Part shown: in pieces, positions 1 through 64,000 of the stretch
Position numbering within the stretch: position 1 is the stretch's first letter
Layout: each line of letters starts with the position of its first letter
Virus record (IMG/VR): IMGVR_UViG_3300036985_003683
Location: 1 to 64,000 of that record
Strand: one strand, 5' to 3'
Length of the DNA stretch: 64,000 bases
Source: a virus
The notes under the pieces: model-generated
The model's database searches: none
Seen by the model: only the letters and a program-made list of their open reading frames with translations
What the model was told of the DNA's origin: nothing
Made by a program: the position numbers and the translations under genes

Positions 1-278
1 CGTTCTCGGTAGTGACCGGCAGAGGGTTGAACTGCAACCTGCTGTGTAGTGTGTGAGTGCTGTACTGAATCGACCGACATCTGAGTCACCGCTCTGTGCT
101 GCACTTGGCAGCATCCTGTCTCACAACGCGCAGCACTCGACGTCACACAGCTCCCGGAAGAGCAACTTGACTTCTGGCTATAGCTTGACTTATGTCTGCT
201 GCGATGTCCCGCTTCACTGTCGGGCATACACAAAACCAAAGCCAAACACGCGAACACCATACTCATGAACCACTTCAT
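1..278 (-). CDS. Secreted cysteine-rich protein, C-terminus outside window
   Basis: The frame is open from an ATG at 278 to the window edge (92 codons visible), so its end is unseen. AAAGGAG lies eight bases upstream. The protein starts MKWFMSMVFACLALVLCM, a typical signal peptide (basic residue, hydrophobic core, small residues near DSEAG). It continues as a Ser/His/Lys/Gln-rich stretch with several cysteines (CSSGSC, CETGCC). The mature part is probably exported, perhaps into the periplasm or envelope, where disulfides could form. I do not recognise a family. The lipobox is poor, so a lipoprotein is less likely. A TATAAT box at 370-375 could drive it on its own. Lysis-related (spanin-like) or superinfection-exclusion roles are possible but only inferred. 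Confidence 0.6.
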   Translation of the reverse strand, partial: MKWFMSMVFACLALVLCMPDSEAGHRSRHKSSYSQKSSCSSGSCVTSSAARCETGCCQVQHRAVTQMSVDSVQHSHTTQQVAVQPSAGHYRE

Positions 279-369
279 CACTACACTCCTTTACGGAACG
301 ACAATCAACCGCTGGACACTCCAAACGGTCACAAACGAGCCCCACGCGGGCTTTAACTCATCAGGAAAG

Positions 370-375
370 ATTATA
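370..375 (-). promoter_or_regulatory. TATAAT promoter of the GTGTYGT family
   Basis: On the minus strand the sequence reads GTGTCGTCGGGGTATAAT, the best match to a motif repeated in front of other genes here. It is in the gap after the HAD gene (ends 392) and about 90 bases before the secreted-protein start at 278. No sigma70-like -35 hexamer is visible. Confidence 0.5.
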
Positions 376-391
376 CCCCGACGACACTGTT

Positions 392-694
392 TTACTTCGG
401 AACGTGTATGATTTCACAGTCTGGACACGCAGCCTTGATCAACTTGATCTGCACCTCGTCGTCTTCGTAGAACTTGGTCACTCCCAACATACGAATGACG
501 AATGCCTTAAAGCGACCTCCATGTGCACGGTCACCAAACTTACCCACTCCACGGATGTAGACTGGGCACACTGAAGCGAGTTGCTTACACGTCTCATCGT
601 ACTCAGCGAAGGTACGTCCAGAGATAACCACATCGTCTGGGGCGGGTGTGAACTTACCCGTCGTAAGGACACCGTCAATGTCGTAACCGATCAT
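392..694 (-). CDS. Small HAD-like phosphatase
   Basis: A 100-residue protein starting MIGYDIDGVLTT, which is HAD motif I (D-x-D) with nucleophile D5 and general acid D7. A later DDEVQIKLI stretch may serve as the acidic motif III/IV. It is far shorter than ordinary HAD enzymes and has no cap, like small phage HAD proteins that dephosphorylate nucleotides or polynucleotide ends. The substrate cannot be read from sequence. Start ATG 694 has GGGAC upstream. A second, larger HAD protein lies at 2840-3418, so the phage carries two. Confidence 0.7.
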   Translation of the reverse strand: MIGYDIDGVLTTGKFTPAPDDVVISGRTFAEYDETCKQLASVCPVYIRGVGKFGDRAHGGRFKAFVIRMLGVTKFYEDDEVQIKLIKAACPDCEIIHVPK

Positions 695-725
695 CAGTTA
701 GTCCCTGATCAGAGTGAAGGTAACA

Positions 726-830
726 TCACCAATTCAAAAAGCGTCGGGCAGACTCAAATGCAAAGAAGCATACTGCCCCGATCAAGACACAGTGCCAGAA
801 GATGTCCGATCCTGATTCCCGAGAGGTCAC
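726..830 (-). CDS. Small single-span membrane protein
   Basis: A 34-residue frame from GTG at 830, overlapping the stop of the zinc-ribbon gene as GTGA. It contains one hydrophobic segment (HCVLIGAVCFFAFESA) followed by basic residues. A longer reading from ATG 917 exists but would overlap the zinc-ribbon gene by 91 bases, so I prefer the GTGA start. No family is recognised, and coding status rests only on the coupling and the membrane segment. Confidence 0.35.
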   Translation of the reverse strand: MTSRESGSDIFWHCVLIGAVCFFAFESARRFLNW

Positions 831-988
831 GAGTCGAAACTTGTGTGAGTCCCCCCGCCACCTGTCTTCGCATTGTTGGGTGACTTGATGGCCCTTGATT
901 TGTTCAATTTGTCGCATGTCTTGCAGATCCTATTGCCCTTGTGCAGGGAGTTGAAAACTTGTTGACATCTTAAGCACTTCCGTTGCAT
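827..988 (-). CDS. Zinc-ribbon protein of 53 residues
   Basis: Starts ATG 988 after GTGAGGGAC. The protein begins MQRKCLRCQQVFNS and has a second pair, ICKTCDK, giving C-x2-C, 15 residues, C-x2-C, a clear zinc ribbon. A short basic tail and a Gly/Thr tail follow. The R-K-C-x-x-C ... N-R-I-C-x-x-C pattern is common in tiny phage and bacterial zinc-finger proteins. They probably bind nucleic acid or a host protein, but a specific role is unknown. Upstream lies a repeat-rich leader at 1010-1060. Confidence 0.7.
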   Translation of the reverse strand: MQRKCLRCQQVFNSLHKGNRICKTCDKLNKSRAIKSPNNAKTGGGGTHTSFDS

Positions 989-1009
989 GTGTCCCTCACG
1001 GTCGATATC

Positions 1010-1060
1010 GTTAGACTGAGGTTAGGTGGGATGGCATGTCTGAGGTTAAGTCAGACTAAC
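1010..1060. repeat. Inverted repeat enclosing a 9-base direct repeat
   Basis: GTTAGACTGA at 1010-1019 pairs with TCAGACTAAC at 1051-1060 (one mismatch as an inverted repeat). CTGAGGTTA is present at 1016-1024 and again at 1040-1048. The element fills the gap before the zinc-ribbon gene. It may be an operator or an RNA hairpin in that gene's leader; it lacks a T-run, so it is not an obvious terminator. Confidence 0.45.
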
Positions 1061-1077
1061 TGTCTAGTAGGCGTCAC

Positions 1078-1269
1078 TCATGACATGAAATCAATCAAGT
1101 GAGGGATGTCCTTCAGAAGCTCGATCTCTGCCCCAGTCAACTCCGAAGTAGGCAGCTCCTGAAGCTTCTCCAGTCGTTCCAGTTCGTTCAGGCAGAGTGG
1201 CACATCCCCCAGATGACTCATCTCCGGACGGCGTACTCGTACCTTCGCTACTAACTCTTTCCAAGTCAT
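1078..1269 (-). CDS. Small acidic/leucine-rich protein, unknown
   Basis: A 63-residue protein starting MTWKELVAKVRVRR. AGGAGG lies four bases before ATG 1269, among the best ribosome sites in the window, so this start is preferred over the upstream start at 1344. The C-terminal half is Leu/Glu-rich and helical (LNELERLEKLQELP). No family is recognised. It overlaps the larger frame 1091-1444 by 179 bases in another phase. Confidence 0.6.
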   Translation of the reverse strand: MTWKELVAKVRVRRPEMSHLGDVPLCLNELERLEKLQELPTSELTGAEIELLKDIPHLIDFMS

Positions 1270-1444
1270 AAGGCCTCCTAGCGATAGTGTGAAAGATCTC
1301 GTCCCAACCTTCACGTATGTCCTGTGCCAACTTTGCAAAGGCATCTCCCAGTCTCACGAGACCTTGTTGGAATTCAACAGTTTGGAACTGGTGCAACAAC
1401 AACCTCTGAGCTCGTTTGGAAATGTGTCGTTTAGGACGTCTCAT
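1091..1444 (-). CDS. Basic helical protein overlapping the next gene out of frame
   Basis: 117 residues from ATG 1444, with GGAG and a TATAAT box just upstream. The first about 57 residues look like protein (MRRPKRHISKRAQRLLLHQF, then an amphipathic helix). The last 60, which overlap the 1078-1269 gene in another phase, are Gly/Ser/Thr-rich and may be only a passively open frame. Either the two genes truly overlap, or the stop is reached late by chance. Function unknown. Confidence 0.5.
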   Translation of the reverse strand: MRRPKRHISKRAQRLLLHQFQTVEFQQGLVRLGDAFAKLAQDIREGWDEIFHTIARRPYDLERVSSEGTSTPSGDESSGGCATLPERTGTTGEASGAAYFGVDWGRDRASEGHPSLD

Positions 1445-1458
1445 AGTGTCTCCATGAT

Positions 1459-1464
1459 ATTATA
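1459..1464 (-). promoter_or_regulatory. TATAAT promoter of the GTGTYGT family
   Basis: Minus strand GTGTCGTTCGCGTATAAT, followed by ATCATGGAGACACT and then ATG 1444. It lies in the gap behind the nuclease gene and agrees with the motif at 370, 16698 and 21968. Confidence 0.5.
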
Positions 1465-1480
1465 CGCGAACGACACGTCG

Positions 1481-1831
1481 TCATTCCTTAATAACCACAG
1501 CATGTCCAGCGTCCACCATCATCTGATTGAGATCTACCATGGGTGGGAGGTATACTCTGCCCAACCATCTTCCATACTTGTCGCTCTTGTTCTTGAAAGT
1601 CTGGAACCGCACGGTCAGGCCTTCTGGACAGAGGGTGCGAAGGTAGTCCGCAGCTTCGTGACCTCCAGGTTGTGAGAGCTCTCGAGCGTTCACTCCGATG
1701 AGTCGGATGGAGTCGATGCTATAATGTCTTCTGCCCAGGTCAATGTTGAGAACGATGGTGTCACCATCTGTAACAGAGATTACGCGTGCCTGATACCAGA
1801 ATTCAAAAGGGGTTTGAAAGAGGAGTGTCAA
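1481..1831 (-). CDS. Staphylococcal-nuclease-like (thermonuclease) protein
   Basis: 116 residues spanning one complete SNase (OB-fold) domain. Visible family motifs are VTDGDTIVL (Ca-binding Asp and beta strand), RLIGVNARE (catalytic Arg and Glu, as in the family's R-x-x-G-I-x-x-P-E), and DKYGRWLGRVY (second catalytic Arg region). The enzyme should cut DNA or RNA phosphodiester bonds with Ca2+. There is no signal peptide, so it acts inside the host cell, for example in host DNA breakdown. The start is a TTG at 1831 preceded by GGGG; the domain begins within 10 residues of it, so it is full length. Confidence 0.85.
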   Translation of the reverse strand: MTLLFQTPFEFWYQARVISVTDGDTIVLNIDLGRRHYSIDSIRLIGVNARELSQPGGHEAADYLRTLCPEGLTVRFQTFKNKSDKYGRWLGRVYLPPMVDLNQMMVDAGHAVVIKE

Positions 1832-1887
1832 TAGTTTGCCCCAGTTAGATATACTATAGGAGTGGGTAGGGAGTTGCTCAAGGAGAA

Positions 1888-2079
1888 TTATCCCCCCTGG
1901 CCATCCTCAAAGGACACGTCTTCAGGTTCGCATGCCTCACCATTGGGTCCCTTGAAGCGAACGAAGATGACTCTGTCGTTCCAAGAAGACAGTACTCCAA
2001 TCTCGGGGGTACAGTGTTCCCGGTGGTAACGTACATGACGACCCTTGTCTCCCTCTTGGAGGGATGCTATCTCGATCAT
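1888..2079 (-). CDS. Small beta-rich protein, unknown
   Basis: 63 residues starting MIEIASLQEGDKGRHVRY. Content is beta-strand-like and acidic at the end (EPEDVSFEDGQGG). It resembles the small SH3/KOW-like fold often found in phage 'YopX/DUF' proteins (EGDKGRHVRY...GVLSSWNDRVIFVRF), but I cannot assign a family. It follows the exonuclease by ten bases and is probably in the same transcript. Confidence 0.6.
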   Translation of the reverse strand: MIEIASLQEGDKGRHVRYHREHCTPEIGVLSSWNDRVIFVRFKGPNGEACEPEDVSFEDGQGG

Positions 2080-2088
2080 GGCAGTCTC

Positions 2089-2862
2089 TTAACGGATGAT
2101 GAATCCAACCGAATCGAGTGCGAGTCTACAGTGCTCTTTCACTACGGGTTGGAAGTTTGCCCCAATGATCCATGTCAGGTATGAGGGATCTGTAAGTGCA
2201 ACGTCAGTGAGGAGTTTGTCGTGATGAACTCCAAAACCTAGGTACACTTTGCCTTCAGGATTGCGCTTCAACTTTCCATCTGAGTCCACCCAGTCTGCTG
2301 GGATACAGAACCTGTCCAATCCCTCTACAGTGTCTGGAAACTCTGGATAGTGATCCACCTGAGCCATTAGTACGTCCACAGCGGCTACAGCGTCCGGGAG
2401 GGCACTATGGGCCCCCTCGAGTTCGCGGCCGCAGTAGAACTTCAGAGCGGCTGCTAGTGTGCGTGGCTGCATCTTGAAGAAGATGCGTTGAGGATCTGCT
2501 AGGAAGCGTCCCTCTCTGCTGAAGTGCAGTCCACACCTTCGAAACTCAGCTTCCAACATGGGAAGGTCGAACATAAGCATGTTGTACCCAGTGAGGTCAC
2601 AGTCCTGCAACAGTTCGTTGATCAAAGGGGCAGCGTGAGCGAACCAAGGCTTATCTGCCACCATCTCGTCTGTGATACCGTGTATGGCTGTGGCGTTGGG
2701 TGGGATGGGTACACCTGGATTGAGGAATGTAGACCACTCAGATCGGGAGTAGTCCACGTCTATGAAGACGATGGAGATACTGACGATGCGATCCTTCTCG
2801 GTATCAGTTCCAGTTGTTTCCAAGTCGAACGAAGCCAACTTACGTAACAGTTTGAGGGGCAT
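2089..2862 (-). CDS. DnaQ-like 3'-5' exonuclease
   Basis: 257 residues. The N-terminal DEDDh exonuclease domain has motif I FDLETTGTD (D13, E15), motif II in NMLMFDLPML, and motif III AHSALPDAVAAVD with the His-Asp pair. This matches the proofreading/epsilon or RNase T-like family. The C-terminal 70 residues (YLGFGVHHDKLL...) form a small extra region of the kind seen in phage and host DnaQ-type exonucleases. ATG 2862 has GGGAAG upstream and overlaps the HAD gene by 23 bases. It may proofread for, or work beside, the phage polymerase at 32.4 kb, which also carries its own exonuclease motifs. Confidence 0.85.
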   Translation of the reverse strand: MPLKLLRKLASFDLETTGTDTEKDRIVSISIVFIDVDYSRSEWSTFLNPGVPIPPNATAIHGITDEMVADKPWFAHAAPLINELLQDCDLTGYNMLMFDLPMLEAEFRRCGLHFSREGRFLADPQRIFFKMQPRTLAAALKFYCGRELEGAHSALPDAVAAVDVLMAQVDHYPEFPDTVEGLDRFCIPADWVDSDGKLKRNPEGKVYLGFGVHHDKLLTDVALTDPSYLTWIIGANFQPVVKEHCRLALDSVGFIIR

Positions 2863-3418
2863 TATCTTCCCATTCCATTAGGGCGGTTTCAAGAAGTTCG
2901 AACCAGTCACCACAGACGCTGAAGCGTTCATTCCACAGACGTGGGAATTGAAATGCTGCACCTCCCGCTGACTTGAACGTAGTGCAGTTAGTCAGCTTGT
3001 CATCGATCAAAAACGTGTCAGGTGAAGCGCAGAACTTCTTGTCACTCAAGATGGCCGTGCGTTGTTGGTATCCCTTAGGCAGATGTTGCCTTACCCAATA
3101 GCGCTTACCATCACTACATCCTAGAGTGAGCACAGGTGCAGTCAGGATACCTACGTTGTCACGTCCAACTATCCTTTCGCACAGCTTCACTATTGCGTCA
3201 CACTCAGGGTGGTTGGGTAGGTTAGCCCAAAATGCAAAATCCAGTCGAGGGTAGAACTCGGCTGGAGGAATGTTCCACATAGTCTGTGGAAAGTGATGGT
3301 TGGGATCTGATCCCCAAAAGAATGCGTCTGCAAAGGGATCGGGCTTGTTGAAGAGCTTACAGATTCCCTTGGTACAGTCAGCGAGTACGCCGTCCAGATC
3401 GATTAGTATTCGTTTCAT
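2840..3418 (-). CDS. HAD-family 5'-nucleotidase-like protein
   Basis: 192 residues starting MKRILIDLDGVLADC, HAD motif I with D7 nucleophile and D9. Later features are a helical cap (residues about 20-90), GILTAPVL as motif II (Thr) and FLIDDKLTNC as the acidic motif. Domain order and length fit the NT5C-type 5'(3')-deoxyribonucleotidase family, so it may dephosphorylate dNMPs. The start must be close to the motif. The only bases between a TATAAT box and this ATG are TTCC, so the mRNA may be leaderless. Confidence 0.75.
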   Translation of the reverse strand: MKRILIDLDGVLADCTKGICKLFNKPDPFADAFFWGSDPNHHFPQTMWNIPPAEFYPRLDFAFWANLPNHPECDAIVKLCERIVGRDNVGILTAPVLTLGCSDGKRYWVRQHLPKGYQQRTAILSDKKFCASPDTFLIDDKLTNCTTFKSAGGAAFQFPRLWNERFSVCGDWFELLETALMEWEDNAPQTVT

Positions 3419-3422
3419 GGAA

Positions 3423-3428
3423 ATTATA
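3423..3428 (-). promoter_or_regulatory. TATAAT box four bases from the ATG
   Basis: Minus strand TGTTCGTATAATTTCCATG. With the usual 6-7 base distance to the transcription start, the message would begin at or next to the ATG at 3418. There is no Shine-Dalgarno sequence here. The same spacing recurs at 58344-58349. Confidence 0.45.
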
Positions 3429-3439
3429 CGAACAAGACA

Positions 3440-3670
3440 CTAAGACAAGCCCTCAATTTCTAGGAGCCTACCTGGATCACCCATAACCACTTCCCACTTC
3501 AGAATCCAAGCGATAGTAGGTTCACCATTGACTTCCACTCCCTCGAGGGTTTGCCAATGTTCACGAGCCTTATTCTGCCCTGAGTAGAGTCCCTGGATGG
3601 TGAGCTGGTATTGCCCGTCTTCTCCAGGGGCTAGGGCCGTCACTACGTAAACTGCTATGGGGTTGGCCAC
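3440..3670 (-). CDS. Small protein after portal, unknown
   Basis: 76 residues from GTG 3670, directly after the portal TAA, with AAGGAC upstream. It has alternating strands (PIAVYVVTALAPGEDGQYQL...) and a central SGQNKAREHWQTLEG. No family is recognised. Translational coupling with the portal suggests a virion or packaging accessory, but this is inference only. Confidence 0.6.
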   Translation of the reverse strand: MANPIAVYVVTALAPGEDGQYQLTIQGLYSGQNKAREHWQTLEGVEVNGEPTIAWILKWEVVMGDPGRLLEIEGLS

Positions 3671-5506
3671 TTACTGAGGTCCTTCCAACTTATCGAGTAA
3701 GCGTGACATCAGCGATTCGAGTCGTTCCAACCTGACTGTAACATCCTCTCCGGGAGTAGAGTCCATAGCCGCCTTGGCAGGCTTCGTAGCAGCCTTCTTG
3801 GCAGCTGGCTTGGGTGGAACTGTAGGCTTGACGACAGGTTTGAGCTTAGCAGCCTCTATCTGAGCTTTTCTGTTCTGCTCTTGTTGGGCCTCTGTGGAAG
3901 CAATCTGCTCGCGTTGTACTTCAACTTGCACTTCAGCCTTAGCTGAGTCGTTCTCGATCTGTGCAGTCTGTGTACGCTCGTTAGCAGCTACCTGTTCCTT
4001 CAGTGCTTCTACTTGTCCCTTTTGAGCGTCTGCCACCTTCTGCTTCTGTTTCATGATGGTCTCGTAGTCAGGTAGATCGCGTCTCTGTTGTGTGTTGACA
4101 TTCAACTGTCGCAACAGAGCAACTACGTCTACTATGCGTGAAGTGTCCAGAGCTCCCACTCGAGCTTCTGACTTGATCACTTCCAGTAGGAGTTGCTCCA
4201 ACAGGTCCTTACGTTCACCGATCTTCACCAGAGTATCGATCGAACACGGTGGAGCGTCTGGACCAAAGTTGTGAGAGACTAACTCTGGAATCAACCAGCG
4301 ATTGACGTGTTGCAACACTTCCTCAAGGATGAGTGTGAGCATTCCGATGAAGGTGTCAGTGTGAGCACGTGCCATACCGTAGGTACCCGCAGTGCCACCC
4401 TTCTCAACTACCATTTCTGGAATGAGCATCCCGCGTAGTTTGAGAGTCTGGAGATGTGTGATGTACGCAATGAACATTTCACCGCGCTTATCATCTGCCA
4501 TGTACTCCACATCCCATAGGGGACGTTCACTACGACCTTCACCCTGAGTCTCCGAAGGCAGTACGATCACACCTTCTGAGATGAGAGTTTCGAGCATGGA
4601 ACTGAAAACTTCCACACCAGTAACAACTTGACCGTTACTGTCTGTGACCGCTGTAGGTGCACGGCCCTTGATAGGTGGAGTTGCCTTACGCTCGTAGTAC
4701 CTGTTACAGAACAGGTACATAATGTCACACCAATACCACGGATCGTAGATCTGGTCTACGACTGATGTACCTCGAAGGTTTCCGAACTCCTTGTCGTGTG
4801 TCACCAGCCAGGATCGTTCAGCTGGAAGAATACCCCCACCACCGAAACCATATGACAGACCAAAGTAGTCGCCAGAGGTACCATCCACCTTCAGGTCTGT
4901 GTACTCAGGATCTAAGTCACAGACATCCGCTAGGATAGTAGCGTTGTGGAAGGTCTCCACATAGGGCTGAGAGTCTCCACCGTCAGGTTCAACAGTGAAC
5001 TCCACCTTGACATTGTTCTTCCACACCTTCTCATGGGCTATGAAGCCAAACTCGAGAGACTTGAGAGCTGTGTATACTGCCCTTCTGAGGATGCCTCCAG
5101 ACTCGTTCATCAGAACCTGATGGATGAATCCCCGAATGACTGGGTCCTTGCAGTCTACACGGATGGACTCGAACGAAGCCATCACAGGGGCCTTGATCGC
5201 AGCGAGTCCCAATGCTACTTGTGGATCTTTGCGGATCCTCTTTCGCAGTGTCATGGACAACTCATCACTCCCAGTAGGGACTGATGTAGGACCTGCTTGT
5301 CCCAATATCGTAGGACTGAGACCCAGTTGGCGACCTTCGGGCGGCTTAGACTTGGATCGCTTAGCTTTCCCGAATTGGTATCTCCCTGGTGAAGTTGTGT
5401 GTGCAAACTGTCTCAGCTTGTTCACATCTTCAATTTGGAGGAAGTCACCTACACTTGGTGGTCTCCCATTGACCCTGTTGATGATACTCTGTGGAGCCCT
5501 AATCAC
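3671..5506 (-). CDS. Portal protein (DUF935/Mu gp29-like)
   Basis: 611 residues from GTG 5506, touching the terminase stop (TAAGTG). The core, residues about 60-470, carries the DUF935-like pattern: early Arg/Lys-rich segment (MTLRKRIRKDPQV), LKSLEFGFIAHEKVW, FGNLRGTSVVDQIYDPWYWCD, and a long MFIAYITHLQTLKLRGMLIPEMV helix. From about 480 on it becomes coiled-coil (Gln/Glu/Lys) and then a Lys-Ala-Pro-rich tail, a plausible DNA- or scaffold-contact region. The portal forms the dodecameric DNA gate at one capsid vertex. Its place right after the large terminase supports the call. Confidence 0.8.
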   Translation of the reverse strand: MIRAPQSIINRVNGRPPSVGDFLQIEDVNKLRQFAHTTSPGRYQFGKAKRSKSKPPEGRQLGLSPTILGQAGPTSVPTGSDELSMTLRKRIRKDPQVALGLAAIKAPVMASFESIRVDCKDPVIRGFIHQVLMNESGGILRRAVYTALKSLEFGFIAHEKVWKNNVKVEFTVEPDGGDSQPYVETFHNATILADVCDLDPEYTDLKVDGTSGDYFGLSYGFGGGGILPAERSWLVTHDKEFGNLRGTSVVDQIYDPWYWCDIMYLFCNRYYERKATPPIKGRAPTAVTDSNGQVVTGVEVFSSMLETLISEGVIVLPSETQGEGRSERPLWDVEYMADDKRGEMFIAYITHLQTLKLRGMLIPEMVVEKGGTAGTYGMARAHTDTFIGMLTLILEEVLQHVNRWLIPELVSHNFGPDAPPCSIDTLVKIGERKDLLEQLLLEVIKSEARVGALDTSRIVDVVALLRQLNVNTQQRRDLPDYETIMKQKQKVADAQKGQVEALKEQVAANERTQTAQIENDSAKAEVQVEVQREQIASTEAQQEQNRKAQIEAAKLKPVVKPTVPPKPAAKKAATKPAKAAMDSTPGEDVTVRLERLESLMSRLLDKLEGPQ

Positions 5507-7147
5507 TTACCCACCTCCGAACTGTTTCTTGCCCGAGTAACCAGATCCGAATACATTATTTCTGCCCTGGAATGAACTACCACGACCACTCCCACCGAAT
5601 ATGCCCGGTACCACTAATCCCTGTCCGTGCTTAGAGGCAGCGTTCGCAAACCACAGGGACATGACGCAGTCTGTATTAGCACCGTGTGGGTACTCAAGGA
5701 GTTCTCTGATCAATACGACGTGTGGAACCTCAGAGGAGGCGGTGTACTCCCTCTCAGAGATGTATTCGCGTAATGGGAACACCCAAGCGTCATTTTCGAA
5801 TTCGATAGACAGTCCGGGCAGACCATCCAATGGATCAGCTTTTTGCTTGCCGGTAGTGAATCCCCGTAGGGGTACATCCACACCATGGAGTGACCTTATC
5901 AGCTCCAACATAGTAGCCTGGGCAGCGTTGTTTTCAACAAAGCCCATACGGCACTTGTATGTGGTAAACATCTCAAAGATGGTATGTGCAGTCTTTGCAG
6001 ACCAACCCCACTGTCCACGCTTGACAGCTAGTAGCGCCTTCTTACCCGTACGAGGGTCACGAGCTATCACAGTGACCACAGTACCTGGACGTTGATCGCT
6101 CGACAAGTCCGCACCTAGGAATCTAGGCCACTCCTCTGGAACGTCACGTGTAGACATATCCCAACGACATGCAGCCTCGATATGCTCGGCATTGAACAGA
6201 GTGTCGTCATCGGAGTAGGGTCTCTGCCTGAGCCCTCGGTTGAATGAGCGAATCCCCAGTCGTGACGCTCTTAGGATGACCTGATGTCTAGGCCACTTCT
6301 CTTTCCAATGGTCCAGAAAGCGTGGTTGGTCTTTCCTCACTACGGAAATGTAATGACGGTACTCCGGGGGAGGTTCTACAATTCGATCAAAATCGTCGGT
6401 GATAGCTTGAACAACGAACCTCCAAGTGTCTTTCTGAAGCTGTTCGTGTGTAGCGTCGTGTTTGTGCCACCTAGTAGCGATCCAGAAGGACTTACCATGA
6501 GGCTCAATACGCGAACTCCACACATTATTGATCTTCCCAATACGTGACTTACGTGTAGTTTCGGAGTCGGAGTCCTTCTGGTCAACAGGGTCGTCATAGA
6601 TCATAATGTCGAAGCGAGAACCAGTACCTGTACTGTCGATACCGTACGCTTCAACTGTTCCTTCAGGAGCGATGACGTCACGTTCAACTTCCAATCGGTG
6701 ATCGTTCCAAGGCCTGTCCTTACCTGGAACCACCCAAGGGAATACCTTGTGGTACTCTTGGCTGCCCTTGATGTACATACCAATGGAGTTGGTTCGCTTA
6801 GATGCGTTACCGTCTGCGTTACATACCAGACCAATTCGCAGATTACGACCTAGGTAGTTCCAATCTGACTTGGTCTCGTCCCATACTCGCTGCCCTATCA
6901 GGAATAGTGGAAGAGCTACAGCGACCACTGAGGACTTACCATACCCCCACATGGAAAGGATTCCACAGTCGTACTGGGATCCCATACAGAACTTGATGTG
7001 GTCACACCAAGACTTATGCACGTCCGAGAGGTCGATAGTCTCACCAGTATGTGAATCCTTGATCACATACTCCATGAAGTGTGGGAAGCTAATACGTGCC
7101 AACTCTATCTTACTGTCCTCAAGCTCCTTCTCCATACGAGCCCGCAT
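5507..7147 (-). CDS. terL: Terminase large subunit
   Basis: 546 residues. The ATPase domain has a Walker A-like MWGYGKSS (residues 66-73) and Walker B IMIYDD (181-186), followed by a motif III-like WIATRWHKHD. The C-terminal RNase H-like nuclease has FLGADLSSDQ and a late Asp in HGANTDCVMSLW. It packages DNA into the procapsid and makes the genome cuts. The final 40 residues are Gly/Ser/Phe-rich (PGIFGGSGRG...), an unusual tail. The ribosome site before ATG 7147 is weak, and the frame stays open upstream to an ATT, so the true start is uncertain by about 20 residues. Confidence 0.93.
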   Translation of the reverse strand: MRARMEKELEDSKIELARISFPHFMEYVIKDSHTGETIDLSDVHKSWCDHIKFCMGSQYDCGILSMWGYGKSSVVAVALPLFLIGQRVWDETKSDWNYLGRNLRIGLVCNADGNASKRTNSIGMYIKGSQEYHKVFPWVVPGKDRPWNDHRLEVERDVIAPEGTVEAYGIDSTGTGSRFDIMIYDDPVDQKDSDSETTRKSRIGKINNVWSSRIEPHGKSFWIATRWHKHDATHEQLQKDTWRFVVQAITDDFDRIVEPPPEYRHYISVVRKDQPRFLDHWKEKWPRHQVILRASRLGIRSFNRGLRQRPYSDDDTLFNAEHIEAACRWDMSTRDVPEEWPRFLGADLSSDQRPGTVVTVIARDPRTGKKALLAVKRGQWGWSAKTAHTIFEMFTTYKCRMGFVENNAAQATMLELIRSLHGVDVPLRGFTTGKQKADPLDGLPGLSIEFENDAWVFPLREYISEREYTASSEVPHVVLIRELLEYPHGANTDCVMSLWFANAASKHGQGLVVPGIFGGSGRGSSFQGRNNVFGSGYSGKKQFGGG

Positions 7148-7223
7148 AGTAGCAGCTTCGTTGTGAACTGCTAATGCTGACTCTACGTCAAGTGGCTCTG
7201 GAGTAGGTTCAGTAATGGTACAC

Positions 7224-7778
7224 CTATTGGCGCTTGGTAGATGTGAGTGGCATAGGCATGGAAGACATTTCCGACACTTGTTTCTTCAGTTGGGACAACT
7301 CATCGCCCAATTCACGACACTTGGCTAACTCTTCACTCGTGATCTGTAGAAGGTTCACCTGGTCGGCTGTGATGTGTACTCCTCGATTGTCGTCGAGAAG
7401 TTTGTTCTTGGTAGCTTCCATGAAGCCGAATCTGACACTTAACTCTGCCAGGATCTGGAGATCCCTCGTGAGAGCGTTAGACAGTGAGGTAGTGTCGCGA
7501 TCGACGGCTTGGACCCCTCGAGCGGTTTGGTATCGGACAGAGCGCTGATACCTTATCTGGTCCAATTCGACCTTCTGACGTAGTGCAGTTAGAATACCAT
7601 CTGCTGTCTTTAGATCCGGCGTCTCTCCATGACGTTCGTACCAGCACCTACCGTCGGCTTCTTCCATAGCCTTGGGGCAGTTATCGAGAGCTGCACATCT
7701 GCTACATTCCAACACGACTAGAGGGTTACTTACCCAAGCACCAGACCTCACGGCGTTGGTGTTATTGGGTCGCGACAT
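7224..7778 (-). CDS. Putative terminase small subunit with Cys cluster
   Basis: 184 residues from ATG 7778 (AAGGGTGAG upstream); a longer reading from 7838 would overlap the preceding gene and has no ribosome site. Residues about 20-50 hold a cysteine cluster (CSRCAALDNCPKAM...GRCWYE), probably zinc or structural. A long helical region with TADQVNLLQITSEELAKCREL follows. The position just upstream of terL, the helical content and the size fit a small terminase, but no helix-turn-helix is obvious, so the call is by context. Confidence 0.5.
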   Translation of the reverse strand: MSRPNNTNAVRSGAWVSNPLVVLECSRCAALDNCPKAMEEADGRCWYERHGETPDLKTADGILTALRQKVELDQIRYQRSVRYQTARGVQAVDRDTTSLSNALTRDLQILAELSVRFGFMEATKNKLLDDNRGVHITADQVNLLQITSEELAKCRELGDELSQLKKQVSEMSSMPMPLTSTKRQ

Positions 7779-7788
7779 GATCTCACCC

Positions 7789-8079
7789 TTACGGAGATCG
7801 CTGCTGCCGTTTTGCTGTTTCTCTTGTGTTGCTGACATTTGTAGTTAGACACTCCTCGAGTACGTCTATCACAGTAGACGTACGCACTCCCATTCGCTCG
7901 GATATACCCACTGGAGTCAGTCCCTGATCGTACAGTCCTACTATCTGAGCGGTTGGTTTCTTGGCACCCTCATATCCCCGCAACTGTGGAAAGTATACTA
8001 CCTTTCCACCAAACTTGGCTAACAACTGCAGTGCACAATCGTTACCCACTACTGCAACTAACTCTTCGAAAAAAGTCAC
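7789..8079 (-). CDS. Mor-like transcription regulator
   Basis: 96 residues from GTG 8079 (GGGAG upstream). The N-terminal half, VGNDCALQLLAKFGGKVVYFP, matches the dimerisation part of Mor/C activators of Mu-like phages (…A…l..fGG...yiP). The second half has a helix-turn-helix-like LTPVGISERMGVRTSTVIDV. It could activate late or packaging genes, since it sits just ahead of the terminase genes. It may alternatively be the DNA-recognition small terminase. A TATAAT box at 8097-8102 precedes it. Confidence 0.55.
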   Translation of the reverse strand: MTFFEELVAVVGNDCALQLLAKFGGKVVYFPQLRGYEGAKKPTAQIVGLYDQGLTPVGISERMGVRTSTVIDVLEECLTTNVSNTRETAKRQQRSP

Positions 8080-8096
8080 AGAACGACTCCCTAATC

Positions 8097-8102
8097 ATTA
8101 TA
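8097..8102 (-). promoter_or_regulatory. TATAAT box before the Mor-like gene
   Basis: Minus strand CAATCACGGGTATAATGATT, then GGGAG and the GTG start at 8079. The box lies at the very end of dcd, so packaging genes could be transcribed independently of dcd. Confidence 0.4.
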
Positions 8103-8637
8103 CCCGTGATTGCGGAGCCTCTACGTGAAGTTCTGAAGTGCGTGTGGTCTGGGATCCCTGATACTTGCCCTTGTACAGGCGGTCGATCTTGCCGCACGGT
8201 AGGTGGTAGGACAGCTGGGCGATCTGGGCCAGAGGGTAGATCCAGATGGGGACGATACAAGAGATCTCAAGCGTCCAGGTCCCGCAGTAGCCGATGTCAC
8301 CAAACCCTCCAGTCTGGTGAATGCACAGTCCTAACCGCGCAGTAGAACTCCTTCCGTCGATCTGAGGGATGAGGTTGTGCGTCTCAGTGTACTCGAGTGT
8401 CTGCCCCAGGAGGAGTTCTCCAGGTTTCAGAAGGTAGGGTTCGTCCTCTCGAAGTACGAAGTGCTCCCCGTCCGCAGGCTTCCGAAGATCAAGGGTATCC
8501 GAGGGTCTATATCTGATAAAGTCCTGGGCTAGTCTGAGATTGTAAGAGTTTGGGTTCAGTTGGTCTTCTGAGAACGGCCGGATTAGGATATCTCCCCCCA
8601 GGCGTTTCATAATTTCGTTTGCAGTTAACAGTGACAC
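8098..8637 (-). CDS. dcd: dCTP deaminase
   Basis: 179 residues, near the usual dCTP deaminase length. Family motifs are visible: LNPNSYNLRL near the N-terminus, LGQTLEYTE, the IDGRSSTARLGL active-site segment with Arg-Ser-Ser, and a late GYCGTWTLEIS carrying the catalytic Glu. It converts dCTP to dUTP, or directly to dUMP if bifunctional, feeding dTMP or modified-pyrimidine synthesis. Start is GTG 8637 with GGGGGA upstream. The promoter region carries the operator-like repeat also found before queD. Confidence 0.85.
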   Translation of the reverse strand: MSLLTANEIMKRLGGDILIRPFSEDQLNPNSYNLRLAQDFIRYRPSDTLDLRKPADGEHFVLREDEPYLLKPGELLLGQTLEYTETHNLIPQIDGRSSTARLGLCIHQTGGFGDIGYCGTWTLEISCIVPIWIYPLAQIAQLSYHLPCGKIDRLYKGKYQGSQTTRTSELHVEAPQSRV

Positions 8638-8650
8638 AGAAAATCCCCCG

Positions 8651-8673
8651 TTTATACCAACGTATACAGTTGG
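8651..8673 (-). promoter_or_regulatory. Operator-promoter of dcd, copy 1 of a 23-bp repeat
   Basis: A 17-bp near-palindrome CCAACTGTATACGTTGG (minus strand, 8657-8673) abuts TATAAA (8651-8656), the likely -10 box. The same 23 bases are found at 39309-39331 before queD. A repressor bound to the palindrome would cover the promoter. Confidence 0.65.
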
Positions 8674-8702
8674 ATCGTTAATAGGTCAACATAAAACCGT
8701 TG

Positions 8703-9248
8703 CTACGATTCCTCGAAATTCCGAGAAAACGACAGAAGGAACTCACTCAGAAGTGCGATATGCATGTGGGAGGTTCCCCACTTAAAGCGTGCTCCGTGGA
8801 GGGGCTCCCTCACCTGTGTGAGGGGGGAACCTTCTAGGCGCTCACCCATGTCAGTGTGATACATGACGAAATCTGCTGTGAAATTGCGAGAAAACACCAC
8901 TAGGGGGACCTTATTCCACCGCTCTGAATCTCCCAAACTCTGTGCCCACCAAGTGGCAAAGATGTTGGAACCGTTACCACGGACCAGTTGTGTGAAGTCC
9001 CATCCCTCCTCCTTCTTACACTCCACACTAAAGGGAAATGCAGAATCGATACTAGGGGGTGCAGTGTGCAACAAGCATGCCACGTCTCCGTGTACTAATC
9101 TGTCGGAATGACCCACAACTTGCATGTTCTTAGTGCGAACAAAGGTACCACGTTGCCACCAAGACGTCAGCACTTTGCACACCTTGCCCTCGAACTCTGC
9201 CCCTTTCTCCTTGGACATCCTACCCGGATTATTGGACTTGCGTTTCAT
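8703..9248 (-). CDS. Restriction-fold nuclease, Holliday-resolvase-like
   Basis: 181 residues from ATG 9248 (GGAG five bases upstream). Early KGAEFEGKVCKVL, then HGDVACLLHT and FSVECKKEEGWDF give the E...GD...E-x-K pattern of PD-(D/E)xK nucleases, of the type seen in Hjc/RecU/VRR-like proteins. It would cut branched or modified DNA. Location among small early genes fits recombination or packaging clean-up. The exact family is uncertain. Confidence 0.6.
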   Translation of the reverse strand: MKRKSNNPGRMSKEKGAEFEGKVCKVLTSWWQRGTFVRTKNMQVVGHSDRLVHGDVACLLHTAPPSIDSAFPFSVECKKEEGWDFTQLVRGNGSNIFATWWAQSLGDSERWNKVPLVVFSRNFTADFVMYHTDMGERLEGSPLTQVREPLHGARFKWGTSHMHIALLSEFLLSFSRNFEES

Positions 9249-9250
9249 GA

Positions 9251-9526
9251 TCACTCCAGTTTCAAATCACGTGCGTGTATCTGGTGAGTCACCAATGGTA
9301 ACAGATTGGGTCTACCAGTAGCCTTCTGTACCAAGTACATATTGAGAGACGTCAGAAGTTCCGAAACGACTTGTAACAGCGTATCGGAAAACGTGTAAGT
9401 GTCTCCATCCAAATGGGTCAACTTGAGAATGGACTTGAACAGGGTAGCGTCAGCTCGGAAGACTACCCAGTTATCACCTTTGCGACGTATCCTCACAGAG
9501 GTACATCTAATGCGATTGAGGGCCAT
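9251..9526 (-). CDS. Small protein, unknown
   Basis: 91 residues starting MALNRIRCTSVRIRRKGDNW. GGAG lies ten bases ahead of ATG 9526. The sequence is mixed alpha/beta (VVFRADATLFKSILKL, then LLQVVSELLTSLNMYLVQ). No recognised family. It overlaps its upstream neighbour by 20 bases and the nuclease gene by coupling, so these are one operon. Confidence 0.6.
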   Translation of the reverse strand: MALNRIRCTSVRIRRKGDNWVVFRADATLFKSILKLTHLDGDTYTFSDTLLQVVSELLTSLNMYLVQKATGRPNLLPLVTHQIHARDLKLE

Positions 9527-9800
9527 TGCTATTCGTCTCCAACCAAGCTAGGATCTGGGACATCTTAGTGACGTCCTCCACCCTGTGGTTGCGCTGTACA
9601 GAGATGGCAACAGTACCGTTGAAGAGCCCATCTCGGAGATTGGAGTGGACCTGTGTCAGAACTGTTGGAGACAGTCCTTGAAACATGATACCGACCAAGT
9701 CCTGGAACTGACCCTTCTTGCCTGGATGGCCAGTCTTACGAGCCTTTGGTGGGGCGCTTGACTGGTCGCTTGGGTTTGCTTCTAACTGCGATTCTTGCAC
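9507..9800 (-). CDS. Small protein, unknown
   Basis: 97 residues from GTG 9800 with GGAGGAAG upstream. The N-terminus is polar and Pro-rich, the C-terminal two thirds are predicted helical (LVGIMFQGLSPTVLTQVHSN). It overlaps the previous gene by 65 bases. No family recognised. The overlap makes the exact start uncertain, but the codon pattern after residue 25 looks coding. Confidence 0.5.
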   Translation of the reverse strand: MQESQLEANPSDQSSAPPKARKTGHPGKKGQFQDLVGIMFQGLSPTVLTQVHSNLRDGLFNGTVAISVQRNHRVEDVTKMSQILAWLETNSNGPQSH

Positions 9801-10248
9801 GTAACTCTTCCTCCTGACGCTTCTGAGCGTCTTTAGCCTGTTTCCAACCTGGAAATTCCAAATTCATCAGCTCATCACGGGAGTTGATCAACTTGGCTAC
9901 TACACCCTTCAACACTACTATCATCTGTGCCACTTCCGCGTGTTGGGCTGTGGCACTGAACGTTGTTCCCTGTTGATTACTTATCCACCCTTCCATCTCT
10001 TCCAGTAACGTTTCGACTTCCCCAGTGGGTTCCATCAATTCGTCTGCTGCCCACTCTGCTCGTTGTTTACGAGTCATCTCAGTGGTGGTGCATCTGCGGA
10101 GGGGGGCTTCCTTGATCTGCTTCACCAGCTTGATGAAGCCCTCCTTGGGCGCCTTGTCCGCTAGTGTCAACAGTTGGGCGTACTGCTGTGGTCGAAGATC
10201 CACACGTCGATACAGACCTTCACCAGATGGATTTCGCGAATCTTCCAT
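9736..10248 (-). CDS. Helical basic-tailed protein, unknown
   Basis: 170 residues from ATG 10248 behind GGAGG. The central part is long-helical and acidic (ETLLEEMEGWISNQQG). The end is strongly basic, Lys/Arg/Pro-rich (RSKPKRPVKRPTKGS), suggesting nucleic-acid contact. No family recognised. A TATAAT promoter lies at 10265-10270 just ahead, making it the first gene of a small operon with the next three. Confidence 0.6.
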   Translation of the reverse strand: MEDSRNPSGEGLYRRVDLRPQQYAQLLTLADKAPKEGFIKLVKQIKEAPLRRCTTTEMTRKQRAEWAADELMEPTGEVETLLEEMEGWISNQQGTTFSATAQHAEVAQMIVVLKGVVAKLINSRDELMNLEFPGWKQAKDAQKRQEEELRARIAVRSKPKRPVKRPTKGS

Positions 10249-10264
10249 TGCACCCTCCAAAAGT

Positions 10265-10270
10265 ATTATA
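10265..10270 (-). promoter_or_regulatory. TATAAT promoter close to a start
   Basis: Minus strand AAAATGGGGTATAATACTTT followed by GGAGGGTGCA and ATG 10248. It lies in a 50-base gap, with GGGG before the box as in other copies. Confidence 0.5.
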
Positions 10271-10298
10271 CCCCATTTTTCCTAGATTACCCCCAAAA

Positions 10299-10499
10299 TC
10301 AATCGTGCTCTTCTGCTGCTCGCAGTGCTGTGATCACATCTGGATGCACTCCAGCGATAGTCTCTGGAGCACTGAAGGTAGTAGACCTTCTCCAAATGGG
10401 AGGGGAGTACGTGTTGTCTGATCTCAGCACCTGTACGTACTCCAGAATGCCTTTCACACTTCCACGGGGCCGATAACGGGCCTGTATAATGAGATCCAT
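10299..10499 (-). CDS. Small protein of 66 residues, unknown
   Basis: Starts ATG 10499 with GGAGGAAGTG upstream. The longer frame to 10565 would run through a TATAAT box at 10533-10538, so I use the shorter. The sequence is MDLIIQARYRPRGSVKGILE then Thr/Ser/Pro-rich, ending ALRAAEEHD. No family recognised. Confidence 0.55.
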   Translation of the reverse strand: MDLIIQARYRPRGSVKGILEYVQVLRSDNTYSPPIWRRSTTFSAPETIAGVHPDVITALRAAEEHD

Positions 10500-10532
10500 C
10501 ACTTCCTCCACGTTATTGATTTGTCTCTGGTA

Positions 10533-10538
10533 ATTATA
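10533..10538 (-). promoter_or_regulatory. TATAAT promoter
   Basis: Minus strand TACCCGTTCTTCGTATAATT, with a leader of about 30 bases to the ATG at 10499. It sits in the gap after the glycosyltransferase-methyltransferase gene that ends at 10581. Confidence 0.4.
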
Positions 10539-10580
10539 CGAAGAACGGGTACTAAGGTTCCCCATTTCTTTGGAAAAAAC

Positions 10581-11915
10581 TCAAATTTTGTCTGAATCCA
10601 CCTTAGGGGGAAGGAGGAAGAAGAATCCCCCATAGGTGCTGCCGAAGATGTGCGTAGGGGCAGTCTCCACCACGTCGAGAGTCCATTGGGGGTGGGTATC
10701 ATGGAAGTGACGCACTGCAGCCTGTGTTGGAGGGTAATGCCAATCGTGTCCTAGTATCACTGCCCCTCCCGTAGCTGATGCTGTGATGTCAGCGAGCACC
10801 CCTTCGTACTCATGGTCCCCGTCAATGAACACTAGATCTGGCGAAGTCTCTGTCATCAATCGGGGGATCAGCTCTTTGGAATCGCCAACGTACATGTGGA
10901 GCCATGCCTCATCTACAGTAGTCTTTCCCATCATCTTAGTCGAGATGTCGATACAATGTACCTCCATCTCGGGATGCCTCCTACGTATGGGCTCCAGATC
11001 CTTTGCAGCGTACACACCTACCCACAGCACATTTTTGGGTCTGAGTGCTGTGAGAATGCCCAAGAACGTGAACCTGTCCGCACTATCCATCAGCCACCTC
11101 GTGTTGAAGTACTCGGGAGGAAAGAACCTACTTCGGAAGGTGGGATCAACCACCCCCAAGCGTTGCCGAACGTGTCGCAACTTGTGAAAGACGGAACCCG
11201 TACCACCACCATGTGCCACCATATGACAAATGTGGAAACTCTGGGAGGAATACAGTCTACAGAACCTATTCCACTCTGGAGAGAGGGTTCCGTACTCTCC
11301 AGGGGAGTCTATCAACATGAATCGTTGGAGGTAGGTCTCATCGAAATATGGTGTGGATCCAAACAGGGACATGACGCTATCCAATGAGCGTGCAACGGCG
11401 AATCTTGCCTGCAGCTCGTACATACCTTCGTGTGTACAGAGGCACACACCGGCGTTGTGATAGGAGGATCTGTCCTCGGGGGCGACGTAAGCCTTGCTCT
11501 GGGGAGACACCCCCCACACCTTATCCCCCATCCCTATCACTCTCTCCCAGTCGGGATGCTTTGCAAAGTTGACGGGACGAACGCAACTACGGAGTACTTC
11601 CTGTTTCACTAGGGGCCCGCCTATGAAGGCGTCTACATCCATGTACAGAATGTGAGTCCAGTCCTTGAAGTACTCTCTGGAAACTTCCCACTTGAGGAAG
11701 TTGATGGACCACCTATCTGTTCTGCCTGGAGGTAGTTCCACACACTCCACGTCGTAATCGCGCCGTAGCGACGCTATGAAGTTGTCACTGAATGTGGAAT
11801 CCTTGTAGAACAACACCAGGGGCATGTACGGATTGGTATGTCGTGTGACGGACATGGTATACGTAGCCATCTGGATGTAGTAGTCACCTACGGCAACACC
11901 ATATGCACCTAGCAC
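10581..11915 (-). CDS. Glycosyltransferase fused to a SAM methyltransferase
   Basis: 444 residues from GTG 11915 (GGAG upstream, overlapping the previous stop as TAGTG). The first about 270 residues look like a GT-A/GT8-type transferase: HILYMDVDAFIGG carries the D-x-D metal motif, and a later NAGVCLC segment fits an acceptor loop. The last 150 form a class I methyltransferase of the Methyltransf_24 type, with VLWVGVYAA and DLVFIDGDHEYEGVL. It could add a sugar and then O-methylate it. It is the last of three consecutive sugar genes (13.65-10.6 kb). Confidence 0.65.
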   Translation of the reverse strand: MLGAYGVAVGDYYIQMATYTMSVTRHTNPYMPLVLFYKDSTFSDNFIASLRRDYDVECVELPPGRTDRWSINFLKWEVSREYFKDWTHILYMDVDAFIGGPLVKQEVLRSCVRPVNFAKHPDWERVIGMGDKVWGVSPQSKAYVAPEDRSSYHNAGVCLCTHEGMYELQARFAVARSLDSVMSLFGSTPYFDETYLQRFMLIDSPGEYGTLSPEWNRFCRLYSSQSFHICHMVAHGGGTGSVFHKLRHVRQRLGVVDPTFRSRFFPPEYFNTRWLMDSADRFTFLGILTALRPKNVLWVGVYAAKDLEPIRRRHPEMEVHCIDISTKMMGKTTVDEAWLHMYVGDSKELIPRLMTETSPDLVFIDGDHEYEGVLADITASATGGAVILGHDWHYPPTQAAVRHFHDTHPQWTLDVVETAPTHIFGSTYGGFFFLLPPKVDSDKI

Positions 11916-12889
11916 TAGACGATACTCCTCAGCATATTCACAACTCGTTCTGCCAGCTGTCTGTCGTCCAACCCCCGTACTGCATCTCGATACGCTTGCT
12001 TGCGAAAGTCCAAATAGCCTTCCCAATTGTCTCGGACATTGCACACGACCTCCTCCAGATTAGACCAATCGGGAAGAACTGGCACATACTGTAATGGTGG
12101 CCACGTCGTCATGAACTCTGTACTGGGGCGAAGACTAATGGCACCACATAGCGGAAGCTCATAGTCTCGACACGTCAGGGGATCATATCCCCAGGGGGCG
12201 ATGCCCATCTTGCTAGTGCGCATCGCTGTGAGAAATGCTTGCCAACCCCACTTAGGTGTTCCAGGCTTTCTGAAACACACGTTGAACTTGCCCTCCAACT
12301 TAGCGACAGCTTCCACAGCCTTGACACGATGCCAATGTACTACCTCATGGGGGTACTCTGCTAGGTTGCAGGATCCCACACTCAGCATCAAATCGTAAGG
12401 ACGAGGAGCTTCCCATTGAGGCTCCTTCCAATACGTAACTCTGAAGCTGTCCCAGGCCATTAGGTTGTACAAGCACACTACCTTAGTCTCGTACATGGGA
12501 TCCAAAAGTGGGTAGCGTACGTAGGGTTCTGGCATGTCTCCCCGTATAGCGTGTAGGACGTCGAGGTGTTGGAACTCAGAATGGATACTGGACTCGGGGA
12601 TGGTCAGTTTGGAAGACTTGCTGACCACCTTGACGTGTGGAAGTGCCATGGCCTCCCTCACAAGTGGAAACATCACCTCGGGACCTACGTGGACGTCTTC
12701 CAATACGGTAGGGATGCCTAACTCCAGCAATTCTGAAGAGTAGGGCATAGCATGTAGCCATAGTACATCCGGATCCTCATCAGCAAAGTACACTCCCATG
12801 GATCTCAGGAGCGGCTCCAGTCTCAAGAGCACCCGAGTGAGGTAGTTGTGGTAGTAACTACCCGAGCATCTGAACAGTACACGTATCAA
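11915..12889 (-). CDS. Glycosyltransferase-like protein (GT-B type)
   Basis: 324 residues starting MIRVLFRCSGSYYHNYLTRVLL. The C-terminal half is typical for the acceptor-to-donor region of GT-B transferases: GIAPWGYDPLTCRDYELPLCGAI, with the Glu and cysteine region that usually binds the nucleotide sugar, then NLEEVVCNVRDNWEGYLDFRKQ. The donor sugar is unknown. It overlaps its neighbours by four or one bases on both sides, so it is part of a tightly coupled sugar operon. Confidence 0.6.
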   Translation of the reverse strand: MIRVLFRCSGSYYHNYLTRVLLRLEPLLRSMGVYFADEDPDVLWLHAMPYSSELLELGIPTVLEDVHVGPEVMFPLVREAMALPHVKVVSKSSKLTIPESSIHSEFQHLDVLHAIRGDMPEPYVRYPLLDPMYETKVVCLYNLMAWDSFRVTYWKEPQWEAPRPYDLMLSVGSCNLAEYPHEVVHWHRVKAVEAVAKLEGKFNVCFRKPGTPKWGWQAFLTAMRTSKMGIAPWGYDPLTCRDYELPLCGAISLRPSTEFMTTWPPLQYVPVLPDWSNLEEVVCNVRDNWEGYLDFRKQAYRDAVRGLDDRQLAERVVNMLRSIV

Positions 12890-13653
12890 GGTTTCACCTT
12901 AGCCACTTTCCAATTCTCCCTCAACTTGCGTAGGTGATCAGCAGCCATCTCGTGGCATCCCCACGTAAGTCTGTTTCTAACGATCATCTCAGAACGTGCA
13001 GAGTCCAAGTCCTGAGTCGAGAGCTTGCTGCCCTCCCTGACTCGATACTTGAGAAGAGCATCGTGTACTAGACGGCTCTCTGCTCCATGGCGTAACGCTC
13101 TGACCCAGAAGTCCCAGTCTTCATAGCCCCTGTGGGTAGAGTCTCCCAACTCAGTGTATCCCCCCAATGCCTCCCACAGCTTGACACTAATCAGAGCAGT
13201 GGGATGAGCAGTGTTCTGATGCCTCAACTTATCACTATTCAGTGGGATGGGTTTGGTGAGGTCTTCGTAGGGCTTGACTCCCTCCCCGAAGTACTCCACG
13301 CCTGAATGCACTATGTCGGTATCTGGCCACTTAAGTACTACAGACTCGTAAGTGGACAGTGCATTGGGTGTCAACATGTCGTCGGAATCCAGGGGAACGA
13401 ACCAATCGGAGGCTGCTAATGTGACTCCCATATTGCGAGCACTAGCTAATCCCAATGGACGGGAATTCCTCACCAGGAATATGGGGAACCCCGACCAGGT
13501 GGGTGGAAAGTCCTTACGTGCAATGGGGACGGTCGAGCCATCGTCCACTACTACCACCGCAAGGGGCTTACGTGTTTGGTTGATGACGGACTGTATGCAA
13601 TCTGACAGAAACTGCTGGTCGTCCTTACAGGGAATGACTACGGAGATCTTCAT
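12886..13653 (-). CDS. GT2 family glycosyltransferase
   Basis: 255 residues from ATG 13653, overlapping the SbcC stop as ATGA. A standard GT-A fold is visible: MKISVVIPCKDDQQFLSDCI (nucleotide-binding start), VVVDDGST, then SARNMGV and VPLDSDDMLTP with the D-x-D metal site, and later HRGYEDWDFWVRAL, the catalytic ED motif. Length and motif order match full-length GT2 enzymes. It makes a glycosidic bond, in virion glycosylation, DNA-base glycosylation or host-surface change; context does not decide. Confidence 0.85.
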   Translation of the reverse strand: MKISVVIPCKDDQQFLSDCIQSVINQTRKPLAVVVVDDGSTVPIARKDFPPTWSGFPIFLVRNSRPLGLASARNMGVTLAASDWFVPLDSDDMLTPNALSTYESVVLKWPDTDIVHSGVEYFGEGVKPYEDLTKPIPLNSDKLRHQNTAHPTALISVKLWEALGGYTELGDSTHRGYEDWDFWVRALRHGAESRLVHDALLKYRVREGSKLSTQDLDSARSEMIVRNRLTWGCHEMAADHLRKLRENWKVAKVKP

Positions 13654-15824
13654 TGTTCCAACCTCGAAATACCCCCAGATTTGACTGAGGTCCAAATGGT
13701 AGGGAATAGTGCCTCCAAATGAGGCGAATGTGTGATGACAAACACAGTGTCACGTTCCTTCGCTAACTGCTCCAATAGTCTGTAGTACATCTCGACCCCC
13801 GTAGAGTCCATATGACAGGCTACCTCATCCATGATGGCTAGACTAAACTGTCTGCCCTGTCTTGATATCACCAGGTCCTGAAGGGCCAATGCGATGCAGA
13901 TGTCAATCCGCTCTTGCTCTCCGGCAGAGTTACCCTCGTACACATCCGCGCCGTATAGGTTGGAGACGTGTATGTGGAAGTCCTCCTTCAGAGTCTTGCC
14001 GTCTGCGAGTAGCCTTTGTGTACGGAACTCGATGAGGATCTCGTTGCTCCACAGGATATTGGCATAGTGCTGTACTCGGTCATTGAGATAGGGCACCACA
14101 CTGTCGAGTAGGTAACTCTGGATACCTCCCTTCCCAAATCCCCGTACCCAGAATTGATGTAGTTGTATGTCGCGTCTGAGTACTTCCAGCTCGCCCTCTA
14201 TGCGAGTCAGATCAGCTGTCACAACTCCCAGGTCTGATGAAGTCTGTGTGAACGCCACTGTGAAGGGATTCACCACTTCCTCTTCCATGAACTTCTTCAA
14301 CGAAGTCCACTCGGCCATCAGAGGACCAATCTCCACACTCAAATTCTGAATACTGAGTTGCAATCTACGGATGTCGTTGTCGCAAGCCACCAATGCTTCA
14401 TTGTGAGAAGCATACACACTGGACTGACTAGTGTATGTAGCATTCAGGGAGTCGTACGTAGCCTGTAACAAGTTCCTACCGAGCTTCCAAGTCTCCACTC
14501 GCTCATTGAGAGCAGCTCTCTGAGAGTCCTCCCCTGCACGTATCTTCTCGATAGACGCGACCACATTCCGGATACCTTCGCACGTCTCAGCTTCCTTGGC
14601 GACGATTGCATCCTCACACTCGTTCACACGATCGTCCAACTCCTTCTTACGAGAATCCCACACGGCTTGGGCAGCTGCTGTGTTCTCGGGTTTGAGTAGT
14701 TGCTGGCACGTTTGACAAGTGTCATTGATGGGTACAAGTACGTGGGCGTCTCGTGCTATGACTGCCCCGTACTCCTTCAAGTTCGATCCACTGAGCCAAT
14801 CCCGACGTTGGATCTCCTTCAGTTTGGACTCTAACGCTACCAACTCCAGGGACTGATTCTGAGGGATACCTGCCCGAGCCTCGTCGGTAGCGGTTTTCAA
14901 TTGCGCATTGGCTGAATTCAACTCGCCAGTGGTAACGTTCAATTGCGTATACGTGGCCTGTCCCGCTAGATAGGCTGCGTGTGAAGTCTCGTACAGAGGC
15001 TGGCGTTCAGCTGTTCTGGACTCCAACTCCACCTTACTCTGAGTACGCTGCTGTTCCAGTTCGTGTACTCGGCTCTCTACCTGTGAGATGCGCTCTTGCT
15101 GACGTTGGATTTCAGCTTGCCTACGCTGCTCCCACGTGACACTCTGAGTCTCCAACTCACTGAGGCGTTTAGACAATGTAGCGCGAGTAGTCACATGTGT
15201 AGTCTGGAGTTCCACTTTCGAACTCTCAGACACTGTCAACTCTTTCACTTTGTCACGAGCGGTCTTCTCAGCCTTCACCAACTTGTCGAACTCGAGCAAC
15301 TTCTCGAGGACGGACTTCTTTTCGCCATCCGTCATAGTTGCGAAGGCTATGCTGTTTTGTCCCAGTACCATAGCGTTGAGAGCTACTTGCATTGGGAAAC
15401 CCAGCATGTCCTCGATGGTGGCCTGAGTCTCACGTCGATCTGAACGTGTGAGGTCCACTATGGAACCGTCAGCACATATCTGATGAAGAGTGAGACCATT
15501 GGCACCGTTGTATAACTTGTGCTGTTGGTAACGAGAGACCTCGAATGTAGTTCCGGAAGCGTCTTGGAACCTCAACGTTCCAACACATCCCCCAGTAGAG
15601 TTCCTACGTACTACCTTGTCGCCAGTCAGGCCTCGGGCAGACTTTCCATACAGTATCCACGTCCAGGCGTCCACTATGAGTGCAGACTTACCTCCACCAT
15701 TGGAACCCGCAGCACTGCTGTCTGTGTTTCTGCCCCTGATCAGCACTAATCCCTGGTTGCACAGCGGCAAAACCGCCTGCTCATAGGACATGAAATTCTC
15801 AACAGTGAGTTGTAGAAAACGCAT
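13650..15824 (-). CDS. SbcC/Rad50-like ATPase (T4 gp46-like)
   Basis: 724 residues. Walker A GSNGGGKSAL is near residue 42. Long coiled-coil arms enclose a zinc hook (CQTCQQLL, near residue 367), and the signature NSAGEQERIDIC precedes Walker B SLAIMDEVACH. This is the SMC-like ATPase of the SbcCD/gp46-47 nuclease, which processes DNA ends in recombination-dependent replication. The likely partner is the metallophosphoesterase at 21997-22989, 6 kb upstream in transcription. It begins by TAATG overlap with the small membrane protein. Confidence 0.9.
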   Translation of the reverse strand: MRFLQLTVENFMSYEQAVLPLCNQGLVLIRGRNTDSSAAGSNGGGKSALIVDAWTWILYGKSARGLTGDKVVRRNSTGGCVGTLRFQDASGTTFEVSRYQQHKLYNGANGLTLHQICADGSIVDLTRSDRRETQATIEDMLGFPMQVALNAMVLGQNSIAFATMTDGEKKSVLEKLLEFDKLVKAEKTARDKVKELTVSESSKVELQTTHVTTRATLSKRLSELETQSVTWEQRRQAEIQRQQERISQVESRVHELEQQRTQSKVELESRTAERQPLYETSHAAYLAGQATYTQLNVTTGELNSANAQLKTATDEARAGIPQNQSLELVALESKLKEIQRRDWLSGSNLKEYGAVIARDAHVLVPINDTCQTCQQLLKPENTAAAQAVWDSRKKELDDRVNECEDAIVAKEAETCEGIRNVVASIEKIRAGEDSQRAALNERVETWKLGRNLLQATYDSLNATYTSQSSVYASHNEALVACDNDIRRLQLSIQNLSVEIGPLMAEWTSLKKFMEEEVVNPFTVAFTQTSSDLGVVTADLTRIEGELEVLRRDIQLHQFWVRGFGKGGIQSYLLDSVVPYLNDRVQHYANILWSNEILIEFRTQRLLADGKTLKEDFHIHVSNLYGADVYEGNSAGEQERIDICIALALQDLVISRQGRQFSLAIMDEVACHMDSTGVEMYYRLLEQLAKERDTVFVITHSPHLEALFPTIWTSVKSGGISRLEQ

Positions 15825-16114
15825 TATTCTCCCTTTCTGTAGAGTCGGGTAACTCCCTGGCCGTTCCCCAATAACACATATTCGATGTCAGTTTCGCGAT
15901 CTCGATAGATGAAACCTGTCAAGTCGCGGACAGGTCGATGTTCCAAGACTACCTCTCCAGTAAGCTCCCACCGAGAAGGAGTTTCGCGATCTTCGCGTGC
16001 AGCACTTTCCCGAGGACCTTCCATGGAGCCCACATATGAAAAAGTAACTGTTGCCATAATGGCTACGGCAGCCAAGCTGAATATGGTATGGGATTTCCAC
16101 TCGGTTATTGTCAT
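15824..16114 (-). CDS. Small membrane protein
   Basis: 96 residues from ATG 16114, overlapping the previous stop as ATGA with GGGAGAA upstream. A membrane segment (TIFSLAAVAIMATVTFSYVG, residues about 10-30) is near the N-terminus, then a polar, charged domain, probably on one face of the inner membrane. No family recognised. A longer open frame upstream overlaps the neighbouring gene and is rejected. Confidence 0.6.
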   Translation of the reverse strand: MTITEWKSHTIFSLAAVAIMATVTFSYVGSMEGPRESAAREDRETPSRWELTGEVVLEHRPVRDLTGFIYRDRETDIEYVLLGNGQGVTRLYRKGE

Positions 16115-16656
16115 CCTGGATTTCTCCCTGTAATCTTGACATCCTTCACAGTGGAACGATGGACCCACTGACCTGGAGTGGTTATGTGGAAAGCATACCA
16201 CTTGCACAGTAGACACAGACGCCACCCACCTTTGAACTCCTCTATGCGAGTCAGTGAGTGGTAGCACCCTCCTTGCAGCTTGTACTTGGCTAGGGGGGAC
16301 ACATACTCGGAGGGCATGTCAACTCTGCCCTTGTACGTACCTTGCCATCTCAGGACTAGGTCCCACCTGTCCTGCTCCAACCTGAGTGGAGTGATCTCGG
16401 GTAGGACCATCTCTCCCTGGAAGAGTGGTAGCACAGACTCGACGGGTGTTAGGTGTCCAGTCCATTTGCGAGCACGCATCTCAGTTACTGTACGTTCGTG
16501 CACATCGTACAGATATGGCTGGTGTATGTCCTTATGTAGGCCACCCCAGGTCTGTCCAAACTTAACGATCAAGCCGATCAATGCATGAATCTCATTGTGC
16601 TGTCCTAGGACTCTCTGGTTGTCCAACTCTTCAAAGGGCACGTGCCAAATTCTCAT
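16111..16656 (-). CDS. DenV-like pyrimidine dimer DNA glycosylase
   Basis: 181 residues from ATG 16656 (GGAAG upstream). The N-terminus MRIWHVPFEELDNQRVLGQH, then EIHALIGL and HERTVTEMRARKW, matches the T4 endonuclease V / Pyr_excise family, which removes UV-induced dimers and cuts beside them. The family's usual His/Glu positions appear in NEIHALI. Residues about 90-181 are an extra C-terminal region with LCLLCKWYAF and no known match, so the protein is longer than T4 endonuclease V (138). N-terminal Thr-2 is replaced by Arg, so the catalytic amine would differ. Confidence 0.6.
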   Translation of the reverse strand: MRIWHVPFEELDNQRVLGQHNEIHALIGLIVKFGQTWGGLHKDIHQPYLYDVHERTVTEMRARKWTGHLTPVESVLPLFQGEMVLPEITPLRLEQDRWDLVLRWQGTYKGRVDMPSEYVSPLAKYKLQGGCYHSLTRIEEFKGGWRLCLLCKWYAFHITTPGQWVHRSTVKDVKITGRNPG

Positions 16657-16697
16657 CACACTTCCTTATGGGGCGAAATGATAAACAGTTACACCTA

Positions 16698-16703
16698 ATT
16701 CTA
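16698..16703 (-). promoter_or_regulatory. TAGAAT promoter of the GTGTYGT family
   Basis: Minus strand GTGTTGTCGGGGTAGAAT, 41 bases before ATG 16656. It is the closest sibling of the box at 370. The gap 16657-16734 holds nothing else. Confidence 0.45.
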
Positions 16704-16734
16704 CCCCGACAACACGATTCACTTCTGAGAATTT

Positions 16735-17388
16735 CTACGCTTTATTCCGATTACGGAGTAGTACGTTGCAATTCTCGAAAATCCCAACGTTCTCAAACTC
16801 GGGAAGACGTTCCAGGATGTCACACAACTTGATCTGCCCGTCGTATAGGGGGTCGTGGCAGAACTCTGTGTACAAGAACTTAGTCCTCTCACACAGAGTA
16901 CGGTATCCACCTTCGATTAAGTCTCCCTCACATCCCTGTACATCTGCCCAGATGAAGTCAATCTCCTTACCAGGAATCCACTCGTCACACCACGAGTCTA
17001 GTTTCCGCACTTCTACCTTAACATCGTTGGTGAATGTACACCAAGGGAACGCTACTAAGTGTCCAGTAGGTGCCCTCAGAGATGACGACAGGTCCCAATC
17101 AAGTTGGGGTGCATATGGAGAAGTGCCTCCACTCAAATGTAGGGTACCCCAACCATCGTAGGCCCCTATGGCTACCCTGTGCAGATGCACTACTCGAGAA
17201 GTTGCACAGAACCGTCGTAGGGGTCTCTCATCGGGTTCGAAAGCGTACACAGTGCCGTAGGGGAACTCAGTCACGAGCTTTGCAGTATCCCCACCGTCGT
17301 TGCAGCCTATCTCCAAGATGAGGGGATCCTCGCGGTCGACCAAGCGACTGATGAAGGACACCTTAATGCTGTGGGGGGACGTTATCAT
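16735..17388 (-). CDS. FkbM-type SAM methyltransferase
   Basis: 217 residues from ATG 17388, overlapping the ligase stop as ATGA. Motif I LILEIGCNDGGD binds SAM, followed by FEPDERPLRRF, and DFIWADVQGCEGDLIEGG is the characteristic FkbM motif. It should transfer a methyl group to a hydroxyl, often on a sugar. It could work with the sugar genes of the 10.6-13.6 kb and 45-56 kb islands. The longer reading to 17547 overlaps the ligase and looks non-coding. Confidence 0.75.
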   Translation of the reverse strand: MITSPHSIKVSFISRLVDREDPLILEIGCNDGGDTAKLVTEFPYGTVYAFEPDERPLRRFCATSRVVHLHRVAIGAYDGWGTLHLSGGTSPYAPQLDWDLSSSLRAPTGHLVAFPWCTFTNDVKVEVRKLDSWCDEWIPGKEIDFIWADVQGCEGDLIEGGYRTLCERTKFLYTEFCHDPLYDGQIKLCDILERLPEFENVGIFENCNVLLRNRNKA

Positions 17389-18698
17389 GTGGTCCTCTCT
17401 ACTCCGTGGATGGCCTTGACCACTGGGAACCGCAAGCTGTGTCCACCTGTGATGTTGGTGGTCTCTTCGAAGTACTGCACCGTGAGTACTCGTCCGATCA
17501 GCTGTTCTGGATTTGCGAAGTAGAACAGACGTTCTGGCTGGCTCCATCCTGAACCCACCTTAACCATGGTGCCTTTGTGCCTGATCCATGCTGCCCCTAG
17601 AGCGTCGACTTCCTTCTCCACTCCGTCGAAGAACATACGCATTCGGGACATTTCAACGTCTAGGACCACATACTCGGCATCTGGAAACGTCTTCACCTTC
17701 AGCATGTCCAGGGAGCGTCTTCCTGCCCACTGTGTATCCTTACGTATGATCAACCCCTCCCACTTCTTGTCAGCCGCGCGGTTGATCCAGGTGGCCAGGT
17801 GGTCCACGTCCGAGACAATCTCTTGATGTAGGAGATCCACCCGAGTAGTAGTATTAAAATTAGGGGTGGGGGCCGTTGTTAGCAGGTCTTTGAGATTGCT
17901 GAGACGTTCCCGGTAAGGAATACCCCCCTCGCCTGATTCGAATATGGACAATGGAACCATGTCGAACACTAGGAAGACAGCCTCTGCGATGTCGTGATTC
18001 TTCTTTCCAATCTGTCTCTGTATCGCTGAGAAACTCTCACCACCTTGTGGATCGGTGATACACACTTCCCCGTCAAGAACTAGATTGGTGTAACCCCTTG
18101 CACTCAACATGCGTTGGAGTGAACCCAAGGTCTCGAAGTCGTTACCTTCACGACTCTTGAGCTTGCACTGCCCCTGCTCATCGAAGACTGCTAGGCAGCG
18201 TACCCCGTCCAACTTACGACTCACGTACCACTCTCGTAGATCCAATTGTCGATCTGGAGTGTATGTCTCAGCGAGTGGTACGTCGAACGTTGGTACACAG
18301 TCGGGTATGGCCTTGTTGATGGATCGGACGTCCATACGAATCTTCAGGTTGCCATCCAGAATGCGATAGACCAAGTCCTCGTACTTCCTATTGGAAGTGA
18401 TCCACGATGTGAGAAGTATCAACGCAGAGTGTCCAGTCATCCTCCTGCTGCTGAGAAGGTCCATCACCTCGGGCAGAGTGCGGTTGTGACCAATGTTGTC
18501 CGGGAACTTGGAAAACTTCTCCAGGTTCTTGCGTAGGGTAGCTCCCGTCACGTAATGACGAATCTGTGTGGAGTACGTCTCTTTCAACGCCCACACTACC
18601 AGAGCGTCGTTCTTGTACTTAGCCAGAATGGCTACCTTGGCAGTAGTGGACGAAGTGGAATTCACATCGTCGATCATCGTCAATATGGGATCGTACAT
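17385..18698 (-). CDS. ATP-dependent DNA ligase
   Basis: 437 residues. The nucleotidyltransferase domain carries motif I SRKLDGVR (lysine adenylated by ATP), motif III LDGEV, motif IV EGLIIRK and motif V MLKVK. A C-terminal OB-fold (MVKVGSGWSQPER, VLTVQYFEET) follows. A helical N-terminal region of about 140 residues resembles the DNA-binding domain of T4-like ligases. It seals nicks in replication and recombination, with the FEN and polymerase also present. Its length is close to T4 ligase (487). Confidence 0.92.
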   Translation of the reverse strand: MYDPILTMIDDVNSTSSTTAKVAILAKYKNDALVVWALKETYSTQIRHYVTGATLRKNLEKFSKFPDNIGHNRTLPEVMDLLSSRRMTGHSALILLTSWITSNRKYEDLVYRILDGNLKIRMDVRSINKAIPDCVPTFDVPLAETYTPDRQLDLREWYVSRKLDGVRCLAVFDEQGQCKLKSREGNDFETLGSLQRMLSARGYTNLVLDGEVCITDPQGGESFSAIQRQIGKKNHDIAEAVFLVFDMVPLSIFESGEGGIPYRERLSNLKDLLTTAPTPNFNTTTRVDLLHQEIVSDVDHLATWINRAADKKWEGLIIRKDTQWAGRRSLDMLKVKTFPDAEYVVLDVEMSRMRMFFDGVEKEVDALGAAWIRHKGTMVKVGSGWSQPERLFYFANPEQLIGRVLTVQYFEETTNITGGHSLRFPVVKAIHGVERTT

Positions 18699-18716
18699 TA
18701 CTTCACTTTCTAATGA

Positions 18717-19223
18717 CTAGCCCTTAATGAACTTTGCAACCTCAGAATCCATAGACCGTGAATCATACATCACTTCGGCAACCTGCACGTAGTGGAAGAA
18801 GGCACCAGCTTCTTGAGCCTCTACACTGAACTTCTGATTATGGGGGAACTGCCATGCCACGTGCATAATGCTCCCTTTCTCATATCCACCGATCCATCCG
18901 ATCAGGTACAAAGGCTTCTTTGGGCCCTCCAACGATGGAAGATACAGCTGACGCTCAAACGAAATGGTCGGATACCCGTCATTCCTGAAGCCATTCCCCA
19001 ATCCCCCATTGGGGGTGGTATTCACAAATTGGTACCCCAAGCCCGTGTAGATCATTCCGGGAAACGATCCCAACTTGCTACACACTTGGTTGCACCAATC
19101 CCCGATGGGCCTTATCAGCTTGCCATTCTCTTCCACCAGAGGTACTCCCATCTCATGAAGAGACGCACCTCTGAAGGTTGGCCACACTGGTGAACCCTTG
19201 GGTCTACGATCGAAGATACTCAT
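18717..19223 (-). CDS. Protein of unknown function, 168 residues
   Basis: Starts MSIFDRRPKGSPVWPTFR. Gly/aromatic-rich middle (YLIGWIGGYEKGSIMHVAW) and an alpha-helical end (EVAKFIKG). No family recognised. It overlaps the zinc protein by four bases on one side and precedes the ligase by 18 bases, so it is in the repair operon. Confidence 0.6.
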   Translation of the reverse strand: MSIFDRRPKGSPVWPTFRGASLHEMGVPLVEENGKLIRPIGDWCNQVCSKLGSFPGMIYTGLGYQFVNTTPNGGLGNGFRNDGYPTISFERQLYLPSLEGPKKPLYLIGWIGGYEKGSIMHVAWQFPHNQKFSVEAQEAGAFFHYVQVAEVMYDSRSMDSEVAKFIKG

Positions 19224-19621
19224 ACTGGAAACTCCCCTAAAATCTTGATCACTTGTGCGCGAACTATTCGCAGATTTCCATCAGACCATGTGAGATTCCT
19301 CAAAGCCTTACTCCAATTCTGCACCGAGCCCATCTTGGGTAACGAATCCAAGCACCCCTCTACTGCTGCCCTCAGGATGAACATATCCCCCGCCATGAGA
19401 ACTCCATCTTGGAGAATCTCGAAGGCCTGATAAGCGCTACGCTTATTCTCATGGGGCTCCCTCTCTGACAACTTAGGTGGGCCACACGCTCGACACTTGG
19501 ACTGAGGCTTATCGCCAAACTCCCAAAAGTGGTAATAGGATCCCACAGAGATCTTTTTACCACACGCACAACACTCGCGCTCTACGCGTGAATGTTTAAC
19601 GGTTTGAAAGGCTACCGCCAT
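19220..19621 (-). CDS. Zinc-binding protein, PARP-type zinc-finger-like
   Basis: 133 residues from ATG 19621. Residues about 15-50 hold CCACGKKISVGSYYHFWEFG followed by CRACG, a four-cysteine zinc site. The C-x2-C-G-x2-I-x-x-G-x-x-Y pattern recalls small phage zinc fingers that bind nucleic acid or metal. The C-terminal part is helical with no known match. It comes after a promoter and the 53-bp element in a 156-base gap. Confidence 0.55.
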   Translation of the reverse strand: MAVAFQTVKHSRVERECCACGKKISVGSYYHFWEFGDKPQSKCRACGPPKLSEREPHENKRSAYQAFEILQDGVLMAGDMFILRAAVEGCLDSLPKMGSVQNWSKALRNLTWSDGNLRIVRAQVIKILGEFPV

Positions 19622-19661
19622 GGTTTCCACTTATTCGCACATGAATTTGACATCAACGTTT

Positions 19662-19667
19662 ATTATA
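19662..19667 (-). promoter_or_regulatory. TATAAT box
   Basis: Minus strand GTGCATTTCACGTATAATAA, about 40 bases before the zinc-protein start at 19621. It lies just past the 53-bp element at 19713-19765. Confidence 0.4.
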
Positions 19668-19712
19668 CGTGAAATGCACAGCAAAATCAAGTACTTTGTT
19701 AGGATTTTCGGA

Positions 19713-19765
19713 GCTTCATAGCGGACGCTTTATGTAGCGGGCGTGCTACTTTATTGCCTTCAACG
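19713..19765 (+). repeat. 53-bp element, copy A, with tandem TAGCGG...CTTTAT units
   Basis: This plus-strand stretch and the minus strand of 51876-51928 align without gaps over 53 bases with 10 mismatches (about 81 % identity). Each copy has two tandem units of the form TAGCGG-N2-8-CTTTAT. Copy A is in the gap downstream of the FEN gene. Function is unknown; see findings. Confidence 0.7.
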
Positions 19766-19777
19766 GGGTACAACGGG

Positions 19778-20758
19778 TTAAATAACGTCCAATCCCAGGG
19801 CAGTATTCTCTTTAGCGACTAACGCGTCGTGCGAATCCCATGGGACTTCGATGTGAGGCACTTCAAGTGAGGTAACAGAGTAGGGAGCCTGGAAGGTATC
19901 CACGATACGTTTGGTGAGTGAAAACATCCCCTTCTGCTGTGTCCACGTGTAGAACTTGGCAAAGTCTGGTTGGTAATCACACCGGATGAATGATCCACAC
20001 CGTGGTGGGGTCAACGTCATAATCCTGTAGTTCCTCACCACAGTGTCATGGAACCCTAGGAGGCGACTTTTCCAACCGGGCGTCAATTTAGACTTGGCAG
20101 ACGCTTCAATGGAGTCGCGCTCTGCTAGCATCTGGGATACAGGATCGGGATCCTCTACCCACATACCCGAACACAGGGACGCGAGGAGCTTGGAAGGAAC
20201 TCCACATCCGGGAACGGCATCGCTACTGCAACCTGTGTAAGCTCGTATCCAGCGCAAGTCTCTAGGATGTGACGTAGTCCACTTCTGTGCAACGCTGTCC
20301 ACATTCAAGAGTTCGTTACCCTTGGGCCCACAGGGATTCAAGATGGTGATGCGAAAATCTACGAGCTGTTGGAAGTCCTTATCCGGACTGTAGATCATCG
20401 TGTTATCTGGGACTGTCAACTGACAGAGTGCACTAATGACGTCATCGGCCTCACACCCAGACGAATCATACTGGGGCAGTATGTAGGCCATCAACGTACG
20501 CAACTCGTCTATGCGCTTGAGCAAGTCATCCCTGAAGGGATCGCTCTCCTTGACACCCTTGTAATCAGGGAAGATGTCGCGACGCCAAAGGCAAGAGTTG
20601 TCCCAAACTATTCGAATTCGCGCCTCGGGATAGTCGCGGGCCAGTCCCAGGATGCTTCGAATGAAGCCAAACTCCATTCCAGCGACCATCCCCGGAGGCA
20701 CTACACTACCCGTCCTCCAGGCCAAATTCATACCGTCTACCAAAATGTGCAATATCAC
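19778..20758 (-). CDS. FEN/5'-3' exonuclease
   Basis: 326 residues from GTG 20758 (AAGGAC upstream). The N-terminus has HILVDGMNLAW (first metal Asp), then DYSSGCEADDVISALC-like acidic motif, MIYSPDKDFQQLV with the metal pair, and AYTGCSSDAVPGCGVPSK, the helix-hairpin motif. This fits T4 RNase H and Pol I 5' nuclease. It trims flaps and removes RNA primers; the A-family polymerase here lacks a 5' nuclease domain, so this separate protein supplies it. Confidence 0.88.
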   Translation of the reverse strand: MILHILVDGMNLAWRTGSVVPPGMVAGMEFGFIRSILGLARDYPEARIRIVWDNSCLWRRDIFPDYKGVKESDPFRDDLLKRIDELRTLMAYILPQYDSSGCEADDVISALCQLTVPDNTMIYSPDKDFQQLVDFRITILNPCGPKGNELLNVDSVAQKWTTSHPRDLRWIRAYTGCSSDAVPGCGVPSKLLASLCSGMWVEDPDPVSQMLAERDSIEASAKSKLTPGWKSRLLGFHDTVVRNYRIMTLTPPRCGSFIRCDYQPDFAKFYTWTQQKGMFSLTKRIVDTFQAPYSVTSLEVPHIEVPWDSHDALVAKENTALGLDVI

Positions 20759-20760
20759 AA

Positions 20761-21447
20761 CTAAGTCCTTGGGATAGAGTATTTGTCCATGAACACCTTA
20801 CACGCTGGAAGGAGTACTTCTATGTTACCACCGTCAGCCCTGATCAGTGATTGAGCAAACACCGTTAGGAAGCTGCCCCTCTTGTCCTCTCCTGTAGCGA
20901 TCTTGCGGAAGTGTTCGCGTATCACGTTGGTATCGCGAGTCTCACCCTTACCGTAGTGCCCTGCCACATGTCTCAAGCGATTGGCTTCCACCACCTCACT
21001 TAGTCGAGTACCAACGTTCAATTCGTACTTACACGCTACTCGAAATACTGCCATCATGATGTACGAAGACAGTCCGCCCACCACGAGGTCACTTCTGAGG
21101 AAGGAGCCTCTGTTGACTTTCTTCTCGTATTCGGCTAGTTTCAGTATGGGGGAGCAGAGCGCGTAAGTCAAGTCACCCTCAGGGGCATATTCATTTGCTC
21201 CATGTGCCAGATCGTCCAGCGTCATTGAAGGAGCGATGAAGGGAACGCCCGTGACGTTGTGATACAGGAACAGGTACACCAGAATATCGCACAACTCACT
21301 TTCGAGTTGCAAAGGCTCCTTGACGGGATTCATCTCCTCGAGAGCTTCGCCAAGTTCTCCCGTGAGACCTAGCAACAGGCAGGTCACGTCGCTGCCATCT
21401 CCATAAGGGGTTATCTGTTGGGCACATTCAGCCAGTGACATTGACAC
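20761..21447 (-). CDS. MazG-like NTP pyrophosphohydrolase
   Basis: 228 residues from GTG 21447 (GGAG upstream). LLGLTGELGEALEEMN is the E-x-x-E part and SELCDILVYL the E-x-x-D part of the MazG metal site. The rest (residues about 120-228) extends it with another helical bundle (YIMMAVFRVACKYELN, LSEVVEANRLRHVAGH) that resembles the C-terminal half of the family. It would hydrolyse (d)NTPs or (p)ppGpp to monophosphates. The insert between the two acidic motifs is longer than usual. Confidence 0.75.
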   Translation of the reverse strand: MSMSLAECAQQITPYGDGSDVTCLLLGLTGELGEALEEMNPVKEPLQLESELCDILVYLFLYHNVTGVPFIAPSMTLDDLAHGANEYAPEGDLTYALCSPILKLAEYEKKVNRGSFLRSDLVVGGLSSYIMMAVFRVACKYELNVGTRLSEVVEANRLRHVAGHYGKGETRDTNVIREHFRKIATGEDKRGSFLTVFAQSLIRADGGNIEVLLPACKVFMDKYSIPRT

Positions 21448-21946
21448 TGTTACACTCCTGTGAAAGAACGGTAGAACCTAAACGCTGCAATTGTCCGCGT
21501 CTGATGTCTGTGTAGATCTTAGAAGCCTCACGCACTTTTTCCACATTGTCCTTGAGGACATGAAATTTGAATTGCCAACTCATACGTTCTGCCTTGGTGA
21601 GAAAACAGTGTAGGTTAGTTGGCGTAGTGTTGGTCAAGTCCTTGTCCAACACTACTACGCTCATTCCTGGGGAGACGTAAATCTCCTCTCCCGTACGAAC
21701 TCCACCAAGCCTATGTCGAGTTATCCACTCGGAGAGAGTAGTCCAGTTCAACATAGCCTCGTAGGCTAGAACGTGTTGGTACCTATATGCCTCCACGAAA
21801 TGGAACACCAACTCGTAGTGCAGTATGCCCTCGGGAGTAATGCGTGAGGTCTCTGTGAAACCACGGCGCTTTCTACTCTGAATGACCTTCTGCTCGGGAC
21901 TCCAGTCACGTATAGTTCGGTTTCGCAGTACTCTGAGCTTTTTCAC
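21428..21946 (-). CDS. HNH-like phage protein
   Basis: 172 residues from GTG 21946 behind AGGAG. Basic N-terminus (MKKLRVLRNR). The VVVLDKDLTNTTPTNLHCF segment resembles the D-K-x-x-N-N-x-x-x-N-L part of HNH endonucleases, and a His lies ahead in RYQHVLAYEA. The usual first catalytic HH pair is not clear, so it may be a degenerate HNH or AP2-like protein. Long coiled C-terminus. Promoter at 21968. Confidence 0.45.
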   Translation of the reverse strand: MKKLRVLRNRTIRDWSPEQKVIQSRKRRGFTETSRITPEGILHYELVFHFVEAYRYQHVLAYEAMLNWTTLSEWITRHRLGGVRTGEEIYVSPGMSVVVLDKDLTNTTPTNLHCFLTKAERMSWQFKFHVLKDNVEKVREASKIYTDIRRGQLQRLGSTVLSQECNSVNVTG

Positions 21947-21967
21947 AAAATTCTCCTTTCATGCGAT

Positions 21968-21973
21968 ATTATA
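21968..21973 (-). promoter_or_regulatory. TATAAT promoter of the GTGTYGT family
   Basis: Minus strand GTGTTGTTTGGGGTATAAT, then ATCGCATGAAAGGAG and GTG 21946. Good agreement with 370, 1459 and 16698. Confidence 0.5.
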
Positions 21974-21996
21974 CCCCAAACAACACGTGCAAGGAC

Positions 21997-22989
21997 TCAA
22001 CTTTCAAAAAGAGTTCTACCTACTGCCACTAGGTTGTCCACAGGCAGGGTACCAGCGTGCACGGCAGCGTACGAAGAGATGACTTGCTTCATATCCGTTT
22101 CCAAAGAGATACCAGCGTCCCTCTGTAGAACGGTCCTCACTATCTTGGCTGGATTGTAGTTCCAACCTAGTGCGCCACTCCTACTCATCTCATCATCCAA
22201 TAATGGTGAAGGAGATGCTTCCACCCGTACATAGGCCCCCTGTAATGTTTCGGTCTCTTGACCCGGAGTCCAGGATATGAACCGTGCTGCTGAGTTGGTG
22301 TGATGGTTCACTTCCCCGGTACTATCGTCCCATACCACAAACCTACCAGGCGACCCCAACTCAGTGAAATCCTGGGGAGTGGCACATCCTATGTAGTGCA
22401 CATGTGGCAAGAGCTGTTGACGCTTGTGGTAATGTCCCATCAAGACCAACTTGAACCTGGAAAGAACTGACAGCTCGATACCCCACTCACACGCCCAACC
22501 TGCGCCTGCTTCCGCCCCTATGACGTCTATGTGAGCTAGGACAGTGTGTTCGCTAGGTATAGCGTCCAGCCATGTCCTCAACAGAGCGAAGTCGTGAGTG
22601 TAGGGTACTGCCCATGCACCCAACGCTGTCAAGTGTGTGGGTCCCTTGTACACACTACCTATCTCCGTGAAGATGTCGATAGTGGTTAGGGCACCATTCT
22701 TACGCACTTGATCGTGGTTACCCACAATGAAGTCGATAGTGATCCCACACTCACGAAACTTCTGGAAGGCCCTGAAAGTGGGATTGAAGCACTCGTATCG
22801 GGCAGCGATTCTACTGTGAAAGATGTCCCCCAAATGGATGGCTGAAGAGATTCCGTGAGTGAGACAGAACTCCCGCATTTCATCGATCACGGCTAGTGAA
22901 CGCAAAACGCGAGAGTTACTCTCTCCTTCACCCGATGCGAACTGGCTAAACTCGTGTATGTGAGTATCGCCAAAGATGAGATGTTTCAA
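21997..22989 (-). CDS. SbcD/Mre11-like nuclease (T4 gp47-like)
   Basis: 330 residues from a TTG at 22989 that overlaps the csrA stop (TTGA). Calcineurin-type phosphoesterase motifs are present: IFGDTHIH, HLGDIFH, FIVGNHDQVRK and VLAHIDV then GHYHKRQ. This is the nuclease partner of SbcC/gp46 at 13650-15824. The pair resects double-strand ends to launch recombination-dependent replication. The two genes are separated by 6 kb, which differs from the usual adjacent arrangement. Confidence 0.88.
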   Translation of the reverse strand: MKHLIFGDTHIHEFSQFASGEGESNSRVLRSLAVIDEMREFCLTHGISSAIHLGDIFHSRIAARYECFNPTFRAFQKFRECGITIDFIVGNHDQVRKNGALTTIDIFTEIGSVYKGPTHLTALGAWAVPYTHDFALLRTWLDAIPSEHTVLAHIDVIGAEAGAGWACEWGIELSVLSRFKLVLMGHYHKRQQLLPHVHYIGCATPQDFTELGSPGRFVVWDDSTGEVNHHTNSAARFISWTPGQETETLQGAYVRVEASPSPLLDDEMSRSGALGWNYNPAKIVRTVLQRDAGISLETDMKQVISSYAAVHAGTLPVDNLVAVGRTLFES

Positions 22990-23177
22990 ACAGTGTCTCC
23001 ACCTGGTTGTTCGGAATTGCGTCTAATGGCGTCTGCGATTTCTGTGCGGTGCACTGAAACGTCTCGTGGAGCTTCAATGCCCAAACGTACCTTGTCTCCT
23101 CGGATTTCGATAACAGTCACAGTGACGTTATCGCCGATGACGATGGACTCATTCTTCTTCCGTGATAACACTAGCAT
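22986..23177 (-). CDS. csrA: CsrA-family RNA-binding regulator
   Basis: 63 residues, the normal CsrA size. MLVLSRKKNESIVIGD and VTVTVIEIRGDKVRLG match the family, with the key arginine in SVHRTEI (APRDVSVHR). CsrA dimers bind GGA loops in mRNA leaders and block or aid translation. Its start overlaps the RecA gene by 29 bases and follows GGGGAG; its end overlaps the SbcD start. The overlaps show it is a native part of this operon and not a recent insertion. A phage copy could adjust host or phage translation. Confidence 0.93.
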   Translation of the reverse strand: MLVLSRKKNESIVIGDNVTVTVIEIRGDKVRLGIEAPRDVSVHRTEIADAIRRNSEQPGGDTV

Positions 23178-24228
23178 TCTCAGTCACTCCCCTTAAGGCG
23201 TCATTGATCTGTGGATACTTCTCCAACAGCTCCTTCCAACACAACTGTGAGTTGGCTTGTGGTTCACGAGTGAACTTCACTACTCCCGTAGGTGCAGCGT
23301 ATGTGAACCAACCTCCTCCTAGTACACTAATTATACCGTTCTTCGTAGCCTGTTCAAGATCCATGCCTGAAATATCATATCCGGTGGAGAAGAGGCAATC
23401 GACAGTTGCTACTTTGAAGGGAGGTCCCACCTTATTCTTCCTACACGACACCGACACACGGATACCTGTAGTAACCTCCCCTGACTTGACGTACCCAACC
23501 CGCTTACATTCAAACTGCACGTTCGAGTAGAAGTACCAGGGCTTCTCAGCTAGGTACGTGACGCCCGATCCCCAAGTGAGGTCGATCTTCTCCTTGGACT
23601 GGAGCACCACTACGAGGGTCACGTTCTTACTCTCCATACGTCCCTGTAGCTTTCTCATCTGCTGGGACACAATACGAGCGTGGGCGCCGAGACCCTTACC
23701 CCCTAGGGAGACCTCGTCAATCATCTCATCCTTCTTCTCTCGCTTCTTCCCCTCCTCACCAGTACCGTACACCTCCTCCAGGGTTGGGGTAGCACTGAAG
23801 GTGTCCCAGGCCACTAACGTGGGTACGTTCCCAGTAACGTTCTGACAGATATGTCCCAACATCTCGAAAGCCTCTTCACAGGTTCCGGGTTGAGAAACTG
23901 CCACCTTGTTGAGGTCCAGACCAATTCGCACTGCCCTCTCAGGGTCGTACGAACATTCAGTGTTCCAATAGAAGACGTTACCACCACGTCTCTGCATCTG
24001 TGACATGATGTGAGTAACGAATGTTGTCTTGGATGCGGATGGAGGACCTATGATGGAGGTGACTCTACCATCTGGTATGCCATCACGTCCTATCAGTGCG
24101 TTGATCTTTGGACACCCTGTTGAGGTCCAACCCGACACACCAGTTGCAGGTAACGTATCCATACGGAAGGCCGAACCCTGACCGAATTGTTTGGTCAGAC
24201 TCTTTAGCATGTTATCTAGTTCAGACAT
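23149..24228 (-). CDS. RecA/UvsX-like recombinase
   Basis: 359 residues from ATG 24228 (GGAG upstream); an upstream extension to 24381 looks non-coding. Walker A-like GPPSASKTTF (61-70), Walker B LVAWDT, and LVVVLQSKEKI for the next strand are visible. The Gln-rich allosteric region and C-terminal Gly-rich loop fit phage RecA-like strand-exchange proteins (UvsX). It pairs single strands with duplex DNA. Neighbours gp32-like, UvsY-like, SbcD and CsrA support this. Confidence 0.88.
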   Translation of the reverse strand: MSELDNMLKSLTKQFGQGSAFRMDTLPATGVSGWTSTGCPKINALIGRDGIPDGRVTSIIGPPSASKTTFVTHIMSQMQRRGGNVFYWNTECSYDPERAVRIGLDLNKVAVSQPGTCEEAFEMLGHICQNVTGNVPTLVAWDTFSATPTLEEVYGTGEEGKKREKKDEMIDEVSLGGKGLGAHARIVSQQMRKLQGRMESKNVTLVVVLQSKEKIDLTWGSGVTYLAEKPWYFYSNVQFECKRVGYVKSGEVTTGIRVSVSCRKNKVGPPFKVATVDCLFSTGYDISGMDLEQATKNGIISVLGGGWFTYAAPTGVVKFTREPQANSQLCWKELLEKYPQINDALRGVTENASVITEEE

Positions 24229-24305
24229 GGAAACTCCAAAAGGGAGATGGGCCGCAGTCGGAGGTGGGAGGCACTCGCGACGCAGCCACATCTCCCAGAT
24301 GTTAA

Positions 24306-25241
24306 CTACTCCATTGAACCACAGTGACTGCAGTGGTCGGAGTGTAGGAAGCTCACTGATGTTCCACCCGCGACCAACCACGACAGGTCGTTCTCGCGAA
24401 GGTGTTGGAATCCAGTGATGAGATTGATGAGGTCGTACTCTGTAGCCTCATCCCCCAAACCCTGCAGGCTTTCCGTCACACGGGTTACCTGTTGGGAGTT
24501 GAGCAGTTTCATACGACTCAGACGTCCTACCATAGCTCCGCCCTGAGGAAGTGCCTTGGTAGCGAGATGTGTGAACTCAGACGTGAAGCTGGTCGCACGT
24601 TGTAGAAGCTGCGCTACTAGTGATTCGAAAGTGTTATCGCGAATCACAGTGGCAGTGTCCATCTTCATACTCAACATACCGTTGGTACAGGCCAAACGCA
24701 TGTTGTAGGGTTGAGCCCTTACTTCGCCATTGAAGGAACAGTAGATGCCCTCATGAACGATGTCGTCCACTCGTGACGGAGGTGTTTGGTGCCTCTCGGT
24801 AACAAGACCAAACCCAATTGTGTCACCCTTGATGGATACGTTGGAGATCCCTCGAGGTTTGACCCTGTCCACCAAGCGTCTCAACATAGTCCTGTAGTCT
24901 GGGTACTCCTTGGTATGAGGAGCAACCGCCAAGATGTTCCCATCGCGGATCTTCATAACCACCGGATCGGAAACGTTACCCAACAACTCATCGAAACAAG
25001 TCTGTCGAGTAATAGGCGTCAACCGCCCCATCATAGTAGCGTCAACTCCTGTAAGGGTTTTGAATGTGGCCCCCTCGGCCCATCCAAGTTTACACTGCCC
25101 TGATGGTAGGTTGAGTGTCATCACAGTCTTGTCCACGGCCTGAAGTTGGATGTCCTTGGCCTGCACCCTCACTACCTCGGGTAGCTGCTGCTCGATGAGT
25201 GAATAACCCTCTTCCACACCAAAAATCTGATTGGGCTGCAT
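24306..25241 (-). CDS. DUF932-like phage/plasmid protein
   Basis: 311 residues from ATG 25241 (GGAGGAG upstream); the longer frame to 25340 would run through the promoter region. FGLVTERHQTP, then a region with RLACTNGMLSMKM, is the R-x-x-C-T-N-G-M hallmark of DUF932 proteins. Family role is unknown; they occur in phages and plasmids next to recombination genes. Here it precedes the RecA gene. It ends DHCSHCGSME, so an extra C-x2-C is present at the tail. Confidence 0.65.
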   Translation of the reverse strand: MQPNQIFGVEEGYSLIEQQLPEVVRVQAKDIQLQAVDKTVMTLNLPSGQCKLGWAEGATFKTLTGVDATMMGRLTPITRQTCFDELLGNVSDPVVMKIRDGNILAVAPHTKEYPDYRTMLRRLVDRVKPRGISNVSIKGDTIGFGLVTERHQTPPSRVDDIVHEGIYCSFNGEVRAQPYNMRLACTNGMLSMKMDTATVIRDNTFESLVAQLLQRATSFTSEFTHLATKALPQGGAMVGRLSRMKLLNSQQVTRVTESLQGLGDEATEYDLINLITGFQHLRENDLSWLVAGGTSVSFLHSDHCSHCGSME

Positions 25242-25282
25242 ATGCTCCTCCACTTTGTTAAGGAAAACTCTGAACCACGAGT

Positions 25283-25288
25283 ATTTTA
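25283..25288 (-). promoter_or_regulatory. TAAAAT promoter after a terminator
   Basis: Minus strand TTGCCGTTGAGGTAAAATAC lies between the terminator at 25323-25355 and the ATG at 25241. It resembles the family with GTTG before the box, so the DUF932-RecA-CsrA unit has its own promoter. Confidence 0.4.
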
Positions 25289-25322
25289 CCTCAACGGCAA
25301 GAACTGTAGGAAATAAACGATG

Positions 25323-25355
25323 AAAAATCGCACGCTCCATCCTAGAGCGTGCGAT
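25323..25355 (-). terminator. Rho-independent terminator after the ssDNA-binding gene
   Basis: A perfect 11-bp stem (ATCGCACGCTC / GAGCGTGCGAT) with a seven-base loop is followed by TTTTTC on the minus strand. It lies 26 bases past the stop at 25381. Confidence 0.85.
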
Positions 25356-25380
25356 GCTTGAGTGCCACAGGTCGAATCAA

Positions 25381-26328
25381 TTATGCTGATGGAGGAGCGT
25401 CAGCAAATGGGGGTGTTTCGACCTCAGCGACCTTAGGGTCCTCCCCTCCGGTCACAACCGTGGTACTGTTTGGAGACCCCGAAGCCGCAGGGTTAGGTGC
25501 GGTAGGTGGAGCCATAGGTGCAGCGACTGAGGAAGTCCCCAACATCGGAGGGGGAGCTGCCCCCACAGTTGGAACACTCAGTGGGGTGGGAGCTGACGGA
25601 AGTGCCATAGTTCCACCCATCGGTGGTGGTGACACGTAGCCTCCGTAAGCAGGAGCTCCACCCATTCCTGGTACAGGTACCATTCCAGGAGCGCCACCGC
25701 CCACCTGTGAAGGATCCTGACCTGCGACGATCATCTGCTGCTCCTGGTAGGAGTAGAGTCGATAGTGCTCCTTGAGGTTCGGAAGGTTGGCAAGCCAATC
25801 TTCCTTCGCTGGCATGCGTTCCCTGCCTGGCTGGGTGGTGTACTTGGTTCCCAATCCCTGACCCGACTTGGTCACAGTGACAGGATAACCCTGAACAGCA
25901 TCCGCTGGATCTCCCCAACTTGGATCCATAGCCACTGTGAGAATCCCTTCCAGAATCTGAGGGCCCACTGCAGTCACCTTGGGTTCGGGCTTGGCTGAGT
26001 TCAGAGGAATGATTCCCATCAGGAAACGGTTGGAAGCTGACAGTTGTGAAGCTGGTTGCTTGTGTCCCGCGGCCTCGAGTTGCTTCGCGTACTCACAAAC
26101 GTAACATGGCTGTCCTTCTGCCCTCAGGCATCGGACGAGTCTCCTATTAGGGCCCACGTTCCAGTGTACGACAATAGTTTCCCAAAACTCGGTACGCTTG
26201 GTACCGTCGAGCTTCATGACGGGCAGAATTCGAAGTGGGTTCGGCCCTGGCCCTAGTTGAAATTCTGGTCCCTCTTTCAAGGTAGCCAGAGCTGAAGCGA
26301 ATACTGAAGCTTGATTTGGTTCGGACAT
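25381..26328 (-). CDS. Single-stranded DNA-binding protein, gp32-like
   Basis: 315 residues from ATG 26328. LRILPVMKLDGTKRTEFWET and a C-x2-C zinc site (PCYVCEYAKQLEA) come from a core of about 190 residues that resembles T4 gp32-like or phage OB-fold ssDNA-binding proteins. The C-terminal 110 residues are Gly/Pro/Met/Ala-rich with an acidic end (GGEDPKVAEVE...), as in proteins that recruit partners by a flexible tail. Next to UvsY-like and RecA, the call fits well, but the core is not certain by sequence alone. Confidence 0.6.
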   Translation of the reverse strand: MSEPNQASVFASALATLKEGPEFQLGPGPNPLRILPVMKLDGTKRTEFWETIVVHWNVGPNRRLVRCLRAEGQPCYVCEYAKQLEAAGHKQPASQLSASNRFLMGIIPLNSAKPEPKVTAVGPQILEGILTVAMDPSWGDPADAVQGYPVTVTKSGQGLGTKYTTQPGRERMPAKEDWLANLPNLKEHYRLYSYQEQQMIVAGQDPSQVGGGAPGMVPVPGMGGAPAYGGYVSPPPMGGTMALPSAPTPLSVPTVGAAPPPMLGTSSVAAPMAPPTAPNPAASGSPNSTTVVTGGEDPKVAEVETPPFADAPPSA

Positions 26329-26357
26329 GTGCAATTCTCTTTTGTGAAAGTGTAAAG

Positions 26358-26936
26358 TTACTGTGGGTACATTTGGCGAAACCGTTCTGAGAGCCCGCCC
26401 AGTCTCTCTCCTGGAAATGGTTCAGACTCAGGAGTTGGAACGTTCGAAGTCCGCACGGGAGTTTGCACTGCCGGGGTGACGTCTTCCTCTTCCACCTCTG
26501 GTTCTGAATACCTCATACGCTGAGGCTGCTTACTGACTCGTACCTGCCCTCCCATTTCACCGCGTAGATTTGCGGCAATGGTAACCAACAGGTCCTTACG
26601 TTGTGCAAACCCGTCCTTTGCAGCGAATAGGACATCGGCCTGATATTGCTGCTCGTTGTAATGCTCCCAAGCTGCAATCCTTCTTGGATCTCCTTTCATC
26701 ATTGCCATCACCTTCCACTCACTAGGCGACTCCCCCAGCTGCTCCAGCTGAGACTTGGCTTCCCTAGTGACCTGTGCTTCGACTACCTCAGCGTGCAGCT
26801 TGGCATTCCGCGCGTTGCGTGACGCTTCAGCTGAGAGAGATGCCCAATACGCATATCTGCCTGCTTGAGTCTCCAGATGCTCGTTGATCAACGGCGTCCG
26901 GACGACCAATTCTGTTTGAAATGCCTGTGACTCCAT
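26358..26936 (-). CDS. UvsY-like recombination mediator
   Basis: 192 residues. The first about 130 are helical (RYAYWASLSAEASRNARN..., then WEHYNEQQYQADVLFAAKDG and RKDLLVTIAANLRGEM). Helix order, the W/Y positions and size recall T4 UvsY, which loads UvsX on ssDNA coated with gp32. The Pro/Glu-rich tail of 60 residues is extra. It sits directly next to the ssDNA-binding gene and near RecA, which supports the role. Sequence similarity is weak, so confidence is moderate. Confidence 0.5.
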   Translation of the reverse strand: MESQAFQTELVVRTPLINEHLETQAGRYAYWASLSAEASRNARNAKLHAEVVEAQVTREAKSQLEQLGESPSEWKVMAMMKGDPRRIAAWEHYNEQQYQADVLFAAKDGFAQRKDLLVTIAANLRGEMGGQVRVSKQPQRMRYSEPEVEEEDVTPAVQTPVRTSNVPTPESEPFPGERLGGLSERFRQMYPQ

Positions 26937-26951
26937 CTATTCTCCCCAGTT

Positions 26952-26957
26952 ATTATA
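26952..26957 (-). promoter_or_regulatory. TATAAT box
   Basis: Minus strand CTATTACGGTATAATAACTG, followed by GGGGAG and ATG 26936. It overlaps the stop of the upstream deoxyhypusine-synthase-like gene. Confidence 0.45.
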
Positions 26958-27903
26958 CCGTAATAGAGGGTGCGGTATTTTGTAAAGCATTGAAAAGTGT
27001 TGGAATCGTAAGGTTGTGGGTACCCTCTACGTAGAAAGACTCCCCCCCGTCGTTTACTGTCCGTATCAGGATGGTCTTCCAAGGACGGAAATAGGCAAGT
27101 GGATCAGACCAAGATGGAACACGAGTTCTCCAGTCCGACGGTAGGTTCACTATGTCGAAAACCGCAGTTGTGAACACCTTGGGAAGCCTATCGGGATCGA
27201 CGTTCCTGGACATGGACAATGCCTTCAGGTAGAGCTCAGGACCATGCACTGCACACCCTACATTGACGAACACTCCACCTTCAAGATGCGACACTGATTC
27301 CACAAAACCTAGAAAGTCATGGTGAGATGCAGTTCCAGTATGCTTCCCTGAAAAGTTGGGACAGGCGTGTATGATGTCTGCACCTATGAGTGGATGAACA
27401 CTGCATGGTACGTTCCACCTATAAGCCTCTCCCAGAACACTATACCCATTACCGTGAGCGCAGTTGTGCATCCCCACTGAAGCAGCTATGCCCAACTCAG
27501 GTGTAGCGTTTATGATGTCGTTCAAGACACTCGTTTCGTGCCACAGTCCAAACTGCCCTGCAGAGATGTGTTTCTGGACGTCCTCGCTAGTCTCACCGAC
27601 GCTGCTCAATTCGTAGTCATGTATCATGACGGAACCGTTACACGCTAGGTGAGTTATCCATCCCTGGCCCAACATCTCCATGATGATCTTGGAGCAACCA
27701 CTCTTGATAACGTGCCCACCCAGAAAGAAGATCCTGGGACGCAGCTCCTTGCGAGCCTTTTTCAAGGCACTGACAAGTGGGGGTAGGTCGGGGTGACTCC
27801 AACCTGGGTCGTATCCAGGCTCAATCAAGTCCTTGAGGTGTAGGAACGAAGACCTACTCTCCAAGGACTTTAGATTGATGCGCGAAACGTCAAACAACTT
27901 CAT
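26953..27903 (-). CDS. Deoxyhypusine-synthase-like protein
   Basis: 316 residues. Conserved blocks are GGHVIKSGCSKIIMEML, HLACNGSVMIHDYELS, GETSEDVQKHISAGQFGLWHET, DIIHACPNFSGKHTGTASHHDF and ILIRTVNDGGESFY. They resemble deoxyhypusine-synthase-fold proteins of bacteria, whose function is largely unknown. True deoxyhypusine synthase uses NAD and spermidine. I cannot see which substrate this one uses, and the call is by pattern memory only. It is full length with no frameshift. In a phage it would be an unusual auxiliary gene. Confidence 0.4.
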   Translation of the reverse strand: MKLFDVSRINLKSLESRSSFLHLKDLIEPGYDPGWSHPDLPPLVSALKKARKELRPRIFFLGGHVIKSGCSKIIMEMLGQGWITHLACNGSVMIHDYELSSVGETSEDVQKHISAGQFGLWHETSVLNDIINATPELGIAASVGMHNCAHGNGYSVLGEAYRWNVPCSVHPLIGADIIHACPNFSGKHTGTASHHDFLGFVESVSHLEGGVFVNVGCAVHGPELYLKALSMSRNVDPDRLPKVFTTAVFDIVNLPSDWRTRVPSWSDPLAYFRPWKTILIRTVNDGGESFYVEGTHNLTIPTLFNALQNTAPSITV

Positions 27904-27905
27904 GG

Positions 27906-28175
27906 TTAGGAATCCGCGAGCATTGGAAGACAGGCAGTGATGTGCTTGCAGTTACCTGCAGCTCCCTCTGCGTACATGCGCCGCATGACAAAGTCCTGAC
28001 ACGTGCAAGAGTAGGGAGTGATATTGGCGAGGGCAAGGCGCGCTGCAACTGGTGCAGAGTACCTCACCACATAGTACGCTTCCTTCTCGTTCTTGGCCAA
28101 TTTCACCCCCTTGAGGATGTCAGGGCTCTTGGATACTGTAAGTGTCGCTACGTACTCTGTTTCGCCAATTTTCAC
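27906..28175 (-). CDS. SWIM zinc-finger protein
   Basis: 89 residues from GTG 28175 behind AGGAGTG. The C-terminal CTCQDFVMRRMYAEGAAGNC then KHI gives the C-x-C...C-x-H SWIM pattern, a zinc fold for DNA or protein binding. The N-terminus is beta-rich (ATLTVSKSPDILKGV) and may be a small binding module. It follows the ribonucleotide reductase by ten bases. Confidence 0.8.
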   Translation of the reverse strand: MKIGETEYVATLTVSKSPDILKGVKLAKNEKEAYYVVRYSAPVAARLALANITPYSCTCQDFVMRRMYAEGAAGNCKHITACLPMLADS

Positions 28176-28185
28176 AACTCACTCC

Positions 28186-30753
28186 TCAAGAACATCCCGT
28201 GGTAGTTCCACACTGACCACACTTGAAGCACGTACCACTACGTACCATCAGGGTTCCACAATCAGAACAAAATGGATTGTCTGAACTTGTAGATTCTACG
28301 GGAATCTTCAGATAAGTTACCTCGAGCCAGTGTGCGATGCAGTCAAGGATGCTTGAGTAAAAGTGAGTACGTTCCAAACCGGGCAGCTTGACTGGGCCAG
28401 CGGGTTCGAACTTCTGATGTCGGAGCAGCTCCACGTATGTGGATAGAGGCACTCCGTACTGTAGGCCCACCGAGATACCTATGGCGGTACTATTCAGTAG
28501 TCCCTGAAGTGTTGAACCCGACTTGGAAGCTGTGATGAACAGTTCTCCCAATGTACCATCTTCGAAACACCCCGTGTGGATGTACACCTCGATGCCCGCC
28601 AGTGCGAACTTCACCCTGTCGCCCTTGCATACTTGTGGAAGCTTCTTGCGCAGTGGTGTGCTGGTAGATGTAGTCGCCGTGGCCGTCTTGTCGGAAGTAT
28701 TTACGGGCTGACTGCCCTTGGAACCATCTCTGTAGATAGCCATCGACTTCAGTCCCAGAGAGTGAGCTAGTTCGTAAGCTCCCTGGACGTCGTCCACTGT
28801 GGAAGAATTTGGCATGTTGATAGTCTTACTGATAGCGCCAGAGAGGAAGGGCTGCACTGCTGCCATCATCAGTACGTGACCCTTCCAGCTGATTGTCCTC
28901 TCAGCACCTAAGGCAGTATCGAATACTGCTTTGTGACTCTCAGCGACAGCTTCGCACTTGGCAATGTTACCGTGCTGCAAGATGTACTCTTGGATCTCGT
29001 CAATCTCTCTCAGGGAGTAACCCAAGTGTATCAACGCAGGCTCCACGGACTGATTGACGATCTTCTCCACCGATCCCTTCGTACCGTGTATCTGTTTGTA
29101 CTTGACCAAAGCCAGATCGGGTTCGACCCCGGTAGTATCACATCCCATAAAGAGACCAATGGTCCCAGTTGGTGCCAACACAGTCACCTGTGCATTTCTC
29201 ACTGGTTTGTCGTATGTGGCGTTGAACAGTCGCTCAGCTTCCAACAGCATGAGTCCATATTCACCCGTGCGATTACCCACTTTGTCCAAAGCACTACAGT
29301 GCATGGCTATGACCTTACGCACATGTTGAGCATTGGCAGCGTAGCGATCGAATGCTCCCATAGCAGCTGCCACCTCCGATGACTGATGGTAGGCAACAGC
29401 CTGCATGTACGCTGTGATAGCAGCGGCTGTGTCACGTCCACTGTCGGAATCGTACGCTATTCCAGAACGCATCAACAGCGCTCCCAAATTAGCATATCCC
29501 AATCCCAGAGTTCTGAACTTTCGAGTTTGAATCGTCAGACGCTCGTTAGGATAGTGAGCTTCATCGATTACGATGTCCATGGCAGTGATCATAATGCGGA
29601 TCACGCGTTCGAACATCTTGTAGTCGAATACAAGCTTCTCCCCCTGCCTATGAAGCAGCGTTACGAGATTGATGCTGGACAGGTTGCAACTCGTATCGTC
29701 CAAAAACATGTATTCAGAGCACGGATTGGATCCACGAATTTCACCATCCTCTGGACACGTATGCCACTCGTTGATGATGTCATGGAACTGCACTCCCGGA
29801 CAGCCGTTAGTCCAAGCACTACCAGCCAAGCGTTTCATAAGTTCGCGTGCGTCCAGACGCATCACCTCCTGACCAGACTTACGTCCAATCAGTGCCCAAT
29901 CCTCCCCATCAGCGACTGCGTCCATGAAGGCATCTGGGATGCGTACTGAGTTATTGGCGTTCTGCCATGGAACATCTTTGTAGATGCCTGTGTCCCAATC
30001 AGAACTGAAGCCTGCCTCGATGAGCGTGTGGGCAACCTTTTCAGCATGCTCCTTCAGCCCTATGAAGTCGATGATGTCTGGATGGTCGATATCCAGAATA
30101 CGCATCAGTGCACCTCGACGTGCCCTCCCGCCTGACTTCATAGCTCCACAGGCAAAGTCCAGAGCCTTCATGAATGGGATGGGTCCGGAAGCTTGTCCAC
30201 CCTTTCCCAATTGCTCTGCTGAACCTCGTATGTGTGACATGTTCACACCATTACCAGATCCTCGACGGAACACTTCCATCTCGGTGGTGAAGAGACCCTC
30301 GATTGACTCCAGAGTATCTTCCACTGACGAAATGAAGCACGCTGAACACTGCTGTTCTGGGTCAGGCGTTCCCACATTGAACCATACTGGTGAGTTGAAC
30401 GCTGCCTTCTGCGTGATCAGGATGTACGAGAGGTCGGAGTAGAAGTTCTCGCGCTCATCCACAGTGATGAAGTATCCCTGATGGAATCCCCAATCGGAGA
30501 TACGTCGGGCGACACGTTCGATCAACTGACGGATGGACGTTTCACGTTCGGGTGTACCCAGATTCCCATAGAAGTACTTGTGTACTGCCACACGAACTGA
30601 CAACTCATCCCAAAACTCAGGAACTTCCACTCCCAGCTGTTCAAACACCACCTGACCAGATGGATCGATGATACGTACATCGCGTCTGACCCATTTCACA
30701 CTGTCTAGGGGATTCAGACTGGGGGACACTGTTAGGCCACTGAATAACGACAT
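28186..30753 (-). CDS. nrdJ: Adenosylcobalamin-dependent ribonucleotide reductase (class II)
   Basis: 855 residues from ATG 30753, where GGAG is six bases away; ATG 30765 is possible but poorer. Residues about 130-160 hold CSACFISSVEDTLESI, then GVNMSHIRGSAE, NPCSEYMFLDDTSCNLSSINL (active-site Cys and Glu) and APTGTIGLFMGCDTTG. The end has C-x2-C twice (CSDCG and CFKCGQCG), which can carry electrons from thioredoxin. It makes dNDPs or dNTPs for phage DNA and needs host or environmental B12. It lies in the operon with polA and queE. Confidence 0.93.
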   Translation of the reverse strand: MSLFSGLTVSPSLNPLDSVKWVRRDVRIIDPSGQVVFEQLGVEVPEFWDELSVRVAVHKYFYGNLGTPERETSIRQLIERVARRISDWGFHQGYFITVDERENFYSDLSYILITQKAAFNSPVWFNVGTPDPEQQCSACFISSVEDTLESIEGLFTTEMEVFRRGSGNGVNMSHIRGSAEQLGKGGQASGPIPFMKALDFACGAMKSGGRARRGALMRILDIDHPDIIDFIGLKEHAEKVAHTLIEAGFSSDWDTGIYKDVPWQNANNSVRIPDAFMDAVADGEDWALIGRKSGQEVMRLDARELMKRLAGSAWTNGCPGVQFHDIINEWHTCPEDGEIRGSNPCSEYMFLDDTSCNLSSINLVTLLHRQGEKLVFDYKMFERVIRIMITAMDIVIDEAHYPNERLTIQTRKFRTLGLGYANLGALLMRSGIAYDSDSGRDTAAAITAYMQAVAYHQSSEVAAAMGAFDRYAANAQHVRKVIAMHCSALDKVGNRTGEYGLMLLEAERLFNATYDKPVRNAQVTVLAPTGTIGLFMGCDTTGVEPDLALVKYKQIHGTKGSVEKIVNQSVEPALIHLGYSLREIDEIQEYILQHGNIAKCEAVAESHKAVFDTALGAERTISWKGHVLMMAAVQPFLSGAISKTINMPNSSTVDDVQGAYELAHSLGLKSMAIYRDGSKGSQPVNTSDKTATATTSTSTPLRKKLPQVCKGDRVKFALAGIEVYIHTGCFEDGTLGELFITASKSGSTLQGLLNSTAIGISVGLQYGVPLSTYVELLRHQKFEPAGPVKLPGLERTHFYSSILDCIAHWLEVTYLKIPVESTSSDNPFCSDCGTLMVRSGTCFKCGQCGTTTGCS

Positions 30754-30783
30754 TCCAAACTCCATATCAGATGTGAAAAGGTG

Positions 30784-31509
30784 CTACTTCTTACGTGCTG
30801 CGGGTTCCCAAATGATCTTGTGCAACTGGAGGGATAACTGTAGAGGGGCCAGTGAGGGGTCACTACTGAGTATCGCGCCCGCGAGTCCCTTAACTCCCAA
30901 CTGACCTTCCCACACGGGACTGAAGAGTGCAGTTGCTTCACAAGATATCAGACGCTGGGATGCCAAGTGTTCTACGGCTTGTTCCCAGTCTTCCATGTCT
31001 GACACTACATACTTGATAGTGTCACGTTTGCGCAAGAAGGTGAAAGCAGCTTGCTTCATCTTCTTGGTCATACCACTCTTGGTCAACTTGTAGTCCACAC
31101 AAATGCTCACGCGCTCTCCAACCCCGTTGGCTCCGAGCTCATCAATGAGAGTGTACGTAGGCATGTGTCCGCCGGTCTCGATCACTATGTAGTAACTGGC
31201 TTCTACCAGCTTCAGAATGAGGGCCAACATGTGTTCTGGATTCTGTTGGAGGGGATCTCCACCAGTGATGCACACGTCGTTATAGGTAGCCCCGAACCCC
31301 TTTACAGTGCTCACGACGTCGTCCACAGAGACGTATTCGCCCTCTTGGACTTCAGACGCAGCCTTGCCAAAGGGCAAACCGTAGGGGGTGTCGCACCAAA
31401 CACATCTCAAGGAACATCCCTGAGTGCGAACAAAGATGGTGGGATATCCTGCACGGATACCCTCCCCTTGTAAAGATGGGTAAACCTCATTGATGTGTAA
31501 CTCGTTCAT
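30784..31509 (-). CDS. queE: 7-carboxy-7-deazaguanine synthase
   Basis: 241 residues from ATG 31509 (AAGGAGG upstream), overlapping the nucleotidyltransferase stop as ATGA. The start NELHINEVYPSLQGEG and VRTQGCSLRCVWCDTPYG carry the radical SAM cluster cysteines C32, C36 and C39. ITGGDPLQQ is the SAM-binding motif. It turns 6-carboxy-tetrahydropterin into the deazaguanine ring by radical chemistry. Together with FolE, QueD and DpdA it forms most of the preQ0 pathway. Confidence 0.92.
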   Translation of the reverse strand: MNELHINEVYPSLQGEGIRAGYPTIFVRTQGCSLRCVWCDTPYGLPFGKAASEVQEGEYVSVDDVVSTVKGFGATYNDVCITGGDPLQQNPEHMLALILKLVEASYYIVIETGGHMPTYTLIDELGANGVGERVSICVDYKLTKSGMTKKMKQAAFTFLRKRDTIKYVVSDMEDWEQAVEHLASQRLISCEATALFSPVWEGQLGVKGLAGAILSSDPSLAPLQLSLQLHKIIWEPAARKK

Positions 31510-32042
31510 GGTACCTCCTTATGAATGGGACGTTGGTGGGAAGCCTTGATAATATCGGTAGTGGACCATGTCCCCAGAAGATTCAGACGCACTATCTGAA
31601 CTCCGTGTATCTGGTCTTCCTTGGAACACTTAAACGCTGGACGTTCTTCGCTATGTCCGTGTACCACTACCTGGGGCTGCAGTAGGTGTACCAGATGCTC
31701 GGGATGAGGCTCGTCAAACTGTAGAATGTAGTCCACTTCAGAAACGTTAGCCACCATCAACTTACGTGCGTAGGTGTCCCAAATTGGTTCACGCTTCTTG
31801 TATGAGCGGATGGATACGTCTGAATTCACAGCCACGACGAGGAGGGCTCCCTCTGTATGAGCTGCCCTTCCTGCACGTGTTAGAAAGGACAGATGGCCTG
31901 GATGAAAGAGGTCAAAGCACCCAGAAGTGAACCAGATGCTACCACCAGTACCCCTGTGTGGATTATCTCGACGCAATTTCAAAATGCGCGAGAACTCTTC
32001 CACTCCGATGAATTTGGTCTCCTGGGACACAAACTCCATCAT
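31506..32042 (-). CDS. Adenylyl/cytidylyltransferase (HldE C-domain-like)
   Basis: 178 residues. FTSGCFDLFHPGHLSFL carries the nucleotidyltransferase H-x-G-H motif; VVAVNSDVSIRSYKKREP and LVHLLQPQVVVHG follow, and WSTTDII stands for the I-S-S-T-x-x motif. It matches glycerol-3-phosphate cytidylyltransferase or the C-terminal domain of HldE, which makes ADP-heptose. It activates a sugar or alcohol phosphate; the GT9 domain in the 53.3-56.6 kb protein would use an ADP- or CDP-linked sugar. The substrate is inferred, not seen. Confidence 0.75.
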   Translation of the reverse strand: MMEFVSQETKFIGVEEFSRILKLRRDNPHRGTGGSIWFTSGCFDLFHPGHLSFLTRAGRAAHTEGALLVVAVNSDVSIRSYKKREPIWDTYARKLMVANVSEVDYILQFDEPHPEHLVHLLQPQVVVHGHSEERPAFKCSKEDQIHGVQIVRLNLLGTWSTTDIIKASHQRPIHKEVP

Positions 32043-32383
32043 AGCTGATCTCCCACTTCCACTCGAATAGAGTCTGCCTCGAAGTGTTGAGTGCTCACTT
32101 CGAGAATGACATTGACTTCCTCAACTCCCGTAAACCTGTGCTTCTGGTATGGGAAAATATCCACGGTCATACCAGGGGTCATGAACCGTACCTCTCCCTC
32201 GAGCTCCATCTTGATCTGCCCCTTTAGGACGTGAAAGGTCTCGGTCTTCTGTTCATGGTAGTGGAGACTACACCTCTTGCTAGGAAGCACTGTGAGTAGT
32301 TTACCACAATACAGAGCGGAATTGGAGACCCACTCTTCGCGTCCCCATCCCTTAGGCACTACCTTTATGAATGAGCGAATCAT
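32039..32383 (-). CDS. Cupin, mannose-6-phosphate isomerase C-domain-like
   Basis: 114 residues, overlapping both neighbours. PKGWGREEWV, then SLHYHEQKTETFHVLKG, with metal His and Glu ligands, and PYQKHRFTG fit a one-domain cupin like the C-terminal half of type II phosphomannose isomerases. It could act on a sugar nucleotide precursor with the nucleotidyltransferase that follows. It is far shorter than complete PMI enzymes, so a binding role is possible. Confidence 0.65.
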   Translation of the reverse strand: MIRSFIKVVPKGWGREEWVSNSALYCGKLLTVLPSKRCSLHYHEQKTETFHVLKGQIKMELEGEVRFMTPGMTVDIFPYQKHRFTGVEEVNVILEVSTQHFEADSIRVEVGDQL

Positions 32384-35019
32384 CTCTCAGCTTTCTTCTT
32401 GGCGATATACTCGTACACTGTGGCAGTCATAGTCTTGTCGACTTCTTCCCAACGCTTCCCGACTTTCAGATCTACTGGGAAGGAGACGTTACCCAATTGT
32501 GGATAAGCACGTTCCATACAGCTATGCATGATCCACGCGGCTTCGAGAACTTCAGTCGCGGGAGTCTCAACGTACAGGGCGTCATGGTGTGTAATGACTA
32601 GTCCAGAGAGCATCTTCTGAGACTTGTACCGCTGGTGCACCTCTGCAGTGGCAGCGGATAGAAGGTCAGAACCGGAACTCTGAACGCCAAAGTTCACAGC
32701 CTGTCTCTCCATTTCTTCGCGTTGGAACTTACACTGCCATACGAAGCTATCATTCCCACCCGAGTAGCGCTTCATGCGTGAAGGGTCGAAGAACTGGTAT
32801 CCGTACAAGCGTCTCTTCCGTCCGAAGTTGTTGCTGACTTCACCCTTCTCGCGTAAGTCTCCATGTTTAGCATCGAAGTAGCGCTTCAGTCCCTTAAAGC
32901 GTGCGAAGTACTTGTTGATGAACTCCTGTGCCTGAGCCTGGGAGACCTGAATTTCTTCAGCGAGACCGTATGCACTGATACCGTACACGATACCGAAGTT
33001 GATCGCCTTAGCTGCCCTTCTCTGTTGATCCGAAACCTCGTCGTATCCCACTCCGAAGGCTTCACCAGCTACCAGCCTGTGAATGTCACGTCCCGTTCTG
33101 AACGCTTCAAGCATGACCTCTTCTTGACAGACTGAGGCCACCACGCGAAGTTCCAACTGGCTATAGTCCGCTTGAAGTAGCCACCAACCCTCTGGTACTG
33201 TGAAGAGGAGTCGCAGCTGTGCGTACTCGGGGTCCTTGTCAGGATCGGGAATGTTGTGAATCGCAGGTTCTGATGTGGACAACCTACCCGTAACAACAGT
33301 ATGCTGCTTGTAGGATGGATACACTCTCCCAGTACGTTCTACCCAGAACTTGATCATGCCACCCTCGCCATCTTTTCCAGCGAGGTACGTACTGATCTTC
33401 TTCTGGCTCTTTCGTATCTCCATCATAGCCCCCACCACTGGATGTGAGGTAGCTTTCCACAGAGCAGCGAGGACCTCCACGTCGGTCGAAGGTGCTCCAG
33501 ATGCTGTACGCTTGTTCACAGGTAGGCCCAAACCTGGGACGTAAGCCTTTCCATCGATCCCCTTGCCGTCCCATCCTGGAGTGGAAGGTGGCGTAGGCGG
33601 ATTGAAGAACGCTTGAACGAGTTGTGCTGGAGACTGTAGGTTGATCTCCCGTCCGACTAACCTCCATACCTCCTGAGTGTGGGTAGCCTCTCGAACGCGT
33701 TCAGTGGCTTGCAACTCCTCCAAGAGGGTAGCGTCCAACACTATACCCCGGTACTCCATATCCACCAGCGCCCTATTCAAGGGCATAACGATCTGTTCGA
33801 AGAACTGTCGTAGTGGGATAGGTTCCCAGACTCCCTCGTGGAAGTGATCAGTATACTCGTAATCGAGCTGTGCTGATAGCGCGTCCCCTACGCGAATCAG
33901 TGCGTCGGCATCGGCTCCAGAATACGTCCACAACATCTCCTCTGGAAAGTCAGCGTACGTGGTGAGTTTGTTGTTTGCCTTCCACTCTTTCAGTGCGTGA
34001 GAGTAGAGAGGCATATTCGTGTACACGCCCAGTAGGAAGTCCAACCCATGGGGAGTATTTTCCTGGAGGGTGTGATGGCAGAGCATCGTGTCGAAGGTGA
34101 ACGAGTCCAGATTGAACTCCCAACCGTTGGACCTGATGAAGTTGATGTCGAAGATGCCGTTCTGTGCCCACTTGGGTGTAACACTGTTCCAGAACTCTTG
34201 CAGGATGGCCTTGACCTGAACGAACTCTTCCTCGGTCCAAATTCTACGCGCTTTATGTCCCAAGAAGGGAACAACAAAGCCCGTACCTGGATACGCACTG
34301 AACGAAGCGCACAAGATGTTCCAATCTGGAACCAAATTGAAGTCCCAGAAGTTGTACGAGGTAGTTTCCAAGTCGAAACCCACTCGAGGTTGAGTGAGTA
34401 GGTAATCTACCATGGACCTCAGATCTGCCAGGTTAGTTATCACCCGGTAGTCGCCCAACTTCTCTTCTGACCAACCCTCGCGAATCATCCTTCCCAACTT
34501 GCGGAAGTCCTCTAGGATGATGGGATAGTCCTCCCAACGTCGGAACACTGTAGAGGGAGAACTCATACAGTAGACTGTGACTGGTTGGGGAAGAACGTGA
34601 CCGTCAATTTCAGTGATGGGGAAGAATCTTCCCCGCATGTCTGTGATGCCAGTGGTACTCATGACCCCCTGAAGAGCGTCAGCACCCATAACAACTATGA
34701 TCTTGGGTCGGACCAGAACGACTTCGTCAATCAGATGAGGCCTACACGCCTTGTGGTGTTTTACTCCGATCGTCTTATTGGGTAATGGTCGACATCGAAT
34801 GGAGCTGGTAACACGAACCTGAGCACGTGTCAACCCAGCTTCGGCCAATAGGTCATTGAAGAGAAAACCAGCTTCACCCGCTAAGGGGAATCCATGATTC
34901 TCCTCGGCAGCTCCAGGTGGTGGACCCACAAAGAGAATATCACATGGAGCAGGTCCAACGCCCTCCATGCAATTCAACAACATAGACGAAGTGTGAAATT
35001 CACACGCGGTACACGTCAT
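32380..35019 (-). CDS. DNA polymerase A with N-terminal Fe-S uracil-DNA-glycosylase-like domain
   Basis: 879 residues. Residues 1-185 resemble family 4 UDG: CTAC at the start, GPAPCDILFVGPPPGAAEE, RCRPLPNK and KACRPHL give four Fe-S cysteines. Residues about 205-390 are a 3'-5' exonuclease (GFDLETTS, GIFDINFI, YSGADADALI). The polymerase has motif A DYSQLELR and motif B RRAAKAINFGIVYG. In motif C the usual HDE is HDA (ITHHDALYVE), with Glu replaced by Ala. No 5' nuclease domain; FEN is separate. SPO1 polymerase has a similar N-terminal UDG-like domain. It replicates the genome. Confidence 0.9.
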   Translation of the reverse strand: MTCTACEFHTSSMLLNCMEGVGPAPCDILFVGPPPGAAEENHGFPLAGEAGFLFNDLLAEAGLTRAQVRVTSSIRCRPLPNKTIGVKHHKACRPHLIDEVVLVRPKIIVVMGADALQGVMSTTGITDMRGRFFPITEIDGHVLPQPVTVYCMSSPSTVFRRWEDYPIILEDFRKLGRMIREGWSEEKLGDYRVITNLADLRSMVDYLLTQPRVGFDLETTSYNFWDFNLVPDWNILCASFSAYPGTGFVVPFLGHKARRIWTEEEFVQVKAILQEFWNSVTPKWAQNGIFDINFIRSNGWEFNLDSFTFDTMLCHHTLQENTPHGLDFLLGVYTNMPLYSHALKEWKANNKLTTYADFPEEMLWTYSGADADALIRVGDALSAQLDYEYTDHFHEGVWEPIPLRQFFEQIVMPLNRALVDMEYRGIVLDATLLEELQATERVREATHTQEVWRLVGREINLQSPAQLVQAFFNPPTPPSTPGWDGKGIDGKAYVPGLGLPVNKRTASGAPSTDVEVLAALWKATSHPVVGAMMEIRKSQKKISTYLAGKDGEGGMIKFWVERTGRVYPSYKQHTVVTGRLSTSEPAIHNIPDPDKDPEYAQLRLLFTVPEGWWLLQADYSQLELRVVASVCQEEVMLEAFRTGRDIHRLVAGEAFGVGYDEVSDQQRRAAKAINFGIVYGISAYGLAEEIQVSQAQAQEFINKYFARFKGLKRYFDAKHGDLREKGEVSNNFGRKRRLYGYQFFDPSRMKRYSGGNDSFVWQCKFQREEMERQAVNFGVQSSGSDLLSAATAEVHQRYKSQKMLSGLVITHHDALYVETPATEVLEAAWIMHSCMERAYPQLGNVSFPVDLKVGKRWEEVDKTMTATVYEYIAKKKAER

Positions 35020-35021
35020 AC

Positions 35022-35345
35022 CTAGACTCCCAAAATGACCTTCATTACACGTTGCAAGTCAGTGGACAACTCTACGTTAACGTTGTCATCACTAAACTTC
35101 TTGCCCGTGTATATTGTACCGATTACAGCACCGCGATCTTTTGAGTACTTGACGTCACGAACGCTCCCACAACTCACACCGTACATGTCGAGTAGGGGAA
35201 TTGATGATGGTGTACGTAATGCCACCATGCCTAGTGCATCTTCCCCTAGGCCGTGTGTATTGAGTGGGATCAACACAGTAAGTGTAGCCACTTCTGCATC
35301 TTCTCCTGTATGCCAAACTGTCACCGGATCCCATTCACTAGCCAT
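35022..35345 (-). CDS. Small protein between polymerase and aminotransferase genes
   Basis: 107 residues starting MASEWDPVTVWHTGEDAEVA. Beta-rich, ending LSTDLQRVMKVILGV. No recognised family. It overlaps the aminotransferase gene by eight bases and ends just before the polymerase start. It may be a binding partner of one neighbour, but nothing in the sequence shows this. Confidence 0.6.
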   Translation of the reverse strand: MASEWDPVTVWHTGEDAEVATLTVLIPLNTHGLGEDALGMVALRTPSSIPLLDMYGVSCGSVRDVKYSKDRGAVIGTIYTGKKFSDDNVNVELSTDLQRVMKVILGV

Positions 35346-36426
35346 CTAGTACCTCCAACATCTTAGTAAGGGTGTGCCCAAAGTCTACAAGGGACATGAT
35401 CAAGTGTGGAGTGAGTATGATCCAAGGACCAAAGTGATTCACAAGGATGCCCGCCTTGCGCAACTCCAGAGCTGCCCTGGTGGCATCTCCTACGTGGATG
35501 TGTATCATACTTCCAGTGACGCGTACATTCCAATCCTTGAATGTCTCAATGACCAACATTCCCATATTGTAGGAGCGTTGAGCTAGGCACAACTCACTAC
35601 CGTGCCCCTGCTTGATGGTTTCAATCACATTGAGACCTACCTGAGCTGCCCTTGGACTGATCGAAGGCCACCCGCGCGGTGGTTTGTAGCAGTCTTCATA
35701 CCCTGACGCATGGCCTAGGGCACATAGTGGGAGGCCCTGGCCTAGTGACTCTGACGCTATCACGATATCCGCGTGGTGGTGGGCCCCTGAAATGAAGCCT
35801 GTGATCCCGCATCGTGCAAATGACGTGGCACTCTCATCTACGATGACAAATGCCCCGATCTGTTCCGACAGGGACTTGATACGTTCCATCACTTCGTAAC
35901 CAAGGGCAAGTCCCGTGCGTCTCTGCACCGGCTCATAGATGATCGCATCGTACTCTCTGAGTAAGATGTCGGGTACTATATCCCCAGTTAATATATCCGG
36001 AGATAGGGGGCAGGTTTGGAATGGTGCTCTGAAATGGGCGTTTGGTTCTGAGAACTGCTCAGTAGTAATACTCCCCCCATGCTCCCCATCGTCCACATAG
36101 ATCACGCGACGCGCTAGTGCTCCCACAAGTTGTTCGCGGAAAGCAAAAACGCACCGAAGAGCCATTTCGACTGCTTCGGTGCGTGAATGTGTGAAACGCC
36201 AAGTGTTCATCTGTGGATACAGATCACACATGGCTCCTTGTAAACGTTCGACATGCCTGTGTCCAAGTGGACCACAGTGAATGGGAGCTTCAGATACGAG
36301 AGCTCCAGGCCAGTTATGACCTAGAGAAATCTCACCAGCGTTACCACCAGCCAGGTCGATGATAACAGTACCATCTTCCAGTCTATAACTCCAACCCCGG
36401 GCGGAGAAGGTATTTTGAGTAAGCAC
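35338..36426 (-). CDS. Class III aminotransferase-like protein without the PLP lysine
   Basis: 362 residues from GTG 36426 (AAGGAAG upstream). The fold is recognisable: FTHSRTEAVEMALRCV is the phosphate-binding motif, IIYEPVQRR the E-P region, and VIVDESATSFARCG the D-E motif with D197 for the PLP ring nitrogen. Then ASESLGQGLPLCALG aligns with the lysine loop (x-G-K-x-x-G-G-G-x-P), but the Schiff-base lysine position is E226. It may have lost transamination, become a sugar dehydratase-like or binding protein, or use a cofactor differently. It is next to dpdA. Confidence 0.75.
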   Translation of the reverse strand: MLTQNTFSARGWSYRLEDGTVIIDLAGGNAGEISLGHNWPGALVSEAPIHCGPLGHRHVERLQGAMCDLYPQMNTWRFTHSRTEAVEMALRCVFAFREQLVGALARRVIYVDDGEHGGSITTEQFSEPNAHFRAPFQTCPLSPDILTGDIVPDILLREYDAIIYEPVQRRTGLALGYEVMERIKSLSEQIGAFVIVDESATSFARCGITGFISGAHHHADIVIASESLGQGLPLCALGHASGYEDCYKPPRGWPSISPRAAQVGLNVIETIKQGHGSELCLAQRSYNMGMLVIETFKDWNVRVTGSMIHIHVGDATRAALELRKAGILVNHFGPWIILTPHLIMSLVDFGHTLTKMLEVLDG

Positions 36427-36429
36427 AGA

Positions 36430-37368
36430 TTACGCTTCCTTGAGAGATGACAGTCTGTCCAATGACTCCCATGACATGGAGTTCTCAACACCTCTGCACA
36501 GTTCCAAGAACCTACATACGTTGTTAGCGATCAGGGCGCGTTCTGCCCTCACCAGTTCGCCTCCAAAGTTCATCTTGAAGTGAGGCTTGACAGAGCCCAT
36601 ATGCAGAGGCCTTCCCTCGACTCCCAATTGCACTGCGAAGGAGGTGTCGATGCTTCTGATCAGGGGATGGATTCTGTAGTGAGGGATGGCCTTGGGCGAT
36701 CGCAGTCCCAGCAGGTGGATAGGCTTCTTCAATGGCCCGCGGTGTATGAACTCGAAACGTGCGTCCCCTGTCAGACTGAGATCTGCTGAAACTCCCAATC
36801 CACCCGAGAGTAGATTGATCAGAGCCAAACGGGCTGTCTCGGATTCATCACCAATTCCAAAGTCGGTCAACACGCCGCGCATGTCGTGTGGAATCTCACA
36901 ATAGGAGACTCCGATGACATCCACTCGTGGATTCTCTTCCATCCACTGAAAGCAGTACAACCATTCGCGAAGGGACTTGCCCTGCACCACTCCTTGTATC
37001 GCAAATGGAAAGTCGTCAGACATTTCCAAGAAGGTTTCCATCCCGTGAATGGTGCGTTCCATGTCGTTCAGAAAGTCTGTTGGAATGACTTCGTCGGCGT
37101 CCAACGTGGTAGCGATGTCGAGCAACTTACGATTGGTAGGCGGATTCTGTGGGTCCTCGAAAATGCCCGAGTCCACTACGCGGTACCGGTGAGGAGGTCG
37201 CTCAGCTACGAACATTTCGCGATACTTAACATCGCGAATGGCAGTGAGTCCAATGAGGAAATCGAAATCAGTGAACTCGTTCACTACGCTGTGTACACAC
37301 AGTGGGTACTCAGCAGCTACCTTGAGTGTGCGCGAATCGCAAGGCATCACTCGGACTTTAGACGTCAT
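36430..37368 (-). CDS. dpdA: DpdA-like DNA 7-deazaguanine transglycosylase
   Basis: 312 residues from ATG 37368 (GGGAGAG upstream). It is a TGT-family TIM barrel like phage DpdA: VVDSGIFEDP (family S-D-S-G-x-F), DADEVIPTDFLND with the likely nucleophile Asp, FAIQGVVQGKSLREWLYCF, and KPIHLLGLRSPKAIPHYR. DpdA exchanges guanine in DNA for a 7-deazaguanine such as preQ0. The zinc-binding C-terminus of tRNA TGT enzymes is not visible. FolE, QueD and QueE in the same unit support the pathway. Confidence 0.8.
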   Translation of the reverse strand: MTSKVRVMPCDSRTLKVAAEYPLCVHSVVNEFTDFDFLIGLTAIRDVKYREMFVAERPPHRYRVVDSGIFEDPQNPPTNRKLLDIATTLDADEVIPTDFLNDMERTIHGMETFLEMSDDFPFAIQGVVQGKSLREWLYCFQWMEENPRVDVIGVSYCEIPHDMRGVLTDFGIGDESETARLALINLLSGGLGVSADLSLTGDARFEFIHRGPLKKPIHLLGLRSPKAIPHYRIHPLIRSIDTSFAVQLGVEGRPLHMGSVKPHFKMNFGGELVRAERALIANNVCRFLELCRGVENSMSWESLDRLSSLKEA

Positions 37369-37672
37369 TATCAGTTCTCTCCCTGTTCCAAATTTCTTGA
37401 CCCAATAGGCCATACCCAGCCAAATCTGAATACGGATTCTCTTCGTCCACTCTACGGTTGGGGCTAGCGATCCTCACCATCTTGTCAAACATGCGAGCCA
37501 AGAGTAACGCGTGATTGTAATCGGCACCTGACATACCCTGGGGGTACAGCAAGCGTAGGAACTCCCCAGTAAGAGCAAAGGCTTCTCCATACTGGACGTT
37601 CTTGACATCTACCAATTGGCCAATTTCAACTGCAAGCTTTTCGAATGGACCTGGATCGCGCTCGTTGGTCAT
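37358..37672 (-). CDS. Small phage protein with KNVQYG...YPxG pattern
   Basis: 104 residues from ATG 37672. DVKNVQYGEAFALTGEFLRL and YNHALLLARMFDKMVRIAS, then NPYSDLAGYGLLGQEIW, recall small helical phage proteins related to the MazG/DUF6378 type. The acidic metal motif is incomplete, so I do not call enzyme activity. It ends inside the dpdA start region (11-base overlap), so it is translated with it. Confidence 0.55.
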   Translation of the reverse strand: MTNERDPGPFEKLAVEIGQLVDVKNVQYGEAFALTGEFLRLLYPQGMSGADYNHALLLARMFDKMVRIASPNRRVDEENPYSDLAGYGLLGQEIWNRERTDNDV

Positions 37673-37706
37673 ACCACACCCCAATAAGTTGGACGCTACC
37701 TAAATT

Positions 37707-38303
37707 CTACCGTGAAGTCAACTCAACAATCTTGAAGAATTCATCCTTCAAGGTGGTCTCAGACAGCATCTTACCCCGCATAGCGGACGTGGTGGTGTTG
37801 TGCCCTGGAGACTTAACTCCCCGCATAGACATACAGAGATGTTCACCACTCATCACAACGGCGACCGCTGCTGGGTTCAGCTTCTCCACAAGCAAGTCTG
37901 CGATCTCCTCAGTGAGGCGCTCTTGAACTTGCAATTTGGCAGAGAGGTGTTGCACTGTTCGAGCTAACTTGGACAGTCCACACAACTTATCACTGGGCAG
38001 GTATCCAATGTGACACTTCCCGAAGAAGGGCACCATGTGATGGGAACACAGCGAGTAGTATGTGATCCCCGTGGTCACAACAAGTGAAGGTTCTGCCCCC
38101 TCATCAAGTGGAAATGTGGTGAAGTTGAAATCGGGCTCCTTGTACCCCCGAAGCAGTTCGTGATACATCTTGGCGACACGTTTAGGCGTATCCACAAAAT
38201 GTGAATCCTCTACGGGAGCTCCGCACCTCTGCATGAACTCTCGGAACAGAGCCTCGGTATCAACGTGTGCGAGTTCAGGATTCGAGCGGGATATGGCTGG
38301 CAT
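37707..38303 (-). CDS. folE: GTP cyclohydrolase I
   Basis: 198 residues from ATG 38303; the ORF extends seven codons upstream without support. Zinc and catalytic residues are visible in SLCSHHMVPFFGKCHIGYLP and GEHLCMSMRGV, and LSKLARTVQHLSAKLQVQER is a family hallmark. Length fits FolE (about 200). It makes 7,8-dihydroneopterin triphosphate from GTP, the first step to preQ0 (and folate). It overlaps the methyltransferase gene by 29 bases. Confidence 0.93.
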   Translation of the reverse strand: MPAISRSNPELAHVDTEALFREFMQRCGAPVEDSHFVDTPKRVAKMYHELLRGYKEPDFNFTTFPLDEGAEPSLVVTTGITYYSLCSHHMVPFFGKCHIGYLPSDKLCGLSKLARTVQHLSAKLQVQERLTEEIADLLVEKLNPAAVAVVMSGEHLCMSMRGVKSPGHNTTTSAMRGKMLSETTLKDEFFKIVELTSR

Positions 38304-38850
38304 GTCTGGACCTTTTGTAAACACATACTGAGACGTGGGGTTCGAATTCCCAATCGCGTTTAGAGATCAACGTGACGTTATTCGCAGTTGCCCAAGACTC
38401 AAAGGAGTTGCGGAAATTGAAATTAGGAAAGTCACTTGGACTTTCCGACTCTAGGAGGAACAAGTATGCCCAATGTGACTCCTGTAGGAGTTGTAAGTGG
38501 GCTGGGAAGTTCTCAGGGGGAATGTGCTGCATTACGTAGCACGAGAGAACAGCGGTTACGTCGAAGGGAGTGCCGTAGGGAAGAACCTCCAATGGTGTTG
38601 TACACGCTTGTGGCATGTTGATGTTGCGGTCTATGGATATGACGTGAAAGCGCGTACTCAGGGGCTGTGATACCCGTCCCACGCCACACCCCAAATCTGC
38701 TACTCGTCTTCCCTCACTAACGTACACAGAAATCAGGTCCATGATGGCACGAGGTTCGTCATACCATTTGCGGAGGGTCATCAGTCCACCTGTGGAGGCA
38801 GCGTGGGCTTCTTCCCCTTCCAAGTTGGCCCAATCAGTGACGGTCTTCAT
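38275..38850 (-). CDS. Class I SAM methyltransferase
   Basis: 191 residues from ATG 38850, overlapping the queD stop as ATGA. Motif I is VADLGCGVGRVSQPL, then ISIDRNINMP and VTAVLSCYVMQHIPPENF, all Methyltransf_11-like. The substrate is unknown. Because it lies between queD and folE, a role in modifying the deazaguanine or DNA is possible, but this is inference from position. Confidence 0.75.
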   Translation of the reverse strand: MKTVTDWANLEGEEAHAASTGGLMTLRKWYDEPRAIMDLISVYVSEGRRVADLGCGVGRVSQPLSTRFHVISIDRNINMPQACTTPLEVLPYGTPFDVTAVLSCYVMQHIPPENFPAHLQLLQESHWAYLFLLESESPSDFPNFNFRNSFESWATANNVTLISKRDWEFEPHVSVCVYKRSRHASHIPLES

Positions 38851-39287
38851 AGAGAGACTTCCGCGAAGCAGTTTTCTGTCTCCCACAGTGTAACCTTCAC
38901 TATGGTGATATCACAATCTGCGAATACGTGTGGACACACACTCGTCAGTAGGAACTTTGCCATGTTCTCGGCAGTGGGGTTGTCTGGGAGTACAAAGTAC
39001 TTCTGATTAACTGCATCGCCATGTGTCCACACAGTCACCAGAGGATCGTTCTGGAAGAGGATCATTCCATGATCCCAATTGTCATCGATCCACCGACCGA
39101 GTTTCTCCTTGATTACACCGAAATCGATGATTCTGCCCAGGGTGTCCAATTCTGGAGCGTATGCTTCCACGAGTAGGACATAGTTGTGTCCGTGTAGGTT
39201 GTTACACTTGCTTTCGTGCAGGTGTACACGATGCCCCGAACAGAACTGGAATCGACGTGTGCAGGAGATTCTAGGACTTTTTACCAC
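38847..39287 (-). CDS. queD: 6-carboxy-tetrahydropterin synthase
   Basis: 146 residues from GTG 39287 with GAGGAC upstream. An upstream ORF extension runs through the operator and promoter and cannot be translated from that promoter. FCSGHRVHL, CNNLHGHNY and DNWDHGMIL carry the zinc histidines (H19, H32, H34) and Cys28 of QueD. It converts dihydroneopterin triphosphate into 6-carboxy-tetrahydropterin, the substrate of QueE. It is the first gene after the operator-like element. Confidence 0.9.
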   Translation of the reverse strand: MVKSPRISCTRRFQFCSGHRVHLHESKCNNLHGHNYVLLVEAYAPELDTLGRIIDFGVIKEKLGRWIDDNWDHGMILFQNDPLVTVWTHGDAVNQKYFVLPDNPTAENMAKFLLTSVCPHVFADCDITIVKVTLWETENCFAEVSL

Positions 39288-39308
39288 TGTGTCCTCACTT
39301 TTAAGCGT

Positions 39309-39331
39309 TTTATACCAACGTATACAGTTGG
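39309..39331 (-). promoter_or_regulatory. Operator-promoter of queD, copy 2 of a 23-bp repeat
   Basis: Identical to 8651-8673 over 23 bases: near-palindrome CCAACTGTATACGTTGG (39315-39331), then TATAAA (39309-39314). The start codon GTG lies at 39287. Just upstream of both copies a TTTWATGTTG stretch is seen at similar distance. Confidence 0.7.
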
Positions 39332-39393
39332 TTGAAATTCGAGCAACATTAAATACCCGCCACGAGGCACCAAAGATCCTCGATAATGCAGAC

Positions 39394-39426
39394 AAAAGGG
39401 CGACTGACACATAGTCAGTCGCCCTT
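39394..39426 (-). terminator. Hairpin terminator between sigma and queD genes
   Basis: Stem AAGGGCGACTGAC / GTCAGTCGCCCTT (13 bp, five-base loop), then TTG on the minus strand. The T-run is short, so it may be partial or need Rho. It ends the sigma-gene transcript before the queD operator. Confidence 0.7.
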
Positions 39427-39466
39427 GATTGTGATTCAGATTAGAATCGCAGTCGCCGAGTAGGGA

Positions 39467-40006
39467 CTAAGCAGCTCGCAGAGCGAGGTGGTAGTGCTTC
39501 TTGCCTTCAACTTCAGTGCAGATGAGTTCGTTGCTGGCGATAAGCGCTTCAACAGCACCTTCCTTGAGCGAATGACGTCGGACTGAAACTTCCTTGGTCG
39601 CTTCGCCGTCAACAACATTTTCCTTGACTGCAGAGTGATCTTCCAAGTGACCCTTGGCACGAAGTGCAACGATCAGATCGGCAGCGCGAGTACCCTTGTT
39701 GGCTGGAAACTCGTTCGCAATACTCTGTGCGAGTTCTTCGCGTGAATGTGGACCGGACATCAGCTTTTCGAAAGCGACGTCCATCATGGTTCGGCGTACC
39801 TTCTTCTCAGCTGGTACAGTTGGTGCGGCAGTTGCTGGCGCGTCAGACATGGCAGTATTCCTCAACATAAAACTTCTTGGAACTCCTGAAGGAACTGTTC
39901 CTCCAGTTTCTATGCGCACTTTGGAGCACGCGTCAAAATCAACACAGGCATTACACTCTGAAGCAGCTCCGTTTGGATGTAACCCAAAGCAGTCGTTCTC
40001 AATCAC
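39467..40006 (-). CDS. Possible internally started C-terminal product
   Basis: Same frame as the sigma-like gene. TATAAT (40031-40036) is followed by AAAGGAG and GTG 40006, giving 179 residues: VIENDCFGLHPNG..., the Cys cluster, an Ala/Pro-rich linker and the C-terminal winged-helix-like region. The promoter and ribosome site match the style of real starts in this phage. It could be a DNA-binding regulator made separately from the full protein. Confidence 0.45.
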   Translation of the reverse strand: MIENDCFGLHPNGAASECNACVDFDACSKVRIETGGTVPSGVPRSFMLRNTAMSDAPATAAPTVPAEKKVRRTMMDVAFEKLMSGPHSREELAQSIANEFPANKGTRAADLIVALRAKGHLEDHSAVKENVVDGEATKEVSVRRHSLKEGAVEALIASNELICTEVEGKKHYHLALRAA

Positions 40007-40612
40007 GCCTGTTTCTCCTTTGCTCGCATTATTATACCGCAAGCCTGAAAGTTTTTCCTGAATCTCTGCATTTGCAAGAAGTACTGTGTCGTACGGCACT
40101 GATAACAGTGGTGCGATCTTGGTCAATGGTACCCGCTGGGGATAGCTGCACCATCGTACGTCTAGAATGACGCGCGCTACTGGCGACAGTACCCTCCACA
40201 GCTCTGTGTACAGTATGTCAGCTGCCTGTTCATCTGCAAGTACTTCAGCAGCGTCACTGATTGGCTGATCTGGATACTCGGACACAAACGTAACGTGCCT
40301 GGCTTGCGTAGCACTAGCAGCGCCCATGTCCCTATACCAATTGAACAGTGACGTAATCAAGTACGTCTTGAAGGTAGCCTTCCCCCTAGGGCCTACTCGC
40401 GTAGGGTCGTACTTCCCTGGGGTGTCCAAAAAGCCTGCGCATGATAGTAAGCACATGAACCCTTCTTGAAGAAGGTCATCGTACTCGTAAGACGCACACC
40501 AAGAGGACTTAGCTCGACTTGCTGAAATCCTGATGGTCTCTCCATATTCCTGATACAAACGCGTAGACTCCTGTGTCTGCTCGTCTGTCAACTTAACGGC
40601 GGTCTTCACCAC
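39467..40612 (-). CDS. Sigma-like factor joined in frame to a Cys-cluster/winged-helix protein
   Basis: 381 residues without a stop. Residues about 1-190 are sigma70-like: YEYDDLLQEGFMCLLSC (region 2), KATFKTYLITSLFNWYRD, and a weak region 4 (LTKIAPLLSVPYDTVL). Residues about 203-230 hold CFGLHPNGAASECNACVDFD and a further Cys, a four-cysteine pattern. After an Ala/Pro linker, residues about 275-381 look like two winged-helix-like halves (REELAQSIANEFP...). An internal TATAAT with AGGAG and GTG 40006 could make the second part alone. Confidence 0.7.
   Translation of the reverse strand: MVKTAVKLTDEQTQESTRLYQEYGETIRISASRAKSSWCASYEYDDLLQEGFMCLLSCAGFLDTPGKYDPTRVGPRGKATFKTYLITSLFNWYRDMGAASATQARHVTFVSEYPDQPISDAAEVLADEQAADILYTELWRVLSPVARVILDVRWCSYPQRVPLTKIAPLLSVPYDTVLLANAEIQEKLSGLRYNNASKGETGVIENDCFGLHPNGAASECNACVDFDACSKVRIETGGTVPSGVPRSFMLRNTAMSDAPATAAPTVPAEKKVRRTMMDVAFEKLMSGPHSREELAQSIANEFPANKGTRAADLIVALRAKGHLEDHSAVKENVVDGEATKEVSVRRHSLKEGAVEALIASNELICTEVEGKKHYHLALRAA
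40031..40036 (-). promoter_or_regulatory. Internal TATAAT box inside the sigma-like gene
   Basis: Minus strand TCAGGCTTGCGGTATAAT, followed by AGGAG and GTG 40006. It codes for Tyr-Asn at the same time. Confidence 0.4.
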
Positions 40613-40656
40613 TTTCTCCTACTTTCGAGTTTGAAAATTACCTTCCACGACATTCT

Positions 40657-40685
40657 ATTATAATGAACTTTACCTCCGATTTCAA
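40657..40685 (-). promoter_or_regulatory. Sigma70-type promoter of the sigma-like gene
   Basis: TTGAAA (40680-40685), a 17-base spacer, then TATAAT (40657-40662) on the minus strand. This is the only promoter seen here with a clear -35 box at the standard spacing, so the host's main sigma factor could read it early. The leader runs about 45 bases to the start at 40612. Confidence 0.65.
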
Positions 40686-40711
40686 GGGTTTAACCTCTAA
40701 AAAATGAATTT

Positions 40712-42493
40712 CTAGGAACTTTCCTCAGAACGTATCCGTACGGGTGCTAACGCGTGAGATTCATCCATCTCAGTGAACGTAGCTCGGTCACCGTCAAAAT
40801 ACAGAACAGCTTGCCCACCTGCACGATAGCGTGAAGCTGGACACCTGATGAGAACTTCTGGTGAGAAAGACTCACGTTCTTCCGTCACAATGTCTTCCTC
40901 GGTGATAGTCTCGTCCGAGCTATGTGAGGGCTTACGCCAAAGCGATAGCATGCCGTCAGCGTCTGCGATGATGGAGCCTGACCCACTAGGATCATACATA
41001 CCTGGAGATGAACGTGGATCCATCTTTCTAGGTTGGACTACTAGCAGAATAGCTATGTCCAAGTCCATAGCCAATTCCTTGAAGCCCCTGGAGACGTGTG
41101 CTTGCTCCTGGAAGGTGTTTTCAACACTTCGACACAGCAGCTGCAGGTTGTCGAAACACACTAGTTTCACACCGTGACGTTTAGCACTGTATACGATCAC
41201 TTCCTTTATGTGCTCGAACGTCCACTCCTTAGGTACTGCACCGTAGAAGAAGGGCACTTCTCGAAACTTCAGTTTGGTCATCTTCACTTCGAGTGAAGTG
41301 ATATCGGACCTACTGGAGAGTGTTGCACCCGCGACTAGTGACTGTGCCAAACGCCACAGGGGCATTTCCAGACAGTACATCATAGTTGGAACGCGGTGGA
41401 CCTGTGCTAACCATGCCAGCCACTGCTGAGCTAGGGTGGTCTTACCAGTTTTGGGAATGGCTTGGAGCAGCATCACTTCCCCTGGAGATATCATGCCGAT
41501 CACGTGATTGACAGACGCCCAAGGAGAAGCGTATCCAGTCTCTACAGATCCGAAACTGGTAATGTGGTTCTCCAGTTCCGTCAGCGCAGTCATCACGGAG
41601 GCTACTTCACCCTTGCCACACTGTTTTGCTTCAGAGATGCAGGCGTCGAGTTTCTTCTTGGCGTCTTCATATCCGAACTTGACTAGGAGCTCATTGATGT
41701 CCATTCCGTTAGGAATGCGCACATCGTAACAGCGCTCTTCTCCCAAACGCGTGGAGATCTTCTTCACTCCAGCTCGACCTGCGGCATCGGGGTCCAATAT
41801 GAAGTACACGCGTTCGAAGCCAATTAGGTCATCCCAGTGCTCTGGCGAGAAGTTGTCTGCCCCTTGAGGTAGACTGACCATGTTGGGATAGCCCATCATC
41901 ACGCCCGAGATGCAGTCTATCTCGCCCTCGACCACTATGACTGACTTCAGTCCGGGAGCTTTCAGAGCATCCCTATTGAAGAGAGGCTTCTCGTGTTTGG
42001 CCTTTATCTGGAAGGCCTTCTCAGCAGGTGGGAGGGACCTGTACTTGATGTTGACGCATACGCCGTCACTGAAATAGGGAAGGGTAAGGAATCTTCCTTC
42101 CTCCTTATACGCCACTCCCAATCTGAATGCACTAATGGCATCCTCGCCTAACATTCGGGCATATAGCCACTGCTTGGCGGATATGTCATTCGACAGTTGG
42201 ATAGCGTTTAGTTGCAGTTCCTCGGGAGACACCACATCGTATGAGATGTCGTCGCCCCAAGCCTCAGCAACTGCTGAAGGTGGTTCTATGTCACCACAAT
42301 GGCGCTTAAGTGTGAGAACATTGCCTCTCTCACCGCACTTGAAGCATTGCCATAGGCCCATTCTACGATTGATGCTGAATCGTGACTTAGCATCGCTACA
42401 CAGGGGACAGATCCTTACCACTATCTCGTCGTTCTCGATGTGGTAGTCCCATCCCTTGGAGTCTACATACGCCTGAGCGTCTTCCGTCGACAT
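40712..42493 (-). CDS. Primase-helicase (T7 gp4-like)
   Basis: 593 residues from ATG 42493 with GAAGGG upstream; GTG 42535, overlapping the previous stop, is an alternative. A zinc ribbon (C29, C32, C50, C53; ICPLC and CFKCG) starts the primase. A Toprim-like SVIVVEGEIDC then HFILDPDAAGRAG-type acidic motif follow. The DnaB-like helicase has Walker A AIPKTGKTTLAQ, then LVCFDNLQLLC (Walker B) and LLVVQPRK. It unwinds DNA and makes primers. Combining both functions in one protein is usual in T7-like and many siphoviruses. Confidence 0.9.
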   Translation of the reverse strand: MSTEDAQAYVDSKGWDYHIENDEIVVRICPLCSDAKSRFSINRRMGLWQCFKCGERGNVLTLKRHCGDIEPPSAVAEAWGDDISYDVVSPEELQLNAIQLSNDISAKQWLYARMLGEDAISAFRLGVAYKEEGRFLTLPYFSDGVCVNIKYRSLPPAEKAFQIKAKHEKPLFNRDALKAPGLKSVIVVEGEIDCISGVMMGYPNMVSLPQGADNFSPEHWDDLIGFERVYFILDPDAAGRAGVKKISTRLGEERCYDVRIPNGMDINELLVKFGYEDAKKKLDACISEAKQCGKGEVASVMTALTELENHITSFGSVETGYASPWASVNHVIGMISPGEVMLLQAIPKTGKTTLAQQWLAWLAQVHRVPTMMYCLEMPLWRLAQSLVAGATLSSRSDITSLEVKMTKLKFREVPFFYGAVPKEWTFEHIKEVIVYSAKRHGVKLVCFDNLQLLCRSVENTFQEQAHVSRGFKELAMDLDIAILLVVQPRKMDPRSSPGMYDPSGSGSIIADADGMLSLWRKPSHSSDETITEEDIVTEERESFSPEVLIRCPASRYRAGGQAVLYFDGDRATFTEMDESHALAPVRIRSEESS

Positions 42494-42531
42494 TACAGCT
42501 GACCCTTCTTTGTGATTCCACCTAAGTGACT

Positions 42532-43068
42532 TCACTTCAGTGACTTCACCTCAACTGGAGAGAATGCCATATCAACGAGCCTGCCTAGGATACTCACAGA
42601 GACTGTTATGACGTCTGTAGTGATTTCGGCCACTCGTCCTGTATGATGCATCAATGGACCAGATACAATTTCAACCTCGTCGTCTACCCTTAGTGTGACG
42701 ACATTATCCACTGAACGATTGTGCATGTTCAACATGCGTGTGACATCCGCTTGAGGGATGCCGTCTAGAGCACTACTCACATCGGGAGATAGGAACCCTC
42801 CCACTCCCTTCACTTCGCGAACTGCCTCGACTAGATCAAAGTCAGCGTTTGCCACTCGTAAGAAGATGTAGCCCTGTGCTGCGGGTTCTGAGGCAACCAC
42901 CGTCTTCTTGTTCACCACCTTCCGCACACTGACCAGTGGGAGGAAGACTTCCAACAAACACTGATGCTCACTCATTAACTCGCGCAACTTAGCAGCAACC
43001 TGCACGTCATTCCCAGAATGCGTCCAAACTACTAACCACTTACGCGGAAATCTCTTGACTTGCACCAT
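42532..43068 (-). CDS. NusG-like transcription factor
   Basis: 178 residues from ATG 43068 (GGGGAACAGG upstream). The NGN domain begins KWLVVWTHSGNDVQVAAKL and continues GYIFLRVANADFDLVEAVREV to VGGFLSP. The KOW motif DDEVEIVSGPLMHHTGRVAEI is near the C-terminus. NusG binds RNA polymerase and modulates pausing and termination. A phage copy could act as an antiterminator. Its neighbours are the primase-helicase and a basic protein of unknown function. Confidence 0.85.
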   Translation of the reverse strand: MVQVKRFPRKWLVVWTHSGNDVQVAAKLRELMSEHQCLLEVFLPLVSVRKVVNKKTVVASEPAAQGYIFLRVANADFDLVEAVREVKGVGGFLSPDVSSALDGIPQADVTRMLNMHNRSVDNVVTLRVDDEVEIVSGPLMHHTGRVAEITTDVITVSVSILGRLVDMAFSPVEVKSLK

Positions 43069-43081
43069 AAACCTGTTCCCC

Positions 43082-43783
43082 CTAGTCAGTTCGCGACTTG
43101 TCATATTCTTCCTCTAGCGAGATAATATACGCTTCTTGCTGATTAGAATTCATCGCTGAATACTTGACGTGGTCGATCGCTGATTTCACCCAAGTGGAGC
43201 GAGCTAGTGCCTGTGTGTGTACCTGTGTGGGTCTTCTCTCCACTTTCACTGTCGCCGCCTTGGGCTGTGTTGTAGCTGGAGAGTGAGAGCGTGCAGAGTC
43301 ATTCCTAATGATACCCCTAGCGTACGCTTCACCATACTGACTAGCTTCAGAAAGTCCATGGTAAGTTCTCAATCCCCGAATTACCACTTCTCGTTCGAAT
43401 GTGTTGTAATACTCCAATTCGTCTAGCTTCTGGAGTGGAGTCAAATCGGGCTTGCCACGTTTGCCTGCGAATAGTACAAAAGTGGACCCTATGATCCTCC
43501 GCTCCAAATCCGTGTATCTGCCTAGTAGTACTTCTATCACATCTGTGGGTGTAGACTGGTGACCCCAAAGGGTCTCACATAGTACAGTCTGTCCTAGCAC
43601 AAATCTACCTAGACGCTGATGTCCCTTAATCCAATGTGAATTCCTCAACTCGGTGGTCTCAGTCTTGTAGCCCTCGTGGTTGGGCAAATCGCATATGACC
43701 ATTCCCTCATCATGGGAGCGTATGTTACACATGAATAGGTAGAGTTCCTGAGCCCTGCTGCTAACCGCGCGTGGTTGTGGCAT
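43082..43783 (-). CDS. Unknown protein with basic linker
   Basis: 233 residues from ATG 43783, overlapping the helicase stop by 23 bases. The first about 160 residues are globular (FMCNIRSHDEGMVICDLPNH, ERRIIGSTFVLFAGKRGKPD). A Ser/Thr/Pro/Lys-rich linker follows (SPATTQPKAATVKVERRPTQ), then a helical end with IDHVKYSAMNSNQQEAYI. No family recognised. Being placed between UvsW-like helicase and NusG, a role in transcription or replication loading is only a guess. Confidence 0.6.
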   Translation of the reverse strand: MPQPRAVSSRAQELYLFMCNIRSHDEGMVICDLPNHEGYKTETTELRNSHWIKGHQRLGRFVLGQTVLCETLWGHQSTPTDVIEVLLGRYTDLERRIIGSTFVLFAGKRGKPDLTPLQKLDELEYYNTFEREVVIRGLRTYHGLSEASQYGEAYARGIIRNDSARSHSPATTQPKAATVKVERRPTQVHTQALARSTWVKSAIDHVKYSAMNSNQQEAYIISLEEEYDKSRTD

Positions 43784-45209
43784 CGTAATTCTCTGTGATG
43801 ATAGCACTAACGGCTGCATAGTGACCCCTACGTTGGTCACTGTGTTGCAGCAGTTTGGGATGGTGATTATCTACAAAGTCGTGAATGTGTACTTCACCTC
43901 CCCATCCATCCTCGTGTTGACCAATGTCTGTAGGGCGCATTCCACGACCTATACGCTGTTTCACTATGATAGCTGCCTTTAGCCCTCCACCGATGACAAC
44001 TCTTCTCACCGCTGGAATATCCTGCCCTTCTCCTGCAACTCCATCCGTAGCTATCAGGATCAGGAGATCCCCACTCCGCAAACGTGCGTAATACGTGTCT
44101 CGCACTGACTGTGGAGTATCTCCATTCATGAATTCGTGAAAGCCATTGACCCCAATGCTCTCAGACAGTGCGTCGTAGATCTTCCTACCGTGATCGATAC
44201 TGGATACGAAAACGATACACGCAGTCTTCTCCGTCACACTACGCATGGAGCGTTCAACTATGTGAACGTTCCGGACTGCGTTCTCGACTATTCCCAATCT
44301 GTAAACGTCAGGCCAAGCAGAAGCTATGATAGGTTTCCGAGGTGTATGAATCATCTCTACATGGGGTCTGGAGAGGAATCCTCGAACCTCCTCAGCTTCC
44401 CTCTCGTAGATAACATCCCCACAACATCCCATCAACTCCAGTGTGGACTTGTCTGAACGTTCGAAGGGGGTTGCAGATGCCCCAAATCTGTAGGCAGCTG
44501 GTATGGCCATAGCTGTCTCATACCAGGTATCAGCAGCTCCGTGGTGACACTCATCTAGCACCAGTACCTGGATCTGTTTGAACCACCAGGCTAGCTGATC
44601 TCTACGCCTGTGTAGTGACTGGACCAATCCCACAGTCCAACGCTTGATAGTCTTCTCCTCCCCGCTGAACATGCCCACTTCGCGGTTGGGTGACACTCCC
44701 ATCTCGATGTTCTTCCGAGTCTGTCTTGCGAGTGCTCCTTCATGGGTTATCCACAGAGTTGGCAAATCCAAAGCAGCCAATATACCAATCAGCGTCTTGG
44801 TCTTACCTGCGCCTGTGGGCAGTCTCAATACTCCTCGTCGACTCGCGAGTGCTATACCTGAGCCCTCCACTTGATACTCGCGCATCTCAAAAGATACAGA
44901 GGTGGGGTCCACTTCCATAGGTCGGTTGGGATATACGCGAGTGTCCTCTATGTGTACACGTTGAAAGTTCTGTGCCTGGAGTCGGGTTACCACGTGCTGC
45001 AGTATACCTGCTGGGAATCTGCCCTCGTGAGCATTTCGCGTCTTCTTAAGAAGGCACTTCTTCCCGTCCCAGAAGCCTTGTTGAAAGAGCTCGGACATCC
45101 AAGCGTCTGCAGTGGCGTAACTGCACGCTTCTGTGAGTGCTAAATGCTCCTCGGGATCAAACTCCCAAGTGGCAACACACCAATCATGACCTATGCGTAT
45201 GGTTATCAA
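43761..45209 (-). CDS. SF2 helicase, UvsW-like
   Basis: 482 residues from TTG 45209 (AGGG upstream). Motif I LPTGAGKTKTLIG, motif II LVLDECHHGA, motif III GASATPFERS, and motif VI QRIGRGMR are present. A N-terminal region of about 110 residues is separate from the helicase core, as in T4 UvsW. UvsW moves branched DNA and reverses forks. With UvsX-like, UvsY-like, gp46/47-like it completes a T4-style recombination set. Confidence 0.87.
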   Translation of the reverse strand: MITIRIGHDWCVATWEFDPEEHLALTEACSYATADAWMSELFQQGFWDGKKCLLKKTRNAHEGRFPAGILQHVVTRLQAQNFQRVHIEDTRVYPNRPMEVDPTSVSFEMREYQVEGSGIALASRRGVLRLPTGAGKTKTLIGILAALDLPTLWITHEGALARQTRKNIEMGVSPNREVGMFSGEEKTIKRWTVGLVQSLHRRRDQLAWWFKQIQVLVLDECHHGAADTWYETAMAIPAAYRFGASATPFERSDKSTLELMGCCGDVIYEREAEEVRGFLSRPHVEMIHTPRKPIIASAWPDVYRLGIVENAVRNVHIVERSMRSVTEKTACIVFVSSIDHGRKIYDALSESIGVNGFHEFMNGDTPQSVRDTYYARLRSGDLLILIATDGVAGEGQDIPAVRRVVIGGGLKAAIIVKQRIGRGMRPTDIGQHEDGWGGEVHIHDFVDNHHPKLLQHSDQRRGHYAAVSAIITENYDATTTRG

Positions 45210-45444
45210 AAATCAACCCTTTCGCACAATGCTTGCATACAGACTTGCCTAGAAGGCGTACAAGTGTGTCGTCGGAATTTTCGTAAATGACGCAAGTGCC
45301 TGGTATGACCTTGTCGTCGTGAATGAGCCTCCTGCCACATTGAGAGCATCCACATAGTAGGTGAATGCGCTGGATTGCTCCTAGGGTAGCTAGTCTGAGC
45401 GTATCCTCGGAGTCTATATCATTCCAGAAATCTGAGACAGTCAT
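45184..45444 (-). CDS. Small zinc-binding protein
   Basis: 86 residues from ATG 45444, overlapping the RmlD-like stop as ATGA with GGAGG upstream. LCGCSQCGRRLI and SVCKHCAKG make a C-x2-C ... C-x2-C zinc site, spaced about 32 residues apart. No further match. It overlaps the helicase start region, so expression is coupled. Confidence 0.65.
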   Translation of the reverse strand: MTVSDFWNDIDSEDTLRLATLGAIQRIHLLCGCSQCGRRLIHDDKVIPGTCVIYENSDDTLVRLLGKSVCKHCAKGLIFDNHTHRS

Positions 45445-46268
45445 CGGACCTCCAAATACTCCCTGATAGAATTGGTTATTAAAGGTAGAGACCAATTATA
45501 CCTCGTCGACAAATTAAATACGTTGTGTTCAAGTGTTCCCACTGATGTCCCCGTTACCTCACGCGAAGACCCATACTCCTTAACTATGTCGCGTGCGAAA
45601 CTGTACCAAGAGTAGTCACGCAGATGTGGTGGAGCTATATGTACTATGCGTGGGACGTAATCCGTCACCACCAATTCCGCGAATACGTCAGCGATGTGGG
45701 GACAGTATCCTGGGCTGCATCCCATATTGGATGGAAACTCCAGGGGCTCGCCACTCTCCACCTTACGAAGTACCTGTTCAACGAAATTGGGACGTGACTT
45801 ACCTCTACAGGGGGAGGGTCCATACAGGGCCGAAACACGGACGACTGTGTTTTGGTGCCTCAACAGCGTTTCGCTAGCTCTCTTGCTGTCAGAGTACACT
45901 GACTTGTGACTGATACTGGTCTCAGTGTCCTCGTAGCAAACCCCCGGAGAGGAAAATACCATATCCGTACTGACGTGAAACAGCTTGGCGGATACCTTCC
46001 GTGCAGTGTGATCCATCACTGCCACTGCTAGGGTGTTCACTGCACGAGTGGTGGTGGGCTGCAGTTCACACTTGGCTATATCATGCATAGCTGCGCAATT
46101 GATGATTACGTTGGGGTTCTCTGCTATGATGTACTCTTGCAGTCCGAACAGATCGGTCACATCGCATTCCGAATGAGTGGGAGTGATCAGATAGTGACCC
46201 CTCTCCAGCAATCGGCTAGATATGGCGCTTCCCAATTGACCTTGCGCACCCAGTACTAGAATCCTCAT
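45441..46268 (-). CDS. RmlD-like NAD(P)-dependent sugar reductase
   Basis: 275 residues from ATG 46268. MRILVLGAQGQLGSAISSRL is the Rossmann G-x-x-G-x-x-G motif; KLFHVSTDMVFS and KSVYSDSKRASE carry the catalytic Ser/Tyr-x-x-x-Lys. Pattern and size fit dTDP-4-dehydrorhamnose reductase. It probably makes the last step of a deoxysugar nucleotide. RmlC-like and epimerase genes are next to it, but RmlA and RmlB are not seen in the window. Confidence 0.78.
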   Translation of the reverse strand: MRILVLGAQGQLGSAISSRLLERGHYLITPTHSECDVTDLFGLQEYIIAENPNVIINCAAMHDIAKCELQPTTTRAVNTLAVAVMDHTARKVSAKLFHVSTDMVFSSPGVCYEDTETSISHKSVYSDSKRASETLLRHQNTVVRVSALYGPSPCRGKSRPNFVEQVLRKVESGEPLEFPSNMGCSPGYCPHIADVFAELVVTDYVPRIVHIAPPHLRDYSWYSFARDIVKEYGSSREVTGTSVGTLEHNVFNLSTRYNWSLPLITNSIREYLEVR

Positions 46269-46401
46269 GTTGTGACTCACTTCTACGATACACCTTGAGA
46301 GTGGACATAATTACCACAAACGCGAAAAGGAACGAAGCCCCCATAAGGAAGAAGCCTCCGTGCACATATAGACTTCCATTTTCGTACGAAAACACATGCA
46401 T
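46216..46401 (-). CDS. Small membrane protein inside the sugar operon
   Basis: 61 residues from ATG 46401, with GGAGTATGAT upstream. The segment GFFLMGASFLFAFVVIMSTL is a strong membrane helix, followed by KVYRRSESQ, a basic cytoplasmic-side tail. It overlaps RmlD-like by 53 bases in another phase and follows the epimerase. No family is known. It could anchor sugar enzymes at the membrane, but that is inference. Confidence 0.5.
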   Translation of the reverse strand: MHVFSYENGSLYVHGGFFLMGASFLFAFVVIMSTLKVYRRSESQHEDSSTGCARSIGKRHI

Positions 46402-46402
46402 A

Positions 46403-47371
46403 TCATACTCCAGGTGGTAGATAGAGGTCGCGAATCCAATGGCGCATTCGTACGACTTCATGCATCCAAGGAACATTGCGACTGGTTGGTTCGTTGAAGT
46501 TAAATCGGGAGTGCAGCAACTCCTTCACGGCATAATCAATAGTGAGTTGTGCTTGCAGACCTAGGGAAGTAGCTCTCTCACATGTCATGTGATACGAACG
46601 AGCACTTCCAGAATCGTTCCCCTCCATGATTTCAATCGCAGGTGCACCAGTGTGTAGTCCCACCAATCGAGCGATATCCAACATGGTGTAGTTATGCTTG
46701 CACAAGTTGATGGTAGTGGGTACCTTCATCCTGTCTAGCAGCATCATCATGAGTGTTGCGTAGGCGTTCACAGCGTCTGTGACATGTAGGAGAGGTCGCT
46801 CAGTGTTGGGTCCCCAAACACGTATCTTACTCTCATTGGCCGCAGAGGCCGTCATAGCATTTACTACCAAATCCATACGTGTACGCTCAGACCCCAATCC
46901 CATAAGTGTCCCCTTTCGAAGACAGGTATAGTCATGGGGTCTCAGCTTTCTCGCGATGTATTGCTCAGCTGCCCACTTGAGTTTGCCATAGTCACAGATA
47001 GGTGTTGGATCAGTCTCATCTCCCACTACGTCTTGAGAAAAACCATACACGCTTGCGGTAGATGCAAAGACCAGTGGAATACGCTTACCAGTCTCAAGAA
47101 TCATATCCACTAGATGTCTGGTTTCCGAGAGTGAGAACTTCTGCAGGTTCTGAAAGTCACTCCCTGCGGATGAGAACCACGCCAGATGGAAGATGCCGTC
47201 GTACTCTTTCAACTCCCAGGATTCCAGTGTGCCCACAGTGCGATTGGATATCCTTGCAGGGTACGTAAACCACCCCGCGTCCAAACAGTCCACCTCCATG
47301 CCACTCGCAATGAGGAGCTTCACTAGACCCGCCCCAACGTATCCACTCGACCCTGTGACTAGGAACTTCAT
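46403..47371 (-). CDS. NAD-dependent nucleotide-sugar epimerase/dehydratase
   Basis: 322 residues from ATG 47371, overlapping RmlC-like as ATGA. MKFLVTGSSGYVGAGLVKLL is the Rossmann start; STASVYGF and CDYGKLKWAAEQY carry Ser and Tyr-x-x-x-Lys. This is the extended SDR fold of GalE-like epimerases and 4,6-dehydratases. The exact reaction is not decided by sequence. It probably processes the nucleotide sugar that the nearby transferases use. Confidence 0.8.
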   Translation of the reverse strand: MKFLVTGSSGYVGAGLVKLLIASGMEVDCLDAGWFTYPARISNRTVGTLESWELKEYDGIFHLAWFSSAGSDFQNLQKFSLSETRHLVDMILETGKRIPLVFASTASVYGFSQDVVGDETDPTPICDYGKLKWAAEQYIARKLRPHDYTCLRKGTLMGLGSERTRMDLVVNAMTASAANESKIRVWGPNTERPLLHVTDAVNAYATLMMMLLDRMKVPTTINLCKHNYTMLDIARLVGLHTGAPAIEIMEGNDSGSARSYHMTCERATSLGLQAQLTIDYAVKELLHSRFNFNEPTSRNVPWMHEVVRMRHWIRDLYLPPGV

Positions 47372-47916
47372 TTTGGTCTCACTTCCCAATAGACTCCAGA
47401 TGTCTTGAACGCATCATACGAAATGCGTTCCTCATCTGGCTTGTTACGGTCGTACACTTCTGAACCAGTGCACACCATGATTGTGTTAGGTGTCAGGGAC
47501 TGCCAGCCGTGCCAGAACCCCGGCGGAATGGTCAACCTCTGCATAGGCGCTGCCGACAGGATGAACTGACGTGCTTCACCCTCTGGAGATACGACCCACA
47601 CACGGGCCTTACCGTTCACTATTGTGAAGAAGTCCCACAGTTTCTCGTGTCGATGGAACGCCCGGATGGTCATGGCCTGTTCATTGCGTACAATGTACGT
47701 TTGGCCAAAGTTACCAACCTGAAGTGGAACTTCCACCCGAGCAGGCGTACCCTCAATCGGAAGGAGTACTGGTCCCTCCTTACGGTGTACGACTGACTCT
47801 GCCCTGAAGTATTCCACCGTGGGTAGATCGTAGTTGTGTACAATCTCAGTCAGATCTCCCCGATCGTCGTGCAATGTTGTCAAAGCCTCAAGGAGAGGCC
47901 CGTTCTGCTTAATCAT
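47368..47916 (-). CDS. RmlC-like dTDP-sugar 3,5-epimerase (cupin)
   Basis: 182 residues from ATG 47916 (GGAG upstream), while the longer frame to 47970 would cross the promoter. Cupin core: DLTEIVHNYDLP, RAFHRHEKLWDFFTIVNGKA with an RmlC-type His, then IPPGFWHGWQSL and TGSEVYDRNKPDEERISYD. These match dTDP-4-dehydrorhamnose 3,5-epimerase family proteins. It could be a 3- or 5-epimerase. Promoter TATAAT 47947-47952 lies ahead. Confidence 0.78.
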   Translation of the reverse strand: MIKQNGPLLEALTTLHDDRGDLTEIVHNYDLPTVEYFRAESVVHRKEGPVLLPIEGTPARVEVPLQVGNFGQTYIVRNEQAMTIRAFHRHEKLWDFFTIVNGKARVWVVSPEGEARQFILSAAPMQRLTIPPGFWHGWQSLTPNTIMVCTGSEVYDRNKPDEERISYDAFKTSGVYWEVRPK

Positions 47917-47946
47917 CCCAATCTCCATTAGTAGGTCGTACCAAAA

Positions 47947-47952
47947 ATTATA
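47947..47952 (-). promoter_or_regulatory. TATAAT promoter at the sugar-gene boundary
   Basis: Minus strand GGTGTCACGGGTATAATTTT. The box overlaps the stop of the large transferase gene and lies 31 bases before ATG 47916, so the RmlC-epimerase-RmlD genes can be transcribed separately. Confidence 0.5.
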
Positions 47953-50020
47953 CCCGTGACACCAGTTCAATTAGAGGCTGAACTACGCGAGGAGTTACTT
48001 GTTCCCTCAATACGTCATTCAACCTCTTCCATCCATCCATCTCGCGTTGCTTGCTATCGCGCATCAGTTCTTCCAGTCTTTCTGCCCAGTTGGTTCCTTC
48101 CTTCAGGGTAACTATGGGCATCCCAAGTGACGCAGCCTTGGCAGCTTTGTTACTGCCCTTGTTGCGGTAGGAACTCCATTCCAATTTGGGATCTAGGAAG
48201 ATGTCACACTCCATAATCAGGGCGTTCTCTGTAGCCAGTGTCCAACGTTTCCACTCCCACGGAAATGGGATCCGAAGATCGCACCCTTCAGAGATGATCC
48301 GCACGGTCTGTGAGTACTTTTCACATAGCGCTGCGAGTTGGTTGGTGTATGCTAGTAGAGAGGTAATGTTCCCATGGTAGCCAGTCCACACGAGGCGTTT
48401 CGTAGCCGAGTAGGACGACTTAACTGAGGGTGGAGAGGATATAGAGTCGGGTATGACGTATATGTCGGATTTAGGAGCCACCTGTTTTAACTCTAAAGAT
48501 AGGGGGTGGGAAGGCACAAGGAAGGTTACCCCCCTGGCTCCCAAGCGTCTAATCACTTGCAAGTAGTCGTGTGAGGACATTCCACCAAGGAGATAGTCGG
48601 GAGACCAGTAGGTAACACAGATATCCAACAACACCTTCTTGCCACCATTCAGAAGGTGGTTAATCCAACCTTCGGCGGAGGGCGTAGGAGCACACACAAA
48701 GATGAACACGTCATACGACCTCCACTCACGTCTCAACGTATCCAAATCGCCTATGTCACAAAGTGGAATGTGAGGAGCAACCTGGTATCCCCTAATGCGC
48801 GGACCCGCTAGGTTATTGTCCAACACTCCACCGGAGTTGAGTGGTAGGAGTAGAGAGCGTGGCATGGGTGGGAACGCCCTGTGACTCTTGTATATGGTCT
48901 CCTTGGTGGATGTGGACTCGGCATGTGTAACCGAGTTGGTTATTCCTGCTGCCCTGTTACGTATGTAGGGAGGTGAGAAGAACCCTACGCCCCTGTGACC
49001 CCTGTCTATCAAAGTCAGGTACAGGTCCCAGTCTTGCAACCTAGGGAGGAGGCTGTTGTATCGGGGCATAACACTCGCGCGGAACACTGAACAGATAATG
49101 ATGCACGATCCCATAAGCGTTGCTGAGGGATCGCTACTGTTCATGTGTAGACTGGACCTTCCGTGGGTACACACTAACCCCCTCCATGCGGGATCGAAAT
49201 GTGACTCTGCCCTGAGTTCCAAAGAGTGAGCTTCTTGGAGTGCTATCATCTCTTCAGTGAAGTGATCCTCGGGTATGGACCACCACTGTCGGGGGTACAC
49301 ATAATCGATTCCCTCATCAAAGGCGTCTAACGCTGTAGCCAAGTAGCGTGGAGGCATCACATCGTCACTATCGAAGCATATCAGGTAGTCTCCCACAGCG
49401 TGCTCTAAGCCAACGTTACGAGCATAGGCAGCTCCACGTCTACGTCCGAGTTTGTGATATGAGTGAATACGTGGATCTGCCCTCCGTGTGACCTCCACCA
49501 CTTCCTGAGACTGATCTTGAGAACAGTCGTCAACCACAATCACCTCTAGGCAGGTATGTGATTGTCCCAGTATTGAAGTAAGGCACTCAACTAGAAACTC
49601 TTCACAGTTGTGTGTAGGCACTACCACGGATACTAGTTTGTGTGAGCGCTCTCGTACACGTCTCAATACCTTACAACCCCACTGCAGCGTCTGTACCAGG
49701 TCCATCATTTCGGGTACTAGATCGTATCCCCACTTGTGAAGAAGACGCGAGTTCCATTCGGTGTGGAAGCCGTCTACGCAGTTCAATACCACGTACTCAT
49801 GGTGAGAAAGGAACTGAGCCTGTTCCTCAGTCAACTTGGGACATGCATCCCACAATAGGAAGCACTGAGCACCCTCAAAGAAGGGCAACTGGTGCACACT
49901 GAGGTGCTTTTCCCAAAAGGGATTGCCTAGTGAGAAGAAGCCATCTACATCTAGACTGCCCAGTAGTTGTGAAGCTACGTGGCCGAATATGTCGGCGTCT
50001 GATGTTACGGTCGCAAACAA
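47948..50020 (-). CDS. Two-domain glycosyltransferase
   Basis: 690 residues from TTG 50020 (GGAG upstream). Residues about 1-125 are a unique N-terminal part. Residues about 127-360 are a GT2 domain: VSVVVPTHNCEEFLVECL, VIVVDDCSQDQS, AAYARNVGLEHA, FDSDDVMPPRY (D-x-D). Residues about 410-690 look like a GT-B domain (KKVLLDICVTYWSPDYLL, RLVWTGYHGNITSLL, ECDIFLDPKLEW). One protein could add two sugars in turn. It overlaps the next gene by 16 bases. Confidence 0.75.
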   Translation of the reverse strand: MFATVTSDADIFGHVASQLLGSLDVDGFFSLGNPFWEKHLSVHQLPFFEGAQCFLLWDACPKLTEEQAQFLSHHEYVVLNCVDGFHTEWNSRLLHKWGYDLVPEMMDLVQTLQWGCKVLRRVRERSHKLVSVVVPTHNCEEFLVECLTSILGQSHTCLEVIVVDDCSQDQSQEVVEVTRRADPRIHSYHKLGRRRGAAYARNVGLEHAVGDYLICFDSDDVMPPRYLATALDAFDEGIDYVYPRQWWSIPEDHFTEEMIALQEAHSLELRAESHFDPAWRGLVCTHGRSSLHMNSSDPSATLMGSCIIICSVFRASVMPRYNSLLPRLQDWDLYLTLIDRGHRGVGFFSPPYIRNRAAGITNSVTHAESTSTKETIYKSHRAFPPMPRSLLLPLNSGGVLDNNLAGPRIRGYQVAPHIPLCDIGDLDTLRREWRSYDVFIFVCAPTPSAEGWINHLLNGGKKVLLDICVTYWSPDYLLGGMSSHDYLQVIRRLGARGVTFLVPSHPLSLELKQVAPKSDIYVIPDSISSPPSVKSSYSATKRLVWTGYHGNITSLLAYTNQLAALCEKYSQTVRIISEGCDLRIPFPWEWKRWTLATENALIMECDIFLDPKLEWSSYRNKGSNKAAKAASLGMPIVTLKEGTNWAERLEELMRDSKQREMDGWKRLNDVLREQVTPRVVQPLIELVSRV

Positions 50021-51834
50021 GTCTCACCACTCCGTTCGTAATGAAGTGCGATAACTCCCCAATGGATCTTTATGGAGAGACCTAGGAGCTGGAAGTCTCG
50101 TCCCATCACTAAGTCGGGTCCGCGGAGATCGCGTGGGTCGTTAGCTAGTGCACTGAACTTGAACTTCTTCAGACAATGTGCGTTCATTAGAAGCATGCCA
50201 TGTGGGACAGCATCTACAACTTGCACTCCCACTCCTGGAGTGATCCATTCGAAGTCCAATGGTATGTTCGTAGTCAGTTTCCACGCTAGGGACTTCTTCT
50301 CACGCCTGCATACATAGTGACCGCTGATAGCACCACCCACAGGACTCAATTCGTCGTTCAACCTAGTCAGGAAGTTACTCTCAACTGGAATGGTGTCGAA
50401 TTCCCATATCAATACCCTATCAGTGAGAATTGCACGTTTTGCCCTGTTGTACACGCACGACACAAGTGCACTGATGGGATACTTCACGCCATCCCATCTG
50501 TAGTACCTAGGTTCTTCCATCTCCAACCAGTGCGCTTCTGTCTTACTCTGCCGTAGGCAGAACGTCTCAAACTTGTGTGCGTGATGGCATATGAACTCGC
50601 TCAGTATGACTTGCAACTCAGGTCGTGAGATGTCACTCCACAGATGAACGTGTAATAGTTCTTTGGGATAGTCCACATTCAACAGCGCGTCCAGATAGCG
50701 ATTCAACAACAGTGGTTCACAATCGTCCAGAGCTGTTACGATCGTCACACTCTCACGTTCGTCTAGATCGCGATCTTCCTGTGGGTGTGCAGAGATGGGT
50801 TGCTTTATGACAGCCAACTTCCACCCCACATCTTCAAACTTACGTTTCTGCCCTTGTGACTGTTGGTACGCGAGTGTTCTGAACATCATGGGGAAACGTT
50901 TCCAACAGTCGTCCCCTGGAGCCTCCTCGTGGCTGAGTTCTCCAGACCAACATACAGGACTGACCACAGCACCTACGCTTGGATCTCTGAACTGTGCTAA
51001 TGCAGCGTGCAGCCACCGTGTTGAAATACGCGCGGTATCGTCTGACACAAATACGTAGTCGCCACTCCCACGTAGTATCCCCAACCTCTCTCGTTCAACA
51101 CGTGTCCCGCTTTCAGGAACAAGATGAGGAGTCATCCACATATCACTGTGATAGTCAATGAACGATGCAGTTTCCACCTCACTTGTTGTCAGTGTGCACG
51201 ACATGACATTGGTGTTATCGTGGTGCACCAACCACGGGTCGCTCAACACAGTTGTAGGATAATTGTCCACATTCAGATGGGTCTTGGCATTGGACATCAC
51301 AATCAACTCCTTGTCGAAAGTGTTCCTCATAAACCTGTCCATGTTGGAGATCTGCCATCCGTAGTCCATTAGCAGTTTGCGATACCATGCCTGGGTACGG
51401 GATAGTGCAAACTCACTCTGGGGTTGGTGTATCTTGTCCAGGACGAAGATGGTCTTAGTGCAGTGTATCTTGAGTTGCTCCAGGGCCCTGATCAACTCTT
51501 CCAACTCTAGACACTGTAGGACGTCGTGTAGAACGATGTAATCGAACTTCACAGGGTATGTTGCTTGAATATCCAACACATCTCCCTTCTGACAGTACTG
51601 GGGTGCCACTGAATGCTGAATAGCATACTGGGAAACGTCCAATCCCCAGGCGTCGAACCCCCTCATTCGGAGATGTTTCACGAGCCATCCCAGGCCACAT
51701 CCCACATCTAACACGCGTCCCGTGATAGACTCGTGCAATACTCGTGATAGATCAAAGTACTTACTGGAGTCAAGTTCGCACCCAGTATTGGCGTAGTACT
51801 GTGCTCTGTTAAAATCTGGTAGGTTTATACTCAC
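50005..51834 (-). CDS. Methyltransferase-glycosyltransferase fusion
   Basis: 609 residues from GTG 51834 (GAGGTG upstream). Residues about 1-170 are a class I methyltransferase: GRVLDVGCGLGWLVKHLRM (motif I), GDVLDIQ and YIVLHDVLQCLE. Residues about 180-340 include DYVFVSDDTARISTRWLHA, like a GT2 acceptor part. Residues about 360-609 are a second transferase with VLIWEFDTIPVESNFL. The methyltransferase N-terminus is very similar in wording to the one in the gene at 51929-53275. It may glycosylate and methylate the same glycan. Confidence 0.7.
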   Translation of the reverse strand: MSINLPDFNRAQYYANTGCELDSSKYFDLSRVLHESITGRVLDVGCGLGWLVKHLRMRGFDAWGLDVSQYAIQHSVAPQYCQKGDVLDIQATYPVKFDYIVLHDVLQCLELEELIRALEQLKIHCTKTIFVLDKIHQPQSEFALSRTQAWYRKLLMDYGWQISNMDRFMRNTFDKELIVMSNAKTHLNVDNYPTTVLSDPWLVHHDNTNVMSCTLTTSEVETASFIDYHSDMWMTPHLVPESGTRVERERLGILRGSGDYVFVSDDTARISTRWLHAALAQFRDPSVGAVVSPVCWSGELSHEEAPGDDCWKRFPMMFRTLAYQQSQGQKRKFEDVGWKLAVIKQPISAHPQEDRDLDERESVTIVTALDDCEPLLLNRYLDALLNVDYPKELLHVHLWSDISRPELQVILSEFICHHAHKFETFCLRQSKTEAHWLEMEEPRYYRWDGVKYPISALVSCVYNRAKRAILTDRVLIWEFDTIPVESNFLTRLNDELSPVGGAISGHYVCRREKKSLAWKLTTNIPLDFEWITPGVGVQVVDAVPHGMLLMNAHCLKKFKFSALANDPRDLRGPDLVMGRDFQLLGLSIKIHWGVIALHYERSGETCLRP

Positions 51835-51875
51835 CGTTTCACCTCTATAGACATCGATTTAACCACAGTTATCAG

Positions 51876-51928
51876 CGTTAAAGGCAATAAAGTACCGGCC
51901 CCGCTACATAAAGTACCCGCTACGTAGC
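51876..51928 (-). repeat. 53-bp element, copy B, directly after a stop codon
   Basis: Minus-strand copy of the 19713-19765 element (10 mismatches in 53). It starts immediately after the TAG at 51929 and occupies the gap to the next gene. It contains the palindrome GCTACGTAGC and two TAGCGG...CTTTAT units. Confidence 0.7.
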
Positions 51929-53275
51929 CTATGTTCTCCGTGAGCGATCCAGTAGTCTCTGCCCCAGCTCGTTTAGTTCGTCTGTGGAGAACCTCGAATT
52001 CTCGGAATACGACAGTGAACACATCTTAGTGCTGGAGCTCCCCAACCTAGACTTGTAGACGAGACTGAAGAGCAGGTCCAACTCTGGAAATGCAAGTTGA
52101 CCACTGTCCAGGTGGACGTCCAATACGTCTTCGGTTCTGACAAGGAACACCCTAGGTAATGCGTCTAGTGTGTATAAACTGGCGAGCTCCATGGGTGGAG
52201 TCTTGTTCAGAGTTATGCCGTCATAGGGTAACGGTATGTGCAACTCTTCCCACATGTGAGACAGGTCGTCACTGGAGAGATTGAAAGAGTCCAACCAACC
52301 CAAGCGGTACATCTTGCTGGAGACTGATACACTAGGTACTACGAACGAGTCATTGGGGTGGTCGAGTAGGTGACGTAATCCATGTACTAGGAACGACCTG
52401 TTGACCTGATCAGAAACGCGCATCAACATCACTGTGGACCCGGAAGACATACGCATCCCTTCCGTGAACACTGTAGTGGCAGAGCGCGTTCCACCTTCGG
52501 ACAGTACTACTGGGATCTGTGTACCTGTCAAGTAGTAGGTGGCTAGCGATGCACCCCCAAACTCCATTTTGGGAGTCAAGTAGGAAAGAACGTTAGGACA
52601 CTGGGATGTGTTGACTAATACCAACTCCACACTTCGTATAAACAACGTCCGTACATGGTCTAGGAACTTACGTAAATAGTCTGGTCCCATCCAACAGTCT
52701 ACCACTATCGAAGTGGAGACAGAATCACGTGTCAGGACTGGCTTCCGCACTATCCTCTCAGGATTGCAGGTGAGAACCAAGCAGTCCCACCCAGTGGTGG
52801 ATTGAAGCCTCCGCTGCTGCAACTCGTCACATACCCACCCACCATTTTCGAAAATGCCCTTGTAGAAGGAGGTAGTGCGAGTGATCTCACCACCTACGCC
52901 TGGTGAATTGAGTATCACTAGCCACTTCTTACAATGTACGCGTGACCACCTTACGAACTCGTTAAGTTCGTCCTCGTCAAAACACCCCAACAGCTTAGAC
53001 GCTAGTAACACGTCGTAAGTATCCTCTTCACTGAGGAAGCTACGGAGATGTACGTTTTCTACAACTCGACTGTCCACGGCGAATGGATTCACATCGATAC
53101 CGTTAGCAACCACAGAGTGGTCCTCACGAAGATGCTTCACCACCCAACCTAGTCCACACCCAACGTCCAAAACTGAACCTGGGAATAACTCTGCGATCTT
53201 GGTTGCGATCATGAACAGATGTCCATCGCCTACCAACATTCCCCGAGATTCGCAGTACTCACGATCGTATATCAT
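51929..53275 (-). CDS. Methyltransferase with GT-like C-terminal domain
   Basis: 448 residues from ATG 53275, overlapping the giant gene stop as ATGA; GTG 53284 is an alternative. SVLDVGCGLGWVVKHLRE is motif I, nearly the same as in the 609-residue protein, so the two share a recent ancestor. VLLASKLLGCFDEDELNEF follows. Residues about 200-448 (STSIVVDCWMGPDYLRKFLD...) look like a GT2 fold with degraded motifs; I do not see a full D-x-D site. It may be inactive as a transferase. Confidence 0.65.
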   Translation of the reverse strand: MIYDREYCESRGMLVGDGHLFMIATKIAELFPGSVLDVGCGLGWVVKHLREDHSVVANGIDVNPFAVDSRVVENVHLRSFLSEEDTYDVLLASKLLGCFDEDELNEFVRWSRVHCKKWLVILNSPGVGGEITRTTSFYKGIFENGGWVCDELQQRRLQSTTGWDCLVLTCNPERIVRKPVLTRDSVSTSIVVDCWMGPDYLRKFLDHVRTLFIRSVELVLVNTSQCPNVLSYLTPKMEFGGASLATYYLTGTQIPVVLSEGGTRSATTVFTEGMRMSSGSTVMLMRVSDQVNRSFLVHGLRHLLDHPNDSFVVPSVSVSSKMYRLGWLDSFNLSSDDLSHMWEELHIPLPYDGITLNKTPPMELASLYTLDALPRVFLVRTEDVLDVHLDSGQLAFPELDLLFSLVYKSRLGSSSTKMCSLSYSENSRFSTDELNELGQRLLDRSRRT

Positions 53276-56200
53276 TGTGTACACACCTTATCTATTCCCA
53301 TAACCCGCATCACTTCGTCGTACACTCTGCAGACAGTTAGTCCAATTTGACAGTACAATTGGGGCTGACTACAAGTGCTGTACTCCTTAGGAAAAGGAGG
53401 TTTGTGATGACAACCCAGACACTCCAGATCTATGGGAACGGAGACTGGGAACAAGAATTCAGAGTCTGCCACTAGTTTTGGATCAGTGGGTCCGAAGATG
53501 CATATGGTAGGTACCTTGACCCCCACTCCAATATGTAGCCCCACACTATCACTACAAACTACTCCCCGACTGATAGCAGTCAATGCAGCTACCTCGTCCC
53601 AAGATCTTCCGAAGAAGGGTATGCCCATGTCCACACGCTCATCAGCGAGCGAACCCACTTCAACGATTTGGAAGTCCTTACTCAACTTCTGGGTCAACTC
53701 TTTCCACCGAGAGAGTGGCCAACGTCGATTAGCCCAACTAGCTCTCCAATGCACTACCAGCAGATTTGGATGGGCAGAAAACTCGTCACGTATCTTATCC
53801 AGAGTTGACTGCTTGGTCCAATATCCAGGACGCACATAGGGCACACCCGCAAGGCGTGCAACTTGTCTAGGCCTATTCTGCCCTAGGTCCACTTCATATG
53901 CGGAATCCAGGTTGATCACCAGGTGGTACTCTACTCCAGGTTCTGCGCTGTCTAGTATGTCATCCACCCATGGACAATTCTCCATAATGGCCCCGCATTT
54001 TGTCATAAGCACTATGCGAGAGAGAGGGAATTTCCATCTGAGTGCCTTCAGGGCACCTTCACATGAAAGTAAGTCACCATTGGCACCTCCCCTAACCACC
54101 AGAATGCAGTGTCGAACGAAAGTGCGGGTCGTCAGATAATTGCGCCACCTGTGTAGCATGTACTTGACGTTCTGAGCTTCAGTCTGGTCCATTAACGACC
54201 TGATAGGGGCGTTGTTTACCCTAGTGATGGACCTCAAATGGTCGATCTTAGCTTCGGGCACTGCCAGTATCTTGTAACCCATCTCACGCAGTCTGAGTGA
54301 TAGATCTGCGTCTTCACATGTAGCGAACTTCAAATGCGCTTCGTCAAAAACTGGATACCTATCCATCACCCAGTGAGGTAGCATGAAGAAGTATCCCTCC
54401 AGGTAGTCTAGAGGCCCTTCACCAGGCCCACCTAACATGGCCTCGTTGAGGTATCCATACTCGGGTACTGGACCTGTCTGAGCCACTAGTGGATCTTTGA
54501 AGGGCTCAGACAGAGCTTCGAACCACCCAGGATGGACAATGATGTCATTATTGGACACCACATAGAACTTGCCCCGAGCGCGCTTGCCCATGGTGTTCAT
54601 GGGGTAGATGTACCCCCGGTTGGTCTGTGACTTGAAGATCTTCACTACTGGATGGTTAACGTACTTATCATACAGCAGATGCATATCGGGATCGGTAGAT
54701 GCGTTGTCCCACACAAATATCTCGCGCAGTATCCCCTCTGTAGTTGAAAGCATGGACTCGATAGCGTTGATAGTCATCTGGGGGTGGTCTACTGCAGTCA
54801 CAGCGATTGTGAGGTCCAACTCGCGAGGTTCAGCTTCTTTCACTGAATCTCCATAGTACACGACCTCTGGAAGATCCACTCGTGGTGCAAAGTCCACGTT
54901 GTATCCACTACTGATCCAGGTCTGTGTACTAGCAACCCAACGTGAAGAGTCCACAGAAATCTTGCGCGATTCCTTGTGGAACACACCACCTACCAACTCT
55001 CCGTAGGAGTTGAACATCTTTGGGACCTGTGCAGAATCACACGCCCACACGTCGGATATCCCAGCGGGAACATCACCCAGTGGCACATCTGTGGAAACTG
55101 CCCCTGTACCCTTGCGTAGGAGTGTTAGCACGTCACTTGGCTTAACTATGACGCGAGTGTCCCACCACACTAGCCTACTAGTGTTAAGTATCACACTGGA
55201 GAGCACATTCCAATCGTCTATGAACTGCACGTTGTGACTCAACCAATCTACTGGATCGGTAAAGCCATACACCACCACTACCACACCTTCGGGGAGGGTC
55301 AGGTTCGACAGATTAGTGTGGAACTGCTTGGGTGTATCCCTCCGCACGGTCAGTACAAGGAGTGTGTCCAATCGCTTCTTGGTAAGTGGACTACGGAACA
55401 GGTTCGAAAAGAAGCTTGCTGAGGGTGCTGGAGCTGGTAGGTTCAAACGTGAGGCGATAGCTCTACAGGCATCTTCGCGTGTAGATGATTTCCTTACTTG
55501 CTTCTCATATCGTGGGTCGTGATCCAGGGGGACGAGCTGTGTGAAGGGCTCTACGTGTGCACATTTTACTCCCCAGTTTATCAGACATGGGTAACCCATT
55601 TCCCACAGGTCAGCACACAGTGTAATGTCCGTGGCGTAGAAAGACGAAGTGTCATCGCGTTGGGGTCTAACTGCCACCATCTTCAGCAGTCGAGTGCGCC
55701 AGAGGGTGCAGGAGAACGATACGCCATCCACACGTTGGATCTCTTCTCGCTTAGACACGTACCGGATAGTGGGAGTTCTGCCTTCGAACTTCCAACACAT
55801 CGTGTTGTAGTCGTGACGTTCTATCACGTTCCCGGCAGCTGCAGCGGATCCTTCGGATCTGTGGAGAGTCTCATATAAACGCACTAGACAGTCACGGTCA
55901 AGCATGACCACGTCGTCTTCTAGCGTTAATACATACTCAGTATCCACTAAGTGAGTCATTCGACCATAGATTCTGGCTACTGCCTGCACAGTAGAGTATC
56001 TATCGGGAGTGGGTGGGGTGGAGTCTTTGATGTACGCAATAGAAGCATACCCCCCTTGCCCCGCCATAAACCATCGACACAGCGCTGCGAAGGAGTCGTC
56101 ATTCGAGTTGTCGTACAACATCAGATTGACTGGTACTGGGGGCATCTCCAGAGTGGAGAGTGCCGTGAAGAATTCTGCTGCACAATGCCAACGTGCTTGG

Positions 56201-56586
56201 AGAGGTGCGAAGATCGTGATGCCAGGTTGGAGTTTGATGTACTCGGGATTGGCAGCTGCTGGAGTCACGTACTTGACTCTGAGACCGCTAGGAATGCGCG
56301 GTTTCTCATTCGCGATGTCGCCGATGAACTCCAATAGGGGCTCTAACCAGCGAAGGTTTGCTTCACTACGTCGCACTATGCCTACCCCAGTGGAGCTGGC
56401 CTGGACTACGTGTGAGTTGGGGTTGATCTGATCGTCTACGAAGATATGTCGCAGATGTAGATCGGAAGCGTTCTCGAGTAAACGCTGAATCTGTGGCGGA
56501 AAATTTCCCGCAGTATGGTTTACATTGACTCTGGACGAATGTATGATCTGTCCAGTGTCTTCTTGGTAAATCACTAACAAGGGCAA
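53272..56586 (-). CDS. Giant multi-domain glycosyltransferase with GT2 and GT9 parts
   Basis: About 1104 residues, from TTG 56586 behind AGGAGG that overlaps the previous stop; the ORF itself is open to 56658. First module (about 120-390): TIFAPLQARWHCAAEFFTAL, LTLEDDVVML. Second (about 410-580): LDTLLVLTVRRDTPKQF. Third GT2 (about 600-830): LTIAVTAVDHPQMTINAIES, VSNNDIIVHPGW. Fourth, GT9 heptosyltransferase (about 860-1104): HCILVVRGGANGDLLSCEG, VVHWRASWANRRWPLSRW, SDSVGLHIGVGVKVPTIC. A chain of sugar transfers by one protein is likely. Confidence 0.8.
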   Translation of the reverse strand: MPLLVIYQEDTGQIIHSSRVNVNHTAGNFPPQIQRLLENASDLHLRHIFVDDQINPNSHVVQASSTGVGIVRRSEANLRWLEPLLEFIGDIANEKPRIPSGLRVKYVTPAAANPEYIKLQPGITIFAPLQARWHCAAEFFTALSTLEMPPVPVNLMLYDNSNDDSFAALCRWFMAGQGGYASIAYIKDSTPPTPDRYSTVQAVARIYGRMTHLVDTEYVLTLEDDVVMLDRDCLVRLYETLHRSEGSAAAAGNVIERHDYNTMCWKFEGRTPTIRYVSKREEIQRVDGVSFSCTLWRTRLLKMVAVRPQRDDTSSFYATDITLCADLWEMGYPCLINWGVKCAHVEPFTQLVPLDHDPRYEKQVRKSSTREDACRAIASRLNLPAPAPSASFFSNLFRSPLTKKRLDTLLVLTVRRDTPKQFHTNLSNLTLPEGVVVVVYGFTDPVDWLSHNVQFIDDWNVLSSVILNTSRLVWWDTRVIVKPSDVLTLLRKGTGAVSTDVPLGDVPAGISDVWACDSAQVPKMFNSYGELVGGVFHKESRKISVDSSRWVASTQTWISSGYNVDFAPRVDLPEVVYYGDSVKEAEPRELDLTIAVTAVDHPQMTINAIESMLSTTEGILREIFVWDNASTDPDMHLLYDKYVNHPVVKIFKSQTNRGYIYPMNTMGKRARGKFYVVSNNDIIVHPGWFEALSEPFKDPLVAQTGPVPEYGYLNEAMLGGPGEGPLDYLEGYFFMLPHWVMDRYPVFDEAHLKFATCEDADLSLRLREMGYKILAVPEAKIDHLRSITRVNNAPIRSLMDQTEAQNVKYMLHRWRNYLTTRTFVRHCILVVRGGANGDLLSCEGALKALRWKFPLSRIVLMTKCGAIMENCPWVDDILDSAEPGVEYHLVINLDSAYEVDLGQNRPRQVARLAGVPYVRPGYWTKQSTLDKIRDEFSAHPNLLVVHWRASWANRRWPLSRWKELTQKLSKDFQIVEVGSLADERVDMGIPFFGRSWDEVAALTAISRGVVCSDSVGLHIGVGVKVPTICIFGPTDPKLVADSEFLFPVSVPIDLECLGCHHKPPFPKEYSTCSQPQLYCQIGLTVCRVYDEVMRVMGIDKVCTQ

Positions 56587-56599
56587 GGGGGCAGTCCTC

Positions 56600-58339
56600 C
56601 TAGCGTCGCGCGAATCTCGATGATCCTCCAACAAGGGGCGGATGGCGTAATTGATCAACGACTCGCGACAACACTAACTGATCGTGTCTTAACATGTATC
56701 TACGCTTAAACTCTGCGTAGGAGGCCACTCGATAGATGTCGTTGGTTAACTGACATTTCATAGTGTCCTCATTGGGGAAAATCTCAATCTGCATCAGTTG
56801 GCAATTGATTGCAGACCACTTGTTCAAATTGGCCATGTTACCCATCATCAACAGTGAGTAAGTGGTCAAATCGATAGTGTCCAGAGATATGGTAGCTTCG
56901 ATACGTTCGTCTCCCATACGTGCTAGCATAGCGTTGGCTATGGCTTGCATCATCCCAGTATCATCTCTGGGGGGCATGGGCATACTGTACTCTTCACCGC
57001 TGTTCTCTTGGTAAGTAGGATCAACCGAACAATCATAGGCTCCCCCATAATTATACGTACTAATCAGATTATACGTGCTGCTAATTGGATGTGAAGAGTG
57101 AATGAGCTTATCGTCGTACACCCCTTCTTCACGTATGAGTTGGTAGTTGTCGTAGGCGGTTCCACCCGGACCAGCTATTACTTGGAAGGGAGCTAGATAC
57201 AGGGTCCACACCTCGATTACGTGTCCAGTGAGATCTTGTGAGGTAGTAGCTACTCCAGTGTCCAGATTCCAATCAGCGAAGTCCGCGTGACAGGGTACGC
57301 CATCTACAACTAAGATGGGTCCTAGAAGTCCGTTAGTTAGAGTCCCTTCCCAGAAGGGAGTATACGATTGAGGGTCGTACACAATCCAACTCATGCCAGG
57401 ACTACCCTCGCCGTCGGCCCAGTGCGGAACCATGGTGGCGGGTGTCAATGAACCCTGAGACACTGGTATCAATTCAACGATCTTGCCTCTGCCCTCCACT
57501 ATGATCCTAGTCTTGGCGCTGGATATGTTCAATTTCATACTGCTATCTGTGCACAGCGCATCTTGACCAGAGGCAGTGGCAGTAGTAGTGATATGCTCGG
57601 CGGGTTTCCCAAAGTAGAAGTTCACTGCAGTGCTTGCTGTGAAATCGTGCACTACCAATGTGGGATTATTGGGGTCTGCGGGGTCGATGTATATGCCGTG
57701 GTGACCCATCTGTTCTACCAGATTCTGCATGTACGTCCAGAATCTCTGACCCACTACACGGGTCTCACTCAATTGGAGTGATAGTCCTAGAAGAGACGCA
57801 GCATCGTAAGACTTCAACACAGAAACGGGCATCCATGGATTCTGCACTGATGATGAAGAGGGATGGTGCAATGGTATAGCACTTCCAGCAGCCGGAATCC
57901 CAATAGCGTGTTCCAGGATGTCAACCATAATCTGCCCCACCGTCCACAGTGCCCCCAGAGAGCTAGGGGAGGTGTAATCGGGTAGATTGTCGATGTTGTA
58001 CTTGTGCTCTATGGAGCTATTCCACTTGATCAGATGGCGGTCAGCCATCGCTTCCAACCCCAACGCATCATACGTGATACCCTCGGTACGTACTCCTCTC
58101 GGAGTGTTCACCTCGAGAGCGCCTCGGAACACTAGAGTTGCAAAATTGTCCCGAGAAATCCATATCTCGTTGTTGTTGGTGAGGAGATCTAATCCGACGT
58201 CGTGCTTACCTGGAAAGAACAACTGGCACTTACGTGGAAAGGCATAACCCCAAGAGATGGACTTGATATCCACACCTTCCACTATAGTGCCAGCAGCACC
58301 CCCTACCTTAACTAGCCATTCTCCAGTTGTCAGTCCCAT
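56600..58339 (-). CDS. Minor tail/baseplate hub protein
   Basis: 579 residues starting MGLTTGEWLVKVGGAAG. N-terminal beta region (SISWGYAFPRKCQLFFPGKH), then IWISRDNFATLVFRGALEV, the kind of beta-barrel start seen in tail hub/gp27-like proteins. The position right after the distal tail protein and tape measure supports a tip function. The last third has a receptor-binding look (SYNLISTYNYGGAY...). No sequence-certain homologue. Start: TATAAT ends four bases before ATG, no ribosome site. Confidence 0.6.
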   Translation of the reverse strand: MGLTTGEWLVKVGGAAGTIVEGVDIKSISWGYAFPRKCQLFFPGKHDVGLDLLTNNNEIWISRDNFATLVFRGALEVNTPRGVRTEGITYDALGLEAMADRHLIKWNSSIEHKYNIDNLPDYTSPSSLGALWTVGQIMVDILEHAIGIPAAGSAIPLHHPSSSSVQNPWMPVSVLKSYDAASLLGLSLQLSETRVVGQRFWTYMQNLVEQMGHHGIYIDPADPNNPTLVVHDFTASTAVNFYFGKPAEHITTTATASGQDALCTDSSMKLNISSAKTRIIVEGRGKIVELIPVSQGSLTPATMVPHWADGEGSPGMSWIVYDPQSYTPFWEGTLTNGLLGPILVVDGVPCHADFADWNLDTGVATTSQDLTGHVIEVWTLYLAPFQVIAGPGGTAYDNYQLIREEGVYDDKLIHSSHPISSTYNLISTYNYGGAYDCSVDPTYQENSGEEYSMPMPPRDDTGMMQAIANAMLARMGDERIEATISLDTIDLTTYSLLMMGNMANLNKWSAINCQLMQIEIFPNEDTMKCQLTNDIYRVASYAEFKRRYMLRHDQLVLSRVVDQLRHPPLVGGSSRFARR

Positions 58340-58343
58340 AGTA

Positions 58344-58349
58344 ATTATA
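58344..58349 (-). promoter_or_regulatory. TATAAT box four bases from an ATG
   Basis: Minus strand GTGATGGTATAATTACTATG, where the ATG is 58339. As at 3423, transcription would begin at the ATG, so the message is probably leaderless or depends on coupling with the gene ending at 58353. Confidence 0.4.
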
Positions 58350-58352
58350 CCA

Positions 58353-59222
58353 TCACACGGTAGGTTCTAACTCGTGTTCGAAAGAAAGAGATACGGGAGC
58401 TGTCCACAGATTGTCACCACTATCGGGTGAAAAGTCAGTGAGGTAGCAATTCTGGAATGTGTTACCCTGGCCCACTAAGTCACCCTTCTGACTTGACAAT
58501 TCGTGAAAGGAGTCGTGCAATAGCTTCTCCAAAGGAGGCCTACTGTAGGTGACGCCATCGGGTACAACCCTGTACCATGATGAAACGTTCAAACTCAACC
58601 TACGTGCTCCACGCCTACTCTTCACACGTACGCCCAACCCCCTAGGCACAGTCTCAACTATGGATGGACGACTCACAGACATGGAATCTATAAAAGCGTG
58701 AGTTCCCAATGCCTTAGTGGCGAAGGTGTAGGAACCCGCACTGGTCCTAGCGCCAGCCTCAGCTGGTTCGACTGGGTCGGGGGTCAACTTAGCAGCTAGC
58801 CCCGCGTCCTTGGGTAGAGACCTTATGAAGGTCAACTCATAGCAGATGTACGAAGAATTGGCAGCGTTCCGGATAGAGCACTTGCCCCCAGTGAAGAGTG
58901 TGTCAATCCAAACTTGATCTGCTATCTGGAGCTTGCCGATACCCGTCTTACCCAAGTCCCTCAAAAACTCATAGCAGAACCACTCTGCAGCGCCCGAGGT
59001 AGTTCTCTCAAAATATGACGTCACGGAGAGTTGGAACAGGCCCCCACCAAGAGCATGATAATTCACACCCATAGGGAGAGGGACGGTAGCTGCTTGCACT
59101 GCGGGGTAACTAGAGAGAATGGCTACGTCAAAACCCGACTGGAGATTGAGAAGGGGACTGCGTGGGAGGAATACTGTTATCGCGTTAGTCTCGTCTACGA
59201 ATTGTCCAGCTGTGGGGATCAT
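58353..59222 (-). CDS. Distal tail-like protein
   Basis: 289 residues from ATG 59222 (AGGTTAAG upstream). A beta-rich protein without recognised motif (AQLSVTSYFERTTSGAAEWF, LNVSSWYRVVPDGVTYSRPP). In siphoviruses the gene after the tape measure is usually the distal tail protein, and the size is right, so the call is by position. It ends SFEHELEPTV. Confidence is moderate. Confidence 0.5.
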   Translation of the reverse strand: MIPTAGQFVDETNAITVFLPRSPLLNLQSGFDVAILSSYPAVQAATVPLPMGVNYHALGGGLFQLSVTSYFERTTSGAAEWFCYEFLRDLGKTGIGKLQIADQVWIDTLFTGGKCSIRNAANSSYICYELTFIRSLPKDAGLAAKLTPDPVEPAEAGARTSAGSYTFATKALGTHAFIDSMSVSRPSIVETVPRGLGVRVKSRRGARRLSLNVSSWYRVVPDGVTYSRPPLEKLLHDSFHELSSQKGDLVGQGNTFQNCYLTDFSPDSGDNLWTAPVSLSFEHELEPTV

Positions 59223-59223
59223 C

Positions 59224-61869
59224 TTAACCTGTCATCATAGCTTGGAGCTGTTCAATAGAAGTCTGCTGTGCTGCTAACCTCGCCGTGTGATTAGCTAGAG
59301 CAGCAGCTGCGGATTGTAGTGCGGCAATGCTGCGGTTGTGTAGCGCTTCACTCTGCGTGGAGGAAGCTATCACCTGAGTGCTAATCTGCTCCTGGAGTGC
59401 AATCTCGGCCTCTTTGTTCGCACGTGCGGTTTCGTCTGCTGCCACTTGTCCCGCGTGTAGTTGTGCCAGAATCTCAACACTACGAGCCTGACCTACACCC
59501 AGCTGCTGCTGAGCTAGTAACTGATTTTCCGCAGATTGTGGATCTGGTACGTTAGTTGGCAGGTCCTGGATGGTATTGAGAGCTTCCGCAGCGCGAGCTT
59601 GCACTTCTGCCTGGTTGGCCTGGAAATCTGCAGAGCGTGTATCCAGAAAATCCAGAAACTGATTCACACCCAGAGCAGGATCGTCAACACCACTCTCAAT
59701 GTGAGTCTGCATTGCAGCGAGAGCGTCTATCATAGGCTGGGTACGATTTACCGAGCTACCATCTATGGCCTTCATGAGCTCTTCGTTTGACTTAGCGTTG
59801 TCGCCTGAAGCAGCATTCATCAAATTGGTGATGTGATCCATGCGGGCTACGGCAGAGTCGTGTGTACCATCCTTCATAGTGGCTAGGAAGTCTTCGGCAG
59901 TGGCGAGTGCGTCGTCCATACCTTCAAACATGGAACCACCCAGCGCATTGGGTAACTTCTCACCGAGCTTTGTAAGCGTCCTGACCAATTTGACCAACAA
60001 CTCACCTATGGCAGTTATCACCTTGGTAACACCCTCACCCATAAGGGCAATGCTGTTGAAGAAGGCAGATATGTGATTACCCAGTGCAGAAAATGCGAAT
60101 CCCACGGAACGCACTAACGCTACGAGTATCTCCCAGTTGTCGATTATCGGAGACAGTGCTGACAGTATGCCCTGGGCCATTGACACTGCGAGTGCTACTA
60201 CGAACTTGAACGCTCCCTGAAAAGACCTAATCCAACCAGCTAGTAATCCAGCAACGTCCACGGCCTCCAGAGCTGATAGGAACTTAGGTATGACGTCTAT
60301 TATGATGTGTAGAAACCACTCACCGATCATCTGGACAGCTTTGGATATGATGGCTAGCGAGTCCCCTCCCTGAGCCCCCAATTTACCTAGGGCAGTAGCC
60401 CACGCCGTGACAGCTTCAAGGATGATGGCTATCGTAGAGTTCCAAACTTCCCCCACAGTATTGAAGAAGGAGAGAGCCTGACCACTCTCAACAACTTTCC
60501 AAATACCATCTACCCATCCGGGGATGGCCTCTATGATGTACATAATGCCCTGACGAATATCTGCCAGGATCTGTTGGTAGAAGGCGGATCCTCTCATCTG
60601 TTCTACGAGTCGCTGTAAGTAGTTCAACAACACTTCGAACACTCCGGACGTAGCAAGTCCGTCAAGGGCCATACCAGTCTCTTCCAGGATTATGATGATG
60701 TCATCAAAGACGGGTCGGAATGCCCCCTGGAGCAACTCGAATACTACAATTCCCAGATTCTTGAAACGTGTTTCCCACAACTCGAGCTGATACGAAATGG
60801 TTGCCAAGGTAGCTTCGACTGCCGCGTTGAAGTCGTCCATGGATTTAGCACCATTTCGCATATTGTCGAAAATGGTGTTGAACGCTTCCTCGGATATGTT
60901 AGTCAGAGCACCAATACCGCGAACCGCTGCCTGGTTGCTGAACATTTCACCGATAACGTCGTCGCCGAACTGCGCTCTGATCGCTCTCAGATCCTCGAGA
61001 GTCTTACGCAAGTCGATAGTGCCGTCTGCCGCCTTCGTGACTTGGAACCCGTACTTAGCCCAAGCACCAATCATCATCTTAGTAGGTTTGACGAGCTGAT
61101 TCAAGGACGAAGTGATGGAGAACATCACGTGACCCTGTGCACCCATAACCTGCGTGACCCCTGCTGTGGCAGCAGATGCGTCTTCCATTGTGATACCCAA
61201 AGCGGAAGCAATTGGAAGAACTCCACCCATCAATCGGGCGAGTTCCTTCATATTACCGCGACCTTGAATCTGTGTTTGGAAGAGCATGGCGGAAACGCGC
61301 TCTGCGTCCGCTGCGGCTAGGCCGTAGGAATTGAGTGTGGAGATCATGACGTTCATAACGTCATCCATCTCAATCCACCCTGTCTGGGCAAGTTTGCCCG
61401 CGGACATCATGATGGTCCCAGCGTCTTCCACATCACGGAAACCGCCCGAGATCACTTCGTACAGTCCCTCCATAACGCCCTCGATATCCTTACCGAGAGC
61501 GTTGGAGACTTGTAAACCAATGTCCTTAACCTCATTGAGGGAGGAACCCGCTTCGTTGGCAATGTTGCCAAAGATACGTCCAGCATCTTTCTCAAACTGG
61601 AGCCAATCGTCCCTCATGACGGCAAAGGCATTGGAGAGATTAGTCAAGACGAATTCGGCGATTGACTCCAAACCCGACATGATACTCATGAACACTGTCG
61701 TAGCAACGTCGAATGTGGCCCCCAATATGGAAGAAACAGCGCTACCTACTCGACCCACTATCTCCAGACCAGCATTCAAAGCCTCTACGGCTGAGAGCGC
61801 TGTAGTAGCTGTTGCATTGATGATCAAAAGCAGTTCTGCCACTGTTTCCCCTACATCAAGAATTCCCAC
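59224..61869 (-). CDS. Tail tape measure protein
   Basis: 881 residues from GTG 61869. Long helical protein, with a TP901-type core at about residues 110-340 (GLQVSNALGKDIEGVMEGLY, TQIQGRGNMKELARLMGG, SALGITMEDASAATAGVTQV). Several hydrophobic segments follow (VFKFVVALAVSMAQGILSAL-type), then a C-terminal Ala/Gln coiled coil. It is the tail length ruler and chaperoned by the two-gene frameshift product just upstream. By the usual 0.15 nm per residue, a tail of about 130 nm is predicted. Confidence 0.9.
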   Translation of the reverse strand: MGILDVGETVAELLLIINATATTALSAVEALNAGLEIVGRVGSAVSSILGATFDVATTVFMSIMSGLESIAEFVLTNLSNAFAVMRDDWLQFEKDAGRIFGNIANEAGSSLNEVKDIGLQVSNALGKDIEGVMEGLYEVISGGFRDVEDAGTIMMSAGKLAQTGWIEMDDVMNVMISTLNSYGLAAADAERVSAMLFQTQIQGRGNMKELARLMGGVLPIASALGITMEDASAATAGVTQVMGAQGHVMFSITSSLNQLVKPTKMMIGAWAKYGFQVTKAADGTIDLRKTLEDLRAIRAQFGDDVIGEMFSNQAAVRGIGALTNISEEAFNTIFDNMRNGAKSMDDFNAAVEATLATISYQLELWETRFKNLGIVVFELLQGAFRPVFDDIIIILEETGMALDGLATSGVFEVLLNYLQRLVEQMRGSAFYQQILADIRQGIMYIIEAIPGWVDGIWKVVESGQALSFFNTVGEVWNSTIAIILEAVTAWATALGKLGAQGGDSLAIISKAVQMIGEWFLHIIIDVIPKFLSALEAVDVAGLLAGWIRSFQGAFKFVVALAVSMAQGILSALSPIIDNWEILVALVRSVGFAFSALGNHISAFFNSIALMGEGVTKVITAIGELLVKLVRTLTKLGEKLPNALGGSMFEGMDDALATAEDFLATMKDGTHDSAVARMDHITNLMNAASGDNAKSNEELMKAIDGSSVNRTQPMIDALAAMQTHIESGVDDPALGVNQFLDFLDTRSADFQANQAEVQARAAEALNTIQDLPTNVPDPQSAENQLLAQQQLGVGQARSVEILAQLHAGQVAADETARANKEAEIALQEQISTQVIASSTQSEALHNRSIAALQSAAAALANHTARLAAQQTSIEQLQAMMTG

Positions 61870-62117
61870 TCGGAATTGAGTACAGCAACTTCGGCTGACA
61901 GCGCCTCGGCCTGTTTCTTGGCACCGCTCATTGCTTGTAGACGACGTAGATAGTGTTGGCTCCTAGCCTCTTCAATCGCCATCATCACTTCCACTTCTAC
62001 AGCATCCATACTGTGCAGTGTTCCCAGAGATATACCAGTATGGCGCGTGATACGGTACAACAGCATCAACTCGAGTGCCATACGATCATCGTCTGACACG
62101 GGTTCGTCAGTTTTCAC
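61851..62117 (-). CDS. Tail assembly chaperone, frameshift partner (T-like)
   Basis: 88-residue frame with a GTG at 62117. It is probably never made alone, but as the tail of a -1 frameshift product from the preceding gene: the frame is open upstream to 62153, adding LTEAFSRIYGGE and continuing KTDEPVSDDDRMALELM. The fusion has about 261 residues. It overlaps the tape measure start by 19 bases, exactly as in lambda-type chaperone pairs. It is helical and Glu/Ala-rich. Confidence 0.8.
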   Translation of the reverse strand: MKTDEPVSDDDRMALELMLLYRITRHTGISLGTLHSMDAVEVEVMMAIEEARSQHYLRRLQAMSGAKKQAEALSAEVAVLNSEWEFLM

Positions 62118-62149
62118 CTCCCCACCGTAGATTCGTGAGAAGGCCTCTG

Positions 62150-62635
62150 TCAGTTTTTTGGCTTACCCAGCGAGGCTGAATCAGTGAAGGAGTTCTCAGC
62201 GTCAATGGCGGCTACCAAGTCCGCTTCGAGAATTCCGAACTGGTTTTCGTCCAGGTCAGCGTTGACTGCCAGCAGTTCAGTCATCTTCTCCCACGAGTAC
62301 TTGATGGGATTGCCCTTATCGTCAAGGACGTTTTCCCAACCCACAATGGACTCGCGCAAACGCATGTCCTTTACCGTACCGATGGAGTACTGCAGTGATA
62401 CGTCCTCGGCAGTCACCTTGTTGGATTTCGGTGCAGTCTTGTTACGTTGAAACTGTGTCCCCTTCACAGTGATCATGGAATTTTCGATCTGACGCTTGGT
62501 TCCGTGTTCGAGTCTCGTCATCTTGATGACGATCTTCTCTTCGTCCGGAATGAGCTCGACACCAGAGTCAGGATCGGGATTACGCAGGGGCCACTTGACT
62601 TCAAAATTCCGTGACCTGAACAGATTAACACGCAT
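62150..62635 (-). CDS. Tail assembly chaperone (G-like)
   Basis: 161 residues from ATG 62635 (GGAG six bases upstream). MRVNLFRSRNFEVKWPL, then a beta/alpha middle and a helical end SFTDSASLGKPKN. It is the major chaperone that binds the tape measure. Just before its stop the mRNA has A AAA AAC in frame, a standard -1 slippery site, so some ribosomes go on into the 61851 frame. It directly precedes the tape measure pair. Confidence 0.85.
   Translation of the reverse strand: MRVNLFRSRNFEVKWPLRNPDPDSGVELIPDEEKIVIKMTRLEHGTKRQIENSMITVKGTQFQRNKTAPKSNKVTAEDVSLQYSIGTVKDMRLRESIVGWENVLDDKGNPIKYSWEKMTELLAVNADLDENQFGILEADLVAAIDAENSFTDSASLGKPKN
62153..62159 (-). other. Programmed -1 frameshift site A AAA AAC
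   Basis: Minus strand heptamer A AAA AAC read as CCA AAA AAC TGA. The stop TGA follows immediately (62150-62152). After a -1 slip the next codons are CTG ACA GAG GCC and the frame stays open into 61851-62117. Confidence 0.85.
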
Positions 62636-62659
62636 AGCAGTCTCCACACGACAGTCAGG

Positions 62660-62725
62660 AAAAAAGAGTGGGGCCGCACATCAAACTGGGACTGCCACCA
62701 GCCGACGCCGCCCACGGCCCCACTC
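62660..62725 (-). terminator. Rho-independent terminator after the tail tube gene
   Basis: Perfect 11-bp stem GAGTGGGGCCG / CGGCCCCACTC, with a GC-rich 38-base loop, then six T's on the minus strand. It begins five bases past the tail tube stop and would lower transcription of the tail genes downstream relative to the abundant tube protein. The loop itself can form smaller hairpins. Confidence 0.75.
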
Positions 62726-62729
62726 AATA

Positions 62730-63626
62730 CTACGTAGTCGCAGCAACGATTGCGTCAGTGGCTGCTGGTTTTCGTGCAACGGCAGTGCACACCAGCGTCT
62801 GGATATCCCCCACTGATCCTGTCCTTACCACGGACTTCAGAACCAACTTACTCATCGTCAACGTCAGAGTGTCCACAGGTGATCCTGTGCCCGGATAGTT
62901 GAAGACGACTACGAAGGCCAAATCGCGGTCGCGACTTCGAACAAGACTTCGATAATGTGCTGCCATGGTTGCGTCAGTTCTCACAGTGAACGTGACTTCA
63001 ATCTGGCGGCGACCAGCGTCGATCCACTTGATATTGCGATTGGTATCCTTTGGCTCACTCGGAGAGAGGTTGTTGGATATCGCAATAGAGAACTCTGTGA
63101 TGTTCGATTCAGAGACAGTGTTCACTGTGAAGGTAGCATCACTGAACTCGAACGCTGCCTGTGCAGGGAGGGATGGCTTGACGAAAGACGCTACCGTCGT
63201 CTCAGTACAGCCGATCATGTCAAAGCTGAATTTGACCTTAGGATCGGATCCTGAAGCAGCGATGGTAACACTGTCAGCCTTGAGCCCTGTATGCTGCAGG
63301 TATTCGTTCTTGGCCTTGTCGAAACACTGCACTGTGTAAGACTTAAGGTCGTAGGACGCTGTACGTGGAAGTCCTGCGATGTCGAGCAATCGCGCAATGT
63401 TATCTGGCCACACCTGTGAAACGTACGCACCCGCGAGGAGTTGTGCAACTACGTCAACGTATACAGTGTCGATCTCGCCTGTGAACTTTTCCTGTTCGAG
63501 GGGCTCGTTCTCCAATTCCACTGAATACTCATCGGGGGCGATGCCCACAAATGCAGCAGCGGCAGTGCCCCAAGCAACTGCCTCTTCTCCCATACGGTAA
63601 TACTCAAGCTGCCTAACTGTACCCAT
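62730..63626 (-). CDS. Major tail tube protein
   Basis: 298 residues from ATG 63626 (AGGAGAGG upstream). Mixed beta protein (GTVRQLEYYRMGEEAVAWGT, TVQCFDKAKNEYLQHTGLKA, VKFSFDMIGCTET) with the length and Gly/Ala/Thr-rich pattern of tail tube proteins. It is followed by its own terminator, as for the most abundant tail protein, and precedes the chaperones and tape measure. No sheath gene is beside it, so a non-contractile tail is likely. Confidence 0.75.
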   Translation of the reverse strand: MGTVRQLEYYRMGEEAVAWGTAAAAFVGIAPDEYSVELENEPLEQEKFTGEIDTVYVDVVAQLLAGAYVSQVWPDNIARLLDIAGLPRTASYDLKSYTVQCFDKAKNEYLQHTGLKADSVTIAASGSDPKVKFSFDMIGCTETTVASFVKPSLPAQAAFEFSDATFTVNTVSESNITEFSIAISNNLSPSEPKDTNRNIKWIDAGRRQIEVTFTVRTDATMAAHYRSLVRSRDRDLAFVVVFNYPGTGSPVDTLTLTMSKLVLKSVVRTGSVGDIQTLVCTAVARKPAATDAIVAATT

Positions 63627-63903
63627 TCGTCACCTCTCCTACAAAATGAGCTCTCAATGAGAACTCAGACTGATGAAACTCACAGTATAATCCTTCGGAC
63701 ACCCTAAGACGTTCGCACAATTTTCCACCCATGTGGATGAACCTACATACGTCTGTCACACTACGCCACTCTTCAGGTGGTAACAATATCACCTGTTCGG
63801 GAGCAACAGACACTACTTGCAGGTAGAATACTTCCCCTACTGGAGTGCGCGCCCTGTGGTGTCCCCTACCGTAAGGTCCCACATACTGGTACTGAAGTTC
63901 CAC
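63613..63903 (-). CDS. Small head-tail or tail-completion protein
   Basis: 96 residues from GTG 63903 behind AAGGG. MELQYQYVGPYGRGHHRART begins a protein rich in aromatic residues, with an odd cysteine pair (VCRFIHMGGKLC and YCEF). It overlaps the tube gene by 14 bases. The role is inferred from position; nothing in the sequence names a family. Confidence 0.5.
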   Translation of the reverse strand: MELQYQYVGPYGRGHHRARTPVGEVFYLQVVSVAPEQVILLPPEEWRSVTDVCRFIHMGGKLCERLRVSEGLYCEFHQSEFSLRAHFVGEVTNGYS

Positions 63904-63904
63904 G

Positions 63905-64000
63905 TTATCCCTTCAGAAAGTCATGCCGAACTTCAAAGATCAAAGTATCGGTGAAACTGCTGAACAGAGATTCGTCTCTCTGTTCCTCAACTTCGAAAGA
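63905..64000 (-). CDS. C-terminus of a gene cut by the window edge
   Basis: The last 31 codons before TAA at 63905 are open on the minus strand: ...SFEVEEQRDESLFSSFTD, ending LIFEVRHDFLKG. It overlaps the ribosome site of the next gene. By position it should be another tail or connector protein. The rest lies beyond 64000. Confidence 0.5.
   Translation of the reverse strand, partial: SFEVEEQRDESLFSSFTDTLIFEVRHDFLKG

Follow-up and report, generated by a model that had tools for sequence, protein, structure and literature searches.

A class III aminotransferase-like protein with an apparently dismantled PLP pocket beside a DpdA-like gene in a bacterial virus

Gene order and the 7-deazaguanine setting

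The window analysed here is a stretch of 64,000 nucleotides from an 87,018-base record of a bacterial virus (IMGVR_UViG_3300036985_003683), a record that may itself be incomplete. The genes that concern us are the following:

30784..31509, minus strand: QueE radical SAM protein (TIGR04349 2.1e-44, PHROG 1.6e-33)
32380..35019, minus strand: family A DNA polymerase, in the same gene run as the pseudo-aminotransferase (tblastn 3e-79 to phage DNA polymerases)
35022..35345, minus strand: 107-aa ORF overlapping the end of the pseudo-aminotransferase gene
35338..36426, minus strand: pseudo-aminotransferase of predicted class III fold, 362 aa (GTG start 36426-36424, stop TAG 35340-35338)
36430..37413, minus strand: DpdA-like (DNA guanine transglycosylase) gene (tblastn 3e-12 to an annotated Flavobacterium phage DpdA)
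37707..38324, minus strand: FolE, GTP cyclohydrolase I (Pfam 4.4e-58)
38275..38886, minus strand: class I methyltransferase-like ORF overlapping QueD and FolE (weak Pfam match, 2e-4; PHROG tRNA methyltransferase, 8e-7)
38847..39410, minus strand: QueD, 6-pyruvoyl tetrahydropterin synthase family (Pfam 3.7e-27)
about 68,791-69,438 of the record (L016:4791-5438), outside the window: QueC

The stop codon of the upstream DpdA-like gene and the GTG start of the pseudo-aminotransferase gene lie three bases apart, and the latter gene is full length, as an earlier note on this DNA had stated, with 362 codons and an intact frame. That note had also placed it next to dpdA and a polymerase; the DpdA-like gene does adjoin it, whereas the polymerase is separated from it by the 107-aa ORF, which gave no matches in Pfam or PHROG. 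An HldE-like nucleotidyltransferase and a cupin are encoded between the polymerase and QueE (31506-32383), and a B12-dependent (class II) ribonucleotide reductase (28186-30765) lies just downstream of QueE.

Since the window encodes FolE, QueD, QueE and a DpdA-like protein and the rest of the record adds QueC, the phage can probably make preQ0. Gene sets of FolE, QueD, QueE, QueC and DpdA give dPreQ0, with ArcS, QueF-L or Gat-QueC as further enzymes (Hutinet et al. 2019, PMC6884629). The methyltransferase-like ORF could methylate a deazaguanine. The DpdA label denotes weak homology to annotated phage genes, because searches of the PDB, including a profile search, gave no match and the structure model is of very low confidence (pLDDT 31); Pfam gave no match either. 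By tblastn the protein also matches hypothetical proteins of Cellulophaga phages and of the Campylobacter phages CP220 and CPt10, the latter two being thought possibly to lack DpdA (Hutinet et al. 2019, PMC6884629).

Elsewhere in the window are a GSU2086 family protein (26953-27903, NCBIfam 5.7e-88), which has no match among annotated phages, a NusG-like phage protein (42532-43104, Pfam 2.7e-10), and a run of sugar genes (45441-56658) encoding an RmlD-like protein, an epimerase, GT2 proteins and a 1128-aa GT2/GT9 protein.

Predicted fold and cofactor pocket

The 362-aa protein matches the Pfam family PF00202 (Aminotran_3) at 57.8 bits against a curated cut-off of 30.5 (1.1e-15), placing it in the class III aminotransferase family to which it had been assigned from the letters alone. 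Its AlphaFold2 model (pLDDT 82.3, pTM 0.85) rests on a 49-row alignment made up of Lys-bearing homologues and therefore says little about the pocket itself. Comparison with ornithine aminotransferase families, a check that the earlier note had proposed, returned a fold type I structure: in a Foldseek search of the PDB the best solved matches were ArgD and OAT structures (TMq 0.78-0.82; ArgD 0.79), class III enzymes whose fold the model resembles at a sequence identity of mostly 15-22% among the structural matches. The class III fold is thus predicted to be retained, at an identity to cellular enzymes of 17-25% over the protein. What separates the protein from ArgD and OAT is the set of PLP contacts, present in those enzymes and missing here.

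To read the pocket we used 71 homologues, comprising 67 cellular and four phage relatives, with nine more diverse class III proteins as an additional comparison. Patterns spanning columns ~80-89 and 195-203 were used to collect the cellular sequences, so that these columns are biased towards conservation, while columns 115, 226, 256-257 and 337 are free of this bias. The pocket positions are:

35749..35751, minus strand: Glu226, codon GAG, at the Schiff-base Lys position (Lys in 71/71 homologues and in 9/9 diverse class III proteins)
35836..35838, minus strand: Asp197, the pyridine-nitrogen Asp, retained (Asp in all homologues; pattern-gathered column)
36082..36084, minus strand: Glu115, replacing the PLP-stacking Phe/Tyr of G[FY]HG (Phe/Tyr in 67/67 cellular and 4/4 phage homologues)
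36181..36183, minus strand: Arg82, replacing the phosphate-cup Gly of S/T-G-x-E-A (Gly in 67/67 cellular and 4/4 phage homologues; pattern-gathered column)
35656..35661, minus strand: Ile256-Ser257 with a 3-residue deletion, at the second phosphate loop site (homologues nearly all Thr/Ser at 256 and Asn at 257)
35416..35418, minus strand: Ile337, replacing the C-terminal carboxylate-binding Arg (Arg in 99% of the 71 homologues and in 4/4 phage homologues)

Alignment to the aminotransferase families places Glu226 on the catalytic lysine, 29 residues past Asp197 as first proposed, and phmmer against PDB chains agrees with MAFFT on this register; the GAG codon was confirmed at 35751-35749. The stacking position was also compared in the nine diverse proteins, and Glu115 is not aromatic. 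Ile337 occupies a column that varies among those nine, its usual Arg being the holder of the substrate carboxylate in the class III family. Beside Glu115, Ile256/Ser257 and Ile337, Ser199 is a further changed pocket residue. Thirty-two columns are near-invariant, a single residue making up at least 95% of the 71 homologues; the protein conforms in 23 of these and departs in nine. The kept columns include Asp197 and Glu198, a motif that the earlier note had called intact, along with His116, Glu165, Pro233 and fold-forming glycines and prolines. The same note had regarded the phosphate-binding motif (SRTEAVEMAL) as kept; this does not hold, Arg82 in SRTEA standing where the sampled homologues have an invariant Gly.

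We also considered whether a lysine elsewhere in the fold might compensate. The only lysines are at 184, 248, 272, 297, 324 and 355, and in the homologue alignment none lies near Glu226; Lys248, which precedes the second phosphate loop, might conceivably act across the dimer. A sequencing or assembly error has a negligible chance of accounting for the pocket: Lys to Glu would take a single base (AAG to GAG), but several separate positions are changed, some by more than one base, and the frame is intact. The original view that Glu226 is no sequencing slip is borne out, since base-calling errors cannot produce Phe/Tyr to Glu or the remaining changes.

With the Schiff-base Lys, the stacking aromatic, the cup Gly, the second phosphate loop and the carboxylate Arg all lost, covalent PLP binding or transamination by this protein is very unlikely, judging from its sequence. 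A PLP enzyme with a single unusual residue would be a poorer description of it than a protein with a wholly dismantled PLP pocket. This bears on a comparison with the sugar dehydratase ColD and related Lys-less enzymes, in which the lysine is likewise replaced, in their case by His, and the other cofactor contacts are retained. A Lys-less PLP/PMP enzyme in which Glu226 acts as catalytic base, as the His does in ColD, would fit the retention of Asp197 and the capacity of Glu to serve as a general base; however, the rest of the cofactor site that ColD-type enzymes keep is gone here, and we consider such an activity most improbable.

Phage relatives and descent

Among phages, the best relatives of the protein come from the Synechococcus phages Yong-L2-223 and Ssp-JY38, which encode an aminotransferase-like protein, and from three IMG/VR contigs (L018, L020 and L021); all of these relatives carry Lys at the 226 position. 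With this Lys-type clade the protein has in common its fold family, a short length (335-364 aa) and nine residues, and its genome shares the company of QueE, QueC, QueD, FolE and DpdA genes. In contrast, the clade has the Lys, the Phe, the Gly, an NTT..NN-type loop, the Arg and a neighbouring ArcS-core gene, none of which was found in the window protein or its surroundings.

Phylogenetic reconstruction groups the window protein with four phage Lys-type proteins (support 97/90), a placement that may reflect long-branch attraction because its end branch is very long (3.62). In AU tests a position inside the main cellular group was disfavoured (p 0.023), and a position with another divergent group was not rejected (p 0.089). 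Independently of the tree, the window protein shares W76, S119, P152, D160, Y164, C206, Q230, G238 and W253 with the phage clade, each being present in no more than 1% of the cellular homologues, although G238 is also found outside the clade, among the nine more diverse class III proteins. Taken together, the tree grouping and the nine shared residues make descent from the phage Lys-type clade likely.

A search for the same Glu in homologues, another of the checks proposed at the outset, found none in IMG/VR or among annotated phages. Neither the pattern and alignment scans of IMG/VR nor the annotated phages yielded a second sequence with Glu226, and single-protein IMG/VR scans gave no close relatives of the 362-aa protein, of protein P0001 or of the neighbouring polymerase. 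Scanning IMG/VR with a degenerate pattern that places Glu at the position of the Lys gave 11 matches, none of them aminotransferases, and a Lys-or-Glu pattern for the QG.P signature recovered as relatives only the three known Lys-type contigs. Alignment scans returned the same three together with a distant Lys-type class III protein (L022), while among annotated phages the phage-like kin were confined to the Synechococcus phages. Matches labelled 'Acinetobacter phage MD-2021a' were set aside, as they look like bacterial DNA.

The genomes of the Lys-type relatives carry QueC and DpdA-type genes, along with QueE, QueD and FolE where the stretch is readable (L020 is a partial contig). Together with the DpdA-like neighbour of the window protein, these 7-deazaguanine operons lend weight to the link with base modification raised in the earlier note. 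Its alternative of a sugar enzyme fares less well, as the nearest relatives sit in deazaguanine clusters rather than sugar clusters, and the best relatives by NCBIfam, PDB and structure are other than sugar aminotransferases. In the phage relatives the aminotransferase gene directly adjoins one for an ArcS-core domain protein (DUF5591/NF040592):

L018:9815-11823: Lys-type aminotransferase and ArcS-core pair
L020:1961-3975: Lys-type aminotransferase and ArcS-core pair
L021:9992-11970: Lys-type aminotransferase and ArcS-core pair
L003:11776-13790: Lys-type aminotransferase and ArcS-core pair

The ArcS-core neighbour has a HAD-like N-terminus in L018 (recognised by eye) and in L021 (a weak NCBIfam match). 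ArcS attaches lysine to preQ0 (PMC11298593), and in the survey of phage deazaguanines cited above (PMC6884629) the word aminotransferase appears once, in a figure legend, for genes making G+ from preQ0. The 87 kb record of the window virus gave no ArcS or DUF5591 match, an absence that is provisional because the record may be incomplete. An ArcS-core gene is present beside the Lys-type relatives and was not found with the dead protein, a single case that is consistent with catalysis having been lost after the loss of this pathway partner.

The same observations could be explained if the gene were a relic, an aminotransferase recently inactivated and now drifting functionless in a frame that chance has left open. 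The branch of 3.62, the want of a sister sequence and the apparent absence of the ArcS-core partner from the genome would all fit such decay; however, 362 codons run without a stop, both adjacent genes are tightly coupled to this one, the fold prediction is confident and 23 of the 32 near-invariant columns are kept. Since replacements of the kind Phe/Tyr to Glu take more than one substitution, the gene must have stayed open for a long time. We therefore regard a relic as unlikely. The protein, its cofactor residues gone, probably persists in a function that is not transamination.

Possible roles of the protein

One such function would be served by a pocket rebuilt for a new ligand or reaction, making the protein a PLP-independent enzyme or a binding protein of the modification pathway. 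Glu115, Glu226 and Asp197 would form an acidic site, with Arg82 in the cup, and a metal, an amine or a deazaguanine intermediate could be the ligand. Glu has replaced both the aromatic residue and the Lys, Arg has entered the cup, Asp197 and His116 are retained, the gene persists within a run of deazaguanine genes, and carboxylates often read the guanine edge. Yet salt bridges plugging an empty pocket would account for the new residues equally well, and we hold a rebuilt pocket to be possible but rather doubtful.

Precedents for a non-catalytic role are provided by dead PLP-fold subunits such as SPTLC1 (LCB1), a fold type I subunit that has lost its Schiff-base Lys, as the window protein has, and that works with the active partner SPTLC2. 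In class III enzymes the two subunits of a dimer share an active site, so the protein might, by analogy, join and alter an active class III aminotransferase of the host. However, SPTLC1 has an established active partner, whereas the phage genome shows no active class III paralogue (it has one class III match, in a record that may be incomplete), and an identity of at most 25% to cellular enzymes speaks against pairing with one of these. A pseudo-subunit of a host enzyme is highly improbable in our judgement.

The reading we favour, tentatively and at somewhat less than even confidence, is that a pseudo-aminotransferase derived from the Lys-type phage clade persists, in a non-catalytic capacity, as a component of the deazaguanine or replication machinery. 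Its kin and genomic position suggest that its ancestor would have been an active, Lys-bearing phage aminotransferase of the 7-deazaguanine pathway, encoded beside an ArcS-like enzyme. The sequence itself shows that, in the window phage, a protein descended from the class III fold has lost the Schiff-base Lys and the other cofactor contacts listed above while keeping fold-forming residues and Asp197; PLP aldimine formation and transamination, we infer, went with the lost contacts. Catalysis would have gone in a phage for which the ArcS-like partner was not found, and the protein would have been retained in the dpdA gene run. The weakest step is the last, in which it may act as a scaffold, a chaperone or a regulator, serving either the guanine-exchange machinery or the polymerase. 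Counting against the favoured reading are the failure to find a second Glu226 sequence, the long branch of 3.62 and the alternative placement left standing by the AU test (p 0.089). Of the interpretation first offered from the letters alone, the Lys-to-Glu replacement and the connection to base modification survive, while the intact phosphate motif and the sugar enzyme do not.

A bolder form of the proposal, speculative and on balance unlikely, is that a PLP-free fold has been recruited to phage DNA guanine exchange, either as an essential partner of DpdA or through an acidic pocket that binds a 7-deazaguanine intermediate. To our knowledge, PLP-fold pseudoenzymes are few, and we know of no description of a PLP-free aminotransferase fold as a deazaguanine-pathway protein; the open literature that we searched held no PLP-fold pseudoenzyme in phage DNA modification. 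Should the protein prove to be a partner of DpdA, it would reveal how base exchange is tuned by phages. The pairing of a Lys-type aminotransferase with an ArcS-core protein in phage deazaguanine operons appears undescribed, provisionally so because a later study (NAR 2023) reportedly covers further phage deazaguanines, and the pair may make an unknown modified base.
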